A DNA stretch of 64,000 bases, taken from NCBI GenBank assembly GCA_015039365.1, contig WION01000237.1, positions 18,421 to 82,420 of the forward strand, written 5' to 3'. Source of the DNA: Amanita rubescens (Eukaryota > Basidiomycota > Agaricomycetes > Agaricales > Amanitaceae). This document shows positions 1-64,000 of the stretch, piece after piece. A program made the translations under genes and the position numbers. How positions within the stretch are numbered: position 1 is the first letter of the stretch; the number at the start of each line of letters is the position of its first letter. Under the pieces are notes generated by a model. The model was not told the origin of the DNA and made no database searches. It saw nothing but the letters and a program-made list of their open reading frames with translations.

Positions 1-421
1 CGGCGAGCTTTTCCACGACGAGATGCATAGAATGACAACAAATGCCTCCAAAGTGAACGTAAAGCGCCTTCACTATGGATGCTTTCCGCGGGTTTGTGAT
101 CAATGTGTGCAAGGGTGACTCCTCTTCGTCCAATACAAGATAAGAGTTGTCGTAGAGCAGATTGTATTGCCGCGTACAGATATCGATGCGGCCATAGAGA
201 ACGTGCTCTGCGGCATCCCGTAATGAGGAATGAGTCCTGGAAATAACCGCCACGTCACCGGGAGAACAGAATTGCAATACGCGATTCTGTGTTTCGAGGG
301 GAAGGTCTCCAAGCTGCATATGATTTCGGAATGTGACCATGTCACGCTCACTGGGGCTGGGATAGAAAAACGCGTACGGCTTCTCTTCCTTCAACTGTTC
401 ATAACACTTCTGTTGGCATGG

Positions 422-739
422 AAGATGTTGCAAGTGGCTCAAGGCCTTGAATATATTCATTCAGAAGGCGTGGTTCATGGTGATATCCGTGGGGTATTTC
501 ATCTGAATATTTAGCATGTTGAAATCTTGACCCTTTTCTTTAGGCAAATATTCTCCTGGACGACAACCTCCGACTTTGGATTAACTCACGTCTCAGAAGC
601 TACAAATTCTGTTCGATCGGGAACCCTAAAAATCAACTTTGCAGCCCCCAAGTTATTCGGAATCTTGGAGGACGATGACACCTTTGATGCTTCCTTTAGA
701 ACGCAAATGTCGGGCGTCTATGCCTTTATTATGAAGTAA
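422..739 (+). pseudogene. Protein-kinase C-lobe remnant
   Basis: A decayed kinase catalytic domain. The segment before an intron reads GLEYIHSEGVVHGDIRG, a catalytic loop in which HGD replaces HRD, as is frequent in tyrosine-kinase-like proteins of basidiomycetes. A likely 50-nt intron (494-543) follows. After it one frame reads NILLDDNLR, the Mg-binding asparagine segment, and a different frame reads DFGLTH and then about 40 residues that include a SGTLK activation-segment-like stretch. The piece between NILLDDNLR and DFG is missing and the frame has changed, so the domain is broken. No N-lobe glycine loop or lysine was recognised upstream and the F-helix region is lost. Kinase identity is good; the gene is not functional as read. 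Confidence 0.55.
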
Positions 740-749
740 GTTTCAATAA

Positions 750-2840
750 ACATTTCGACAAGGTTCTCGTTTAACCAGTGCCCAGATCTTTTATGCCTCT
801 TGCCGATAAACTTGACATTCAAATCTTTGCCCTCGTCGCTCGAGGTGTCAAATCATAAACCGGTAGTGCTTATCCGTATATGCAGACGGATTCAAACGTT
901 GGGTGCGAGACCTAATAGCTTTAACTATCGAGTTACTTATACTAAAAATGAATTGGACCGTGCCGCTAGTGCTTTGATGATACTTGTACATGCCTCAAAT
1001 CCCTCAGTTCATCTCGTTGCCGCGCACAAGTTCACTCTTTTACTCTTTCTACCCACACGCCCCCCCACATTATTCCTCCCTTTACCAAAAAAACGACTGA
1101 GTAAAAAGAAAAGAAAGAGAAGCGGGCGCCATTTGAACAAAAAACAGAGTGTAGCATACGTGTGGACCGGCAGAATAGGTCCAAAGGAATGAAAAAAGTG
1201 TCAATGTTTCCATGTCCCTCGCTCGGGTTCATTGTAAGCATCAGCCGATCCTATGTCGCCATATTTGGATCTATACGCGCGTCGTTAATTCCAGCTCGAT
1301 CCAGAGAGAGAGGAACGAAAACGCCCACTCGTATACGCGTCGATATCATTCTGTCGTCCCCTTTCTCTGATAAACCCTCACGATTCTTCGGAGAAGTCTG
1401 GGGTCTCTTTCATGGGTCGCCCCGATATTCGAAGCTTACGAATGATTAGCAAGGAAGGAAGGACGCCCGCGCGCACACGCAGACATACTATGAAAAACCG
1501 CACCGCTGCCTTGAAACATATCACTCGGCACCTCCGCCAAACTCAACACAGCCTGCTGCAGTGACCGCCTTACCTTTATACATATTCGACCTCGCTCACT
1601 CGGCACATTACGAATAACAAACTCATCTTGCGTATCGTCCCCAATTGCGCCCGTTGAGAAGCGACGGGTTGACTTTATCTTTTTCAATTCCAAATTTGTA
1701 TATTTCGGCTGCATCGCGGCCGGTGGAGGGGGGAGGACTTGTCAGAGCTGACACTGTCCTCTTCGAACGTTGCTTAGACAATGCATATCACTTTAGAAAC
1801 GCACATCGCGACGTGCGGTGTATCGCCTTCGGAAATATTCTTCCGTTTCTCGCTCGAGATCGTATCGTGAGGAGGTACCTGACTTTGTATTGCCTATTTC
1901 TAGGACAATAAAAAAAAGCAACGATACTTGTATATAACCTCGCACGTGAATGATCCACTGCCCTTGAAATGATTCCTATCGCGTTGACAAGATGCGCTAT
2001 TGAGCCCCGTCCTGGACAGCCCCATTTCAGTTGAACCAAAACCCGTTCAACTAGGTACAATTTTGTGGCCAGCAAGGGCCGACCTCGATTCTTTACCGCG
2101 TGCTTCCAAGAGATAAGATATTGCCGTCATGAGCTCCTCGCCAGCTTGCCCTGGACAACGTATCACCTGTAATTCCTGTAAGTCGGGAAAGTAGGTAGCA
2201 TCATCAGAATTTGCAAGACGCCGAATAAGCACGGGAGCAGTCCCTGGAGATGGGTTATTGATGCAAAGGCGCTCAATACTGGCTAGTGCGCGCATAATAA
2301 TCAAGCCAGGTCGTCATGTCCTCCGGTACAGCAACATCCAACGTGAAGTAAAATTGTGTTTTTTCTCTCTTCTGAGAGTTTCAGGACACGCGGGTAAATC
2401 GGTACGCAGGACGATCGAAATCTATGATTGCCAGATTCAGCGGCGGAAATGACTATGACAGTGAGGCCTGAAGGAGTGACGTACTCTGTAAACATGAACT
2501 ATGTTATCTTCATGTCTAATTCACGATCGCCTAACATGCCCTGGGGGTTAGACCATTCATATCTCTCTTTTAGTGAAGACGAGCTTGCTCTTAAAACGCT
2601 CAAATTAATCTGTATCCCTGTATTCGCAAAGTTACCGCGCAGAGAGGGTGTTGTTTTTAGCACGCTCAATGTCAAAGAAGATACAATGTAAGTTTCGTCT
2701 GGAATGGCAGGTTACCCGGTCAAGCTGACCGAAGTCGAAGCTTTAAAAGCGGTAATTCTCAAAAAGGCGACCCGGTTATTTGCTTAAATTAGAATGCGGT
2801 ATTTTCTGCACAAACATTAAACAAGGTGGCTGACCGTCGA
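750..2840. other. Region without a confident gene
   Basis: Several short open frames occur on both strands, but none has family motifs or convincing intron structure. The only suggestive one is the minus-strand frame listed separately at 2047-2304. The kinase remnant to the left suggests decayed gene debris. Confidence 0.4.
2047..2304 (-). pseudogene. Possible F-box/leucine-rich-repeat protein C-terminus
   Basis: An 85-residue open frame with the stretch YFPDLQELQVIRCPGQ, then a helix-like segment ending in GHKIVPS. This resembles the last leucine-rich repeat and C-terminal tail of the F-box proteins that are abundant in mushroom genomes. A stop lies in frame just upstream and no F-box was found, so at best it is a fragment. 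The assignment rests on a single LRR-like segment and is weak. Confidence 0.2.
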
Positions 2841-2843
2841 ACG

Positions 2844-2850
2844 TATATAA
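2844..2850 (+). promoter_or_regulatory. TATA box of the repeat-motif gene
   Basis: TATATAA lies 52 nt upstream of the ATG at 2902. A start site about 30 nt downstream would give a leader of roughly 25 nt. The leader is pyrimidine/CA-rich and holds the ACCATG context of the start codon. Confidence 0.6.
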
Positions 2851-2901
2851 ACCCACTCACGCGTGTCACACTCCTCTTTCCAGTTAACCACATCCTACAC
2901 C

Positions 2902-4542
2902 ATGCACGCTATTATCACTTGCAATGCTGCTACCTTCACCGACGCTGGTCGTCAACCTTTCACCGAAATCCAAAACCTCCCTAATTATTCCTCTAAAGTC
3001 ATCTTCATCGAAGTGTCTGACGACATTTTAGGTTGCTTGGACAACGTTCAAGTCAACTCGGCGGTGAACTCGCCGGTCGCCCAATCGCCAGTGCTCATCT
3101 CAACTCTTAGGCGTGTCAAGACAATCAATAGACTTGAAGGTCTGGCGATGCTTGAACGCAGAAAAATGCACCTCGCCCGGGAAGAATTCACTGTCGCTGT
3201 TCCGCTTGCTGGTCTGGCTCCTGTCTCAATTCTCAAACGCGTTAAGACCATCAATAAACTTGAAGGCTTGGCGATTCTTGAACGTAGACGTGCCTTACTT
3301 GCGGAGAACACGCCGGTTGCCCAGTTGCCAGTGCCAGTGCCAGTGCCCACTATTAAGCGCGTCAAGACCATCAATAGACTTGAAGGCTTGGCTATGCTTG
3401 AACGCAGAAAGGCTCACCTCGCCGGGGAGGAATTTACTGTTGCTCTTCCTCTTGCTGGTCTGGCTCCTGTTTCTACTCTCAAGCGCGTTAAGACCATCAA
3501 TAAACTTGAAGGCTTGGCGATTCTTGAACGTAGACGTGCCTTACTTGCGGAGAACACGCCGGTTGCCCAGTTGCCAGTGCCAGTGCCAGTGCCCACTATT
3601 AAGCGCGTCAAGACCATCAATAGACTTGAAGGCTTGGCTATGCTTGAACGCAGAAAGGCTCACCTCGCCGGGGAGGAATTTACTGTTGCTCTTCCTCTTG
3701 CTGGTCTGGCTCCTGTTTCTACTCTCAAGCGCGTTAAGACCATCAATAAACTTGAAGGCTTGGCGATTCTTGAACGTAGACGTGCCTTACTTGCGGAGAA
3801 CACGCCGGTTGCCCAGTTGCCAGTGCCAGTGCCAGTGCCCACTATTAAACGCGTCAAGACTATCAATAGGCTTGAAGGCTTGGCTATGCTTGAACGCAGA
3901 AAGGCTCACCTCGCCCGGGGGGAATTTACCGTTGCTCTTCCTCTTGCTGGTCTGGGTCTTGTTTCTACTCTTGAGCGCGTTAGGACCATCAATAAACTTG
4001 AAGGCTTGGCCATCCTTGAACGCAGACGTGAAGATGACTCTTTGGCCGCTGGCGAGACTTCCTCTCTTAAGCGCGTTAGGACCATCAATAAACTTGAAGG
4101 TTTAGCAATCCTTGAACGCAGACGCGCTGGATCTGAAGATGACTCTTTGGCTGCTGGCGAGGCTTCCTCTCTTAAGCGCGTTAGGACTATCAACAGGCTA
4201 GAAGGTCTTTCCAAACTTGAACGCAGAAAAGGCCGGTTCGTCCAAGAAGATTTTACTATTGCTTTCCCTCTGGCTGGTCTCGCTCAGGCTCCTACCCTCA
4301 AGCGCGTCCGAACGATCAACAAATCTGCTGGTCTTGCTATTCTCGGTCAACGCTCTGCCAAGGAAGACTCTAATGATGATTCAATTGTACTCGCCGAATC
4401 TGGTTGTACTCTCAAGCGCGTGAGGACGATTAACAAGCGCGCTGGACAAAACATTCTTGAACGCAGGAAGGCTCGTGTCTTTGATAAGTCAGCTGTTCAG
4501 GCTTATCTCGCTGCGGCGGCAGCGGGAGAAGCCAGCTCTTAA
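2902..4542 (+). CDS. Repeat-motif protein, 12 copies of an LKRVKTIN-LEGLA-LERR motif
   Basis: Intronless 546-residue frame. The first ATG (2902) follows a TATA box at 2844 and sits in ACCATG; the frame is open slightly further upstream but only from a non-ATG codon. Residues 1 to about 70 form a unique leader without a signal peptide (starts MHAIITCNAATF). Twelve copies of a ~21-residue basic, helix-prone motif follow, with consensus LKRV[KR]TIN[RK]LEGLA-LERR[RK], separated by linkers of two alternating types: an acidic/hydrophobic one (EEFTVALPLAGLAPVS) and a proline-valine one (QLPVPVPVP). Late linkers are shorter and rich in D, S and A; the last two motifs are diverged and the protein ends in an alanine run. 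Each motif is bracketed by dibasic KR and RR pairs, as in Kex2-processed precursors, but no secretion signal is visible. I recognise no family. Coding is supported by the long frame, promoter and conserved motif; function is unknown. Confidence 0.8.
   Translation: MHAIITCNAATFTDAGRQPFTEIQNLPNYSSKVIFIEVSDDILGCLDNVQVNSAVNSPVAQSPVLISTLRRVKTINRLEGLAMLERRKMHLAREEFTVAVPLAGLAPVSILKRVKTINKLEGLAILERRRALLAENTPVAQLPVPVPVPTIKRVKTINRLEGLAMLERRKAHLAGEEFTVALPLAGLAPVSTLKRVKTINKLEGLAILERRRALLAENTPVAQLPVPVPVPTIKRVKTINRLEGLAMLERRKAHLAGEEFTVALPLAGLAPVSTLKRVKTINKLEGLAILERRRALLAENTPVAQLPVPVPVPTIKRVKTINRLEGLAMLERRKAHLARGEFTVALPLAGLGLVSTLERVRTINKLEGLAILERRREDDSLAAGETSSLKRVRTINKLEGLAILERRRAGSEDDSLAAGEASSLKRVRTINRLEGLSKLERRKGRFVQEDFTIAFPLAGLAQAPTLKRVRTINKSAGLAILGQRSAKEDSNDDSIVLAESGCTLKRVRTINKRAGQNILERRKARVFDKSAVQAYLAAAAAGEASS
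3109..3900 (+). repeat. 246-bp tandem coding repeat
   Basis: Units begin near 3109, 3355, 3601 and 3847, exactly 246 bp (82 codons) apart. Each unit holds two copies of the protein motif plus one linker of each type. The second and third units look identical over nearly their whole length, while the first and fourth differ by scattered substitutions. Recent unequal exchange is the simple reading, so copy number may vary between strains. Confidence 0.85.
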
Positions 4543-6237
4543 GGGGCTGGCTCGGGCGAGGGTGCCCGAATAGGATTTGTTTTCTGTTCTTTCTTTTCGT
4601 TTTTGGCTGACGTCTTTTGTAGGGTTTTCTGCTTTGCTTCCAGGGCAAGACGGCAAGGGCTTTAACGAGCAACCGGCGGTAATATGTGAGTACCGTCTTA
4701 AGCGCATTGAACATCTCTTAACAAACATTGAAGCGCCACGGTCGACGCCTTCAGAGAGTACTTCCGACGGATACACGAGAACAGTGAGGTTCGCTTCTCT
4801 GCTATGGCGACCAGGCAGAATGATTAATACGCTTCCTTGCAGACGCCTCCCAGCGGCGGGAGCCGGTGACGTCTTTTATTCTTTTTTCCGTCTGTTGGGG
4901 CTTGGCTGATTGCTGGATCATTGTTTTGCATTCCGTCTAGATACCGGGTCCACTTGGACGACAGCGACATTCAACGGTCTCTCTCGCGGCGCGGCTATGC
5001 TCAGACACGGACCCTGGCCAGGCACGTCGTCTGAGCGGGGATGATGGGCTCTCGTGAACGGGCGGTCCTGGCCAGGCATGCTATTCACGGTTGCCTTGAC
5101 CCATGGTTTCGTTTCTTTTTTCTTTTTCTTTTTCTCTTCATCTTTCTTTTCTTCTCCTCGTAGGTAGCGTAGATAGTTCCCAGAGGAGGTGGAGAGGTTA
5201 TCCTCTCTTCCGCGTGCTCCCTTGCCGTGGGTTCTGGGCTTAAGACCTCTTGGTCGAACTAAACGCACGTTAAATCAAAAAGGTTTGGAGTTGTTTCCTC
5301 ACTTTTTCATAGATATCACTGGCAATGCAAATCATCCCAAGGTTCGTTTTTAGCCTGCTTTTTGTCGACGTCGTTCACTGACGAGTTTGTCGTTTCCGGT
5401 TACTTTTTTCTGTATGCAAGGTATATGTACCACTCGCGCCGCTTTCTTTTCTCCTTTACTTATATTCTTCAGCGCTTTCGTTACAGATTTTTTTAACCTA
5501 CACGAGCCGTGAACCAATGGGCTTGTTTTATGCTGCTGGTTTTCCGTGTAATTTGCTCAATTGTATATGCGTTTGACTTTTCATCGTTTGAACTGTGAGA
5601 ACTCGGATTGAATGTTGAACTTGGAAGTGGATTGAGACTGGGGTTGCTTGCAAGTCATATTACGCTTGAGATCAAGCCGACTCTGAAAGTGCGTTTGGAG
5701 GTTAGAACTTGCGACATTCTCGAGAAACACTGATAATCGACGCAGACTCTCAGATGTGCGAATGATGGTCGTTGCCTCGGCGCAGCAGGCAGCCACTCCA
5801 CTGTATCATGGATAATCTGGGACGAGTTATCCAGAGACTAGGAGCGCGTACGCAGCGTCGTTCTGAGTAGACCGCAAAACGAAAAATTTATGTGACAACA
5901 TCACAGTCACATTCATAACCATGTCACGTTCAATGTCGCGCACTTTGAACGACGCTCGGCCTGTTGATCTTTCAGCTTTCTTCACTCTAAAACGGAATAG
6001 AGAACGCAAGGAATATGATTAATCGATTGGTGTGAGTAACAACTGGAAACTGTGTTAATAACTCTGTGAAATGATGCTGATAACGTTTTTCCAGCGGCGT
6101 AGAACAAAGATGAGAGCACTTGGTTGTTTCTGCGCCGAACGCCATTCAGACGAAATCTTGGGTCTTAATTGGTATCGGGGGCATTATCGAGCACCCCATT
6201 GTTGAAGTCATGAAAAAAACTGGGTTTACGTGGGTCG
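4543..6237. other. Downstream and intergenic region, no gene recognised
   Basis: It starts with the 3' region of the repeat-motif gene and contains several T-rich tracts. The palindromic core CCTGGCCAGGCA occurs twice, near 5012 and 5067. Minus-strand frames of 60-116 codons have low-complexity (lysine-rich) or featureless translations. Confidence 0.4.
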
Positions 6238-7508
6238 TCAGTCGGTCTCCATAAAGTTCACGTCTGGAACACTAATAGAAACAGGTTAGCAAACTAAAAT
6301 TCATACTGGACGTCTCTCGCCACTCACCATGTAAGACCAGCAACATACGGTTTCACGTTTGGATTTTCCGCAAAATAATAGTTGTTCCAAGAGTCCACTT
6401 CGCTTGCAACGGGCACAATGATGTTTCGTGTGCGTGAAGGGAAAGGGATGCCGCATATATTTGTAAACTTTTGACTGTGGGGATGACAGACTTCAGGTAA
6501 CATGTCTTTCATCAAGGCGCCTCTCCACTGATGGAGCAAAGAATTTGGGTGGCTACTACTTAAGTCCACTTCTTGAGCAAGGTGCAAGTTGACAGGCCTA
6601 CCTGTCCGTCGTATCCCAGAGGTCGTACTGGTAATCGGTGAAAATATCCGGCGGCGCGTGGTTTGCGGTCCCGGGATTCCTTCGTGCGTATGCTGCCTCT
6701 TGCTCAATGACAAACACAAATTCCAGGGGGTCGCAAAGAAATGGGTAATCGTCGTCGTCTTCTAGCTCAATGCTAGCGTTTTGCTGAGTAAACGGTTAGC
6801 GAACGGAGTTGGATGGGATACTATCACGACTTTACACAGGCATAGGTACGACACGTGTCCAACGCGTCGTATGGATGGCTTGCAGACTGGTCTTGTTGCA
6901 TTTTGAGGCGTGACTGGACCTTTTCGCACCGTAAGCGCCCACGGTTCGACTCTTTTTTGAACTTGCGTTAGTGTAAAAAGTCTCGGGTGTGAGAGAAGAA
7001 CTTGGTAATAGCAAACAAAGCAGAGATTGGAAGAAGGTACTTGGGAAGAACAGTCGCGAGGTTAGAGAATAAAAGGGTATTTCCCAAGCCAGTTGTTTGC
7101 ACAGACGGAGTAGGCCTGGGAAAAGCAAAAAAATGTTGTAATCAGGGACCCACAACTTTGGACCAACCACGACACACGCTTTTTAGTAAAGGTTTGTAAT
7201 ATACTCGTCTTGTTGAAGATTACCCTGAGACTCTCGCTTCACCAGCCCCATCATGATGGTGATGACGTTTGGCTGCACGGTTCAAACGTTCAAGTCGGAA
7301 CGGTACACAAGCAGGGTCGATTTTGTCCACCGCCAAGTAACGCGATCGGATCTCGGTCCATCCGTAACTCAGTGACGCTCGCATCGAAACAGATATCGCG
7401 GGAAGGTACTGTATTTTCCAGGATGCCCGGTGGCTTGCAGATATTACTCGGGATACCCGTTTTATGATGATCGATGATCTTCTCGTTTGTGGCATAGGTA
7501 GCCACCAT
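6238..7508 (-). CDS. Uncharacterised seven-exon gene, 289 residues
   Basis: Minus-strand gene assembled from splice signals: exons 7508-7331, 7272-7224, 7115-7041, 6961-6838, 6783-6602, 6555-6328 and 6271-6238. The introns (46-107 nt) have GT-AG ends and all phases agree; the lengths sum to 870 nt and end in a TGA at 6238. The product starts MVATYATNEK and has a short histidine run (HHHH) near residue 63, a serine/threonine-rich middle part, an acidic IELEDDDDYPFLCDP segment, and a C-terminal half with EFVFVIEQEAAY and WNNYYFAENPNVKPY. No signal peptide or membrane segment is evident and I recognise no family. The 5' end is the weakest part: an alternative that reads exon 1 in another frame from an ATG at 7555 without the 58-nt intron 7273-7330 also keeps phase (324 residues). 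The downstream exons are common to both models. Confidence 0.55.
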
Positions 7509-7658
7509 TTCCTCTCGCACGCTAACATCCACCCGCGCATTCTCCACAACATAGTAATCAAGACAATACAATAAAAGCTACAATATCAAGACCTGCTGAT
7601 AATACAACGTTGAACTTCTACTACACATATCCGAGCCCGTTGCCATACCAGATGGCCC

Positions 7659-9329
7659 CTAGTGATTTTTGCCTCGCGGTTCGCCATCATGGACTTCCTT
7701 CCTATGCCTCCCATACGCATCTGTACGGCTGAACCGCTCATCACAATCCTCACACGTCATCATCAAGCTGAGGAGATGCGTTCCGCATATATGCTTGATC
7801 AAGCTCTGAACGCTGATCAAAGATCCGTTGGGCTGAACTCCTCTCGACCGCCCAGCCTTGGCCTCGATTTCCGAGTCCGATTCTTCGCTGGGCGTATCCG
7901 AATGTCGCACATGGATATTCCTACCCCAATCACTTCTCTTGACGCCCCGTCCAAACCTTTTCTGCATTTTCCTTCGCTTCTTCCTCAACATCGCCTCGTG
8001 CGTCTTGCTTTCGTACACGTCTGAATAAGGACAAGGAATATCGTCCCTCCATCTGCAATGGGTTTGGCATTTGCTAATTAGCCTGGATTTGGCTGGGCCT
8101 TTGAAAGGGCGGCCGTCGATGCTGGTGAAGAGCAAACCCTGCACGTATAGATCTCGGATGTGCTGACGCATGTGATCGTTGACGCTGCTCCTGTCGCAGG
8201 CGATGAGCTCGCCACAATGTTCCCACTGGCAATACTCCGATTGGGTTTCTTCGCCGATCCTAGGCTTCAAATAGCTTCCTTGTCTCTTCCTAATCATGAC
8301 GGCGGTGCGACCTGCGGGAGGTGACGGTTCTGCTATCGCTGTAGAGTCCAAGACCACAGGTGATGTATGTGGCGGAGGAGGCGGCGTCTCAAAGTCAGAC
8401 AAAGAAGACATCGATGGAGAAGAAAGTGGGGGCATATGATCGGCATTGCGTAGTGGATTTTGGAGAGGCTCCCACCAGTCCGCAGGATCGCAAGGCGGTG
8501 CAACCGTAAAGGGAACAGCTGTGGGTATTTCTATATCCATCGGCCTATACATGGCTTGGCCGGGGAACGGTGCTATGGCGATTATTAGACGCGAGAGCAT
8601 TAGCGGTGGCACGAGTAACTGACCTGGGCAAGAAGCCATCTGATAATTCCACGGGCCTGGCGCATGCATAGTCCCAAGCCTGGCAGTGTTCGTTTGATAT
8701 GGCGCTGGGACGCCGAAAACAATGCTAAAAAAACGCATTAAGTAAGTAATGAGCTGCATATAGAACGGAGTTGATGGTTACTTGCCTTGGTGGCATGGTG
8801 GCATTCACGACCCATGGATGGCTCGTATACCCTTGGAACGGCGTGCCACCGTACATTGGTAAAGGTTGCGGAGGTGCGAAGACTTCATTTCTGGGAAGCG
8901 AGGTTTGGTCGTTGACAATGGAAACGCCAGGTCCATAATTTAACCTATTAAAATTATGTAGCTATAGCCCAGTGCAATGTAACAGCATTACAGTAAAGCT
9001 CACCAATTTGAAGAATATAAATATTGAGAAGGGACTGGAAGGGATGAAGAAATTGGCGCAGCCTGTGCGTCGAAGGAAGGAATATATTTGGGCGTAATAA
9101 AACCATCGTAAAATGGGTAAGAGTTGGTCTCTGGTTGGTTCGGTAAATTTGAGAGACCCAGTAGAATTGATGAATGAGGATTCCAGCGGTTCGTATACAA
9201 ATCCGACGGCTCCATAGACTGGAACAACAATGATAATAGCTCCTCGTCCAAAGAGTGGTGGTGGTGGTTTACAACACCGCCTTCAAGGGGGCGCGGCAAC
9301 GAAGAAGGGTCTTTCAAGGAAAAGTGCAT
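7659..9329 (-). CDS. C2H2 zinc-finger protein 1
   Basis: Four exons: 9329-9004, 8944-8786, 8724-8624 and 8572-7659. Introns are 59, 61 and 51 nt. The second intron starts GCAAGT, a GC-AG donor, and the third is a multiple of three. The product is 499 residues: a proline/serine-rich N-terminal half without motifs, then a zinc-finger region. The first finger reads YCQWEHCGELIACDRSSVND followed by H-x3-H. A second incomplete Cys-rich segment (CQTHCRWRDDIPC) and a basic K/R stretch (RKKRRKMQKRFGR) resemble a nuclear-localisation signal. A classical C-terminal finger reads MTCEDCDERFSRTDAYGRHR. It is probably a DNA-binding regulator in the nucleus. It is a paralogue of the next gene on the same strand, sharing the YC-W--CG-LI--DR-SV--H finger; targets cannot be inferred. 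Confidence 0.75.
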
Positions 9330-10286
9330 GGATATGGATGCAAAGAAAGTGAAAAAAAAAATGCAGTGTGCAGTGTGGTCTAGCTACTACAGCTTTATAC
9401 CGCACATACAGGAAACAAAGAAGGGACTCGTGTAAAGGCTGCTAGCTAGAGGCGTGATCCCGAGGCCAAAAAAATCCTTTGTCGTTGTTCTGAGAGGCAG
9501 ACACGCGATGGCAACAATGACCACATTGAGCGACGGGGGGCTTAGCGGACAAAGCCTCTTTACCGTAATAGTCAATCCACCTTTGAAAGGTGGCATATAC
9601 ACAGCAGGTGCGTGGCTTTGCTTAGCACATACATACCCCCAACTTGGAAATGGCCGTTGCCGGTGTCGTTTTGGAAAGAACCCTGTTTTTTTTTTGGCTG
9701 TTTGTTTTGATCTACACGTTGTTTTAATGATGGTTATGGCAGGGAAGCACGGTGTTTGGGGGGTTCCCGAGTCAGAGGCGCTAGAAGCGTCTGGGTTTGA
9801 ACGTATAGCCGTCGATGTTTGTAATAAGTTTGAATTGTGGGTTCCTGTTTTATTTGATGTTCTTTTGTTGGTCCTTGACAAACATTTTCCCATCTTGCGC
9901 GTAATCCTCTCCGTCGCTGTGGGTTGATCTATTTTTAAAGACCGCGTTTGATCCAGCGGCAACAGTTTGTTTCATTCACATTGTCACATCGGAGTTTATG
10001 CGGCTGCACGCGCCCTTTCTTGGGAACACTGAGCGTGCCCGCCCCGAAGATGAAACTTTGCAAGAATGACTTAGAGTGTCAATGTGGGTACATTGTGGAC
10101 GTGCATATGATGGCAGGGCCAATCATTCGAAGCACAGCCACCCGAACCGCCGTTTTGGCCCCCAAATCTCACGGATGACTGCGACCCTTTTTGCACTCTG
10201 ATCTGAGATTTTGCGGTACGATGAAACATTTTGGATAACGCTATACTGAGAGTACGCAACAAAAAAAAAATGGAGGCTTGGCCTAA
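9330..10286. other. Intergenic region between the two zinc-finger genes
   Basis: It should hold the promoter of zinc-finger gene 1 and the 3' end of zinc-finger gene 2. Poly-T/poly-A tracts occur (near 9687 and 10261). Overlapping open frames of 157 codons (+) and 191 codons (-) cover the same bases; neither has recognisable motifs and they cannot both be real, so neither is called. Confidence 0.4.
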
Positions 10287-11476
10287 TCACGAGAACGTTG
10301 TATAGCATCTTGTCGGTAATACTGTACACAGGAAAGAGTCAGCAGCCCACTCTGCAACAGCATATTTAACGTGACTAGCCACAGCTTTTTCCCTATTCGA
10401 GGTTTCCTCAAACACGCACATAATCAATCCACCCCCCAAATCAGTCTCGTGGCACAGCATCGAGCTGTTCAGAAAATTATTACCCGACTGGGGATTCAAC
10501 GGACAGTCCTTCGAATGCCGATCAAGTACATCTCTGCGAAAGTAGCCTCGCTGTAGGCAGTGTTCGCAGCCGTGTATGGCTCCAGACAGGTGACCTATCG
10601 CAGAAGAAATATGGCGGGCTAACGAATCCGCGTTCATGAGTCCGGATTGGCAGCCGGGCCATAAGCAAGCGATGGGAGGTGCTTTTTTTCGAAGGTCGAG
10701 GTGGTGAGCGCTTCGGAGGTGTTCGGAGACCGAACGACGGTCGGTGTTGATCAGTCGGCCGCAATTGCCACGCCAGCGGCAGTAGTCTTTTGGGGTGTTT
10801 TCTCCAGATGGGGGGTCGTGGACGTAGTGGTCGTCTGGTGAGGCTGCGTCGATTTGGATGACTGTGTTTCCTGGAGAACCGCCAGTGGTAGGCGACGCGT
10901 CGTGTGGCCGCGGTTGGACCTGGGGTTGAGACAACAACAATGGGCTAGAGGGTATCTCCGGTGATGGATCAACCCTACTAATTGTCGCTTTTGGTACTTG
11001 TGTTATCGAGTGGATCATGAAATGAACTCACTGGTGAATTTGAACGTCGTCTGGAATGGGCACGTCAACGACCACACTGCAGGCCCAACGAGGCAATATC
11101 GTTAGCGTAAGGCGGGCGAAAGAACCAACTTTATAGCCCGTACCCGTAGATCTCCGAGGCTGCAGGGGAAAATATTGGAGAGGCTGCCAAATCCTCGTTC
11201 GCTCCTGGATGGAGGAACGGCTCTGGAATTTGAGGACTTGGAACGCCCGTAGGTCTAGGTGAAGGAGGTTCAGAGACAACATCCATTAGCGTGGTATAGT
11301 CGCGAGTAACCAAGGCCAAGTCAACGTCGGCTTGGGCGTCTTCAATCCGAACTTGCAGGGGATGCTGTAGGCCGTAGGTAAGAAGGCTGTGAAAGCGTTG
11401 CTTAGCAATACGTTTTGACCGCCAAAGCAACTTACACATCGCATATATAGGCGTAATCCTCTGGCGTGAAAGACAT
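10287..11476 (-). CDS. C2H2 zinc-finger protein 2
   Basis: Four exons join in phase: 11476-11438 (starting MSFTPEDYAYICD), 11364-11144, 11076-11032 and 10977-10287. Introns are 73, 67 and 54 nt with GT-AG ends; the total is 996 nt, 331 residues. The N-terminal ~150 residues are acidic and proline/serine-rich. Three fingers follow: YCRWRGNCGRLINTDRRSVS with a downstream H-x4-H; CLWPGCQSGLMNADSLARH with a further H; and a C2HC-like CEHCLQRGYFRRDVLDRH ending in C. The first finger matches the first finger of the neighbouring gene at the YC-W, CG-LI, DR-SV and H positions, so the two are tandem paralogues. Likely a nuclear DNA-binding regulator. The start codon lies in a 13-codon first exon and is less certain than the rest. 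Confidence 0.75.
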
Positions 11477-12055
11477 CAGGAGAGGGCAAAGGTAAAGAGC
11501 GTCTTCTGGGATTAATAAGGAAGAAAATTGGGGTCCAAACTTTTCATCAAGTCGAGATAGGGCACAACAGCCTTCTCTCCAAGTATACGTTATGCGGCGT
11601 GCCGGGAGGAGAAATATGTAAATGGTGTCATGCTATCCTATCCGGGCACGAAGAAGCCCAAATCATCCCTTGTGGGATTGTGAAACTGGCCAATCACCCA
11701 GTCCAGGATTAGGGAGAGGAAAAAGAGAGAAAAAGTTTGTCCACTCGCGGGAGAAGGGGGTGGATCTGAGATTGATGTGGAATGTGGCTTTTTGCACCGA
11801 ACGGACGTTTTGGGACAAATAAAGGGGATGGGTGGCACAGGCGCGTGCTTGCCAGAGGCAGTTCGGCTCGGCTACAGTGGTTATGTTTGGAATTACTAGA
11901 TCGGCTGAGCTCGAATTGATGACATGATAGATTGGTGTGGCGCTAGGTTGATTAAACGCCCTTCGTCCAAGTAGTGAATTCAAGGGAGGGGAAAGCGTGT
12001 GCCTACCTTCACCTTTGTTCACTGGGATAAAAGAGATTCGATCCTAGAGGCCGCA
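11477..12055. other. Intergenic region, no gene recognised
   Basis: Upstream region of zinc-finger gene 2. A CCTACCTTCACCTTTG stretch near 12003 resembles one near 36648, next to a DnaJ fragment there, suggesting scattered copies of one sequence. No coding frame with motifs is visible. Confidence 0.35.
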
Positions 12056-12340
12056 TACGTTAGCTTTCCGTCGTCTCTGAATCGCCGGCGCAACAAAACG
12101 ACGCATATAAGGCCACCCGCGTGACTGTTGTTGGACATAAGTATCCCTCTCAAAGTATGATGAGCTCATCGTGGTGTATACGTACATGCGCAGCGCTTGC
12201 TCGACCGAGTCAACCTTAACTGTGGCAGTGTCCAATTCCGCCTCGGTCACGCCAGCGGTGTCACGGCCTCCCCGTCCCGGCCGAACCGAGCCTAATTCTG
12301 CTTACAACATCCTCCTTGAATTCCGTGCAGTCACGCCAGC
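12056..12340 (+). pseudogene. Degenerate copy of the DnaJ-gene 5' region
   Basis: This stretch resembles 17,890-18,170, the leader and first codons of the DnaJ gene. Shared blocks include the CGTCGTCTCTG segment, GCGCAGCGC-TTGC, CTTAACTGTGGC, CAATTCCGCCTCGGTCACGCC and CTTGAATTCCGT; many substitutions lie between them. It stops before the J-domain. It is one of four DnaJ-related pieces in the window (others at 18,056, 33,539 and 36,745). Confidence 0.6.
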
Positions 12341-12941
12341 CTCACCAGGTTCTTCGCTATGGGAATGAACCAGTTTCAGAGTTCTGGTTCTACGCGAAGG
12401 ATCCAAATACGGTGCCTGTTCCTCGAACGCGCATCCGTTGGATTAGACGACGGTGTCGTAATAAAGATATCCCAATCCATTTTTTCCTCCCATACCATCC
12501 CACTCAATATATGCTAGCTCGGCCGATACAGACCCACCTTTAGCATGGAGCCATCCGGGAAACTCATCTACACCCGCACACGAAGTCCTCTCCTTCAACT
12601 TCAAAATCCTCCAAGACGCACCAGCCCAACATCAGACGATACCTGCATCATCATGCTCTCAAAAATGTGAACGGAGTAGTACGAGTGTATGGGGGAAGCA
12701 GCGATGGCAACGACGGGATACGGGTGACCTTCTTTCGGTATGGCTTCGTCTCTGGTACACCGTCATATGGGGAAAGGGACGGGTTCGCTGAAATTGTTTG
12801 TAGTACTAGTACTTTACCCAACCTTTTTGCGTGAGAATGGTAGCGGCGGTCGAGTACGAGTTTGCGATAGGCAGTGGAAGGAGTGGCTAGACCGATGGGG
12901 TGGAAGAGAGTTGCCTTGGAGCGGCGGGAGAGTTGGGGAAA

Positions 12942-12946
12942 TGGGC
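12942..12946. repeat. Target-site duplication TGGGC, left copy
   Basis: TGGGC immediately precedes the left LTR and is repeated at 17,051-17,055 right after the right LTR. This defines a 5-bp target duplication and fixes the element ends. Confidence 0.9.
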
Positions 12947-13181
12947 TGTGAAGACTTAGCCTATCGAAGCTGTAAGCACGAAAGGTAATGTCTCCAACGG
13001 AGGATGAGAGAGAGAGAGAGAGAGATCACGCGTAGATATGCGTAGTCAAAGGGTTAGAGAAATCCTACGGTAACGAGTACAAGCTCGGCTTAAGTACTCT
13101 AGTATTCTAAATATATGTAGTCAAGGAGCCTGATAAGGCTCTTACGAGTTAATATCGGTGTTTGCGGCCTCATTCTTTACA
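12947..13181 (-). repeat. 3' LTR of the gag-protease element
   Basis: 235 bp, TGT...ACA, containing a (GA)n run, matching 16,816-17,050 throughout. Confidence 0.9.
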
Positions 13182-15681
13182 TTCGCCCTCCAAGGTTTGA
13201 ACCTGCAAACCTTCTTGCCGCAAGCAAACACGGTTTCTTCATCATAACATCTTGGTGGTGACCACTCCCATCGTCGGCATCACGGTTGTCATCCTCTCCA
13301 GGCGCGCGTGGTTCGTCGACGTCCGCGGGAAGTCTGGACTGCTCGGCGAGGGACCTCTTAGACCACTTATCCGTCTCGTCCTCGCACGTGTCCACAACCT
13401 CGATTAGCGTCTCCGCGCCACTACGAGTATGGTTTTGTCTTGTAAAGCATCCGCGTCCACGGGCAGGGCCGTTCGGCGAGTCATCCTGTGTGCCGCTTGC
13501 GTGCGGCTTTTGAGCCTCGGTAGGCTGGGTGCCATCTGATGGCTTTTGAGGGCCTTTTCGAATGAGTCTTTTGGTAAGCCTTGTCCTGTCACCACCGTGT
13601 AGTTGTTCGGCAAGTTCAACGCGCGTGCGTCTAGTGGTGGATGTAGCTAGGCAGCCGTGGGAGTAACCAATGTCGGGCCGGTCTATGGGTTTGCCAAATC
13701 CGGATGTGCCCGAGTCACCAATCTCGGTGCGTCGTCCCATCTCTCTTACGCCCTCCATAACGAGCTCTAACATGGAGAGGCCCATGTTAGGTTCCTTGTC
13801 AAAACGAGCCTCGTCCGCGAGCCTATCAGTCAACTTCTGTGAGTCATCCCTGACGCTCTCGGCTGCAGCGGAGCTAATAGAATCAATCTCGCCGCCGCAC
13901 ATTTCCAGGGCTTCTGTAGAACCAACTACCACACGCGTGGGATTTAGGCCCATGAGAACTTTGTGCTGGTATAAGAAGGGTGTCCCCAGGATCATGTCGT
14001 AACTGTCCAGGTTTATGACGTCGAAGCGTCGTTTCTCGTTTATCCCCTGATACTTGAAGTTCACAGTTACGGAACAGCTAATTTTCGAACGTGAACCGTG
14101 TACGGCCAGCTGAACGTTGGTCCGCCCAGCCGAAACCACGAGAGAAAGTTTCAGCTGGTCTACAACTGCGGTAGACATAAAATCAGCCATTGAGCCCGTG
14201 TCGAGCAAGGCATGTATGGGCTGGCCATTCATGTCGACAGTCAGAATGATAGGTTTCGGGATGACCCGACTAAAATCTTTCGAGCGGAGTGTGGTACGTT
14301 CTGTGGTACGTTCGACTGCGTCTGGCGTTTCTTCGGCTGTTTTCTCAACGTCCTTGCAGAACGTGAGTCGCAACTGCTCCTCGTTTTTGTCCGGTCTGTC
14401 GCCATTCTCGGGCATCTCAGACCCGCCCTCCATTTCTTCGGTAGGGAAGTGTACCATATTGAATTGCAAGTCCACTTCCCGGGCGTGGTTGTCTTTCGAT
14501 TGGATCGAACTAAGGTTAATTGCACCCGCATTGATAGTGGGAGCTTTGGCCTGACGACGTTTCGGGCAATTTCGGCTCTCGTGACCCACATCCTTGCACG
14601 AGAAACAGCGCTGTTCAGCGCGCAACCTATCCCGTTCCTCTTCAGACATTCGGGATCGAGCAGTCTTTCGGAAGTCACGTCTTTGTGAGTATTGGGTTTC
14701 CGTTCCAGTGTTAGGAGCTGACATATTCTCGGAGGGTTCGTCAGTTTCTAGGAGCTCTTCTTCATATGAGCCAGTACCCTCCGGTTGAACTGCTTCAGCT
14801 TCGTCCATCCGGTTTACAAAGCGGCCCCAACGGCGACCCGTAGTGCGGCCTTTCCACATGCGCTCTTCGCGCTTTTTAGTTTCAATAGCGTCTTCACGAC
14901 GCTGAGCATATTTCACAAGTTTTTCAAACCCGGTGCGTTCAGGATTCATACCCTTCTCGATTAGGTTCAGACGAAGATCCTGACGCATCCCCTTCCAGAA
15001 GATCTGCGTAACTTCACGATCGGTTACATCTGGGAAGCGGACGGCCATAGCTTCAAGTTCGCGGGCGTAGTCACGGACGGACATGGGACCCTGGACTGCG
15101 CTCATCATTCTTTCGCGCAGCTCCAGTTTGAAGTGGGAGGGAAAACAGTAGTCGAAGAGTCCTTCATAGACTAGTTGCCTATCCCATTTCTTTATGTCCC
15201 TTACTACGTGCTTCATCATGAATTGACTAGCTTTTCCGCTCGTCCATTTCACCATAAACTGGACCGACGTCCTAGGGCCAATCTCATACCAGTTGCAGTA
15301 GGTGTCGACCTCGAACGTCCATTGGTCGAATATGTCCAAGTCCGCCGTACCGTTATACTCAAACGGGTCTTTCATCTTAATGTTTTTCATACTCGTTTTC
15401 TTCGCCTTCTTATGATTACGTCCCTTCGGCGAAGCCTTGGACGACACGGAAGAGTCATCGCTTTCATTTTCGGAAGAGTCGGGGCCCGGCGGACTTGGTG
15501 GTCCGTGCCCATTTCCTTCGTCGGACTCCGAGTCACTCGAGGAAGGAGGTGGACTAGGGTCCGCTTTTTTAGTTGTAGCTCGGAACCAACCGCCGTCAGG
15601 CTTCTCCGAGTCGTCACGTCTGAAGTGCTCAGGCCTCTGATGGAACAGGGAGTTAGACTCCGAGGCTTTCTTTTTTTTCAA
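13177..15681 (-). CDS. Retrotransposon gag-protease polyprotein
   Basis: 834-codon frame ending inside the edge of the 3' LTR. Order of domains: an acidic/proline-rich N-terminus; a retrotransposon gag domain (about residues 110-270, with ADLDIFDQWTFEVDTYCNWY and later FWKGMRQDLR); a zinc knuckle CFSCKDVGHESRNC (CX2CX4HX4C) near residue 360; and a retropepsin-like aspartic protease with the active-site motif HALLDTGSMADF near residue 490. The last ~250 residues are low-complexity and charged and have no polymerase motifs. The frame opens without an ATG next to an A8 run and overlaps the end of the upstream frame by about 29 nt, so it is probably expressed by frameshifting from that frame, or the two were one gene separated by a homopolymer indel. 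Confidence 0.85.
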   Translation of the reverse strand: MKKKKASESNSLFHQRPEHFRRDDSEKPDGGWFRATTKKADPSPPPSSSDSESDEGNGHGPPSPPGPDSSENESDDSSVSSKASPKGRNHKKAKKTSMKNIKMKDPFEYNGTADLDIFDQWTFEVDTYCNWYEIGPRTSVQFMVKWTSGKASQFMMKHVVRDIKKWDRQLVYEGLFDYCFPSHFKLELRERMMSAVQGPMSVRDYARELEAMAVRFPDVTDREVTQIFWKGMRQDLRLNLIEKGMNPERTGFEKLVKYAQRREDAIETKKREERMWKGRTTGRRWGRFVNRMDEAEAVQPEGTGSYEEELLETDEPSENMSAPNTGTETQYSQRRDFRKTARSRMSEEERDRLRAEQRCFSCKDVGHESRNCPKRRQAKAPTINAGAINLSSIQSKDNHAREVDLQFNMVHFPTEEMEGGSEMPENGDRPDKNEEQLRLTFCKDVEKTAEETPDAVERTTERTTLRSKDFSRVIPKPIILTVDMNGQPIHALLDTGSMADFMSTAVVDQLKLSLVVSAGRTNVQLAVHGSRSKISCSVTVNFKYQGINEKRRFDVINLDSYDMILGTPFLYQHKVLMGLNPTRVVVGSTEALEMCGGEIDSISSAAAESVRDDSQKLTDRLADEARFDKEPNMGLSMLELVMEGVREMGRRTEIGDSGTSGFGKPIDRPDIGYSHGCLATSTTRRTRVELAEQLHGGDRTRLTKRLIRKGPQKPSDGTQPTEAQKPHASGTQDDSPNGPARGRGCFTRQNHTRSGAETLIEVVDTCEDETDKWSKRSLAEQSRLPADVDEPRAPGEDDNRDADDGSGHHQDVMMKKPCLLAARRFAGSNLGGRM

Positions 15682-16687
15682 GTTTTTTCAGTTTGGGCTT
15701 AAAGCCCGAGTAGCGCGGACCGGTCTCGAGGGGGTCAACATTCTTTCCTTTTCGTTCATAAATAGACCCGCCCTCCATTTCGGTAGTCAGCCTAGGAGAC
15801 GAGGCTCCCTTTTTTGTCTCTTCGTCTCCAAGCTCTAGTATGACAGCCATAACATGAATTGGTTCATATTCCATATCAGATATGTCTCGTAGTTTACTTA
15901 ATAATTCATCTACGAGGTCTTCGTCATCACTGGTATCAATTTCAGGTAAACGAGGAGGCTCGATGCTCGCCCGAGTGGGGAGGTATTCAACTTTGTAGTC
16001 GTCCTCACTCAGTTGGTTATCACGGGGTCCCAGTTGAGCCTCGTCGTCGCTCGACTCGTGTTGTTGTAGTCGGCTTAGGTTGGGGTGGAGGACGAGAGAC
16101 CCGCCCTCCATTTCGGCCCCAGATTTAGCCACGAGATTATCACTCAAGTGGGCTGATAACTCCTCGGGGACGAGCCCGCTGCTCGAGTCCCTAGCCGCGA
16201 GCTCACCGCTCAAGCGATACTTCTCGGGGACGAGCTCCCCGCTCGAGTCCCTAGTCGCGAGCTCACCGCTCAAGCGCCACTCCTCATCCACGAGCTCACC
16301 GCTCAAGTGGGAAATGTCCTCGGAGAATTCTCGTGTCGAATTCTCCAGCGCTGGTGTCGTGAGTTGAGACTCATTTGGGTTGTCAAGTTTTTCGACGATA
16401 CGCGTGACGTGGCAGTAAAAGTCGGCGATGTGTCGATTCAACGGGGAGTCGTGTACCGGCTCCCGTCGCGCCTGTCCAGCGGGCGTCTGTCTCGGATTTT
16501 CGGAATCGTCACCCCATTTATTACCTAGGTCATTAGTGGCAAAACCTACGTCGGATCGGGTCACGACGTTGTGTGTCTGGTATCGCGACTTGCGGTGACT
16601 GGATGCTGTCTCTAGTTCCTTGGCCAGGTTCCCGGGCATGGCGCAAAGGTCGCTGTCGACTGATTTTGTAGTTCTTCTCGTTGTCAT
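15653..16687 (-). CDS. Leader ORF of the gag-protease element
   Basis: 344-codon frame from an ATG 128 nt inside the 5' LTR. The product is strongly acidic, with internal repeats: LSGEL occurs several times (WRLSGELATRDSSGELVPEK and related), and EMEGGS occurs twice here and once more in the downstream gag frame. The shared EMEGGS motif argues that both frames once formed, or still form, one polyprotein. No enzymatic motif is seen. It ends LKKLEKKESLGV, at an A8 run where the downstream frame begins in the +1 register. Confidence 0.75.
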   Translation of the reverse strand: MTTRRTTKSVDSDLCAMPGNLAKELETASSHRKSRYQTHNVVTRSDVGFATNDLGNKWGDDSENPRQTPAGQARREPVHDSPLNRHIADFYCHVTRIVEKLDNPNESQLTTPALENSTREFSEDISHLSGELVDEEWRLSGELATRDSSGELVPEKYRLSGELAARDSSSGLVPEELSAHLSDNLVAKSGAEMEGGSLVLHPNLSRLQQHESSDDEAQLGPRDNQLSEDDYKVEYLPTRASIEPPRLPEIDTSDDEDLVDELLSKLRDISDMEYEPIHVMAVILELGDEETKKGASSPRLTTEMEGGSIYERKGKNVDPLETGPRYSGFKPKLKKLEKKESLGV

Positions 16688-16815
16688 TGTCGGTGAACGC
16701 AGAGAAAAAATTTTTTTTTTGATGTTGTTTGTGGTTGTTTGTAGGCGACGTCGGGGGTGATCAAGCCCTTTGGAAGCCTTGTAGGGTTTCTAAGATAGTG
16801 TTATACGCAAAAAAA

Positions 16816-17050
16816 TGTGAAGACTTAGCCTATCGAAGCTGTAAGCACGAAAGGTAATGTCTCCAACGGAGGATGAGAGAGAGAGAGAGAGAGATCACGC
16901 GTAGATATGCGTAGTCAAAGGGTTAGAGAAATCCTACGGTAACGAGTACAAGCTCGGCTTAAGTACTCTAGTATTCTAAATATATGTAGTCAAGGAGCCT
17001 GATAAGGCTCTTACGAGTTAATATCGGTGTTTGCGGCCTCATTCTTTACA
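16816..17050 (-). repeat. 5' LTR of the gag-protease element
   Basis: 235 bp and the same sequence as the 3' LTR; followed by the TGGGC duplication at 17,051-17,055. Because the element reads leftward, this LTR carries its promoter. Confidence 0.9.
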
Positions 17051-17275
17051 TGGGCGGTGGGGCGGAGGAGATAAGCCTGGGATGGGAAAAGTTGGGCGCA
17101 CAGAGCACTTCCCACAGTGGGGAGGAACCCACCTCAATCACATCTCTCTCATTCCAAACAAGGGTTCGTACAGCTATTGCTCACTGTCGTTCCCTTTCTG
17201 ACTTGTTGCTCTGCTATCAGATGGCCGAAATAGGTGGGTCTAAGCCTCGTGTTCATCTTGCGACTGTCTTTGATC

Positions 17276-17590
17276 ATGCCATGTTTAGACATCGCTCCAA
17301 TGTCCGGCTTCGATACAAGGCCTAGGGGCTTCACAATCACCAACAGAACTGAACGTACTGTATACCTGCAGATTCAGGATTCGCCTCCTGAATTTGAGGT
17401 AATTACGCCTCAGCAAACTTCAGAGCATCACGTGGACGTCAAGAGCTATCCTCTCCGTACCGAGCCTACGACCAATGCGTCTGTGTATTTGACCGTCGTC
17501 GTTGAATTAGTCACCCCTGTCAGCGTTCGTTTCAAGGTTGAGCCTGATGCTGTACGCGGCGAATTCACCGTGACTGCCAACTTCAAGTAA
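17276..17590 (+). CDS. Small beta-rich protein of unknown function
   Basis: 104-codon frame from the ATG at 17276; a second ATG at 17300 would give 96 residues. The product contains GFTITNRTERTVYLQIQD and ends in alternating hydrophobic residues (ASVYLTVVVELVTPVSV, then GEFTVTANFK), a pattern of beta strands. There is no signal peptide, membrane segment or recognisable family. The LTR element inserted about 225 bp upstream, so it may have displaced or supplied the promoter. Confidence 0.5.
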   Translation: MPCLDIAPMSGFDTRPRGFTITNRTERTVYLQIQDSPPEFEVITPQQTSEHHVDVKSYPLRTEPTTNASVYLTVVVELVTPVSVRFKVEPDAVRGEFTVTANFK

Positions 17591-18055
17591 TCGGTGAGCT
17601 TCATCTGGTTTGCTTTAAACTTGGCCCAATCTCCCACAGGATATATCAACTTTGCATCAACTTTGCATGTTTCTTCTGGATCCGCAGATCCGAATTCAAC
17701 TTCGGATTTTTTTTTTGTAGTTCTACTAGCGTGTACGCATCGTAGTCCGTTTGAATTGACTCTTGTTGGCCAACGGATTCTCTGACTTTGTAACGACCTA
17801 GTGTCTGTTTACTGTTCGATGGGAAGAAAAGGATTCGACTTTGAAGGGCGCGCAACTGGTTAAATTAACCCTCGTCCTGTCTTGACCTCCCTAGCTTTCC
17901 AACGTCGTCTCTGTATAGCTGCGACGACCAGCTTACTTTGTCCCGTCCCATGCAAGGCCCAACCGTAGTTTTCCACACGCACGGTACATGCGCAGCGCAT
18001 TTGCTTCAAAACCTTAACTGTGGCGGTGCCCAATTCCGCCTCGGTCACGCCAGCG
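17591..18055. other. Intergenic region and DnaJ leader
   Basis: It starts with the 3' region of the small gene, which has a T-rich tract near 17707. The segment from about 17,890 onward is the DnaJ upstream region that recurs in degenerate form at 12,056. Confidence 0.5.
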
Positions 18056-19725
18056 ATGTCACACAACGGCACGACCATGGACCCTCTACCCTCCCGACCA
18101 ATCGAGCCTCACCTCCCCACCCGCTGTCCAAATTCTACCTGCAACACCCACCTTGAATTCCGTATACCATCTCCACCACCACCACCACGCTTTCCTCTCA
18201 AAATCCGCTGCTTCGCTTGCAAAACCATCTTCACCTCTCCATTCAACCCTACCCAACCCGAACCTCCCCCTCGCCCTCGTTCATCCGAGTCCTCCTCCTC
18301 ACCTTCCACACCACTCAATGGCTATTCTACAAAACCACCATCATCATCATCCACACCCGCGCGTAAATCCCGAATGATCGGCACCCAAGAAAAACCCTTG
18401 GAAACCGAATACTACGACCTCCTAGGCCTAACCCCCACTTCCACCCAAGACGACATCAAACGCGCCTACCGCCGCCTCGCCATCAAACACCACCCAGACA
18501 AAAACCTTGACGACCCCACCGCCTCTGAACGATTCAAGAAAATCTCCATCGCTTACCAAACGTTATCGGATCCTGAACTCAGGAGGCGTTATAACGAGTT
18601 GGGAGCGAAAGCTGGGACGCCGGAGGGAGGGTATGTTGACCCTGAACAGGTGTTTAGTGCGTTGTTTGGTGGCGACAAGTTTGTGCCGATTATTGGGAGT
18701 ATTAGTTTGGCGAAGGAGATGAAGGCGGCGATGCAAGAGGCTGGGGGAGAAGATGATGATAATGAAGAGGATGCCAGTGCTGTTGCTGCGGGTGGAGGTG
18801 CGAAGTTGGACGTTAGCAAGCAGGCAGGGGAGAAGAATTCGAAACGAGATTCAAAGGTGTTGTCTCCGGAGGAAAGAGCGGCGCGGGATGAAAAGGCGAG
18901 AAAGAAGTCGGCGGAAAGGGCGGCGGTGAGAGAAGAACGGGTCTCGAAACTTTTTGAGAACCTTGAACGCAAAGTGGCTATATTCACGGAGATCGCTGCG
19001 GGTCCGAACGACAGGGATATGCTCAATGGTTATAAACAGATGTGCGAGCTAGAAGCCGAGTACGTCTGTCTTCCCGACTTATTTTCTGATTTTTTACACA
19101 ACGTCCAACCAGTGACCTCGTCCACGAATCGTATGGCTACGAACTTTTACAAACGATCGGTTTCGTCTACGCCTCCAAAGCCAAACACTTCCTCGCCACT
19201 CACCAAACCTTTTTCGGCGTCGGTGGATGGATACACAACGTCCAATCTAAATACCACGTATTTTCCGAAACCGTATCTACCCTTCGTTCCGCAATCGAAC
19301 TCAAAGCCGTGTTTGACCAACTCCAAGCGGCTGAAAAGGCAGGCGGACTTTCCCCAGAGGAGAGGAAGAAACTCGAAGAGCAAGCTGCGGAAAAGGGCGT
19401 TCAAGCCTTGTTCAAAGGGACCAAATTAGAAGTGGAGAGCGTGTTGAGGGAAGTTTGTGATAGGTTATTGGATGCTGGAGCGGGGAGGGATAAGGTATTG
19501 TTGAGAGCGATCGCGTTGCAGATTTTGGGGGAGGCGTATATGGCTGTCAAGAAGGATCCAGATGCGCCTGGGTTGGGTACGGGGTTGGGTGGGATGGCGC
19601 AGTCTGGACAGGGTCGGGCGCAAGGGTCGGCGGCGAGTTCGGCGCGCGGAAATGGGATGGGAGATGATAGTGAGTATGTCAAGGTAGAGACGAAGGCGAG
19701 TAGGGAGCGTTCGGGCCGGAGGTGA
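18056..19725 (+). CDS. DnaJ/Hsp40 co-chaperone, Caj1/Djp1 type
   Basis: Two exons (18056-19059 and 19113-19725) around a 53-nt GT-AG intron; 538 residues. The N-terminus has a zinc-ribbon-like pair, C-x4-C (CPNSTC) and C-x2-C (CFAC), then a proline/serine-rich linker. The J-domain starts at YYDLLGLTPTSTQDD and carries the HPD signature in AIKHHPDKNLDDPTASERFK (about residue 145). A mixed-charge stretch follows, then a DnaJ-X-type C-terminal domain (GYELLQTIGFVYASKAKHFL, later GWIHNVQSKYH). J-domain plus DnaJ-X is the architecture of yeast Caj1 and Djp1, class C Hsp40s that stimulate Hsp70; Djp1 helps deliver peroxisomal and mitochondrial proteins. This is the only intact copy here. Its 5' part recurs at 12,056, and longer broken copies lie at 33,539 and 36,745. 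Confidence 0.9.
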
Positions 19726-19846
19726 TGGATCCGATTCGAGATACCGTAGTACCTGATGATCATTGTAGATTAGAGTGCATTGTTTAATTTGGACTTGTGA
19801 GGTTTAGTATCGGGGTCCATAACGCGGCAGTTGGTGCCCTCGGGGT

Positions 19847-19997
19847 CCGTTCTGCAGGTTATCGGTTATCTCTCGCGCTCATCTACACGCCTTACACGCC
19901 TTTTGGCTACAAAACACCGTTATTCACCTCGGGGTCCGTTCTGCAGGTTATCTCTCGCGCTCATCTACACGCCATACACGCCTTTTGGCTACAAACC
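19847..19997 (+). repeat. ~80-bp direct duplication in the GTPase A upstream region
   Basis: Two tandem copies start CTCGGGGTCCGTTCTGCAGG and run through TCTCGCGCTCATCTACACGCC to TTTTGGCTACAAA. One copy is seen in front of GTPase B (inverted, near 33,365-33,425) and a diverged one in front of GTPase C (near 37,433-37,480). Confidence 0.7.
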
Positions 19998-20099
19998 ATC
20001 ATTATTCACCGATCTCTCGCCGCCCTACATCATTGTTGTATATCAAATTGTCCATCTTCCAGTGTATCATTTCTCCAGTGGCGATAAAAGCATCAAGCA

Positions 20100-23000
20100 A
20101 TGTCCGAGGCGAATAGCAGTGCGTTCTATGCACGTCGGTACACATAGTAACGATGATTAATTTTAAGTCACAGATCTTATTGATATGCTCAAGGAGCGAT
20201 ACAACTGCCCTTATTTTCGCATTCTTGTCATTGGGAGGGCAAATGCAGGCAAGACTACTATTCTTGAGAAAGTTTGTGGTGTAGCAATGGGCACAAAACC
20301 CATTGTCTACCATCAGGACGATAGTGACCTTAAACGTAATACATCTTTTGCACATCAAGCATTTTTTGCTTAAAATTTAATGTTAGAACCTTTGGACATC
20401 CATCTGGCTCCAACAATTGAGGTGAGTCGACTCATTTGGTAGCTAGCCCCTCCATTGAGACATAATCAATATCCAGAGAGGCATACATGATATTGAAGAC
20501 CAAATTACATACCCTGGAAGCAATTTCATCTTCCATGACTCGCAGGGGTTTGAGGCTGGTAATAATAGGGAACTTGAAGATGTCTGGAAATTCATTGAGA
20601 GGAGATCTGCTTCAACTACAACAAGGCAGCAGTTGCATATGATTTGGTATTTTGTACTCTATTTTTATGGGGCTGGCAAGCTTAACTGCCACAGGTACTG
20701 CATACCTATGGAAGGGTCTCGCCCTATTCAATCTGAAGAGCTCAAATTCTTCACTAAAGGAATTGGGGAAGGTACTATGCAAACCACCAGGCATAAAATT
20801 GGATTACTGACCAGAAGAGGCCCACAGTTCCTTTGGTGGCAATATTCACCAAATTTGATGCACAAATTATCAAGGAATATGTGCAATTAAATGACATGGA
20901 AGATGATGGAGATAAGTGGTACAAGGCCAAGGAGAATGCTGAAGACACTTTTCAGAGAGTATATCTCCCCAAGGTCATGAAAACTGGATATCCTCCTAAG
21001 ACATATGTACACTTGGAAGGTGAGAATGACAACATTTGATCATTTAAAGGGAGAGATAATCATGGTTGGAAGATATGGATATGCCAGAGACAGACTGTCA
21101 TGAACTGACTGCAATATCAGCTGCTGCAATTGATGACCCCAGTCTTAACAGGCTGTTTGTATCAACACAAATGAACAATCTTGATCTTTGTGTCAAGTCA
21201 GCTGTTAAGTGAGGATCTTATTGTAGGACCAGTTTTAAAGTTTCATGGCTTCCAGATTTTCCTTGGGTGCAAGTGGTTTGGACTATGTTGTTCATCTTGC
21301 ATTCAATAGCTTTCCTCATTATTGGGTGAGTTTTGAATACTTTGATATGGACAACAACTTACCAATGAGTCAAAGTTCCAAAGAACAGTAAGTATGTATG
21401 ATCAATGGATAGCAGCACTAAAACTTATTCTCTAGAATGTGAGTATGCTGATACATTATTCCATGATTTTGCTAAATGCTAAAATTAATAGGATGTATGT
21501 GATTTGCACATATCTACCATTGAATGCTACTACAAATCTCTAAGCATGTTTTGATGAAAGTGAGTGTCACTATAGTTGCACCTGCAATAAGTCTGATTCA
21601 ATTGGTAACAGTGGGTAGGCAAAATTAGACCATATTTTGCAATCACTTATGATCATATGAGCAACAGGAAGTGAGTGACACCATCTTTCCCTGGAAGGCA
21701 AATTCATCTCATGGCCAACAGGATGTATGTTACATACATTGCACCTTTCTTTTCAGGTAATTAGCTTATTGTATCTATTCTCAAACAGAGAAAAGTGGGT
21801 GAAAACACATCTCTTTAGATCTGCATTTTGAATTTTATGACAAATAGGAAGTTGGTGACCATGCAATATCATTGGGCAAATTGTTTAATGATTTGGTCCA
21901 TAAATACATAATAGCGTGTGAGTGACAGTGTATTCTATTCTCTTGGGTAATTGTGCCCTAACTGGTTGCCAACAGTCTGTGAGTGGAACTACATCTCAGT
22001 CTTCATACAGACAATGTCATACATAATATTCATTCCCATCCAACAGTCTGTGAGTAGCTCTCTCTACACTTCACCTCCAAGGCAGTCTATCATGTGATTC
22101 ATATGTTATTTTATGACCAACAGAAGGTAAGTAACACAGAAGCTTATTTATATGCAGAAAGTCACACCTTATTTCTTCTGGGATCAAAAGTTTGTAAGCA
22201 ACATTGAACTTCTTTCTCAGAATTCCAACACATTTCTCACCATGACCAACAAGAGTGTGAGTACACCACAATTTGTTCTACTGATCAGCTTTTCATCTCA
22301 TACCACAACCAACAGAAAGTGAGTGGATGCTGCACTCTTACCTATCAGAAACTTTATCATGCATGACCAAAAGGGAGTAAGCAGCATTTAGTCATATGTA
22401 TCAAGTGATGTCATAAAATCTTATCTTACAATGAACAGAGTGTAAGTGACTTTTTCTTCCAGGCATCTCATCAGATCTTATACCATATTTGGCAGGTTGT
22501 GAGTAACATTATGCCTTTATCTCTTTATCTTACTTGATTTCATGATAAGGAGAGTGTGAGTGAAAGGACAGCTTCAACAAGTCTGATCTCTTATCTTCTA
22601 ATGATAAACAGAAAGTGAGCAATACTGCACTTTCATGTTGGTCTCATGAGTCATGTTATCCTATCTCACAGAATGTTAGTAATGCTGCACTTGCTTATCA
22701 ATGAACAACTCCATCTAATTTCACCTGATTGCTCACAGCCTGTGCATAACATTTAATGTTTTCATCCCAAGTAGTCATCTTGATAATAACCAACAGAAAG
22801 TGAGTAACATTGTATGTACTGCAATTTTACATATCTCCATAACCAACAGGATGCAAGTACATGTCACTTGATGTTTTGTCTCTAATCCAATGATGCCCAT
22901 AATACCACACCCATGGACAACAGGAAGCAAGTAGCTCTGTACATTACTTGCTATTGCCTCTTATCATATTTTGTGTTTACAGAATGTAAGTGTCATGAGA

Positions 23001-24221
23001 CTATCATATGTCATGTGCTTGCACCATGTCTTATTATCAACAAACAGACTGTAAGTGAGGCACTGCAATAGCAAAAAAATCATCTGACCTCATCATATCT
23101 TCTAACCAACAGGCTGTGAGTGGCCCTGACATTTGTCTGAAAATCAGTTCTGATCTTGTAATCAACAGTTTGTATGTAATGTTGTATTTCTATCCATTTG
23201 TGGCCTGATTTGATGTCCTATTATGACCGACAGGATGTAAGTTGCATTGTATTTGGCATCCCACAAGCTATCCTAATTTATTTCATGGCTGATAGGATGT
23301 GAGTGTTGCCATCATTTATTTGCTATTCAATCTTACTAGATCAATTCCAACAGGTTGTGAGTGATATGGCAAATTTTCTGCTGATAGATCTGATAATAGG
23401 GTCAATAGGATGTGGGCTTGAATGCATCTTTGTTTTTGTACAGATTATTGATTCAATTATCAATAGAAGGTGAGTAAGATGATATTTCCACATGGAATTT
23501 ATCTCATAATTAACAGAAAGTGGGTGTTGGTGCAGTCTCATCACCATCACCATCTCATGGTCATAGATTGTGAGCAACATTGGATTTCTGAAATAGAATA
23601 TTTCCATAAGGATATTACAGAATGTAGGGGAAAATATTGTCCTTTCTGGGGTCAATCTTTATGTTTCCTTCACAGATGGTGCAGCTCTATTTTAATTTTT
23701 CCATAGCTGTTCCCTCACTTTTCCTATGTCCTAGGTGAGCAGTGATGTACACATCACATCATCAGAGACATTCTAACCTGCTTTAGGTTGTAGGTCATTC
23801 ACTGAACTGAACTTGGAAATATTGCCTATCATGATTCACCTCCTCAGGGCCAACTTTGTGATCTGTTTGACTTTGGAGAACAAGCAAAAGATTTCAGTGA
23901 GACAGTGAGACTATCAATACATATCTTGCTGTTTAAAAGTTCTCACCCTTGAACCAGCCCACATGCTATCAAATTATAGCAGGTAGTAAGATGCACTGTT
24001 CTGTATTTTCCCTCAATTAAGAATTCACAGCAAGTGTCATCATTGCCAAGAAATCATTTTGGATAAAAAAGCCACTTATTGAATCAATCCCAGAAGCTTT
24101 TAATCACTTCAAGAAAGCTGGAAGTGTTGATAAACTGAAGGCTAGAATCAAATCAGAATATCTTCCACATGATCATCAAGATTTAATTGAATTTTTATAT
24201 GATATAATTAAGGATTTCTGA
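20100..24221 (+). CDS. P-loop GTPase copy A with a single-codon exon array
   Basis: Exons 20100-20133, 20174-20335, 20387-20421, 20477-20646, 20695-20771, 20828-21019, 21073-21208 and 21256-21325 join with every phase consistent (876 nt, 292 codons). GTPase motifs: G1 GRANAGKT in FRILVIGRANAGKTTILEKV; G3 DSQG in NFIFHDSQGFEAG; G4-like TKFD in LVAIFTKFDAQ. This matches the G-domain (MMR_HSR1-like) proteins expanded in Agaricomycetes. After the FPHYW exon the gene enters the array described at 21,326-23,706. Downstream lie an exon reading QLCDLF and a last exon reading IIAKKSFWIKKP and ending IKDF at 24,221; both are shared with copies B and C. I could not connect the array to the last exon in phase (the last exon needs entry after one base), so the C-terminal splice model is unresolved. 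Molecular role beyond GTP binding is unknown. Confidence 0.65.
21326..23706 (+). repeat. Array A: ~39 small introns separated by single-codon candidate exons
   Basis: A succession of units of about 60 bp, each with an acceptor (mostly CAACAG), three bases, then a donor (mostly GTGAGT or GTAAGT). Triplets read in order from 21,436 include AAT, GAT, TGG (21,612-21,614), GAA, GAT, a six-base AGAAAA (21,789-21,794), GAA, CGT, TCT, TCT, AAG and so on to ATG just before 23,690. Two donors are GC (after GAT near 22,853 and GAA near 22,927). Apart from the first candidate unit, which reads TAA, no triplet is a stop. The array starts in phase 0, so each triplet would be one codon. Introns are AT-rich and poor in CpG. 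Confidence 0.75.
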
Positions 24222-25003
24222 TTGCTCAAATGCCACTACAGAATATTGTATTAACTGCTTGCTAGTGTGCATCTGCTAGTACCCACCTGTTCTATTTGTG
24301 CTAGCATATTTTCCTTCCTACATCATGTGACATGCTTCCATAAGTTTGTACTATGAGTCTCATCAATTCTGTAATGTTAGCAGAAACTTCTTTTGATGTA
24401 AGTTTTCAATTTCAGGTGAAAAAGGTGGCTAGTTTGAGAGGCTGTTGCTTATAAATAATGCTGAATGGACCTGTAGTCCCCTGATGGTTCCATGGTGGAC
24501 TCAAATCCTCCAATTTGTGTATTCTTCTGGGTCCCAACTCCAGTGTTGTACTACACCTTGAATGTAAGCCTGCTTTACCAGTTCATCCATTGGGGTTTAT
24601 TTACACATGATCATGACATGATGAGGGATTATACTACTTGTGCAGATGGGTTTTGTTGCCCACTGTAGTTATGGGTTACTTTTGGTCTTGTGCTGTGGCA
24701 TGGTAGTCCACTGTCATCATATGCACCTAAATATCAAATTTGTTTCTTGGACCCTCCATGAAGTTTTTGCTCAATTTTTCCAAATGTACTGTGAATTCAT
24801 AGACTTACAGTTCAAGTCTATGACCCCAAATTACTGATTTTTTCACCTCAACTTGTTGAACAGTGAACTTAGCTATCATCAAAACAAGTATACAAGAGCT
24901 AATAAAAGCAAAGTGAAAGAACCAATGAAATGGAAGCATGTAGGAAGGAAATAGTATCATGGTAAAAACAGTACTGGTAAAGCCCTGAAGTGGCATTGAG
25001 CAA
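24222..25003. other. Centre of the inverted DnaJ-GTPase duplication
   Basis: GTPase A and B converge here tail to tail. Their 3' flanks match in inverted orientation for a few hundred bases with increasing divergence. An inverted repeat, CATAGACTT (24,798-24,806) and AAGTCTATG (24,814-24,822), lies near the right side. No coding frame with motifs was seen. Confidence 0.5.
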
Positions 25004-28000
25004 TCAGAAATCCTTGATTTGATCATATAAAAATGTAATCAAATATTGAGGATCAGATGGAAGACATTTGGCATTAATTCTGGTCTTCAGTTTTTCAACA
25101 TTTCCATCTTTCTTGAAGTGGTCCAAAGCTTCTTGAATTGATTCAACAATTGGCTTCTTCATCCAAAAGGATTTCTTGGCAATGATGATGGATGCTGACA
25201 CTTGTTAATTGATGAAGAAATAAGACAGAACATATTACCTGCTAAAATTTGACAACCTATGGGCTGGTTAGACAAGTGAGAACTTTTAAGACAGAAGAAT
25301 ACATATGGATGTCCTTACAGTCTTGTGAAATTTCACTGTTTGTTCTCCAAACAACTTGCAAAGTTGGTCCTAAGGAGGTCAATAGGTAAGATTCCCAAGT
25401 TCAGCTCAGCAAATAACTTACAACCTAACCAGCAGATTAAAACCTTTCTTGATATCACTTGTACATCATTGCTTACCTATGAGATCAGACAGGTAAGTGA
25501 ATAGCTGTGAAAAAATTGAAATGGTATTGCACAATCTGTGCATGAAATTAGTAGCAGAACAACAAAATATTTTCCCTCACTTTCTGTGAAATATTTATAG
25601 AAATACTGCATTTCAGAAGTCAAGACTTGCTCACAATCTGTGGCCATGAGATGGGAATGATGAGATTGCACAAGCACTAACTTCCTGTCAATTGTGAGAT
25701 GACAACCTAGTGGAAAAATGCGGTGTTACTCACATTCTTTTGATCATGAGATAATTGACATTGAAGACAAGAATGCAATGCTGCTCACATCCTGTTGATT
25801 ATAATGGCAGATCATTCAGCAGGAAGGTGCAGTATCACTCACAAGCTGTAATCATGATTGATATAATGAGACTATATATACAGGGGCATTGACACTCACA
25901 GACTGTTGGTCATGAGATAAATTAAAACAACTTGAGAGACCAAATGCAGTACAACCCACCACCTGTATATCATGATGGAACATCTGATAAAACTGGGTTA
26001 TGAATAGGAATATGTGATATCACATACAAACTATTGGTTATGATGTTGAAACTAATTTTCAGATGAAATTTCAAGGCCACTCACAGGCTGGATTTTTAAG
26101 ATGGAATCATTATGGGGTTTCTAATGCAGTATTTCACTCACCATCTATTTGTTAGCAATGAGACAGAATCACAGATGGTAGTCAGACCATGAAACTTACA
26201 GGCTGTTAGCCATGGAATGAGATGAGGTTGCAATACATATATGGAATAATATTGTAGTATCACTTACTTCCTGTTGGCCAAGGATGGTGAGCATGGATGA
26301 CAGATGAAATTTCAATGATGCTTACAACCTGTAAGTTGTCCAAATAAGAAAGTGCAGGGTAGAAAAAGTGTGTGTATAGCATACTAACTTCCTGTTGGTT
26401 ATGAGATGAAATGGCCACTTGACACAAAAGCTCAATGTCACCCACAATCTGTTAGTCATTGAATGGGATGAGTTTATCTACAGATAGGTGAAGTGCAGTA
26501 TTACATACATCCTGTGCCTGGGGTAGAATGGTATAAGATCAATATATGTACAAATGCAAGGTTACTACTCACTTTCTGTTCATAGTGGGCGATAGGGATC
26601 AAACATGCAGGTAAATTGCAGTCTTGCTCACCATGCCCTCCTTACAACGGGGTGAACTTGATAAGATTTGTCAGGAGATAATGTGAACTGTTACTCACAA
26701 TCTGTCAAACATGGGGTGAGACTTCCTGGAAGAAAAATGTCCAATTTAACTTACACTCTGTTGTAGGATGAGTTTAGATGATTGACAAAGTACAAGTATG
26801 GCCTTCCTACTCACATTCTTTTGATCATACATGATGTTTATTGCATAATAGGAAAATGCAAAGTGCCACCCACTTTCTGTTGGTCATGGTGTGAGATGGA
26901 AAGACTGTCTGACATATATGGTACTGTGATCCCTCACATTCTGTTATTCTTGGTGAGAATTCTAATGGAACTCTAATACTAAAGTTCAGTGCCACTCACA
27001 TACTACTTGTCACAAAATAAGATATGAATTCCTGGATATGAACAAATCTTGTTGCTTACACCACGCTAGCCATGGAATGAGTAGCCTTGGAGGTTGTAGT
27101 GAATGGCCACTCACATCCTATTGGATAATAATATGTAGTAAGTACATAGAAGAGGAAATGTCGATCTACTCACTTCCTGTTGACCATTAATCAGTAATAA
27201 ATCATGATAGAGACTGTTAGATGATGTTGCAGGACCACTCACACCCTGTTTTAACAGAATAAAAATGTTGATAGAGAGAGGTGTAGTGCCACCTACATCT
27301 CGCTGTTTAAGGATAGATGCAATCACAAACTACAATCTGGAAAGAAAAGTAACTTACATCCTTTGGCCATGCATTAGTTTGCTCTCTGGACAGAACTGTT
27401 GCCACTCACTTCCTGTTCCCCATCCCATAAAACTTGCAAAATGTGCACTGGTTTTGCTTACCCACTGCAATTATATGGATCAGATTTGCTTGCGGGTACA
27501 TATGAGCATTGGAGTCAGTGACACTCACTCTCATCAAAACATGCTTATTTGGGATGATTCCCACATAACCCATTACTAGTGATAAATGCTAGATATTTGG
27601 AGAATTACACACATCCTACTCATTCAGACATTCAGCAAGGCATTCATCATGAGAGGGTGATGTCTCAAACACTCACTCTCTGCAAGAAACTTTTGAGATA
27701 TCCAGTATGATTAGTGCTGCAGAGTCCTGTCCTGTCCTGTCTTTTGGCCCCGGAGGGCAGGACTGAAGACAGGACTGAAGACTGCAAGCTCAAAAGACCA
27801 GAGGACAGGACCAAGACTGCTGTAGGACAGGACTGCAGTCCTGGATCAGTCTTGGACCGGTCCTGACCAGTCTCGGACTTAATTCAGTCTCGGACCGGTC
27901 TGGACTGGTCCTGACCGGTCCTGTGCAGTCTCGATGATTAGTATATTACTATTATAAGATAAATATCTATATACTAAGTAAAGGTAACGGTGTAATCTAC

Positions 28001-31000
28001 CATGTATGGTAATTTCAATTAAAACCATCATCATAGTCTTCCGCATATAGCTCCTCCTCGTCTTTAAGTATTAGCGAAAAATCATTGAAGTCTACATCTA
28101 CCTCTTCAATAGAACGGGAATTTACTCGTGCCCAGTCAATTATATTACCTTTCCAGTTGTACTGTAGGCACTCGAGTGCCTCAATGAGATCGGGCCCAAT
28201 AGATGAGCGACGATCAGTAGTGACCTGTTTCGTGCGTGAAAAGAGTCGTTCACAGGAAACAGATGATCCGGGGATGGGCAAGATATCGAGTGCTATGCGG
28301 GCAAGGGTCGGATACCTCGTTGTATGCATCTGCCACAAATCCTACTAATTAGCACCGTTATGCTGCTCATTGATATTACACTCACAGCCCACCATTTTAG
28401 AGTATCCATCTTCTTCTTCACGTCACATAAAGGTTCCTCGACATATCGCTTGAGCTCCCCTTCCCATCCTTGTGTCACCGCCATTAAACGCCCCTTACGT
28501 GCCCGGTCGAAGTCATCGTCGTCGTCGTGATCATCGTCATCGTCATCATCACGGCGATGACAATGCTTGTTGGTATCCAGATCGATCACCTCATTCGCTG
28601 TTTGAATTGCGACGCCGAAGCGTTTCGGCCAGTATTCAGCCATCTACTATGATGTCAGCACAGATATTACTAGGTAAGAAGAGACTCACGGCTTCACGGA
28701 CAATGACCCATGCCTCTGCCTGCCAATCCTTCGCATCGTGACTTCCCGCTTGAATCTCCTCTTCCCACTCATTCCTTCCACCCCATTTCGTCTCTATGTA
28801 TTCCATTCGATAGTAGGGGTGCAATACTGTTGTCAAGGATCAGCTACTCATCAAACAACGATGGAAATGAAAAACGTACACATTGATAAGACATATACAT
28901 ACCGGCGTATTATCGAGGTTAACGTAGTACTTGTTCAATTTCGATAATCCGCTCTTGATTGCAGAGCGAAAGTCGCTGAATTTGGGGTTTGCAAGCTTGC
29001 GCTCCCATCGTGTCAAGAGGCCTTCGAGTGCGGGGATAACACGGTGCAGCGTGGGGAAGGCGTCCGATGAGAACTTCTGCTGGTATTCGTTGGCATCCTG
29101 CGAGAATATGTGAGCATCCATGAAAAGAACGCACAAACGAGTCAGTCGAGATCCATACCTCTAGTATTTCGGCACACCACGCCACCCGTTCCCATTTTGG
29201 CTCATCTAGTAAAAAAGCCGTCCATGGAATCTTCTTCACTACCTTTCCATGTTTATGAATGGTTGTTATGGGGCCAAATTTCTTATCTGCGCTCAGAATA
29301 AACAAATCAATAGGCTACAAAGATGTGTTTAAGTCCAGAAATGCAGTACTACTACCAAGAGTCCACGCACCTCGCGTAGCTTGTATGCACGCTCGCACAT
29401 GGCAAACGCAGTGCCCCATCGAGTATTACCATGCAGGGGTATCTTCAGTGGCTTATCAAAGCCATGATCGCGTTGCTGCTTTTCGAACCACTCCTTGCGC
29501 TGACCTGAAGCTTGAATCTGAATCATGCGATCGATCAGAAATCAGTCAAGTGACAAGGATGGGAAGAAGCCAAGATACCTTGACGACGAGTGTCCGGATC
29601 GTAGCGATGACATCCAGCCCGCCAATAACTAACCGATTTTCAGGCAAAGAGGGATCAAAGTCCCAGATTGCCTGCTTCGTCTCAACGACCGCCAGCTGGG
29701 TGATCTCAGACATGAAGTCTGAGATCCCCAACTGGATCACATGCGCTAGGCACCTGTATGTGGTGCGTGAAATGTGATTCATGAAGAACAAAACAACTTA
29801 ACTCACCCAAGTTGACGGGATTCTGCTGACCACTTTGTAAACCCACACCGCCTTAACACGGATGCCACCTTCTTTACTGTGGTCATGTTATTACTTGCAT
29901 TGTCCGCAGTGACGTAGCCAAGCTAAGTTGCCGAAGATAAGAAGATGGTAAGGAAAAGATTTGCTAACGCACATTGTTAGATGTTTTGGAAGTAACACCG
30001 ACACGATCCAAGAGCTTGATAACGTAGCGGCCAAGGTTGTCGCCATCGTGTGGACCGGAAATCTTGTGCATCGCGAGAACTTCTGAACGAAAAACCCAGC
30101 CGTCCGCCTTCACATCAATCCACTGGGCGCAAAGACCCAAAAATGCGGTGCTTGTGTGCGGAGCTGTCCAGGTATCCCAATTAACTGAAACATCTCCAAT
30201 GGTTTGCCGGAAGGTGAGCTTCAGATTGCTGATATATTCATTAAAGTCACTGATTATCTTGCTGCGAATTGCTGAGCGCCCTGGAAGATCTTCGCGAGTT
30301 GTTTTTGGACGCATCGTGACCAGGCAATTGGTGAAGGTGAGATCATCACCAAGGACAAGGGCCTAACCGGGGTTTAGGGTAAGGACTCAATGCGATCTTA
30401 TCGATATTAAATTACTAAGCACGTACCTCATCACTGCAGACAACATGTTTGACAATCGCGTTGAGGATGGCAGCTTGGGAGAACGCGGTCGGACCCTCAA
30501 CCTTCTGTACGACGCTGTCAAGCGTCTTTTGCGTGTGGACCGGCTTCTTCCTCTCTGCTTCATTACGCTCTCGCTCCAACACGCTCTTTGGTACCGCAGC
30601 TGGCTTTTCGGCGTACCCCTTCTCTTTGCACCGCTTTGAATACTCTTGGTAGTGGAAGGCGGCGATGTGGCGGCGGCAGCTTGTGTTACTGCCACTAAGC
30701 CAACCCGCCATCGCACCACGTTTCTTTTTAACTACGGCATCTTCTCTGCAAGAAACACGACTGGGTATGCATAAACCACTCGGTGTATCCACATGACTAA
30801 CGTACCTGCAGATTCCACACCACCGTCCCTTCTTCATATCAGAAGACCCATCGCGACGATTAAACTTGACCGTTACGCAGGTGGAGAAGATTGTCTCCAT
30901 GTCACGCGTTTTTTCGACCTTCGCCTCATGATGACCTGTGCATTCATCAGGCTCCATCTGTAAATGCGAATTAGCCTGTACGTTCGAAATGCTGACTCTT

Positions 31001-33282
31001 AATATAGAGGACTTACCTCGCTCTGAACTTCAGCATCCTCTTCATCTCCCTCAGGCGCCCTTCTTTCCTCGTCCACTTCTTCAACTAGGTTATTGCTACT
31101 CCTGTTCTCAACTTCAATTATTTCATCTTCAGAGTCTTCGGGTGTCCGGGTATAGCGACGTTTTGGTGCCGGCGTCAAGTCATCAACTTCAACATCAAGT
31201 GTTCGTTTATTGGATCTCGACGATGACGACACGGAATCTTGTGCCTCAAGAAGTCTCTGAGAGGGAACATGCTTGCGTGATGATTTGCGCAACATGGCTG
31301 ACTCCATGTCTCGTGAACGAATGAACCCAGAGGTGGGCCGACGTTTTTTATTCCAAAAAAAAGAGACTAATTACTAATTGCTAGTACACCTGAGTCGGAG
31401 TTAGGTGCGCGCACTAGTGTTGCGGCGTTAAGTCCACACAATGATCCGAAGAGCATGCCGCCTTGCACTTACTGCACCATCTACTCAACGTCTCGAACTT
31501 AAGAAGTACTATATTAAGCACTAATCGACGCGTGCCACCTTGATCTAATACTCAACACTCTGAACCTGAGCTAAGTTAGGCATCCAACACCTGAGTCTTC
31601 CGTGTAACGAGCGACGCCCACTTGGCATCACCCGTTTGATGTTTCAAACCTCTCCCATACCCCATTGAGTTATTATTAATAGTAATACACATCAGATGGC
31701 TGTCATTGCCCGGGCGCCGGTATTCAACGGCCGCTGAGTCAAGTTGTCGTCTCAAATGCCATTGCCTGCCTAAGCTTTAAGACCGGTCAGGACCGGTCCC
31801 AACCAGTCTTGGCCGGTCCTTCATTTCCCTGAGTTCCCCAGGACCGGGACCGGGACCGAGACAGGACAGCAAAAGACTGAGCTGCAGTCCCGTCTTTGAC
31901 CAGTCCTACTCCGGTCTTTGATCAGTCTCGGACCGGTCCGGGACCGGACTCTGCAGCACTAAGTATGATAAAGCATCCCCCTATACTTACTGTTCTTTTG
32001 AACTTTGAATGACTCAGCCAAAGCTGCTATCTATATCAACATATTCACAAACTCACCCAATAATGTGGGAAGCTACGTGTTACAGTCATTATAGCCTGTT
32101 TCATGCTAATCCCATCATCAATTTGGAGGCCCAGTCTGGATACTATCAAGGTTTGAAATTGATCATGAAGTATGATGCTTACTGAAGTGCTGACTTGACA
32201 CAAAGATTGAGATTGTTCATTTGTGTTGATACAAACAGCCTGTTAAGACTAGGGTTATCAATGGCAGCAGCAGATATTTCAGTAAGTTCATGACAGTGTG
32301 TCTCTGGCATATCCATATCTTCCAATCATTATTACCTCTGCATTTGTAAATGATGCAATGTTGTCATTCTCACCTTCCAAGTGCACATATGTCTTAGGAG
32401 GATATCCAGATTTCATGACCTTGGGGAGATATACTCTCTGAAAAGTGTCTTCAGCATTCTCCTTGGCCTTGTACCACTTATCTCCATCATCTTCCATGTC
32501 ATTTAATTGCACATATTCCTTGATAATTTGTGCATCAAATTTGGTGAATATTGCCACCAAAGGAACTGTGGGCCTCTTCTGGTCAGTAGTCTAATTTTAT
32601 GCCTGGTGGTTTGCATAGTACCTTCCCCAATTCCTTTAGTGAAGAATTTGAGCTCTTCAGATTGAATAGGGCGAGACCCTTCCATGGGTATGCAGTACCT
32701 ATGACAATTAAGCTTGCCAGCCCCATAAAAATAAAGTACAAAATACCAAATCATATGCAACTGCTGCCTTGTTGTAGTTGAAGCAGATCTCCTCTCAATG
32801 AATTTCCAGACATCTTCAAGTTCCTTATTATCACCAGCCTCAAATCCCTGTGAATCATGGAAGATGAAATTGCTTCCAGGGTATGTAATCTGGTCTTCAA
32901 TATCATGTATGCCTCTCTGGACATTTGTTATGTGAGGTAATAGCTACCAAATGAGTTGACTCACCTCAATTGTTGGAGCCAAATGGATGTCCAAAGGTTC
33001 TAACATTATATTTAAGCAAAAATGCTTGATGTGCAAAAGAAGTATTACGTTTAAGGTCACTATCATCCTGATGGTAGACAATGGGATTTGTGCCCATTGC
33101 TACACCACAAACTTTCTCAAGAATAGTAGTCTTGCCTGCATTGGCCCTCCCAATGACAAGAATGCGAAAATAAGGGCAGTTGTATCGCTCCTTGAGCATA
33201 TCAATAAGGTCTGTGACTTAAAATTAATCATCGTTACTATGTGTACACGTGCGCAGAACGTACTGCTGTTTGCCTCAGACAT
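25004..33282 (-). CDS. P-loop GTPase copy B, with a hAT transposon in an intron
   Basis: Inverted copy of the gene at 20,100-24,221. It starts at 33,282 (MSEANSS) and reads through LIDMLKERYNCPYFRILVIG, G1 GRANAGKT and LVAIFTKFDAQIIKEYV with exon structure like copy A. The single-codon array lies at 25,505-27,703 and continues on the far side of the transposon. The last exon starts IIIAKKSFWMKKP and ends IKDF* at 25,004. The hAT element (27,712-31,961) sits between the first and second array units, within an intron and on the same strand, so the coding part is not necessarily destroyed. Whether the ~4.3-kb larger intron is still removed cannot be seen. As in copy A, the frame from the array into the last exon was not closed. 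Confidence 0.55.
25505..27703 (-). repeat. Array B: single-codon candidate exons, inverted copy
   Basis: Read on the minus strand, the same pattern as array A: AACAG, three bases, GTRAGT, repeated about every 60 bp. Landmarks at the same ordinal positions as in A and C are TGG (27,464-27,462) and a six-base CGAGAT (27,302-27,297). Other triplets are, for example, GAA, GAT, GGT, AAA, ATT, CCT, GTT and TCT; none is a stop. A few units have lost an acceptor AG (for example near 26,630 and 27,065). Confidence 0.7.
27704..27711. repeat. hAT target-site duplication AGTATGAT, left copy
   Basis: AGTATGAT abuts the left terminal repeat and recurs at 31,962-31,969 after the right one. The 8-bp length is diagnostic for hAT insertions. 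Confidence 0.9.
27728..27935. repeat. Subterminal transposase-binding-type repeats, left
   Basis: Multiple short motifs related to GGACCGGTC, GGACTGGTCC and GGACAGGAC in both orientations; mirrored by 31,775-31,945 at the other end. Confidence 0.7.
28015..31307 (-). CDS. hAT transposase
   Basis: Minus-strand gene with about ten introns. Clear exons include 31307-31017 (acidic/serine-rich leader), 30957-30806 and 30745-30427; the first junctions keep phase. A BED-type zinc finger spans exons 2-3: WCGIC, then SNTSCRRHIAAFHYQEY. The RNase-H-like catalytic region follows: SVNWDTWTAPHTSTAFLGL with the first acidic residue, LGYVTADNASNNMTTVKK with the second, then RCLAHVIQLGISDFMSEI. The C-terminal hATC dimerisation domain reads RYPTLARIALDILPIPGSSV, followed by SCERLFSRTK, which holds the third catalytic acidic residue. 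An aspartate/histidine run (DDDDDDDHDDDDDFD) lies in a late exon. It ends in a stop at 28,015. All hallmark motifs are present and I saw no disabling stop inside the recognised exons, so it may be active. Confidence 0.85.
31775..31945. repeat. Subterminal transposase-binding-type repeats, right
   Basis: GACCGGTC-AGGACCGGTCCC, CGGACCGGTCC and related motifs repeat in both orientations just inside the right terminal repeat. Confidence 0.7.
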
Positions 33283-33538
33283 TGCTTGATGCTTTTATCG
33301 CCACTGGAGAAATGATACACCGGAAGATGATGTAGGGCGGCGAGAGATCGGTGAATAACGTAGCCAAAAAGGCGTGTAAGGCGTGTAGATGAGCGCGAGA
33401 GATAACCTGCAGAACGGACCCCGAGAGCACCAACTGCCGCGTTACGGACCCCGATACTAAGCCTCACAAGTCCAAATTAAACAATGCGCTCTAATCTAAA
33501 ATGATCATCAGGTACTACGGTATCTCGAATCGGATCCA

Positions 33539-34756
33539 TCACCTCGGGCCCGAACGCTCCCTACTCGCCTTCGTTTCTACCTTGACATACTCACTATCAT
33601 CTCCCATCCCATTTCCGCGCGCCGAATTCGCCACCGACCCTTGCGCCCGACCCTGTCCAGACTGCTCCATCCCGCCCAACCCCGTACCCAACCCAGGGGC
33701 ATCTGGATCCTTCTTGACAGCCATATACGCCTCTCCCAAAATCTGCAACGCGATCGCTCTCAACAATACCTTATCCCTCCCCGCTCCAAGATCCAATAAC
33801 CTATCACAAACTTCCCTCAACACGCTCTCCACTTCCAATTCGGTGCTTTTGAACAAGGCTTGAACGCCCTTTTCAGCAGCTTGCTCTTCGAGTTTCTTTC
33901 TCTCCTCTGGGGAAAGCCCGCCTGCCTTTTCAGCCGCTTGGAGTTGGTCAAATACGGCTTTGAGTTCGATAGCGGAACGGAGGGTAGATATGGTTTCGGA
34001 AAAGACGTGGTATTTAGATTGGACGTTGTGTATCCATCCACCGACGCCGAAAAAGGTTTGGTGAGTGGCGAGGAAGTGTTTGGCTTTGGAGGCGTAGACG
34101 AAACCGATCGCTTGTAAGAGTTCGTAGCCATACGATTGGTGGACGAGGTCACTGGTTGGACGTTGTGTAAAAAATCAGAAAAAAAGCGACAGACGTACTT
34201 GGCTTCTAGTTCGCACATCTGTTTATAACCATTAAGCATATCCCTGTCGTTCGGCGTCCCAGCTTTAGCGCCCAACTCGTCATAACGCCTCCTCAGCTCA
34301 GGATCCGACAAACTTTGGTAAGCGATGGATATCGTTCAGCGGCGGTGGGGTCATTGTAGGTTTTTGTCTGGGTGGTGTTTGATGGCGAGGCGGCGGTAGG
34401 CGCGTTTGGTGTCGTCTTGGGTGGAAGAGGGGGGAAGAGGCGGTTAGGCCGAGGTCGTAGTATTCGGTTTCCAAGGGTTTTTCTTGGGTACCGATCATTC
34501 GGGTTTTACGCGGGGTGTGTGGATGATGATGATGAAGGGCCTGGTGGTGGTACCGCTGGTGGTTTTGTACTATAGCCATTGAGTGGTGTGTAAGATGAGG
34601 AGGTTGAGGATGAACGAGGGCGGGGAGGTTGAGGATGGGTAAGATTGAAGGGAGAGGCGAAGATGGTGTTGCAAGCGAAGCAGCGGATGGTGAGAGGAAT
34701 GCGTGGAGGTGGTGGTGGAGATGGTACACGGAATTCAAGGAGAATGTTGCGGGCAA
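33539..34756 (-). pseudogene. DnaJ pseudogene, inverted copy
   Basis: Inverted relative of the gene at 18,056-19,725. The 3' part is well kept (EVESVLREVCDRLLDLGAGR, KKDPDAPGLGTGLGGM). The middle has an internal deletion: the J-domain end ELRRRYDELGAKAGTP joins directly to NDRDMLNGYKQMCELEA, losing the ~130 residues between. The J-domain core is scrambled, with frame changes and rearranged proline/histidine-rich sequence (34,298-34,756). It is not functional. Confidence 0.85.
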
Positions 34757-34875
34757 AATTTGGACAGCGTGCGGGGAGATGAGGCTCGATTTACCGGGAG
34801 GGCAGAGAGTGGTCGTTATGCGACACCGTTCGTATGCACAGGCAAGAAGGGAGAGCTCAAATATTCTTGTAGTGT

Positions 34876-36059
34876 CTAGGCTTGAAAATAAAAAACGATG
34901 AGCTCATCACACTTTACGTAGTAACGAACAGGGGAGGAACTTACCAACTGGATACATCCAATAACGGTCGCGCCGGCGCCGGGTTCCCGCTCGGGTGCCC
35001 ATACAATAGTAATGAAGACCCGCTTCAACCGTCTGCAGGGGGGGAGGTAGCATTCAGCAAGATCATTCGAACCGCATATACATGTCCAAGTACCATTTGT
35101 AGTCTCTCCGGATGGTCCAGGCAATAGAGGGTGTTTGAGAATGAGGAGACCTTCGACGTTGTTCCCCATAAGTTCATTTCTGGTGAAGGCATCTAAGATT
35201 GCAGGTTCAATACCGAAGAAGGGGTCCGCGGCGGAGCCGGGTTTGCCCTCAATGGCGCATTGTCACCTTCTGACCAGTTTTGCACTTTGGGGTTGATAGG
35301 CTCACCTACGCTCCCTAACACGCAGAGAATGGACAAGCCGAAGTCCTTGACGTGTTTGCCAAAGCGGCGGGGAAGCCTAATCACGGTGGAGACAGAGTAG
35401 AATTGAGTCAAGGCACGTTTCTTGGATGATTTTTCAGTAGCGAGAGGGGGTGGTGGATGCGCAGCTGCGGAGACAATGTAGGTGTGGCTGGTGATCCGAC
35501 CAATGTCGGACATGCAGGCGAACTTGTCGTCGGGGTCGACATCAAAGATGTGTTTGACGGTACCAAGAGGAGCGATGATTCAGAACTTCAGGCTAGAACT
35601 CATAAGGCGGAGACGAGGGAGGGGTGAGTCGGTGACAGTAGAGAGCAAAGTTGGGCTGAGGCGTCCAAAGACTACGGCGGCAGAGGTATGTGCACGTCGT
35701 GGCATTTGATGGGCAGTTAAACCGGTTGCGTGGGCCGGGGGGCCTCGAGCTCCAGAGGATCGGGTCGAGTCTTCGGTGACGAAGGATGTTTCAGAATGGC
35801 TGGACCTATGGAACTGGAAATCGTCGACCAGGAGGCAACCTTGACTCGGATCTTTGAGTCGATGTTGAGAACGCGCAGGGTATTCATCCTTCCAGTGAGG
35901 CGGTGGAGAAAAGCCTAAACAGCTGTGAGCGCAAAGCCAGTGTCGTGCGCGCTGGTTTGGTTTTGGCTGGAAAGTAGGCTGGAGAGCTTCGTGGCCTGGG
36001 GGACGATGAAAGAGTCTGTCGCATGCGCCGGGCCGATTTGCCGCGCAGGTGCGTTCCAC
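34876..36059 (-). pseudogene. Acetyl-CoA synthetase pseudogene
   Basis: Minus-strand remains of an AMP-forming acetyl-CoA synthetase. Recognisable segments are [20 protein letters not shown] with THTYIV-like continuation, [32 protein letters not shown] (the family reads [16 protein letters not shown]) and, further along, [13 protein letters not shown]. They fall in the order expected for the enzyme but in different frames, with an in-frame stop before [10 protein letters not shown] and with the conserved WWQTETG region absent. The functional gene would make acetyl-CoA from acetate, ATP and CoA. The relation of the 5' part (35,580-36,059) to the N-terminal region is uncertain. Confidence 0.6.
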
Positions 36060-36740
36060 GAGAGGCTGTGCTAACGTTACTATGGCAATTCATCGTACGC
36101 GTCCCGCTCTCTGCCCCGCGTCCTCAAGCAGGGTTCGGCTAGATCGAAGCGGTGGATGGTGTGGAGACGAAGGTGATGGATTCTTTCAACTACCACAAAC
36201 GTTCGGACATTGCACAAATCACCGTGACGGCTCACACAATTTTTCCTCGAAAATCATCCGCTGACGTAGCAAATACCAACGCATATAGGGCCATCCCAAC
36301 ATTGGGAGGATGCTCTGTGCGACTCTTATTGGAGGTGTAAATCCCCTCTCCTGCTCGTTACTACCGGACGAGTGCTACACAATCCGACCCGACCATTACA
36401 CTCATCTTCATGTAGAAGGAAAACGGTCTATGAAGAATTCAACTAAATTCCACCCTCGATCTTCCTCCGACCTCTTCTCGCTCTGATGTTACTTTGCCCG
36501 CAACCGAATCTCCACCACAATACAGAACCTTGCAGGCACGGGCAAGGGATAACAGCTCATCGCACGGATAAGATGTCTCTGGGCCTTGAGACGCTTATGA
36601 CGACTTCATCTACGTCCACCACTCTCCAAGGGAAAAGGGAGAGTGTGCCTACCTGCACCTTTGATCGCTAGGAAAGCGCAAATCATTGACTCTACCCTCT
36701 GCCGTCGCGCAAATGGTTTTACACCCCGACCACGGACCCT
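36060..36740. other. Region without a recognisable gene
   Basis: Short frames on both strands lack motifs. The TGTGCCTACCTGCACCTTTG stretch near 36,643 recurs in altered form near 11,999. Confidence 0.35.
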
Positions 36741-36744
36741 CTGG

Positions 36745-37330
36745 GGAGAAGAAGACGATAATCAAGAGGACGCCGCTGTTGCTGCAGGTCCAAATGCTAG
36801 TGGAGGTACGAAGCTGGATGTTAGCAAACAGCGCGTGGTGGTGGCGGCGGTGGTTTGGAAAGCAATTCAAAGGCGTTGTCTCCAGCGGCGCGGGATGAAC
36901 ACGTGCGGCGGTGAGGGCGGTGGTGAGAGAAAAACGGGTCTTGAAACTGTTTGAGAACCTCGAACCAAAGTGGCTATATTCAGAGATCCGAATGACAGGG
37001 ATATGCCAAATGGCCACTTATAAGCAGAGTGCGTGTGTCCTCCCGACGTTTATGTTTTTACCTAACATTTGCCAGTGACTTCGTCCACGAACCTTACGGC
37101 TACGATCTCTGACTATGTCTTGGGAGTGGGCGTATATGGCTACTATCAAGAATGATCCGGATGTGCCTGAGCTAAATGCGGGACGGCGCAGCCTGGTCAT
37201 GGATGGGGAAGGGGCCGGCCATTTTGGCGCAAGGAAATGGGATGGGAGATGATAGTGAGGATGTCAATGTCGAGACGAGGATCACGCGCGCTGGAGGTGA
37301 CGGATCGATTCAAGTACCTACTACCTACCT
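36745..37330 (+). pseudogene. DnaJ fragment upstream of GTPase C
   Basis: A heavily decayed piece of the DnaJ gene. EEDDNQEDAAVAAG followed by GGTKLDVSKQ matches the acidic linker of the intact gene (DDDNEEDASAVAAGGGAKLDVSKQ there). Further matches are the DPNDRDM-like and EAYMAVKKDPDAPGL-like stretches (36,987-37,170). J-domain and frame are lost. It keeps the DnaJ-then-GTPase order, showing that the two genes were duplicated as one module. Confidence 0.65.
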
Positions 37331-37596
37331 GATGTTCATTGTAAATTAGAGCCCATGTTTAATGAACTCCTGTTCGGCGATAATGCCGAGGCGGAATCGG
37401 TGTTCTTGGGGTCCATCGGACTGTGCTAGTTTCTCGGGGTCCATAACGCAGGTTATCTCCCGCGCTCATCTCTTCAGCCTTACAAGCCTTACTCGCCGCA
37501 ACAGTGTGCAACTAACCATCATCTCCCTCGACACCCACCTTGCAGAGTTACTATTTCTTTGGCTAAGAGTGTCTAGTATCCTACAAGGATTGAGCA

Positions 37597-40500
37597 ATGT
37601 ATGAGGCAAAGAATGGTGTGTTTATCATCCTATTCATCCAAATTAACAGTGATGATTGATCTCAATGGGTTAAAGACCTTCTCAATATACTCAAAGAGCG
37701 ATATAAATGCTCTCATTTTCGCATTCTTGTCATTGGGAGGGCTAATGCAGGCAAGACTACTATTCTTGAGAAAGTTTGTGGTGTAGCAAAGGGCACAAAA
37801 CCCATGGTCTATAGTTGGTATGATCATGACCTCAAAAGTAATAATTCTTTTGCACATCAGGCATCTTTACTTAAAATATAATCTCAGGACCTTCCAATAT
37901 CCATCTGGCTCCAACAATTGAAGTGAGCCAAGTTGTAACTTGTTTGGAAGCTAGTCCTCCATTGATGTATAATAAATATCCAGAGAGGCATACATAATAT
38001 TGAAGCCCAGATTTCATACCAAGGAAGCAACTTCATCTTCCATGATTCACAGGGGTTTGAGGCTGGTGACAAGAAGGAACTTGAAGATGTCTGGGCATTC
38101 ATTGAAAAGAGGAGGACTGATTCAACCAGAACAAGGGAGCAGTTGCACATGATTTGGTATCTTGGGCTCTGTTTTTATGGAGATGGAAAACTTAACTACT
38201 CTAGGTATTGCATACCCATGGGGGGATCTCGCCCTATTCAATCTGAAGAACTCAAGTTCTTTACTAAAGGAACTGGGGAAGGTATGCAAACCACCAGGTG
38301 CAAAACTAGACTACCAATCAGATGAGGCCCACAGTTCCCCTGGTGGCTGTATTCACCAAATTTGATGCCGAAATTATTAAGGAATATGTGAAATTAAATG
38401 ACATGGAAGATGATGAGGATAAGTGGTGCAAGGCCAAGGAGAATGCTGAAGACACTTTTCAGAGGGTATATCTCCCCAAGGTCATGAATACTGAATATCC
38501 TCCTAGGACATATGTGCAGTTAGAAGGTGGGAGTCACAATGTTGCATCATTTAAAAGCAGAGATAATCATACATAGCCAAAGATATGGATTTGCCAGAGA
38601 CAGACTGTACTGAACTGACTGAAAAATCAGCTTCTACAATTGATGATCCAATTCTTAACAGGCTGTTTGTATCAACACAAATGAACAATCTTGATCTTTG
38701 TGTCACAACAGCATTTCAGTAAGGATGATACCTCATGATCAGTTTCAAACCTTGATATTTCCAGGCATGTCCTTAATAGAGATGGAATCAATATGCGTGA
38801 TGCTCTATGGCTTGTAACCAACAGCTTCCCACATTATTGGGTGAGTTTGGTAAATATGATGATATAGATAGGAGCTGAGGCATTCAAAGCACAAAAGAGT
38901 AAGTACTATAAGCTAGTACATGATGGCACTGGATAAATCAAAATCATCCTCCAGAACTTAGTCACAGTGAGTCTAAGCTCTGTTGAGACCTCCTTGCATA
39001 ATGAATGTCTTACTGAATGTCTAAAGGAGCAAGATGTGGTGATTATGCAATTTTTTTGCATTTACATAACATCATTGAGTCATGTGGCAATTGCCCAAAT
39101 AGCATATTTTGATGAGAGTGAGTGTCACTGATGGTACCAGCAAGCAAATCTGATTTGCATGATTGCAGTGGGTAAGCAAAGCCAGTGCACATTTTGCAAG
39201 CCTTTATCATGGCATGAACAACAGCAAGTGAGTGACACAAGCTCTTTCTGGAAGGTAGACTCACATATGGCTGATTGAAAGGGTGTAAGTTACTTTTCTT
39301 TCCAGGTTGTTAGCTTATGATTGCATTTATCCTCAAACAGCGAGGAGTAGGTGGCACGATACCTCTCTCTATCAATATTATATGACAAACAGGATGTGAG
39401 TGGTCCTGAAATGGCATTCAACAGTTACTTTCATGATCTATGTATTGCATCTAATCCTGTGAACAGCCTGTGAGTGCCATGGACTCTATTCTTTCATGGA
39501 CTCCTACTCTCATACACTAATCAATCATCAACAGCATGTGAGTAGATCCACATTTCCTTTTCCATGCAATTTCATAACTCTTATCATTGTTCAATAGTAT
39601 GTGAGTGACTCTTCACTCCAATGTCCAAGGCTATTCACTAGATCCAATCCCATGGATAACAGCCTGTAAGCAATATGCAACACAGATATTTATTTATATG
39701 CAGGGACTCACACATTCATCTCATTTTGTGACAAGTAGTATGTGAGTGGCACTGAACTCTGTTAGAGGTCCATTATATTTCTCACTTGGACTAACAGACT
39801 GTGAGGACATCACAATATCTAATTGCAAAACAGTATTTCCATCTTATACCATGACCAACAGTCAGTGAGTGGCACTTTGCAGTTTCCTATCAGGCAATAT
39901 TCATCATGTGTGATCAAAGGATGTAAGCAGTATTGTACTATACTTGATCAAATGGTCTCATCCAAACTCATCCTACAATAGAGTGTAAGTCACCTTTTTC
40001 TTCCCAGAAGCCTCTCTTACTACCCCAGATTTAACAGGTTGTGAGTAACAGTTCACATTTATCTCCAGACAGGTCTTATCTTTGTCACAAGGAGGGCCCG
40101 GGAATTGTGGTGAGCAAGACCACAATTTATCTGCATCTTTGATCTCTATTTATCTTCAATGATGGGCAGGAGGTGAGTAACCCTGCACTTGTAAATTGGT
40201 CTTACATATGTCATTTCAGGGGCAAATTGTATGTAATACCACACTTTACCTATCTATAGAGAAACCTGTCACATTCCATAACTAACAGATTGTGGGTGAC
40301 GTTGGGATTTTGTTTCAATTACTGGCCATCTCATCTCTTAACCAACAGGAAGTGAGTGAGCCACACATTTTCTGCCCTGCACTTCCCCAATAACTTACAG
40401 AGTGCAAGTATCATTGAATTTCTATTTGTGATGCATGCTTATTGCCAATAGGAAGTAAGTGACACTACATTATCTTTCCATATATTGTGATCTTACCTGA

Positions 40501-41747
40501 ACTCACAACAAACAGACTGTAAGTGTCATTGTCTGACCATCATCTGTCATGCTGTTTCAGCCTGTCTTATTGCTAACAAATAGATGGTGAGTGAGATACT
40601 GCACTAGAAACCCTATGACCTCACTTCATCATACATATTCTCAAAAATCCAGCATGTGAGTTGCCCTGAAACTTCCTTAGAAAGTTTTCATCTCATGGCC
40701 AACAGATTGTATGTGACATTATCCATCACCCAGCTTTATCAGATGTTCTGTCATGATGAGCAGCTGGTGGGTTGTACTGCATTTGTTACCTTCTAGGCCA
40801 TTTTAGTTTATCTTATGACCAACAGCAAGTGAGTCTTACTGCCCTTTATATACAGTTATTAGACCAATTTTAATTCATGAATGACAGATTGTGAGTGATA
40901 TTGCATGTCTGCTCAATGATCTGCCATCATGATCAACAGGAAGTCAGCAGTTTTTCATTTTTGTCTTCCATGTTAAGTATCACATGATCAACAGGAAGTG
41001 AGTGAAACCACATTTTCCCACCAGGCTATCATCTCATAATTAACAGAAAGTGAGTGCAATCATCAATGTGGTCTCATTATTCTCATCTCGTGGTCATACA
41101 TAGATTGTGAGCAAGTTTTAATTTCTGATATGCAATATTTTTTATGGAAACCTGACAGAAAGTGAGGGAGGAATTTTTGTTTTTCCACTACTGATATATT
41201 TCATACACAGATTGTGAAGTACCATTTCAATTTTTCCACAGCTATTCCCTTACTTGCCTGACCCCATAGGTAAGTGATGATGTACAAGTGATATCAACAA
41301 AGATTCTAACCTTCTGGTTAGATTGTATGCCATTTGCTGAATTGAGTGTGGGGATCTTGCCAATTCACACCTTTAGGACCAACTTTGCAATTTGTTTGGA
41401 GAACAATCAAGGGAATTTCACAAGACTGTAAGACCATCCACATGTGTTCTTCTGTCATAAAGATCTCAATTTCCTAACCAGCCCAAGTTTTGTCAAATCT
41501 TAGCAGGTAATATGTTCTGTCTTATTTCTTCCTTAATTAACAAGTCACAGCATGTGTCATTATTGCCAAGAAATCCTTTGGGATAAAGAAGCCACTTGAT
41601 GAATCAGTTTCAGAAGCTTTGGATCAATTAAAGAAAGATGGAAGTGTTGAAAAACTGAAGACTAGAATCAATTATGAATCTCTTCCATCTGAGCCTGATA
41701 TTCAGTGTTTCATTACATTTCTATCTGATCAAATTAAGGATCTCTGA
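37597..41747 (+). CDS. P-loop GTPase copy C with a single-codon exon array
   Basis: Third copy of the gene at 20,100, in direct orientation. It starts ATG TAT GAG (37,597) and reads on through LLNILKERYKCSHFRILVIG, GRANAGKT, the DLKR-PSNIHLAPTIE junction after a 50-nt intron, FIFHDSQGFEAGDKKELEDV, LVAVFTKFDAEIIKEYVKLN and NSFPHYW, where array C begins (38,841). The 3' exons read DQLCNLFGEQSREFHKT and, last, IIAKKSFGIKKPLDESVSEA...FLSDQIKDL* ending at 41,747. It is diverged from copies A and B throughout, which looks like an older duplicate, but its coding exons remain open. The connection of the array to the last exon is unresolved, as in the other copies. Confidence 0.6.
38841..41241 (+). 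repeat. Array C: single-codon candidate exons
   Basis: About 38 units of the same AG-NNN-GT design as arrays A and B. TGG is at 39,169-39,171 and a six-base CGAGGA at 39,341-39,346, in the same order as in the other copies. Longer candidate exons are 12 nt (38,955-38,966, AAC TTA GTC ACA), 9 nt (39,027-39,035, GAG CAA GAT), 18 nt (40,092-40,109) and 9 nt (40,220-40,228, GGG CAA ATT): all multiples of three without a stop. One donor is GC (after AGT near 40,404). Confidence 0.75.
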
Positions 41748-42060
41748 TTCTTCAATGTCACCATTTCTTCCATTTCTCTTTTTACCTCGATACTTCTCCT
41801 TCCTACATGCTTCTATTAGTTGTCATATATATGTTGAGGTGAAAATATTCCAAGGTTATTTGAGGGCATAAAGTTGGATCCTTGTTTATCATCACTGTAT
41901 TCACATGACTCAGAATTGGGTCAGACATGTATGTGATGTCAATAGCTCTGTTATGCTTGGCTCTTGCTTAGCTGGCTCTATCTCTTTGGCTTCAGAGCAG
42001 TGATACCAGTTGGTACTAGCCATAAATTTCTGGGACAATGATCTACATAAGACTACCACC
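41748..42060. other. Intergenic region
   Basis: 3' flank of GTPase C up to the LTR of the chromovirus. Nothing further is recognised. Confidence 0.4.
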
Positions 42061-42513
42061 TGTTACGAACTCGTTAATCTCAACTTAAGTTGCAGCGGCA
42101 ACTCTAGTCACGATTACAAGTCTTAAGTCAAACCGTTAAGATTATAAGTTCAATACTAAGTCAAGACGTTGACTTAGGATCTGAGGACGATTGTGGTAGA
42201 TGAGTTTAAGAGTACAGTTATATTGCCAGACGACAATAAACAGCTAAGTCGAACTTAGGGTTCGACTCTAGAATACATGCGGTACTTATACTAGCAAGTA
42301 CAATAAGACGTACTAATTAGTGAATAATGGTAAGTACGGAAGTAAGTATAAGGACGGCGTCATATGTGGAACAAGGGATGGTATAAGTAAGGAAACGAGC
42401 TTGTCCGTATGAATCGAGCATAAGGGAGATGACAAGTAAGGTAGGCATAAAGAAATAAACATGTCCGACGTATCATGTAAGCATAATGCGGGAGTCCGTA
42501 CCGTGTTGTAACA
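42061..42513 (-). repeat. 3' LTR of the truncated chromovirus
   Basis: 453 bp bounded by TGTTAC and GTAACA, inverted ends of the TG...CA type. No second copy occurs in the window. Confidence 0.75.
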
Positions 42514-42553
42514 CTAGCTCTCCCCTACGTTGTTGACCGCAACAACAAGACGT

Positions 42554-44311
42554 TCAGGTGTTCATGTTGTGCATGGCATCGTCGTCGTGCTGATAGCCGT
42601 AGTCGCCGTAAAGGTCGCAGGCGTCGTCGTCGGCTCCGTCGCACTGTCGTCCGTTGACGCATGCCTGACACTGTGACGCGTGGTGTGCCTTCTTCTTTCC
42701 CTTCTTTTTCGGCTGGTGAGGGCGGCGGCTAGTGGAAGCGGGGGTAATGGCGGCATCTGTGGTAGTTCGAGAACGTCCTTTCTTTTTAGTGGAAGGACCG
42801 GGCGTCGGATCGCGTCGGCGCGTGGGAGCGCGTGGAGGTAGAGTAGACATAGGAGGAATTGCAGTAGCAAGATGGTGATCCTCAGAGGCATGTTTACCTC
42901 GGCAGTGAATGCAGCGGTTGTAGCGGTGGGGGCGTTGGTTGGCGGCATTGGTCATACTGCGGGTCGTAGGTCGTCGAGAAGGCGGAGTGTCGTTTCGTCG
43001 AGAAGTGGGGACAGGAATATTCCAGACTCCGTGGCGAATAACGGTGGTGGTTGGGGGTGATGCGGATCGAGGAGGAGGAGGAGCCTTCTTATCTCGTTTC
43101 GGTTCTTCCTCAATGAGATCGCCTGTTGTACGGATTCGGCGATGAAGATCGAGATCGCTGATCGCATTATTGATCTGCGCAATGTGGTCGCTAGTGAGTT
43201 GATGCAGGGGAACTCCGTCTGCGAATTCGGCCGTAGTCCATTCCGTGTCTCCTTGGATACTAGACAAGAGGTCTCGGATCTTTCCGGTGAGGCACCAGAT
43301 TTCTCTTGATTTACGATCTGTCTCCATAATGCATCTAGTTGCTCGGTGTCGGTCGGGTGTAGCTTCGGTAGCGCGAAACCAATGGTTGACAGCGATGCGG
43401 TTATTCTGATCGTGAGGCTGTATTTTTAGTCCAAACCTTTGATCGTCGATGCTTTCTATAGCAAGGATGATATAGCGTTCGATGTCAGCCGTGAGAAGTC
43501 GTCGTAATAGATCTATTGCCAGTTGATCTAGGTTTCCTCCTTTCGGATGAATGTCTTCCCAGTATAGTGACGTAACGTTTACAAACGTTTCGATTAAATC
43601 GGCACAGTGATAGTTGTACTGATCTCGGGCTTGACCGGCAAGGGTAGTGGCGGTTCGGAAATCCATGAGAAGTCGCCAGACTCGAGCTATCCTTTCTTGG
43701 TCAAAGATGTCAACCTGTAATCTAGCGGCGTTACAGATTAGAGTGACGCGGTCTCTAACCTTGGTGTAAGTAGTAATTCCGTGATAACTGAGATAGAGAT
43801 CGGGGGTGGTTCGTATGATGGGGCCAGCCATATCGCGGTTAATCCCATCTGTACCGTGACTCTGGTCGTTGCCTCGAATAGATTCGTTATGAGATTGAGT
43901 CGAAGCGTGACCGGCAAGTACCGTCTCTCTATGTAAGGTAACGCTAATGTCTTCAGCGTTTCTAGGTGGGATCGGTCGGCTATTGCGATCTTCCGTAATT
44001 CGTCCAGGTACAGCCAGAGTTTCTGATGTTCCGTGGTGGGTTTCCTGGGTTTCGGTGGGAGTGATCGGGATCGTCTGAGACGAGGTTTGATCGGGAGATC
44101 TGTGGGGAACATCAACGAAGTCGTTCGGGTCAATGTCTTCTTCGTCGGTGTCGGTGGTATGAAGAATGAGTCGAGGTCGGTGGGGTGAAGAGGAAGTGGT
44201 GAATCGGGTGTCGGTGGTGTCTCCGGCATAGAATTCAGACCAGGGGAAGCGCTGAACGGTGTCGGTGGTGTCGTTTCCATTCTGCATAGTAACGTGGTGT
44301 GTGAGTGGCAT
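42554..44311 (-). CDS. Gag-like ORF located downstream of pol
   Basis: 585 residues. The start codon follows the pol stop by one base (TGA-A-ATG), an arrangement suited to stop-start reinitiation. Residues ~1-190 are polar and low-complexity. Residues ~200-390 are helical and gag-like (ITTYTKVRDRVTLICNAARL; VWRLLMDFRTATTLAGQARD). A knuckle-like motif CIHCRGKHASEDHH (CX2CX3HX4H) lies near residue 475, and the C-terminus is basic then acidic, with CQACVNGRQCDGADDDAC. No membrane segment supports an envelope protein. A structural protein after pol is unusual for Ty3/gypsy, whose gag normally comes first; the missing 5' part of the element may have held the canonical gag. Confidence 0.75.
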   Translation of the reverse strand: MPLTHHVTMQNGNDTTDTVQRFPWSEFYAGDTTDTRFTTSSSPHRPRLILHTTDTDEEDIDPNDFVDVPHRSPDQTSSQTIPITPTETQETHHGTSETLAVPGRITEDRNSRPIPPRNAEDISVTLHRETVLAGHASTQSHNESIRGNDQSHGTDGINRDMAGPIIRTTPDLYLSYHGITTYTKVRDRVTLICNAARLQVDIFDQERIARVWRLLMDFRTATTLAGQARDQYNYHCADLIETFVNVTSLYWEDIHPKGGNLDQLAIDLLRRLLTADIERYIILAIESIDDQRFGLKIQPHDQNNRIAVNHWFRATEATPDRHRATRCIMETDRKSREIWCLTGKIRDLLSSIQGDTEWTTAEFADGVPLHQLTSDHIAQINNAISDLDLHRRIRTTGDLIEEEPKRDKKAPPPPRSASPPTTTVIRHGVWNIPVPTSRRNDTPPSRRPTTRSMTNAANQRPHRYNRCIHCRGKHASEDHHLATAIPPMSTLPPRAPTRRRDPTPGPSTKKKGRSRTTTDAAITPASTSRRPHQPKKKGKKKAHHASQCQACVNGRQCDGADDDACDLYGDYGYQHDDDAMHNMNT

Positions 44312-44312
44312 T

Positions 44313-46511
44313 TCAGAGTTTCCTTCGTCTTTTATATTCTAGAAGGAGGTCTTCCATATGCGTCAAGTTATTTTCTGGTTCCCATGTGTTTTCGCTGGTG
44401 TCATAGCCTTTCCACTTTACTAGGAATTGTAATTTCCCTCTAAACTTGCGATGTGCAAGCAGTGCTTCCACTTCGTATTCTTGTTCTCCTTCGATCAGAT
44501 CGGGAGGGGGCCTTGTTTCCGTTATTCCGTGAAAGGAAGTTTCTTTGAACGGCGTTAGTAAGGCGGCGTGGAATACGTTATGAATTTTCCATTGTCTTGG
44601 TAGCGTGAGACGATATGTCACTGGTCCTAAGACTTCTTTGATGGAAAAGGGACCTTCTCGTTTAGGTGCGAGCTTTCTGCTCTGATAAGGAATCTTCAGG
44701 TTCCTAGACTCTAACCATACTTTGTCATTGACTTTGAACGGTTTAGTCTTTCTCGTTGTTCTTTCCATCATCTTAGCTCGTGCTAGATCATGTGCGGCGA
44801 GTGCTTCTTCTCGTGCGCGGAACAAGGAGTTGATGCGGTTATCGGCGGTTGGTGTATTTGTCTTATTTGAGACAAGGGGAAGTGCAACCGGGGATGTTCC
44901 ATACATTAATTGAAAGGGCGATTGTTTCAATGCTTCATGAGTGCGTGAATTATGCGCGAATTGTGCTATTGGTATCATCTTGTTCCAAGTATCTGGTTCA
45001 TAGGCACAGAATATTCGGAGATAAGCTTCTAATTCGGCATTATATCGCTCCGTTTGTCCATCAGTCTGTGGATGGAAGGCGGTACTCATTTTGTGTTTGA
45101 TCTTTAATGAGTCCATTATGCCGTTAAAGACATGTGATGCGAACTGTGGTCCTCGATCGGAGATCATAACGTCGGGTAAACCGAAGTTTTTGAATACATT
45201 CCGAATGTAGAGGTCGGCGGTTTCGTCGGCGGTGATAGTTTTGTTACAAGGCATGAGAATTACTCCCTTTGTAAGTCCTTGATCGACCACGATAAAGATA
45301 GAATCGAAACCGTTACTTGTGGGTAAATCGGTTATGAAATCCATAGTTATTTGTTGAAAGGGTCGGTGTGCGTGAGACTTGATTGGCATCAGAGGTGCGG
45401 CAGTAGGGTGTGTATTCGATTTCATTTGTTGACATGCCGTGCATCCGTCAATGAACTGTTTAACCATTTTAGACATTAATGGCCACCAGTAATATTCTTT
45501 TAATAAGGCGAGTGTTTTGAAGAAACCGGGGTGTCCGCTTGTTGGTGATTCATGAAAATCTCTAATAATATCTCGGCGAAGATCGGTGTCAGGGGGAATA
45601 AAGGATTTCCCTTTGTACAGGATTAATTCATCGTCAAGGGTCCAATCAGAAAGGGCAGTGCGTAAAGGTGGTGTTCCTTTTTCTTTTAGACATTTCTTGA
45701 TTGATTGAGCAAATTCGTCTTTGACAGTTATTTCTATTGCTCTGTTACGGAGATCTTCGGCGATTGTGCGAACAAAGAGTTCTTTTGGGAGCATTGTTAT
45801 TAACTCTTCTGGTTCGTCTTTTGTCATATGATCGGGTCGGCGGGATAATGCATCCGCTATTATTAGTTTTGCTCCGGGAACGTGGGTTAATTTAATATTA
45901 AATCGAGACAAGTCGTTCCACCATCGTGCTTGGCGGTTCGTAAGACGTTGTGGTTCTCGATAATAGAGTAAATTCTTGTGGTCGCAATGAATAATGACAG
46001 GGTGTTCTGCTCCTTCAAGCAGGTATCTCCATTCGTTATAGAGAGCGTAGTAAATGGCGAATAATTCTCGGTCGTAGATTTGCCATCGTGTTTCAGTTGG
46101 CGTTAAAGCGTGGGATAGGTATCCACATGGGTGTAAGTCGCCATTATCATCTTTTTGCATAAGAACTGCTCCGATTGCGCGGTCTGATGCGTCCGTTTGT
46201 AGAATAAAGGGTTTGTTAACATCGGGCATCATTAAGACAGGTGCGGATGTGAAGCGTTCTTTTAATAGATCAAATGCGACTTGGCATTCTGCGGTCCATG
46301 TCCATAATTTGTTTTTCTTTGTTAGGTCGTGCAGGGGTCGTGCAAGGTGGGCGAATCCGAAAATAAACCTTCGATAGTAATTTCCGAATCCTAAAAAGGA
46401 TCTAACTTGTTTAACGGTAGTAGGGGTTGGCCAGTCCCTGATTCCGGCAAGTTTGATCAGGTCCATTTTTATTGTATTTTTGGATATGACGGTGCCTAGA
46501 AAATCAACTTC
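44313..46511 (-). CDS. Chromovirus pol (RT end, RNase H, integrase, chromodomain), 5'-truncated
   Basis: Open from 46,511 (first ATG at 46,466). It begins at the end of reverse transcriptase (EVDFLGTVISKNTIKMD, then VRSFLGFGNYYRRFI). The RNase H domain has ILQTDASDRAIGAVLMQ and IIHCDHKNLLYY. The integrase has an HHCC finger (HESPTSGHPGFF to CTACQQ) and the DDE triad in ITMDFITDLP, MISDRGPQFASHV and HPQTDGQTERYNAELE. A C-terminal chromodomain reads YEVEALLAHRKFRGKLQFLV then WKGYDTSENTWEPENNL, which defines the chromovirus clade and directs integration to particular chromatin. The frame is intact where present, but without RT it cannot act alone. Confidence 0.9.
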   Translation of the reverse strand, partial: EVDFLGTVISKNTIKMDLIKLAGIRDWPTPTTVKQVRSFLGFGNYYRRFIFGFAHLARPLHDLTKKNKLWTWTAECQVAFDLLKERFTSAPVLMMPDVNKPFILQTDASDRAIGAVLMQKDDNGDLHPCGYLSHALTPTETRWQIYDRELFAIYYALYNEWRYLLEGAEHPVIIHCDHKNLLYYREPQRLTNRQARWWNDLSRFNIKLTHVPGAKLIIADALSRRPDHMTKDEPEELITMLPKELFVRTIAEDLRNRAIEITVKDEFAQSIKKCLKEKGTPPLRTALSDWTLDDELILYKGKSFIPPDTDLRRDIIRDFHESPTSGHPGFFKTLALLKEYYWWPLMSKMVKQFIDGCTACQQMKSNTHPTAAPLMPIKSHAHRPFQQITMDFITDLPTSNGFDSIFIVVDQGLTKGVILMPCNKTITADETADLYIRNVFKNFGLPDVMISDRGPQFASHVFNGIMDSLKIKHKMSTAFHPQTDGQTERYNAELEAYLRIFCAYEPDTWNKMIPIAQFAHNSRTHEALKQSPFQLMYGTSPVALPLVSNKTNTPTADNRINSLFRAREEALAAHDLARAKMMERTTRKTKPFKVNDKVWLESRNLKIPYQSRKLAPKREGPFSIKEVLGPVTYRLTLPRQWKIHNVFHAALLTPFKETSFHGITETRPPPDLIEGEQEYEVEALLAHRKFRGKLQFLVKWKGYDTSENTWEPENNLTHMEDLLLEYKRRRKL

Positions 46512-46521
46512 TCAGGGGAAA

Positions 46522-46542
46522 GTGACCGTCCGAGTGACGGTC
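46522..46542. repeat. Hairpin at the left foldback flank
   Basis: GTGACCGTC then CGAGT then GACGGTC: 7-bp perfect stem (46,524-46,530 with 46,536-46,542) beginning with GTGAC, between the chromovirus break and the foldback arm. Confidence 0.7.
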
Positions 46543-46566
46543 CCATTCGGAGTTTGAATTTTTAGT

Positions 46567-47160
46567 CGGAGTTTGATTATAATGATAACATCTGTTGTAA
46601 TACTATAGCAACAACCAACAACCACCACCTTTTTGTGATCTGTCAAGCAATAGTGGTGTGAATACTGCTTGTCTACCATCACCACAAGTGCTGTTTTAAT
46701 GCACTTAACATGCACCTGCCTACACAACAATGATTGCTGGGTGCTCCCACCACTAAAGTACTACCTACTCCCCACTGTCTACCACTATAGAGTCACCATT
46801 GGTGCTACCACCACAGCCACTCACTGAGTACTAACAGGTACAACCTTTTGTTGCCCTCATCATCTCCATCACTGTGTTTGGATTTGGTTCTATTCCCATG
46901 GAGTAGCACAAGTAGTAATTACTACTAATTAGTCTATCTGAACAGTGCAAGTCAGTTTGAGGCTAGTAGTACAGGTACCACATTGAGCTACTGTATGGTT
47001 ACTACTATTTTTGACCGATACACTAGTAATTACTGGTACCATTACTGTCTCTACCAGAACTTGTGCAGCAACTATGACCACAATGGTCCACTACAACTGC
47101 CACCCCCTTGCCACCACTACTGACTCAAAAGGGCTATCATTGTCTACTCATTGGGGGTGT
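46567..47160 (+). repeat. Left outer inverted arm
   Basis: Pairs with 57,377-57,980. It is rich in CCACCA/ACTACT-type low-complexity sequence and nearly free of CpG. The first 10 bp, CGGAGTTTGA, also occur once more at 46,548. Confidence 0.85.
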
Positions 47161-50100
47161 ACCCCTGCAGTTCCCTAGTGTCCTGTCGTCCACCAGGGTA
47201 CATCGGGGGTGTACCCCTGCAGTTCCCTAGTGTCCTGTCGTCCACCAGGGTACATCGGGGGTGTACCCCTGCAGTTCCCTAGTGTCCTGTCGTCCACCAG
47301 GGTACATCGGGGGTGTACCCCTGCAGTTCCCTAGTGTCCTGTCGTCCACCAGGGTACATCGGGGGTGTACCCCTGCAGTTCCCTAGTGTCCTGTCGTCCA
47401 CCAGGGTACATCGGGGGTGTACCCCTGCAGTTCCCTAGTGTCCTGTCGTCCACCAGGGTACATCGGGGGTGTACCCCTGCAGTTCCCTAGTGTCCTGTCG
47501 TCCACCAGGGTACATCGGGGGTGTACCCCTGCAGTTCCCTAGTGTCCTGTCGTCCACCAGGGTACATCGGGGGTGTACCCCTGCAGTTCCCTAGTGTCCT
47601 GTCGTCCACCAGGGTACATCGGGGGTGTACCCCTGCAGTTCCCTAGTGTCCTGTCGTCCACCAGGGTACATCGGGGGTGTACCCCTGCAGTTCCCTAGTG
47701 TCCTGTCGTCCACCAGGGTACATCGGGGGTGTACCCCTGCAGTTCCCTAGTGTCCTGTCGTCCACCAGGGTACATCGGGGGTGTACCCCTGCAGTTCCCT
47801 AGTGTCCTGTCGTCCACCAGGGTACATCGGGGGTGTACCCCTGCAGTTCCCTAGTGTCCTGTCGTCCACCAGGGTACATCGGGGGTGTACCCCTGCAGTT
47901 CCCTAGTGTCCTGTCGTCCACCAGGGTACATCGGGGGTGTACCCCTGCAGTTCCCTAGTGTCCTGTCGTCCACCAGGGTACATCGGGGGTGTACCCCTGC
48001 AGTTCCCTAGTGTCCTGTCGTCCACCAGGGTACATCGGGGGTGTACCCCTGCAGTTCCCTAGTGTCCTGTCGTCCACCAGGGTACATCGGGGGTGTACCC
48101 CTGCAGTTCCCTAGTGTCCTGTCGTCCACCAGGGTACATCGGGGGTGTACCCCTGCAGTTCCCTAGTGTCCTGTCGTCCACCAGGGTACATCGGGGGTGT
48201 ACCCCTGCAGTTCCCTAGTGTCCTGTCGTCCACCAGGGTACATCGGGGGTGTACCCCTGCAGTTCCCTAGTGTCCTGTCGTCCACCAGGGTACATCGGGG
48301 GTGTACCCCTGCAGTTCCCTAGTGTCCTGTCGTCCACCAGGGTACATCGGGGGTGTACCCCTGCAGTTCCCTAGTGTCCTGTCGTCCACCAGGGTACATC
48401 GGGGGTGTACCCCTGCAGTTCCCTAGTGTCCTGTCGTCCACCAGGGTACATCGGGGGGTGTACCCCTGCAGTTCCCTAGTGTCCTGTCGTCCACCAGGGT
48501 ACATCGGGGGTGTACCCCTGCAGTTCCCTAGTGTCCTGTCGTCCACCAGGGTACATCGGGGGTGTACCCCTGCAGTTCCCTAGTGTCCTGTCGTCCACCA
48601 GGGTACATCGGGGGTGTACCCCTGCAGTTCCCTAGTGTCCTGTCGTCCACCAGGGTACATCGGGGGTGTACCCCTGCAGTTCCCTAGTGTCCTGTCGTCC
48701 ACCAGGGTACATCGGGGGTGTACCCCTGCAGTTCCCTAGTGTCCTGTCGTCCACCAGGGTACATCGGGGGTGTACCCCTGCAGTTCCCTAGTGTCCTGTC
48801 GTCCACCAGGGTACATCGGGGGTGTACCCCTGCAGTTCCCTAGTGTCCTGTCGTCCACCAGGGTACATCGGGGGTGTACCCCTGCAGTTCCCTAGTGTCC
48901 TGTCGTCCACCAGGGTACATCGGGGGTGTACCCCTGCAGTTCCCTAGTGTCCTGTCGTCCACCAGGGTACATCGGGGGTGTACCCCTGCAGTTCCCTAGT
49001 GTCCTGTCGTCCACCAGGGTACATCGGGGGTGTACCCCTGCAGTTCCCTAGTGTCCTGTCGTCCACCAGGGTACATCGGGGGTGTACCCCTGCAGTTCCC
49101 TAGTGTCCTGTCGTCCACCAGGGTACATCGGGGGTGTACCCCTGCAGTTCCCTAGTGTCCTGTCGTCCACCAGGGTACATCGGGGGTGTACCCCTGCAGT
49201 TCCCTAGTGTCCTGTCGTCCACCAGGGTACATCGGGGGTGTACCCCTGCAGTTCCCTAGTGTCCTGTCGTCCACCAGGGTACATCGGGGGTGTACCCCTG
49301 CAGTTCCCTAGTGTCCTGTCGTCCACCAGGGTACATCGGGGGTGTACCCCTGCAGTTCCCTAGTGTCCTGTCGTCCACCAGGGTACATCGGGGGTGTACC
49401 CCTGCAGTTCCCTAGTGTCCTGTCGTCCACCAGGGTACATCGGGGGTGTACCCCTGCAGTTCCCTAGTGTCCTGTCGTCCACCAGGGTACATCGGGGGTG
49501 TACCCCTGCAGTTCCCTAGTGTCCTGTCGTCCACCAGGGTACATCGGGGGTGTACCCCTGCAGTTCCCTAGTGTCCTGTCGTCCACCAGGGTACATCGGG
49601 GGTGTACCCCTGCAGTTCCCTAGTGTCCTGTCGTCCACCAGGGTACATCGGGGGTGTACCCCTGCAGTTCCCTAGTGTCCTGTCGTCCACCAGGGTACAT
49701 CGGGGGTGTACCCCTGCAGTTCCCTAGTGTCCTGTCGTCCACCAGGGTACATCGGGGGTGTACCCCTGCAGTTCCCTAGTGTCCTGTCGTCCACCAGGGT
49801 ACATCGGGGGTGTACCCCTGCAGTTCCCTAGTGTCCTGTCGTCCACCAGGGTACATCGGGGGTGTACCCCTGCAGTTCCCTAGTGTCCTGTCGTCCACCA
49901 GGGTACATCGGGGGTGTACCCCTGCAGTTCCCTAGTGTCCTGTCGTCCACCAGGGTACATCGGGGGTGTACCCCTGCAGTTCCCTAGTGTCCTGTCGTCC
50001 ACCAGGGTACATCGGGGGTGTACCCCTGCAGTTCCCTAGTGTCCTGTCGTCCACCAGGGTACATCGGGGGTGTACCCCTGCAGTTCCCTAGTGTCCTGTC

Positions 50101-50696
50101 GTCCACCAGGGTACATCGGGGGTGTACCCCTGCAGTTCCCTAGTGTCCTGTCGTCCACCAGGGTACATCGGGGGTGTACCCCTGCAGTTCCCTAGTGTCC
50201 TGTCGTCCACCAGGGTACATCGGGGGTGTACCCCTGCAGTTCCCTAGTGTCCTGTCGTCCACCAGGGTACATCGGGGGTGTACCCCTGCAGTTCCCTAGT
50301 GTCCTGTCGTCCACCAGGGTACATCGGGGGTGTACCCCTGCAGTTCCCTAGTGTCCTGTCGTCCACCAGGGTACATCGGGGGTGTACCCCTGCAGTTCCC
50401 TAGTGTCCTGTCGTCCACCAGGGTACATCGGGGGTGTACCCCTGCAGTTCCCTAGTGTCCTGTCGTCCACCAGGGTACATCGGGGGTGTACCCCTGCAGT
50501 TCCCTAGTGTCCTGTCGTCCACCAGGGTACATCGGGGGTGTACCCCTGCAGTTCCCTAGTGTCCTGTCGTCCACCAGGGTACATCGGGGGTGTACCCCTG
50601 CAGTTCCCTAGTGTCCTGTCGTCCACCAGGGTACATCGGGGGTGTACCCCTGCAGTTCCCTAGTGTCCTGTCGTCCACCAGGGTACATCGGGGGTG
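47161..50696 (+). repeat. 52-bp satellite, left array, 68 copies
   Basis: The unit begins ACCCCTGCAGTTCCCTAGTG and ends CATCGGGGGTGT. Copies are practically identical; the only change I found is one extra G near 48,456. Each unit junction contains GGGTACA and TGTACCC seven bases apart, a potential 7-bp hairpin with a G-rich loop. Frames through the array meet stops within ~75 codons, so it is not coding. Confidence 0.95.
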
Positions 50697-51590
50697 CAAT
50701 AGTGCCTGTCAGATCATGATGGTCAACAATCAGACAATTAGTGCAACAGTGCCTGTCAGATCAAAATGACTAGACTAATATATTTCAATATTTGACCTTG
50801 ACTATTGCAGTTTTGTTATCTTGGCAAAAATTACAAATTGAATCATTGAATATTTCATTTTTTGTGCTCCTGTCAGCTGCTCCTGCCTGGTACAGATCTG
50901 CAACTAGTGTTCAATTTGCTTCTACTATTTGCTTCTACTATTCACCCTTTGTCATGTTGGTATGTATTCTTTTTTTTTCTCTTTATATTCTAGGAAGGTG
51001 GTAGGTAGCCACAATAATATTTATGCCCCCTGGTGTGGAGTCAAGGCCACAAGCATGCACAGCAAGCCCAAGGCTATGATGGTCCATATTGGACAAAATG
51101 CAGATGCCCAACCACTGGCAGCAGTGGTGGTGGCAGTGGTGGTGGCAGTGGTGTCCTGGGGTCCACCAGGGTACATTGGGTGTACCATACTGTGTTTGTA
51201 ACTTCTGAGTATTGGCAGTAGGTAGTATCAGGTGGTGATGATTAGAGTGCTGGCAGCAGGTGGTAGTAGTAGGTGGTGATGGTAGGCAGTGGTGGTGGTA
51301 CTACCAGGAGTGATTAGTAGCCTGTTGGCACAATCAGAGCAGTGGGTGGTAGTAAGGCTGGGACTAGTAGTAGGTGATAATAGCCCAAGGGATGGTGGGC
51401 AGTGCCAGTGGCTGTGGCAGTAAATCATGCAGTTATGGTAGTGATACTGTATGTTGCAGGTAGTGGTGCAGCAGCAGTGGTGACAAGCAGTGGTGCAGCA
51501 GTGGTGGTGACAAGCAGTGGTGCAGCAGTGGTGGTGACACTGTATGTTGCAGGTAGTGGTGCAGCAGTGGTGGTGACAAGCAGTGGTGCA
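50697..51590. other. Spacer of the foldback
   Basis: No convincing gene. It holds a direct repeat of AGTGCCTGTCAGATCA (50,701 and 50,747), one isolated diverged satellite unit (about 51,149-51,187), and on the right a GCAGTGGTG/GGTGACAAGCAGTGG minisatellite (51,440-51,590). Confidence 0.7.
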
Positions 51591-54500
51591 GCAGGGGTAC
51601 ACCCCCGATGTACCCTGGTGGACGACAGGACAGTGGCACTAGGGAACTGCAGGGGTACACCCCCGATGTACCCTGGTGGACGACAGGACACTAGGGAACT
51701 GCAGGGGTACACCCCCGATGTACCCTGGTGGACGACAGGACACTAGGGAACTGCAGGGGTACACCCCCGATGTACCCTGGTGGACGACAGGACACTAGGG
51801 AACTGCAGGGGTACACCCCCGATGTACCCTGGTGGACGACAGGACACTAGGGAACTGCAGGGGTACACCCCCGATGTACCCTGGTGGACGACAGGACACT
51901 AGGGAACTGCAGGGGTACACCCCCGATGTACCCTGGTGGACGACAGGACACTAGGGAACTGCAGGGGTACACCCCCGATGTACCCTGGTGGACGACAGGA
52001 CACTAGGGAACTGCAGGGGTACACCCCCGATGTACCCTGGTGGACGACAGGACACTAGGGAACTGCAGGGGTACACCCCCGATGTACCCTGGTGGACGAC
52101 AGGACACTAGGGAACTGCAGGGGTACACCCCCGATGTACCCTGGTGGACGACAGGACACTAGGGAACTGCAGGGGTACACCCCCGATGTACCCTGGTGGA
52201 CGACAGGACACTAGGGAACTGCAGGGGTACACCCCCGATGTACCCTGGTGGACGACAGGACACTAGGGAACTGCAGGGGTACACCCCCGATGTACCCTGG
52301 TGGACGACAGGACACTAGGGAACTGCAGGGGTACACCCCCGATGTACCCTGGTGGACGACAGGACACTAGGGAACTGCAGGGGTACACCCCCGATGTACC
52401 CTGGTGGACGACAGGACACTAGGGAACTGCAGGGGTACACCCCCGATGTACCCTGGTGGACGACAGGACACTAGGGAACTGCAGGGGTACACCCCCGATG
52501 TACCCTGGTGGACGACAGGACACTAGGGAACTGCAGGGGTACACCCCCGATGTACCCTGGTGGACGACAGGACACTAGGGAACTGCAGGGGTACACCCCC
52601 GATGTACCCTGGTGGACGACAGGACACTAGGGAACTGCAGGGGTACACCCCCGATGTACCCTGGTGGACGACAGGACACTAGGGAACTGCAGGGGTACAC
52701 CCCCGATGTACCCTGGTGGACGACAGGACACTAGGGAACTGCAGGGGTACACCCCCGATGTACCCTGGTGGACGACAGGACACTAGGGAACTGCAGGGGT
52801 ACACCCCCGATGTACCCTGGTGGACGACAGGACACTAGGGAACTGCAGGGGTACACCCCCGATGTACCCTGGTGGACGACAGGACACTAGGGAACTGCAG
52901 GGGTACACCCCCGATGTACCCTGGTGGACGACAGGACACTAGGGAACTGCAGGGGTACACCCCCGATGTACCCTGGTGGACGACAGGACACTAGGGAACT
53001 GCAGGGGTACACCCCCGATGTACCCTGGTGGACGACAGGACACTAGGGAACTGCAGGGGTACACCCCCGATGTACCCTGGTGGACGACAGGACACTAGGG
53101 AACTGCAGGGGTACACCCCCGATGTACCCTGGTGGACGACAGGACACTAGGGAACTGCAGGGGTACACCCCCGATGTACCCTGGTGGACGACAGGACACT
53201 AGGGAACTGCAGGGGTACACCCCCGATGTACCCTGGTGGACGACAGGACACTAGGGAACTGCAGGGGTACACCCCCGATGTACCCTGGTGGACGACAGGA
53301 CACTAGGGAACTGCAGGGGTACACCCCCGATGTACCCTGGTGGACGACAGGACACTAGGGAACTGCAGGGGTACACCCCCGATGTACCCTGGTGGACGAC
53401 AGGACACTAGGGAACTGCAGGGGTACACCCCCGATGTACCCTGGTGGACGACAGGACACTAGGGAACTGCAGGGGTACACCCCCGATGTACCCTGGTGGA
53501 CGACAGGACACTAGGGAACTGCAGGGGTACACCCCCGATGTACCCTGGTGGACGACAGGACACTAGGGAACTGCAGGGGTACACCCCCGATGTACCCTGG
53601 TGGACGACAGGACACTAGGGAACTGCAGGGGTACACCCCCGATGTACCCTGGTGGACGACAGGACACTAGGGAACTGCAGGGGTACACCCCCGATGTACC
53701 CTGGTGGACGACAGGACACTAGGGAACTGCAGGGGTACACCCCCGATGTACCCTGGTGGACGACAGGACACTAGGGAACTGCAGGGGTACACCCCCGATG
53801 TACCCTGGTGGACGACAGGACACTAGGGAACTGCAGGGGTACACCCCCGATGTACCCTGGTGGACGACAGGACACTAGGGAACTGCAGGGGTACACCCCC
53901 GATGTACCCTGGTGGACGACAGGACACTAGGGAACTGCAGGGGTACACCCCCGATGTACCCTGGTGGACGACAGGACACTAGGGAACTGCAGGGGTACAC
54001 CCCCGATGTACCCTGGTGGACGACAGGACACTAGGGAACTGCAGGGGTACACCCCCGATGTACCCTGGTGGACGACAGGACACTAGGGAACTGCAGGGGT
54101 ACACCCCCGATGTACCCTGGTGGACGACAGGACACTAGGGAACTGCAGGGGTACACCCCCGATGTACCCTGGTGGACGACAGGACACTAGGGAACTGCAG
54201 GGGTACACCCCCGATGTACCCTGGTGGACGACAGGACACTAGGGAACTGCAGGGGTACACCCCCGATGTACCCTGGTGGACGACAGGACACTAGGGAACT
54301 GCAGGGGTACACCCCCGATGTACCCTGGTGGACGACAGGACACTAGGGAACTGCAGGGGTACACCCCCGATGTACCCTGGTGGACGACAGGACACTAGGG
54401 AACTGCAGGGGTACACCCCCGATGTACCCTGGTGGACGACAGGACACTAGGGAACTGCAGGGGTACACCCCCGATGTACCCTGGTGGACGACAGGACACT

Positions 54501-57384
54501 AGGGAACTGCAGGGGTACACCCCCGATGTACCCTGGTGGACGACAGGACACTAGGGAACTGCAGGGGTACACCCCCGATGTACCCTGGTGGACGACAGGA
54601 CACTAGGGAACTGCAGGGGTACACCCCCGATGTACCCTGGTGGACGACAGGACACTAGGGAACTGCAGGGGTACACCCCCGATGTACCCTGGTGGACGAC
54701 AGGACACTAGGGAACTGCAGGGGTACACCCCCGATGTACCCTGGTGGACGACAGGACACTAGGGAACTGCAGGGGTACACCCCCGATGTACCCTGGTGGA
54801 CGACAGGACACTAGGGAACTGCAGGGGTACACCCCCGATGTACCCTGGTGGACGACAGGACACTAGGGAACTGCAGGGGTACACCCCCGATGTACCCTGG
54901 TGGACGACAGGACACTAGGGAACTGCAGGGGTACACCCCCGATGTACCCTGGTGGACGACAGGACACTAGGGAACTGCAGGGGTACACCCCCGATGTACC
55001 CTGGTGGACGACAGGACACTAGGGAACTGCAGGGGTACACCCCCGATGTACCCTGGTGGACGACAGGACACTAGGGAACTGCAGGGGTACACCCCCGATG
55101 TACCCTGGTGGACGACAGGACACTAGGGAACTGCAGGGGTACACCCCCGATGTACCCTGGTGGACGACAGGACACTAGGGAACTGCAGGGGTACACCCCC
55201 GATGTACCCTGGTGGACGACAGGACACTAGGGAACTGCAGGGGTACACCCCCGATGTACCCTGGTGGACGACAGGACACTAGGGAACTGCAGGGGTACAC
55301 CCCCGATGTACCCTGGTGGACGACAGGACACTAGGGAACTGCAGGGGTACACCCCCGATGTACCCTGGTGGACGACAGGACACTAGGGAACTGCAGGGGT
55401 ACACCCCCGATGTACCCTGGTGGACGACAGGACACTAGGGAACTGCAGGGGTACACCCCCGATGTACCCTGGTGGACGACAGGACACTAGGGAACTGCAG
55501 GGGTACACCCCCGATGTACCCTGGTGGACGACAGGACACTAGGGAACTGCAGGGGTACACCCCCGATGTACCCTGGTGGACGACAGGACACTAGGGAACT
55601 GCAGGGGTACACCCCGATGTACCCTGGTGGACGACAGGACACTAGGGAACTGCAGGGGTACACCCCCGATGTACCCTGGTGGACGACAGGACACTAGGGA
55701 ACTGCAGGGGTACACCCCCGATGTACCCTGGTGGACGACAGGACACTAGGGAACTGCAGGGGTACACCCCCGATGTACCCTGGTGGACGACAGGACACTA
55801 GGGAACTGCAGGGGTACACCCCCGATGTACCCTGGTGGACGACAGGACACTAGGGAACTGCAGGGGTACACCCCCGATGTACCCTGGTGGGACGACAGGA
55901 CACTAGGGAACTGCAGGGGTACACCCCCGATGTACCCTGGTGGACGACAGGACACTAGGGAACTGCAGGGGTACACCCCCGATGTACCCTGGTGGACGAC
56001 AGGACACTAGGGAACTGCAGGGGTACACCCCCGATGTACCCTGGTGGACGACAGGACACTAGGGAACTGCAGGGGTACACCCCCGATGTACCCTGGTGGA
56101 CGACAGGACACTAGGGAACTGCAGGGGTACACCCCCGATGTACCCTGGTGGACGACAGGACACTAGGGAACTGCAGGGGTACACCCCCGATGTACCCTGG
56201 TGGACGACAGGACACTAGGGAACTGCAGGGGTACACCCCCGATGTACCCTGGTGGACGACAGGACACTAGGGAACTGCAGGGGTACACCCCCGATGTACC
56301 CTGGTGGACGACAGGACACTAGGGAACTGCAGGGGTACACCCCCGATGTACCCTGGTGGACGACAGGACACTAGGGAACTGCAGGGGTACACCCCCGATG
56401 TACCCTGGTGGACGACAGGACACTAGGGAACTGCAGGGGTACACCCCCGATGTACCCTGGTGGACGACAGGACACTAGGGAACTGCAGGGGTACACCCCC
56501 GATGTACCCTGGTGGACGACAGGACACTAGGGAACTGCAGGGGTACACCCCCGATGTACCCTGGTGGACGACAGGACACTAGGGAACTGCAGGGGTACAC
56601 CCCCGATGTACCCTGGTGGACGACAGGACACTAGGGAACTGCAGGGGTACACCCCCGATGTACCCTGGTGGACGACAGGACACTAGGGAACTGCAGGGGT
56701 ACACCCCCGATGTACCCTGGTGGACGACAGGACACTAGGGAACTGCAGGGGTACACCCCCGATGTACCCTGGTGGACGACAGGACACTAGGGAACTGCAG
56801 GGGTACACCCCCGATGTACCCTGGTGGACGACAGGACACTAGGGAACTGCAGGGGTACACCCCCGATGTACCCTGGTGGACGACAGGACACTAGGGAACT
56901 GCAGGGGTACACCCCCGATGTACCCTGGTGGACGACAGGACACTAGGGAACTGCAGGGGTACACCCCCGATGTACCCTGGTGGACGACAGGACACTAGGG
57001 AACTGCAGGGGTACACCCCCGATGTACCCTGGTGGACGACAGGACACTAGGGAACTGCAGGGGTACACCCCCGATGTACCCTGGTGGACGACAGGACACT
57101 AGGGAACTGCAGGGGTACACCCCCGATGTACCCTGGTGGACGACAGGACACTAGGGAACTGCAGGGGTACACCCCCGATGTACCCTGGTGGACGACAGGA
57201 CACTAGGGAACTGCAGGGGTACACCCCCGATGTACCCTGGTGGACGACAGGACACTAGGGAACTGCAGGGGTACACCCCCGATGTACCCTGGTGGACGAC
57301 AGGACACTAGGGAACTGCAGGGGTACACCCCCGATGTACCCTGGTGGACGACAGGACACTAGGGAACTGCAGGGGTACACCCCC
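51591..57384 (-). repeat. 52-bp satellite, right array, 111 inverted copies
   Basis: Same unit in reverse orientation. Deviations found are a 6-bp insertion in the first unit (near 51,632), one missing C near 55,612 and one extra G near 55,890; their sum accounts exactly for the array length. The last unit is partial and joins the outer arm. Confidence 0.95.
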
Positions 57385-57980
57385 AATGAGTAGACAATGA
57401 TAGCCCTTTTGAGTCAGTAGTGGTGGCAAGGGGGTGGCAGTTGTAGTGGACCATTGTGGTCATAGTTGCTGCACAAGTTCTGGTAGAGACAGTAATGGTA
57501 CCAGTAATTACTAGTGTATCGGTCAAAAATAGTAGTAACCATACAGTAGCTCAATGTGGTACCTGTACTACTAGCCTCAAACTGACTTGCACTGTTCAGA
57601 TAGACTAATTAGTAGTAATTACTACTTGTGCTACTCCATGGGAATAGAACCAAATCCAAACACAGTGATGGAGATGATGAGGGCAACAAAAGGTTGTACC
57701 TGTTAGTACTCAGTGAGTGGCTGTGGTGGTAGCACCAATGGTGACTCTATAGTGGTAGACAGTGGGGAGTAGGTAGTACTTTAGTGGTGGGAGCACCCAG
57801 CAATCATTGTTGTGTAGGCAGGTGCATGTTAAGTGCATTAAAACAGCACTTGTGGTGATGGTAGACAAGCAGTATTCACACCACTAATATTGCTTGACAG
57901 ATCACCAAAAGGTGGTGGTTGTTTGTTGTTGCTATAGTAATAAGTATTACGACAGAGGTTATCATTATAATCAAACTCCG
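57377..57980 (-). repeat. Right outer inverted arm
   Basis: Inverted counterpart of 46,567-47,160. It differs by a few substitutions and short indels, for example an extra TAATAAG-like stretch near 57,940. Confidence 0.85.
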
Positions 57981-57990
57981 ATGGTAGTCA

Positions 57991-58013
57991 TGTGACGCCC
58001 GCGAGTCGCGGGC
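57991..58013. repeat. Hairpin at the right foldback flank
   Basis: TGTGAC followed by GCCCGCGA-G-TCGCGGGC: 8-bp stem with a one-base centre (57,997-58,013). It mirrors the GTGAC-plus-hairpin on the left flank. Confidence 0.7.
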
Positions 58014-58189
58014 TCTTGCAACAATCCAAGGCGGGAAGGGAGCTCCAACTTCAGGAGCACACCGAGAATCCAATACGGCGTTATCGACGGATGAGGGAGC
58101 TTAGGAGGTGCGATGACGGGCACAGGTGAACGAGAAGGATCTTGATGGTGCGTTTTCCTTATCGCTCTCTCGTTTCCTCGGCTGACTGC

Positions 58190-61100
58190 TTTCACAGCTT
58201 CACTTATCGTTTCCTGGGACTCAGAAGTGAGCCCCTATCGGTTTTTCCTGCCAACGGACGATAGGCGAGAGGGAGGTGATGGAAAGACTATGGGTCGCCC
58301 ATCACTTCCACGCACGAGACTTAGGGTCGACCCTCTCTCTTTCAGCAGAACGCGGCCGAATGCGAGGGCTGGAGCCAGCATGCTGCCGCAGTGTGCGCAG
58401 CTTCGGGACTAGGTAAACCCTGTGATTCTCTTTGCTCCCATGTTTATAATAAATGCGTCGTATAGGCGCAGTGTCTTAAACTGGCCGTCCGTTAGTTGTC
58501 CAGAGGAAGAGACTCATTCGAATCCCGATTGTAAATATTCGGAGAGTTCGTTTGAACTCTCCATCGTCTTGAATGATTTGATTATCACTACACGCCCAGC
58601 GCCTCTTCCCCTTCAAGAAGGAAAAAACGGGCGTCGGATAGCAATTGCGGGAACTCTCGTATGAGTTCGAGTTCCCATACGAGGTTAAGGGTATAAATAG
58701 GTAAGTTTCTTATACCCGGGAATAATGATTTATTGACGACGTTGTAGCGTCGCCGTTTTGTCCGTTGTGATTGGCTTACGGCCGGGAGAGGGAGTAGACG
58801 GGGTAGACTGCGAGAGAGCAGCTTTGGAAGCGGGTGCGTTCTCGTTTTCCGCTCATTTTGATTCGTATTAACTGCATTGCACAGGCGCAGCTATCCCGGC
58901 TTGTCGGACGTTAAGAGGTGGGAGGACTCAGTACGAGTCCTTTCGAGGATTTATTTGAGACCTGGACGATTGTCGGTCTCGAGGGCGGGACTCCGCGTCG
59001 ACCTCTCGCTCGTTGGATCGATGCAGAAACAAGTGCGTGCGAGGGCCAGGAAGGCAGATGGAATTAGAGAGGGAGAAGGGGTGGAGACTACGAGGATATG
59101 TAAGTCTCCTTTTCTCTTTATTTCTCTATTCTGCTCGTATTGACTGCGAGATGCACTAGCGCAATGATCCAGAGTGTGTAGAATGGACGAGGACTCAGAA
59201 TTGAATCCTCAATGATTACTTGGAGAGTTCGTTGGAACTCTCCGATTTTCTTGGATCGCGATGAATCTAACTCGTCACGAGTTCCTTCCTTTCTTACAAG
59301 AAGAGGGAAGTTAGGATTAGATTTGTGGAGACTCTGGCGAGTCCTTCCAAGTAAGTTGATTAATTTGAGTCATATATAATTCAATGTCGTTATTTCATAT
59401 AGTTGATATAATATATTCATAATTTACACATTTACGTGTGTGGAGGGCTCGGATTTAGCCCTCCGAATCAATTCGCAAATACCACAAGAGGATGAACAAC
59501 AAGGGAGACGAGAGAGTGGCGATGACGTGGCGACCTCGTCAGAGTGCTTGTAAATCGGGAAACGTCGATATTTGATCGTCGTAGCCTCAAGTGGCTGATG
59601 CGAAGGAAGTTGAATGGTGTGGGCAGTATTCGTACTGCGCGACTTAAGAGTGAGCGGTTGTCACCCGTATAATTTGTTTTATTGATGACAAAACAGATTT
59701 GTCGTCTCCAGATGACCGCTACTTAGGGCGGTTTACAGCGGGCGCACCAAATACGTTCGACGCACGCAGAACCAGGAGTTTCCGCCCACCACAAAGGCTC
59801 AGGCGGAAGTATGGGCTCGTGGTGGTCTTGGCGTCGATGTAGGCATAAGGAGGGGCTGAGGTGGGAGCCTCGTCGTCCTCAATGTACTCGTGGATGATTG
59901 TGTACTCCGTCTCTTCGGCCTCGCGATTCCTGATTGCACAGAAGGTAATGACACGGAGGACCCACATCATTCTCAACAACATGCCACGACTACAGCAAAG
60001 GGCGAAAGCAACAGCTTGGCTGGTGCGTTTGGGCATATGCGGTGTGAGTACCACCACGGGTTGAGGCGAGTACCAGTTGGCACTCAAGTCGAACTTAGCA
60101 TTAACGATATCCGAAGGATATCGTTGGGAACTTCGGGTCTCAAGACATGGGGAAGCTCCGAAGGTTTCAGCTGGACATTCAGCTGAAGGATTGGAGGAAC
60201 CAGCTGTGGATCGGCTGGTATACGTGAACGCGGTAGGGGGACCGCAGGGGAATCGAGTGAGTACCAAACGGCACTTGTTTTCACGTTACTGACAGCCCAC
60301 AGGTTGCGCTGTCGAATTGTTGCTCCATTTGGCTGATATGAAGCTTTTTGAGGGAATAGGGGGCCGAATTGCAGAGTTCTTCCTGATTCAGTTATGATGG
60401 GAGAAGGCTCGGTACATTCGGCCTTAGACTCAGGTGAGTACTCGTTGGCACTCGCCGGGTTATTGACGTATTGATGACATCCCAAGGACGTTGTCGGGAT
60501 GTATGAAGCCAGTCGAGTTCAACACTCGACTGTGTGGATGGACGAACCAGCCGATGCGAATCAAGCAGGGTCTCGACTGGAAGGATGGAGAGGCCTGCGT
60601 AGGGTAGGCAGACGCAGACGAGTATAACGGCATGAGGGCCGTATTGGGTACATCCTGAGGTGAGCATGTGTCCATGCTCATATCCACGTTACTGACGGCG
60701 TGCAGTTCTCGCTGCCGTTGGATGCTCGTCTCGTCAAACACAGGGCCAGGAAGCCGCGTGATGGATTCAGAATGCTCAGAGGAGAGCTCGTTCGCTCTCC
60801 GGGTCTTGAGCTGTTGGCGAGTAGCATCGGGTCGTACCGGAGGGTATTCCGAGTCTTCAGGTTTAGGTGAGCGTATCATCACGCTCGCTTCTATTTCTTT
60901 ATTGACGACTCGTGTATTCAGTCGTCTAGAATCCGATTCGGGGTCGGCAGCCTCGTCAGGTGGATCATTTGAAGCATGACGAACGGATTCGTCACAGGCG
61001 AGGGAGCGTCAGTTCATACGCTCCCGAATACAGGCTGCGGCTCTCGCGAGCTGCTCTCCTTCATTCCTCGAAGGAGCTATGGGTTGTTGGGACTGTCTTC

Positions 61101-61350
61101 GAGCAGTCCCGGTATAAGGTGAGCGCAGTAATTCACTCGCATCTTATTGATGACGCTTAGGATGCGTCGTCCGGGTACCACCTCACTGACAGGCGGTGAA
61201 CACTCGTCCGAAGGTGAACGAGTGGATGTGGTTGGCGCAAGACGGATGGACGAGGGAACGGATGTGGAGAATGGCAGTGTGGCAGCTACTGTATCTTCAG
61301 GTACGTTTTCTTCACTTCTATTGATTTGAATCTTGACGACGGTATCGTAG
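58190..61350 (+). other. Intron-rich + strand transcription unit without a continuous ORF
   Basis: Well-formed small introns follow one another on the + strand: 58413-58465, 58701-58747, 58834-58884, 59100-59159, 59650-59696, 60257-60302, 60434-60486, 60660-60705, 60867-60921, 61119-61160 and 61301-61350 (42-60 nt). Each has GTRNGY-type or similar donors, mostly a TTGAC/CTGAC branch motif and an AG acceptor. The exons between them are ~85-490 nt, and at least one (60,303-60,433) has stops in all three + frames. Several exons start with GCGCAG. This fits a spliced non-coding RNA or a decayed gene. Minus-strand open frames of 130-180 codons cover the same DNA but read straight through these introns, so they are not called. 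Confidence 0.45.
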
Positions 61351-61970
61351 ATCCGCCGTTTCTTCTCCATTTCATCCGAAAAGGAAAAGGTTGTGACTCG
61401 TGCGCCGATGAGTCTTTGAATTTGAGTAGTGCGCTCAGCGAAACACTCGTGGGTTTTGGGAGAGTGAGGTGGCTCTCCCCTGGATTCAGCGAATAGTGTG
61501 GCTTCTCCCGTAACAGGAGAAGACGGGTTTTCACCAGACGGTGGTGAAAAAGATTCATTGGAGACCCGAGAGAGGGTCTCCATCAAACGGTGCATAGTAT
61601 TAATATTTACTACGTGATTTGTACTTACGAAGCTCGATGCGCGTCGTTTCGAGACTACAGGGAAAGGTGTCGAAGCCCTGTCTTTGGAAGGACGAGTCGG
61701 AGGAGGGCGAGTTGAGGAGATAATGACGGGCGAGGGTCTTGACAGTGAGGAGGCTGTCTTAGACTGTGCAGGTAGGTGTTTAAGTGCATTCGTTCCTTTC
61801 GTAGGATTGACTTCAGCCTTTCCAGGTTGTTTCTCAACATCCTGACGTTTCGGAGTGGAAGTCGAGACGGCTCGGCCAGAAGACTTGATGCTGATACGAG
61901 AGTTTCCCTTCGGGAGCTCTCTGGTACTCAGAACGGTCTTCTTAGACTGTTCTCCAGCCTTAGCATGCAT
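61077..61970 (-). CDS. Possible protein of unknown function
   Basis: 297-codon frame from an ATG at 61,970. The product is basic, rich in serine, proline and threonine (for example SSTRPPPTRPSKDRASTPFP), with no domain I recognise and no membrane segment. Part of it overlaps the + strand introns at 61,119-61,160 and 61,301-61,350. It also covers several stem-loops, whose arms appear as mirrored peptide pieces. It may be a chance frame in a GC-balanced hairpin region. Confidence 0.25.
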   Translation of the reverse strand: MHAKAGEQSKKTVLSTRELPKGNSRISIKSSGRAVSTSTPKRQDVEKQPGKAEVNPTKGTNALKHLPAQSKTASSLSRPSPVIISSTRPPPTRPSKDRASTPFPVVSKRRASSFVSTNHVVNINTMHRLMETLSRVSNESFSPPSGENPSSPVTGEATLFAESRGEPPHSPKTHECFAERTTQIQRLIGARVTTFSFSDEMEKKRRIYDTVVKIQINRSEENVPEDTVAATLPFSTSVPSSIRLAPTTSTRSPSDECSPPVSEVVPGRRILSVINKMRVNYCAHLIPGLLEDSPNNP

Positions 61971-62432
61971 GCCAGAGCTGATTGAAGGTCAGAAGATGGG
62001 TAAGACCATCTCCGGGACAGGTTTGAGGGTTGTGAGCCAGTATTGGCTTGTGAGCAACATTCCGGGGACTCATCTTGAATCCCTGAGGTTTAGGAGGGTT
62101 GTCCGGCTTCGCAGAGCTCGGACTAGCTTTAGAATGGGTCAACTGAGCTCGTTCGGGCGTGTTTCGAGTCTCGGGAGCCGAGACTCTTTGAATGGCTATA
62201 GGCGTAGCTTGCGGGTGGCTTCCTTCTCTTTTTTTCTTTTTTTTATAATAGGAATTTCAAATCGGTAGCAAGGTAATAGACAGATGAGACTGTACACGGT
62301 ATGCATGGCGCCTTCGGGCGTATATGAGGGGAGTGATGCGTAACAAAAAGAAACGTAAACACTATGGTGAGAGACATACGGTAAATCACTCGATGGTGAT
62401 TTTCAGCTTATAGAGTGAGGGAGGCCTATCAT

Positions 62433-63074
62433 TCAATGTACGTCCCAAGGGACGCACCCGAAGGACCATATGGAGAAGGCACCCTGGACATGAGGCATAG
62501 AGTAGGCGATCCGGTCGCCGAAGTAGCAAGGATTACGTTTGTTCTTGCAAACACGTTGAGAGTGGTGATTAGGAAATGCTTGGTGAAGACAGGTCAAGCC
62601 TGTCGTTATGGTGCCAGGTGGAAGCTCGTCGGCTTCAAGTGAGAGAGGAGGGAGGAAGGGTTTGCAGAGTTGGTGCCGGGGCACCGGTATGACAACGGTT
62701 GGCAACGCTCGAAGCGTTCCAGGTATTTCGAGTGGAAGCGTAATCGCTTCAGGTAGAGGTGCCAGAAGCAGTGATGGGGGTTCCTGACATTCGAAAATGA
62801 CAGGCGGTGGAAGGTAAGAGAGTTTGAGGGCTGGTGGAGCCCGTGGTGGTCCTGGCAGTAGAGGGGTCCATGGGATCCTGTAGGCTTCAAAAGGGTCAAA
62901 GAAGGTGTTGACGGTTGGGGCTGGTGGCAGAACTCCAAAGAGTTCAAACAACAAGTCTTTGAGACTTGTGGGGAGAGGGAGCGACGGGGCGACGGGGAAG
63001 TTGGTGTGACGGTTGGCGTCACAACGTATGTTTTTGGCTACATTTGTATACCGCATCGCATGCCTAAGACACAT
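62433..63074 (-). CDS. Possible proline/leucine-rich protein of unknown function
   Basis: 213-codon frame from an ATG at 63,074. The translation is rich in proline and leucine (LPPAPTVNTFFDPFEAYRIP; LLPGPPRAPPALKLSYLPPP) and contains no known motif. It overlaps the stem-loops at 62,588, 62,735 and 62,951. There is no supporting promoter or splice evidence. Confidence 0.3.
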   Translation of the reverse strand: MCLRHAMRYTNVAKNIRCDANRHTNFPVAPSLPLPTSLKDLLFELFGVLPPAPTVNTFFDPFEAYRIPWTPLLPGPPRAPPALKLSYLPPPVIFECQEPPSLLLAPLPEAITLPLEIPGTLRALPTVVIPVPRHQLCKPFLPPLSLEADELPPGTITTGLTCLHQAFPNHHSQRVCKNKRNPCYFGDRIAYSMPHVQGAFSIWSFGCVPWDVH

Positions 63075-63104
63075 ATAAACTTATCGATGGCGGCACGAGT
63101 GCCG

Positions 63105-63816
63105 CAGGTCCCGCTACGTGAAAGAACAATCATATTTGTATCATAATCTTTTAAACTTCGTTTATACCCAATAATGCACCAAAATGGCTCCTACTGCCAC
63201 TAATATTAATGGGACTCTCAACGCACACCGGCGAAGCGTCGGAGATTGAAATTAAAACACCGAACATGAAGTTGATAGTAGTGGTGGATGGTGGACGTTC
63301 GGCGGTGGACGGTGGACCGGTGGATGTTCGGCGGTGGTGGACAGTGGACAGTTGATGCGCTGATGTTCGGCGGTGGGCGGTGGACTGGGCGGTGGACGGT
63401 GGACGCCGGACCCGGACAGCGTGATCGCAAGTGGTCAGCAGTGGGCGATAAGCCGGTTGGAATCTCATACTAATAGTCACTGATAACAACCCTCAATGTT
63501 CCCTGGTGGAACAATCACTAAAAATGACGGGCAGTGCTTTGAAGTCGGTTTCACGGACATGATATTACACGCTGCTCATTTAATTGGGAGCTGCAGGGTC
63601 AAAGATGATTCCACGGAAACTTTTTTATTCCAATAACCTCAATGCATTCTACGTAAACAAATTTATAGATTATCATGTACACGAAATCACATTCTAGTAA
63701 CCTTAGATCAATGGTAACAACCTTGCTCAATGTGGTATAGAACGGAATTCAGCATTAGCCATTGCCTGGATAACTTGTGAGCTCAAGACTTGAAAAAGGA
63801 ACGCATATAGTAGTAT
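63105..63816. other. Intergenic region with a GTGGAC minisatellite
   Basis: Between about 63,281 and 63,410 the sequence is a degenerate array of GGTGGAC/GTTCGGCGGT words. The minus-strand frame through it (PPSTAQSTAHRRTSAHQLST) is repeat-derived. The rest shows no gene. Confidence 0.5.
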
Positions 63817-64000
63817 TCATACAGGTTTGGCAGGCGAGATCCGGGGGGTAGCGCTAAGCGGTTGGCGTGGGTGGTGGGTATCGGTGGAAAACTTCGAGTT
63901 AGAGGAACTCCGAACGGGCCCTGATAAGATTTTCAAAGTGATGGAAGAGATTCTACTCACTGCCACAATCGAAGTACTCCGAGTGGTCGTTGCCAGAGCC
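63817..64000 (-). CDS. C-terminal part of a gene running off the window
   Basis: Exon 64000-63961 reads GSGNDHSEYFDCG in phase with a 40-nt intron (63,960-63,921, GTGAGT...CAG). A last exon then reads PVRSSSNSKFSTDTHHPRQ and ends PAKPV* at 63,817. Phase agrees across the junction, but an alternative frame of the last exon is also open, and the family cannot be identified from ~47 residues. Confidence 0.35.
   Translation of the reverse strand, partial: ALATTTRSTSIVAVSRISSITLKILSGPVRSSSNSKFSTDTHHPRQPLSATPRISPAKPV

What the first reader, a model, noticed from the sequence alone, without database searches (positions are those of the whole stretch)
21326..23706. Tandem array of ~39 introns separated by single-codon candidate exons in a GTPase gene
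Seen directly: after the FPHYW exon (ending in phase 0), about every 60 bp an acceptor AG, exactly three bases and a donor GT follow one another, almost without interruption for 2.4 kb. The only longer candidate exon in this copy is six bases. None of the ~39 triplets from 21,436 on is a stop; triplets ending in T (over half) cannot be stops, so that test alone is weak. If spliced literally, the array adds ~40 mostly polar residues one codon at a time. If not, it is a chain of intron units that must be skipped or removed recursively. Isolated 1-3-nt exons are known in eukaryotes; I know of no description of dozens in a row.
Basis: partly seen in the sequence, partly recalled or inferred. Interest (0 to 1): 0.95.

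Follow-up and report, generated by a model that had tools for sequence, protein, structure and literature searches.

The report
Genes spliced one codon at a time
In the mushroom Amanita rubescens, a large family of GTPase-like genes appears to encode part of each protein as a run of dozens of three-letter exons, one amino acid each, separated by short introns; intron-free sequences that look like RNA copies from related fungi carry those amino acids in the same order.

Summary
The window is very probably Amanita rubescens. The array lies inside a gene, between GTPase-domain exons and a conserved C-terminal exon. The genome holds at least 150 family hits; all 48 copies I could decode, window copies A and C included, carry 18-85 three-nucleotide exons.

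A splice-site-only decoder gives 1,721 of 2,054 exons of exactly 3 nt (shuffled DNA: 9 of 1,212). In 19 representative arrays 1 of 906 triplets is a stop; about 57 are expected. Intronless JGI reading frames on short contigs, most likely cDNA of related fungi, hold these residues in array order: 28 of 41 copies reach at most 10 of 1,000 order shuffles. Copies A and C do not; for A, one such frame (P0002) covers only the first units.

The larger surprise: in some arrays dozens of 62-nt introns are nearly identical while the codons between them are as unlike as chance. I propose a codon-cassette minisatellite: recombination homogenises introns and adds, drops or swaps codons in frame, giving a hypervariable, probably disordered protein segment. 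How the codons diversify is not shown.

The parts
20183..21325 (+). Copy A: GTPase-domain coding region in ordinary exons (P-loop GRANAGKTT, DSQGF, TKFD by eye), ending with the exon ...FPHYW (21,256-21,325)
   Evidence: P0003, an annotated A. rubescens model, stops before the array
21326..23847 (+). Copy A: array of about 38 introns separated by 34 single-codon exons plus 12-, 15- and 6-nt exons; the last part (23,570-23,847) is not resolved
21376..21387 (+). Copy A: 12-nt exon FQRT (P0002 has YRRT here)
   Evidence: boundary less certain
21436..21438 (+). Single-codon exon AAT (N), residue present in P0002
21492..21494 (+). Single-codon exon GAT (D), residue present in P0002
21545..21559 (+). 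15-nt exon HVLMK, present in P0002
21612..21614 (+). Single-codon exon TGG (W), residue present in P0002
21668..23569 (+). 31 further single-codon exons and one 6-nt exon (21,789-21,794). Triplet starts: 21668 21722 21848 21915 21976 22047 22124 22191 22254 22316 22374 22439 22496 22553 22612 22672 22739 22797 22850 22924 22983 23048 23113 23169 23234 23296 23354 23409 23467 23517 23567
23848..23904 (+). Copy A: exon GQLCDLFDFGEQAKDFSET, counterpart of ..LPELFSVFG..FSAT in P0007-P0009
   Evidence: start read by eye
24031..24221 (+). Copy A: conserved C-terminal exon (..VIIAKKSFWIKK.. to TGA)
   Evidence: boundaries read by eye
25000..32056 (-). Copy B: array and 3' part, interrupted by a hAT-like element; 30 single-codon exons decoded in the part beyond the insertion (the last one doubtful)
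27712..31961 (-). hAT-like DNA transposon inside the array of copy B, inverted termini, 8-bp target duplication (27,704-27,711 and 31,962-31,969)
   Evidence: read by eye; hAT label recalled; the two ORFs tested had no Pfam match at E 0.001
37685..38840 (+). Copy C: GTPase-domain coding region ending ...FPHYW; annotated in A. rubescens up to here, as 'partial' (P0001)
38841..41550 (+). Copy C: array, 29 single-codon exons decoded
41551..41747 (+). Copy C: conserved C-terminal exon
   Evidence: boundaries read by eye

Best explanation
This is a protein-coding gene family in which one segment of a GTPase-like protein is encoded one codon per exon. Each unit is a complete short spliceosomal intron (donor GTGAGTG; branch-like TGAC and acceptor CAACAG within the last 14 nt) followed by one codon; the spliceosome removes the introns and joins the codons in order. 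The unit is neutral to reading frame and splicing, so unequal crossing-over or gene conversion anywhere inside the introns adds, removes or swaps single residues without breaking the gene. Young arrays are tandem minisatellites whose introns are homogenised while the codons stay diverse; old arrays have diverged introns. The product is a hypervariable, probably disordered segment between the GTPase fold and a C-terminal helical part. I infer selection for codon diversity, as in the high-internal-conservation repeats of fungal NOD-like receptors. SHOWN: array anatomy, many copies, stop avoidance, residue order shared with intronless reading frames, identical introns around unlike codons, one whole-unit length difference. 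INFERRED: that those reading frames are cDNA, the order of splicing, the recombination mechanism, the selection, the biological role.
For: Anatomy: flat-prior decoding of 41 copies gave 1,721 of 2,054 exons of 3 nt; 48 shuffled arrays gave 9 of 1,212 and 48 antisense arrays 5 of 1,137. Coding: 1 stop in 906 triplets of 19 representatives, against a mean of 56.8 and minimum of 40 in 2,000 shuffles. Inclusion: tails of 14 intronless JGI ORFs against 41 copies: 28 copies at or below 10 of 1,000 order shuffles, 26 of them at 0. Two such ORFs run into a retained-intron reading: P0013 tail 0 of 200 and P0002 tail 2 of 200 shuffled tails do as well. Cassette turnover: in L032, 33 main-length introns have mean identity 0.991; 300 of 528 pairs are identical, yet those pairs share the codon only at chance (42 of 300; expected 0.14). 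L032 vs L053: intron interiors differ at 21 of 2,086 sites, 29 of 44 codons differ. The exact 62-nt intron follows 16 different codons in 180 units of 7 copies. L047 vs L054 differ by one 65-nt unit and one 7-nt gap, with 1 of 3,618 interior intron sites changed. A structure model puts residues 315-359 of P0009 below pLDDT 50 between confident parts; array-matched residues are 325-375.
Against: No RNA of A. rubescens was read; the JGI ORFs come from unnamed organisms and their DNA was not seen. In one search, 11 of 41 copies, window copies A and C among them, show no significant match, and 2 more (L046, L047) are weak (13 and 20 of 1,000); with the flat-prior decoding only 5 of 41 beat all 300 shuffles. 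In old arrays codons change somewhat less than introns in recent pairs (L010/L011 5 of 138 vs 161 of 1,971; L017/L031 11 of 147 vs 209 of 1,926): constraint, not diversification. Plain concerted evolution should homogenise codons as well; why they stay diverse is inferred. Near-identical repeats can be misassembled; a 4-nt 'exon' in L032 looks like an error or a frameshift.
Confidence: 0.72

Rival explanations
1. The triplets are not exons. The array is a chain of intron units removed as one long intron or by recursive splicing, and the triplets never reach the mRNA.
For: A 3-nt exon leaves little room for two spliceosomes at once (general knowledge). Annotated A. rubescens models P0001 and P0003 stop before the array, and P0036 jumps across it.
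Against: Stop avoidance, residue order in intronless ORFs, and exon lengths that are multiples of three (1,862 of 2,054).
Confidence: 0.03
2. The identical introns are introner-like elements that inserted at every codon boundary of an existing coding sequence, so the codons are older than the introns.
For: It explains identical introns around unlike codons and the sharing of the exact intron between copies.
Against: Every listed genome match of the 62-nt intron lies in arrays of this family (410 matches, list cut, 40 of 158 candidates scored). I know of no insertion mechanism that gives exact 3-nt spacing in one phase. Middle codon strings differ between the paralogs decoded.
Confidence: 0.12
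3. A codon-directed process (local hypermutation or templated codon replacement) changes the triplets while the introns stay unchanged.
For: L032 vs L052: intron interiors 5 of 2,245 sites (acceptor stretches 5 of 769, donors 0 of 385) but 5 of 49 codons changed, some at two or three bases (CGA to ATC, CTA to GCA) and in two runs.
Against: Exchange of whole units with other parts of an array or with other arrays gives the same picture, because the introns are identical. Codon repeats at lags 9 and 18 in L047 point to block duplication.
Confidence: 0.1
4. Artefact or decaying repeats: pseudogenes or misassembled minisatellites that mimic splice sites.
For: Copy B carries a transposon; a few copies have stops (3 of 2,003 triplets) or a frameshifted unit (L032).
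Against: 48 of 48 decoded copies carry the array; stops are near-absent; separate contigs agree (L047/L054, L014/L055); old arrays with unlike introns are unlikely to be repeat misassembly.
Confidence: 0.03

Closest known systems
Schistosoma mansoni micro-exon genes (MEGs)
   Same: Many consecutive micro-exons, mostly multiples of three; hard for automatic annotation; variable proteins (PMC10526429, passages)
   Different: MEGs: 10-20 short exons, most 15 nt, minimum 6 nt in the text (3 in the abstract), introns 0.1-5 kb, secreted proteins. Here: 18-85 three-nt exons, about 60-nt introns, a GTPase-like protein, introns in some copies nearly identical repeats
Isolated tiny exons (1-nt exon of Arabidopsis APC11; 3-nt exon of Drosophila homothorax; plant micro-exons)
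   Same: Exons of 1-3 nt are spliced in (PMC4674806 abstract and introduction; PMC7392893 abstract; PMC8831610 passages)
   Different: Single exons, not dozens in a row
High-internal-conservation WD40 repeats of Podospora het-d/het-e NOD-like receptors
   Same: Tandem units kept alike by concerted evolution, hypervariable sites under diversifying selection, unit-number polymorphism (PMC12222747, passages)
   Different: There the conserved unit is coding; here it is an intron and only one codon per unit is coding. No receptor role shown here
Introner elements
   Same: Near-identical introns in many copies (recalled)
   Different: In the listed matches confined to arrays of one gene family at 65-nt steps, not scattered over genes
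Recursive splicing sites
   Same: An acceptor adjacent to a donor (recalled)
   Different: Three nucleotides are kept per step, as intronless ORFs indicate

Membership tests
Micro-exon (exon of about 1-30 nt) | Very short exon retained in mature mRNA | tested here: met
   Residues present in array order in intronless ORFs: 28 of 41 copies; cDNA nature inferred; no A. rubescens RNA read; not met on their own by window copies A and C
Schistosoma-type micro-exon gene (MEG) | Long introns (0.1-5 kb) | tested here: not met
   Median intron 61 nt
Schistosoma-type micro-exon gene (MEG) | Secreted protein with signal peptide | not tested
   No signal-peptide search run; the N-terminus is GTPase-like
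U2-type spliceosomal introns | GT-AG ends, donor GTRAGT, branch motif and acceptor | tested here: met
   Position weights; GT and AG were required by the decoder, the flanking letters were not
Introner family | One intron family inserted into many unrelated genes | tested here: inconclusive
   All listed matches of one 62-nt intron lie in this gene family, but the list is cut and only 40 of 158 candidates were scored
High-internal-conservation tandem repeats | Units more than 80% identical, with hypervariable sites | tested here: met
   L032 0.991, L047 0.967, L038 0.972 for main-length introns; but the unit is intronic, and window copies A and C do not qualify (0.57, 0.56)
High-internal-conservation tandem repeats | Role in non-self recognition | not testable with these tools
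   No phenotype data
GTPase (MMR_HSR1-like) | Pfam domain above the curated cut-off | tested here: inconclusive
   Of 5 proteins scanned, best MMR_HSR1 hits lie below the cut-off (19.6 vs 21.9 bits) and P0013 has none; P-loop, DxxG-like and TKFD motifs by eye; several homologs carry precomputed PF01926

The most novel reading that the evidence does not exclude
A eukaryotic gene uses introns as frame-neutral cassettes that each carry a single codon, and a dedicated process (templated unit exchange, reverse splicing of one intron, or codon-directed mutation) rewrites the codons while the introns stay identical: a one-residue-at-a-time diversity generator.
Probability: 0.2. Interest if true: 0.98.

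Novelty: categorically new. Interest (0 to 1): 0.96.

Why it matters
If true, dozens of consecutive exons of one codon each (decoded runs of up to 85) can be spliced, which strains current ideas on the smallest workable exon and on how neighbouring introns are recognised. It is also a new way to make a hypervariable protein region: the repeated, homogenised unit is the intron, and the variable unit is one codon. The A. rubescens models I read lack the segment, and two region searches found it only in JGI entries, so gene finders may miss such regions. It offers a natural test bed for sequential splicing, intron homogenisation and codon-level diversification.

Tried and rejected
Copies A and C alone against the intronless ORFs: not significant. 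Flat-prior peptides: only 5 of 41 beat all 300 shuffles, because units are merged or lost. Region searches with P0008 and P0013 for more transcripts: 2 hits each, the query among them. Pfam gives only sub-threshold GTPase hits; a PDB sequence profile gives one weak P-loop match, to GTPase Der. Literature: 'single-codon exons' 0 papers; Amanita + microexons 0; Amanita rubescens + genome assembly + introns 0; microexons + basidiomycete 5, none describing this by title and start of abstract; broader searches showed nothing relevant in the listed titles and abstract starts. The library is open-access PMC only, so absence in print is not proven.
Full report
WHERE IT IS. The window lies on a 75.7-Mb, 786-contig assembly. 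Copy C of the window encodes, up to FPHYW, the protein annotated in Amanita rubescens as F5887DRAFT_1103439, partial (P0001), and several fetched contigs have the same lengths as A. rubescens contigs, e.g. 1,667,397, 154,969 and 124,618. I therefore take the organism to be A. rubescens, a mushroom of the Agaricales.

THE OBSERVATION. AG-N3-GTRNG occurs 32 times in 21,326-23,706, against a mean of 0.75 (maximum 8) in 1,000 dinucleotide shuffles; other spacings from 0 to 9 give 0-6. Copy A decodes to 34 three-nt exons, with a 15-nt exon HVLMK, a 6-nt exon and probably a 12-nt exon; 29 of the three-nt exons follow one another without a break. Two more copies of the gene lie in the window: B on the minus strand, interrupted by a hAT-like transposon, and C; both have arrays.

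THE GENE. Upstream of each array are ordinary exons for a GTPase-like domain; downstream is a conserved C-terminal exon ending in a stop codon. The array is inside the gene. Pfam puts the domain just below the cut-off for MMR_HSR1 in three of five proteins scanned; several homologs carry PF01926 as a precomputed domain.

A LARGE FAMILY. A GTPase-exon query gives 150 scored matches among 339 candidates and a C-terminal query 150 among 217. These are lower bounds and include near-identical copies on different contigs. I fetched 47 further stretches and had 8 short loci. Decoding needs both the FPHYW donor and the C-terminal exon: 42 of the first 51 sequences had both. Nine were left out at that step: the eight short loci, and L024, which lacks the motif although it shows 36 motif units. 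Copy B was then set aside because of its insertion, leaving 41. Seven of seven later loci decoded as well, making 48, with 18-85 three-nt exons each and 2,330 in all; the longest uninterrupted run per copy is 8-85. No copy with both landmarks lacked an array.

DECODING WITHOUT CODING INFORMATION. A dynamic program used donor and acceptor weights, intron lengths and a flat exon-length prior. It was seeded on AG-N3-GT sites but had no stop or protein knowledge. It returned 2,054 exons in 41 copies: 1,721 of 3 nt, and 1,862 a multiple of three. Nearly the same program (slightly narrower intron-length table) gave 9 three-nt exons of 1,212 in 48 shuffled arrays and 5 of 1,137 in 48 antisense arrays. 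Consensus: donor GTGAGTG; last 14 nt CCTATGACCAACAG; median intron 61 nt. A second decoding with a prior favouring 3 nt gave cleaner chains and is used below.

CODING: STOPS. In 19 representatives of sequence clusters, 906 triplets (537 ending in A or G) contain 1 stop; shuffling letters by position within each copy gives a mean of 56.8, minimum 40, in 2,000 trials. In all 41 copies there are 3 stops in 2,003 triplets. The third codon letter is almost only A or T: C 1.2% and G 7.4% in 2,330 triplets, against 16.9% and 20.2% in 3,282 codons of long exons of the same genes. I cannot explain this bias fully; avoiding new AG acceptors and CpG loss are guesses.

CODING: INTRONLESS READING FRAMES. 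The protein search returned JGI entries on contigs of 0.9-2.6 kb with open reading frames of up to 478 aa. P0007-P0009 run from the GTPase domain through 79-96 residues to the C-terminal exon. Peptides made only of the single-codon exons were aligned to the tails of 14 JGI ORFs. 26 of 41 copies beat all 1,000 order shuffles, 28 had at most 10 shuffles as good, two had 13 and 20 (L046, L047), and 11 were not significant (90 or more): window copies A and C, L009-L011, L021-L023, L027, L026 and L033. With the flat-prior decoding only 5 of 41 beat all 300 shuffles. Examples: L025 aligns 50 single-codon residues (one of them a stop) to P0009 with one gap; L017 and L031 align along P0010. For copy A, P0002 reads FPHYW-YRRT-N-D-HVLMK-W-D-S-D; copy A has FQRT-N-D-HVLMK-W-E-D.

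ARE THEY CDNA? P0002 ends in DVNYFTFPVVSL; window copy C, read through the intron after the codon at 39,282, gives GVSYFSFQVVSL and a stop. P0013 ends in a stretch with IVRFHFRGSPNPTSC; L036, read through near its array end, gives IVRFHFSSPTPTSC. Against tails with shuffled letters, searched in all 48 copies and three frames, P0013 was matched as well in 0 of 200 and P0002 in 2 of 200 trials. Reading frames that lack most introns and keep one are what partly spliced RNA gives. I infer metatranscriptome origin; the organisms are unnamed.

WHY DATABASES MISS IT. The A. rubescens models I read end at or before the array (P0001, P0003) or jump it (P0036). Region searches with the array part of P0008 and P0013 found only JGI entries, two each.

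TWO KINDS OF ARRAY. In old arrays (copies A and C, L009, L012, L017, L039) introns of one copy are 53-57% alike on average; in young arrays many are nearly identical. L047 is a 65-nt tandem repeat of 71 copies for TRF. In L032, 33 main-length introns are 0.991 identical and 300 of 528 pairs are identical, but those pairs share the codon in 42 of 300 cases, the rate expected from composition (0.14); L047 0.967, L038 0.972. The exact 62-nt intron follows 16 different codons in 180 units of 7 copies, four of which form two near-identical pairs. In the genome it has 410 matches; every listed one falls in or beside this family's genes, two at contig ends just upstream of a C-terminal exon (the list is cut and 40 of 158 candidates were scored).

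CHANGE BETWEEN COPIES. L032 and L053 share their flanking introns; intron interiors overall differ at 21 of 2,086 sites, donors at 4 of 364, acceptor stretches at 10 of 689, while 29 of 44 aligned codons differ. L032 and L052: 5 of 2,245 interior sites, 5 of 769 acceptor sites, 5 of 49 codons, in two runs and partly by two or three bases. L047 and L054: 1 of 3,618 interior sites, no codon, one 65-nt gap and one 7-nt gap. In L047, codons repeat at lags 9 and 18 more than chance (0 of 2,000 permutations), a sign of block duplications. Old arrays behave differently: recent pairs change codons less than introns. In the window's copies codon position 1 changes faster than introns and position 2 about as fast or faster (B-C: 13 and 6 of 25, against 277 of 1,189; A-C: 13 and 12 of 26, against 450 of 1,193; A-B: 12 and 11 of 27, against 429 of 1,140); the numbers are small and no test was run. 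18 pairs of old arrays are.

PROTEIN. An AlphaFold2 model of P0009 (28 sequences, mean pLDDT 77) gives confident GTPase and C-terminal helical parts; residues 315-359 are below 50 and 361-382 form a helix. Array-matched residues 325-375 thus cover a probably disordered stretch and the start of that helix. Variable length there is structurally cheap (inference).

HOW IT PROBABLY WORKS. Each unit is a complete compact intron plus one codon. The acceptor of one intron and the donor of the next are 3 nt apart, so neighbouring introns can hardly both be occupied at once; removal should be stepwise or alternate (inference). Recombination inside introns is in frame and splice-safe. Homogenisation of introns with persistence of many codons needs selection for codon diversity, exchange from a shared pool of units, or a codon-directed process; I favour selection plus exchange. 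Fungal NOD-like receptors show the same evolutionary logic in coding repeats (PMC12222747, passages). A role in recognition is a hypothesis.

NOVELTY. Isolated exons of 1 and 3 nt are known (PMC4674806 and PMC7392893, abstracts), and Schistosoma has genes with 10-20 micro-exons (PMC10526429, passages). I found no description of tens of consecutive single-codon exons or of intron-identical codon cassettes in the searches listed; the library is partial.

LIMITS. No A. rubescens RNA; unnamed source of the JGI ORFs; possible assembly errors in near-identical repeats (a 4-nt unit in L032); decoding is uncertain near array ends, where long 'exons' are artefacts; many copies are related, so counts are not independent.

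Noticed in passing
27,712-31,961 (minus strand): hAT-like DNA transposon (about 4.25 kb) with inverted termini and an 8-bp duplication, inserted in an array intron of copy B (read by eye)
   Followed up: partly
17,969-19,725 and 33,539-34,903: A DnaJ-like gene (by eye) and the adjacent GTPase copy are duplicated in inverted orientation (copies A and B)
   Followed up: partly
47,149-50,696 and 51,591-57,388: Two large arrays of the same 52-bp satellite (68 and 111 copies, 99% alike) in opposite orientation
   Followed up: no
42,554-46,511 (minus strand): Retroelement ORF with RNase H, integrase and chromodomain (gypsy-like by recall); another aspartyl-protease ORF at 13,177-15,687
   Followed up: partly
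3,103-4,542: ORF with repeated coding units like KRVRTINKLEGLAILERR (120/126-nt period)
   Followed up: no
P0111 and P0115 (JGI): More distant GTPase-like ORFs also carry low-complexity, very different E/H/Y/L/R segments at the same place, perhaps also built from codon arrays
   Followed up: no
48 decoded copies: Third codon letter of single-codon exons is almost only A or T, and V, P, T and C residues are rarer than in long exons
   Followed up: partly
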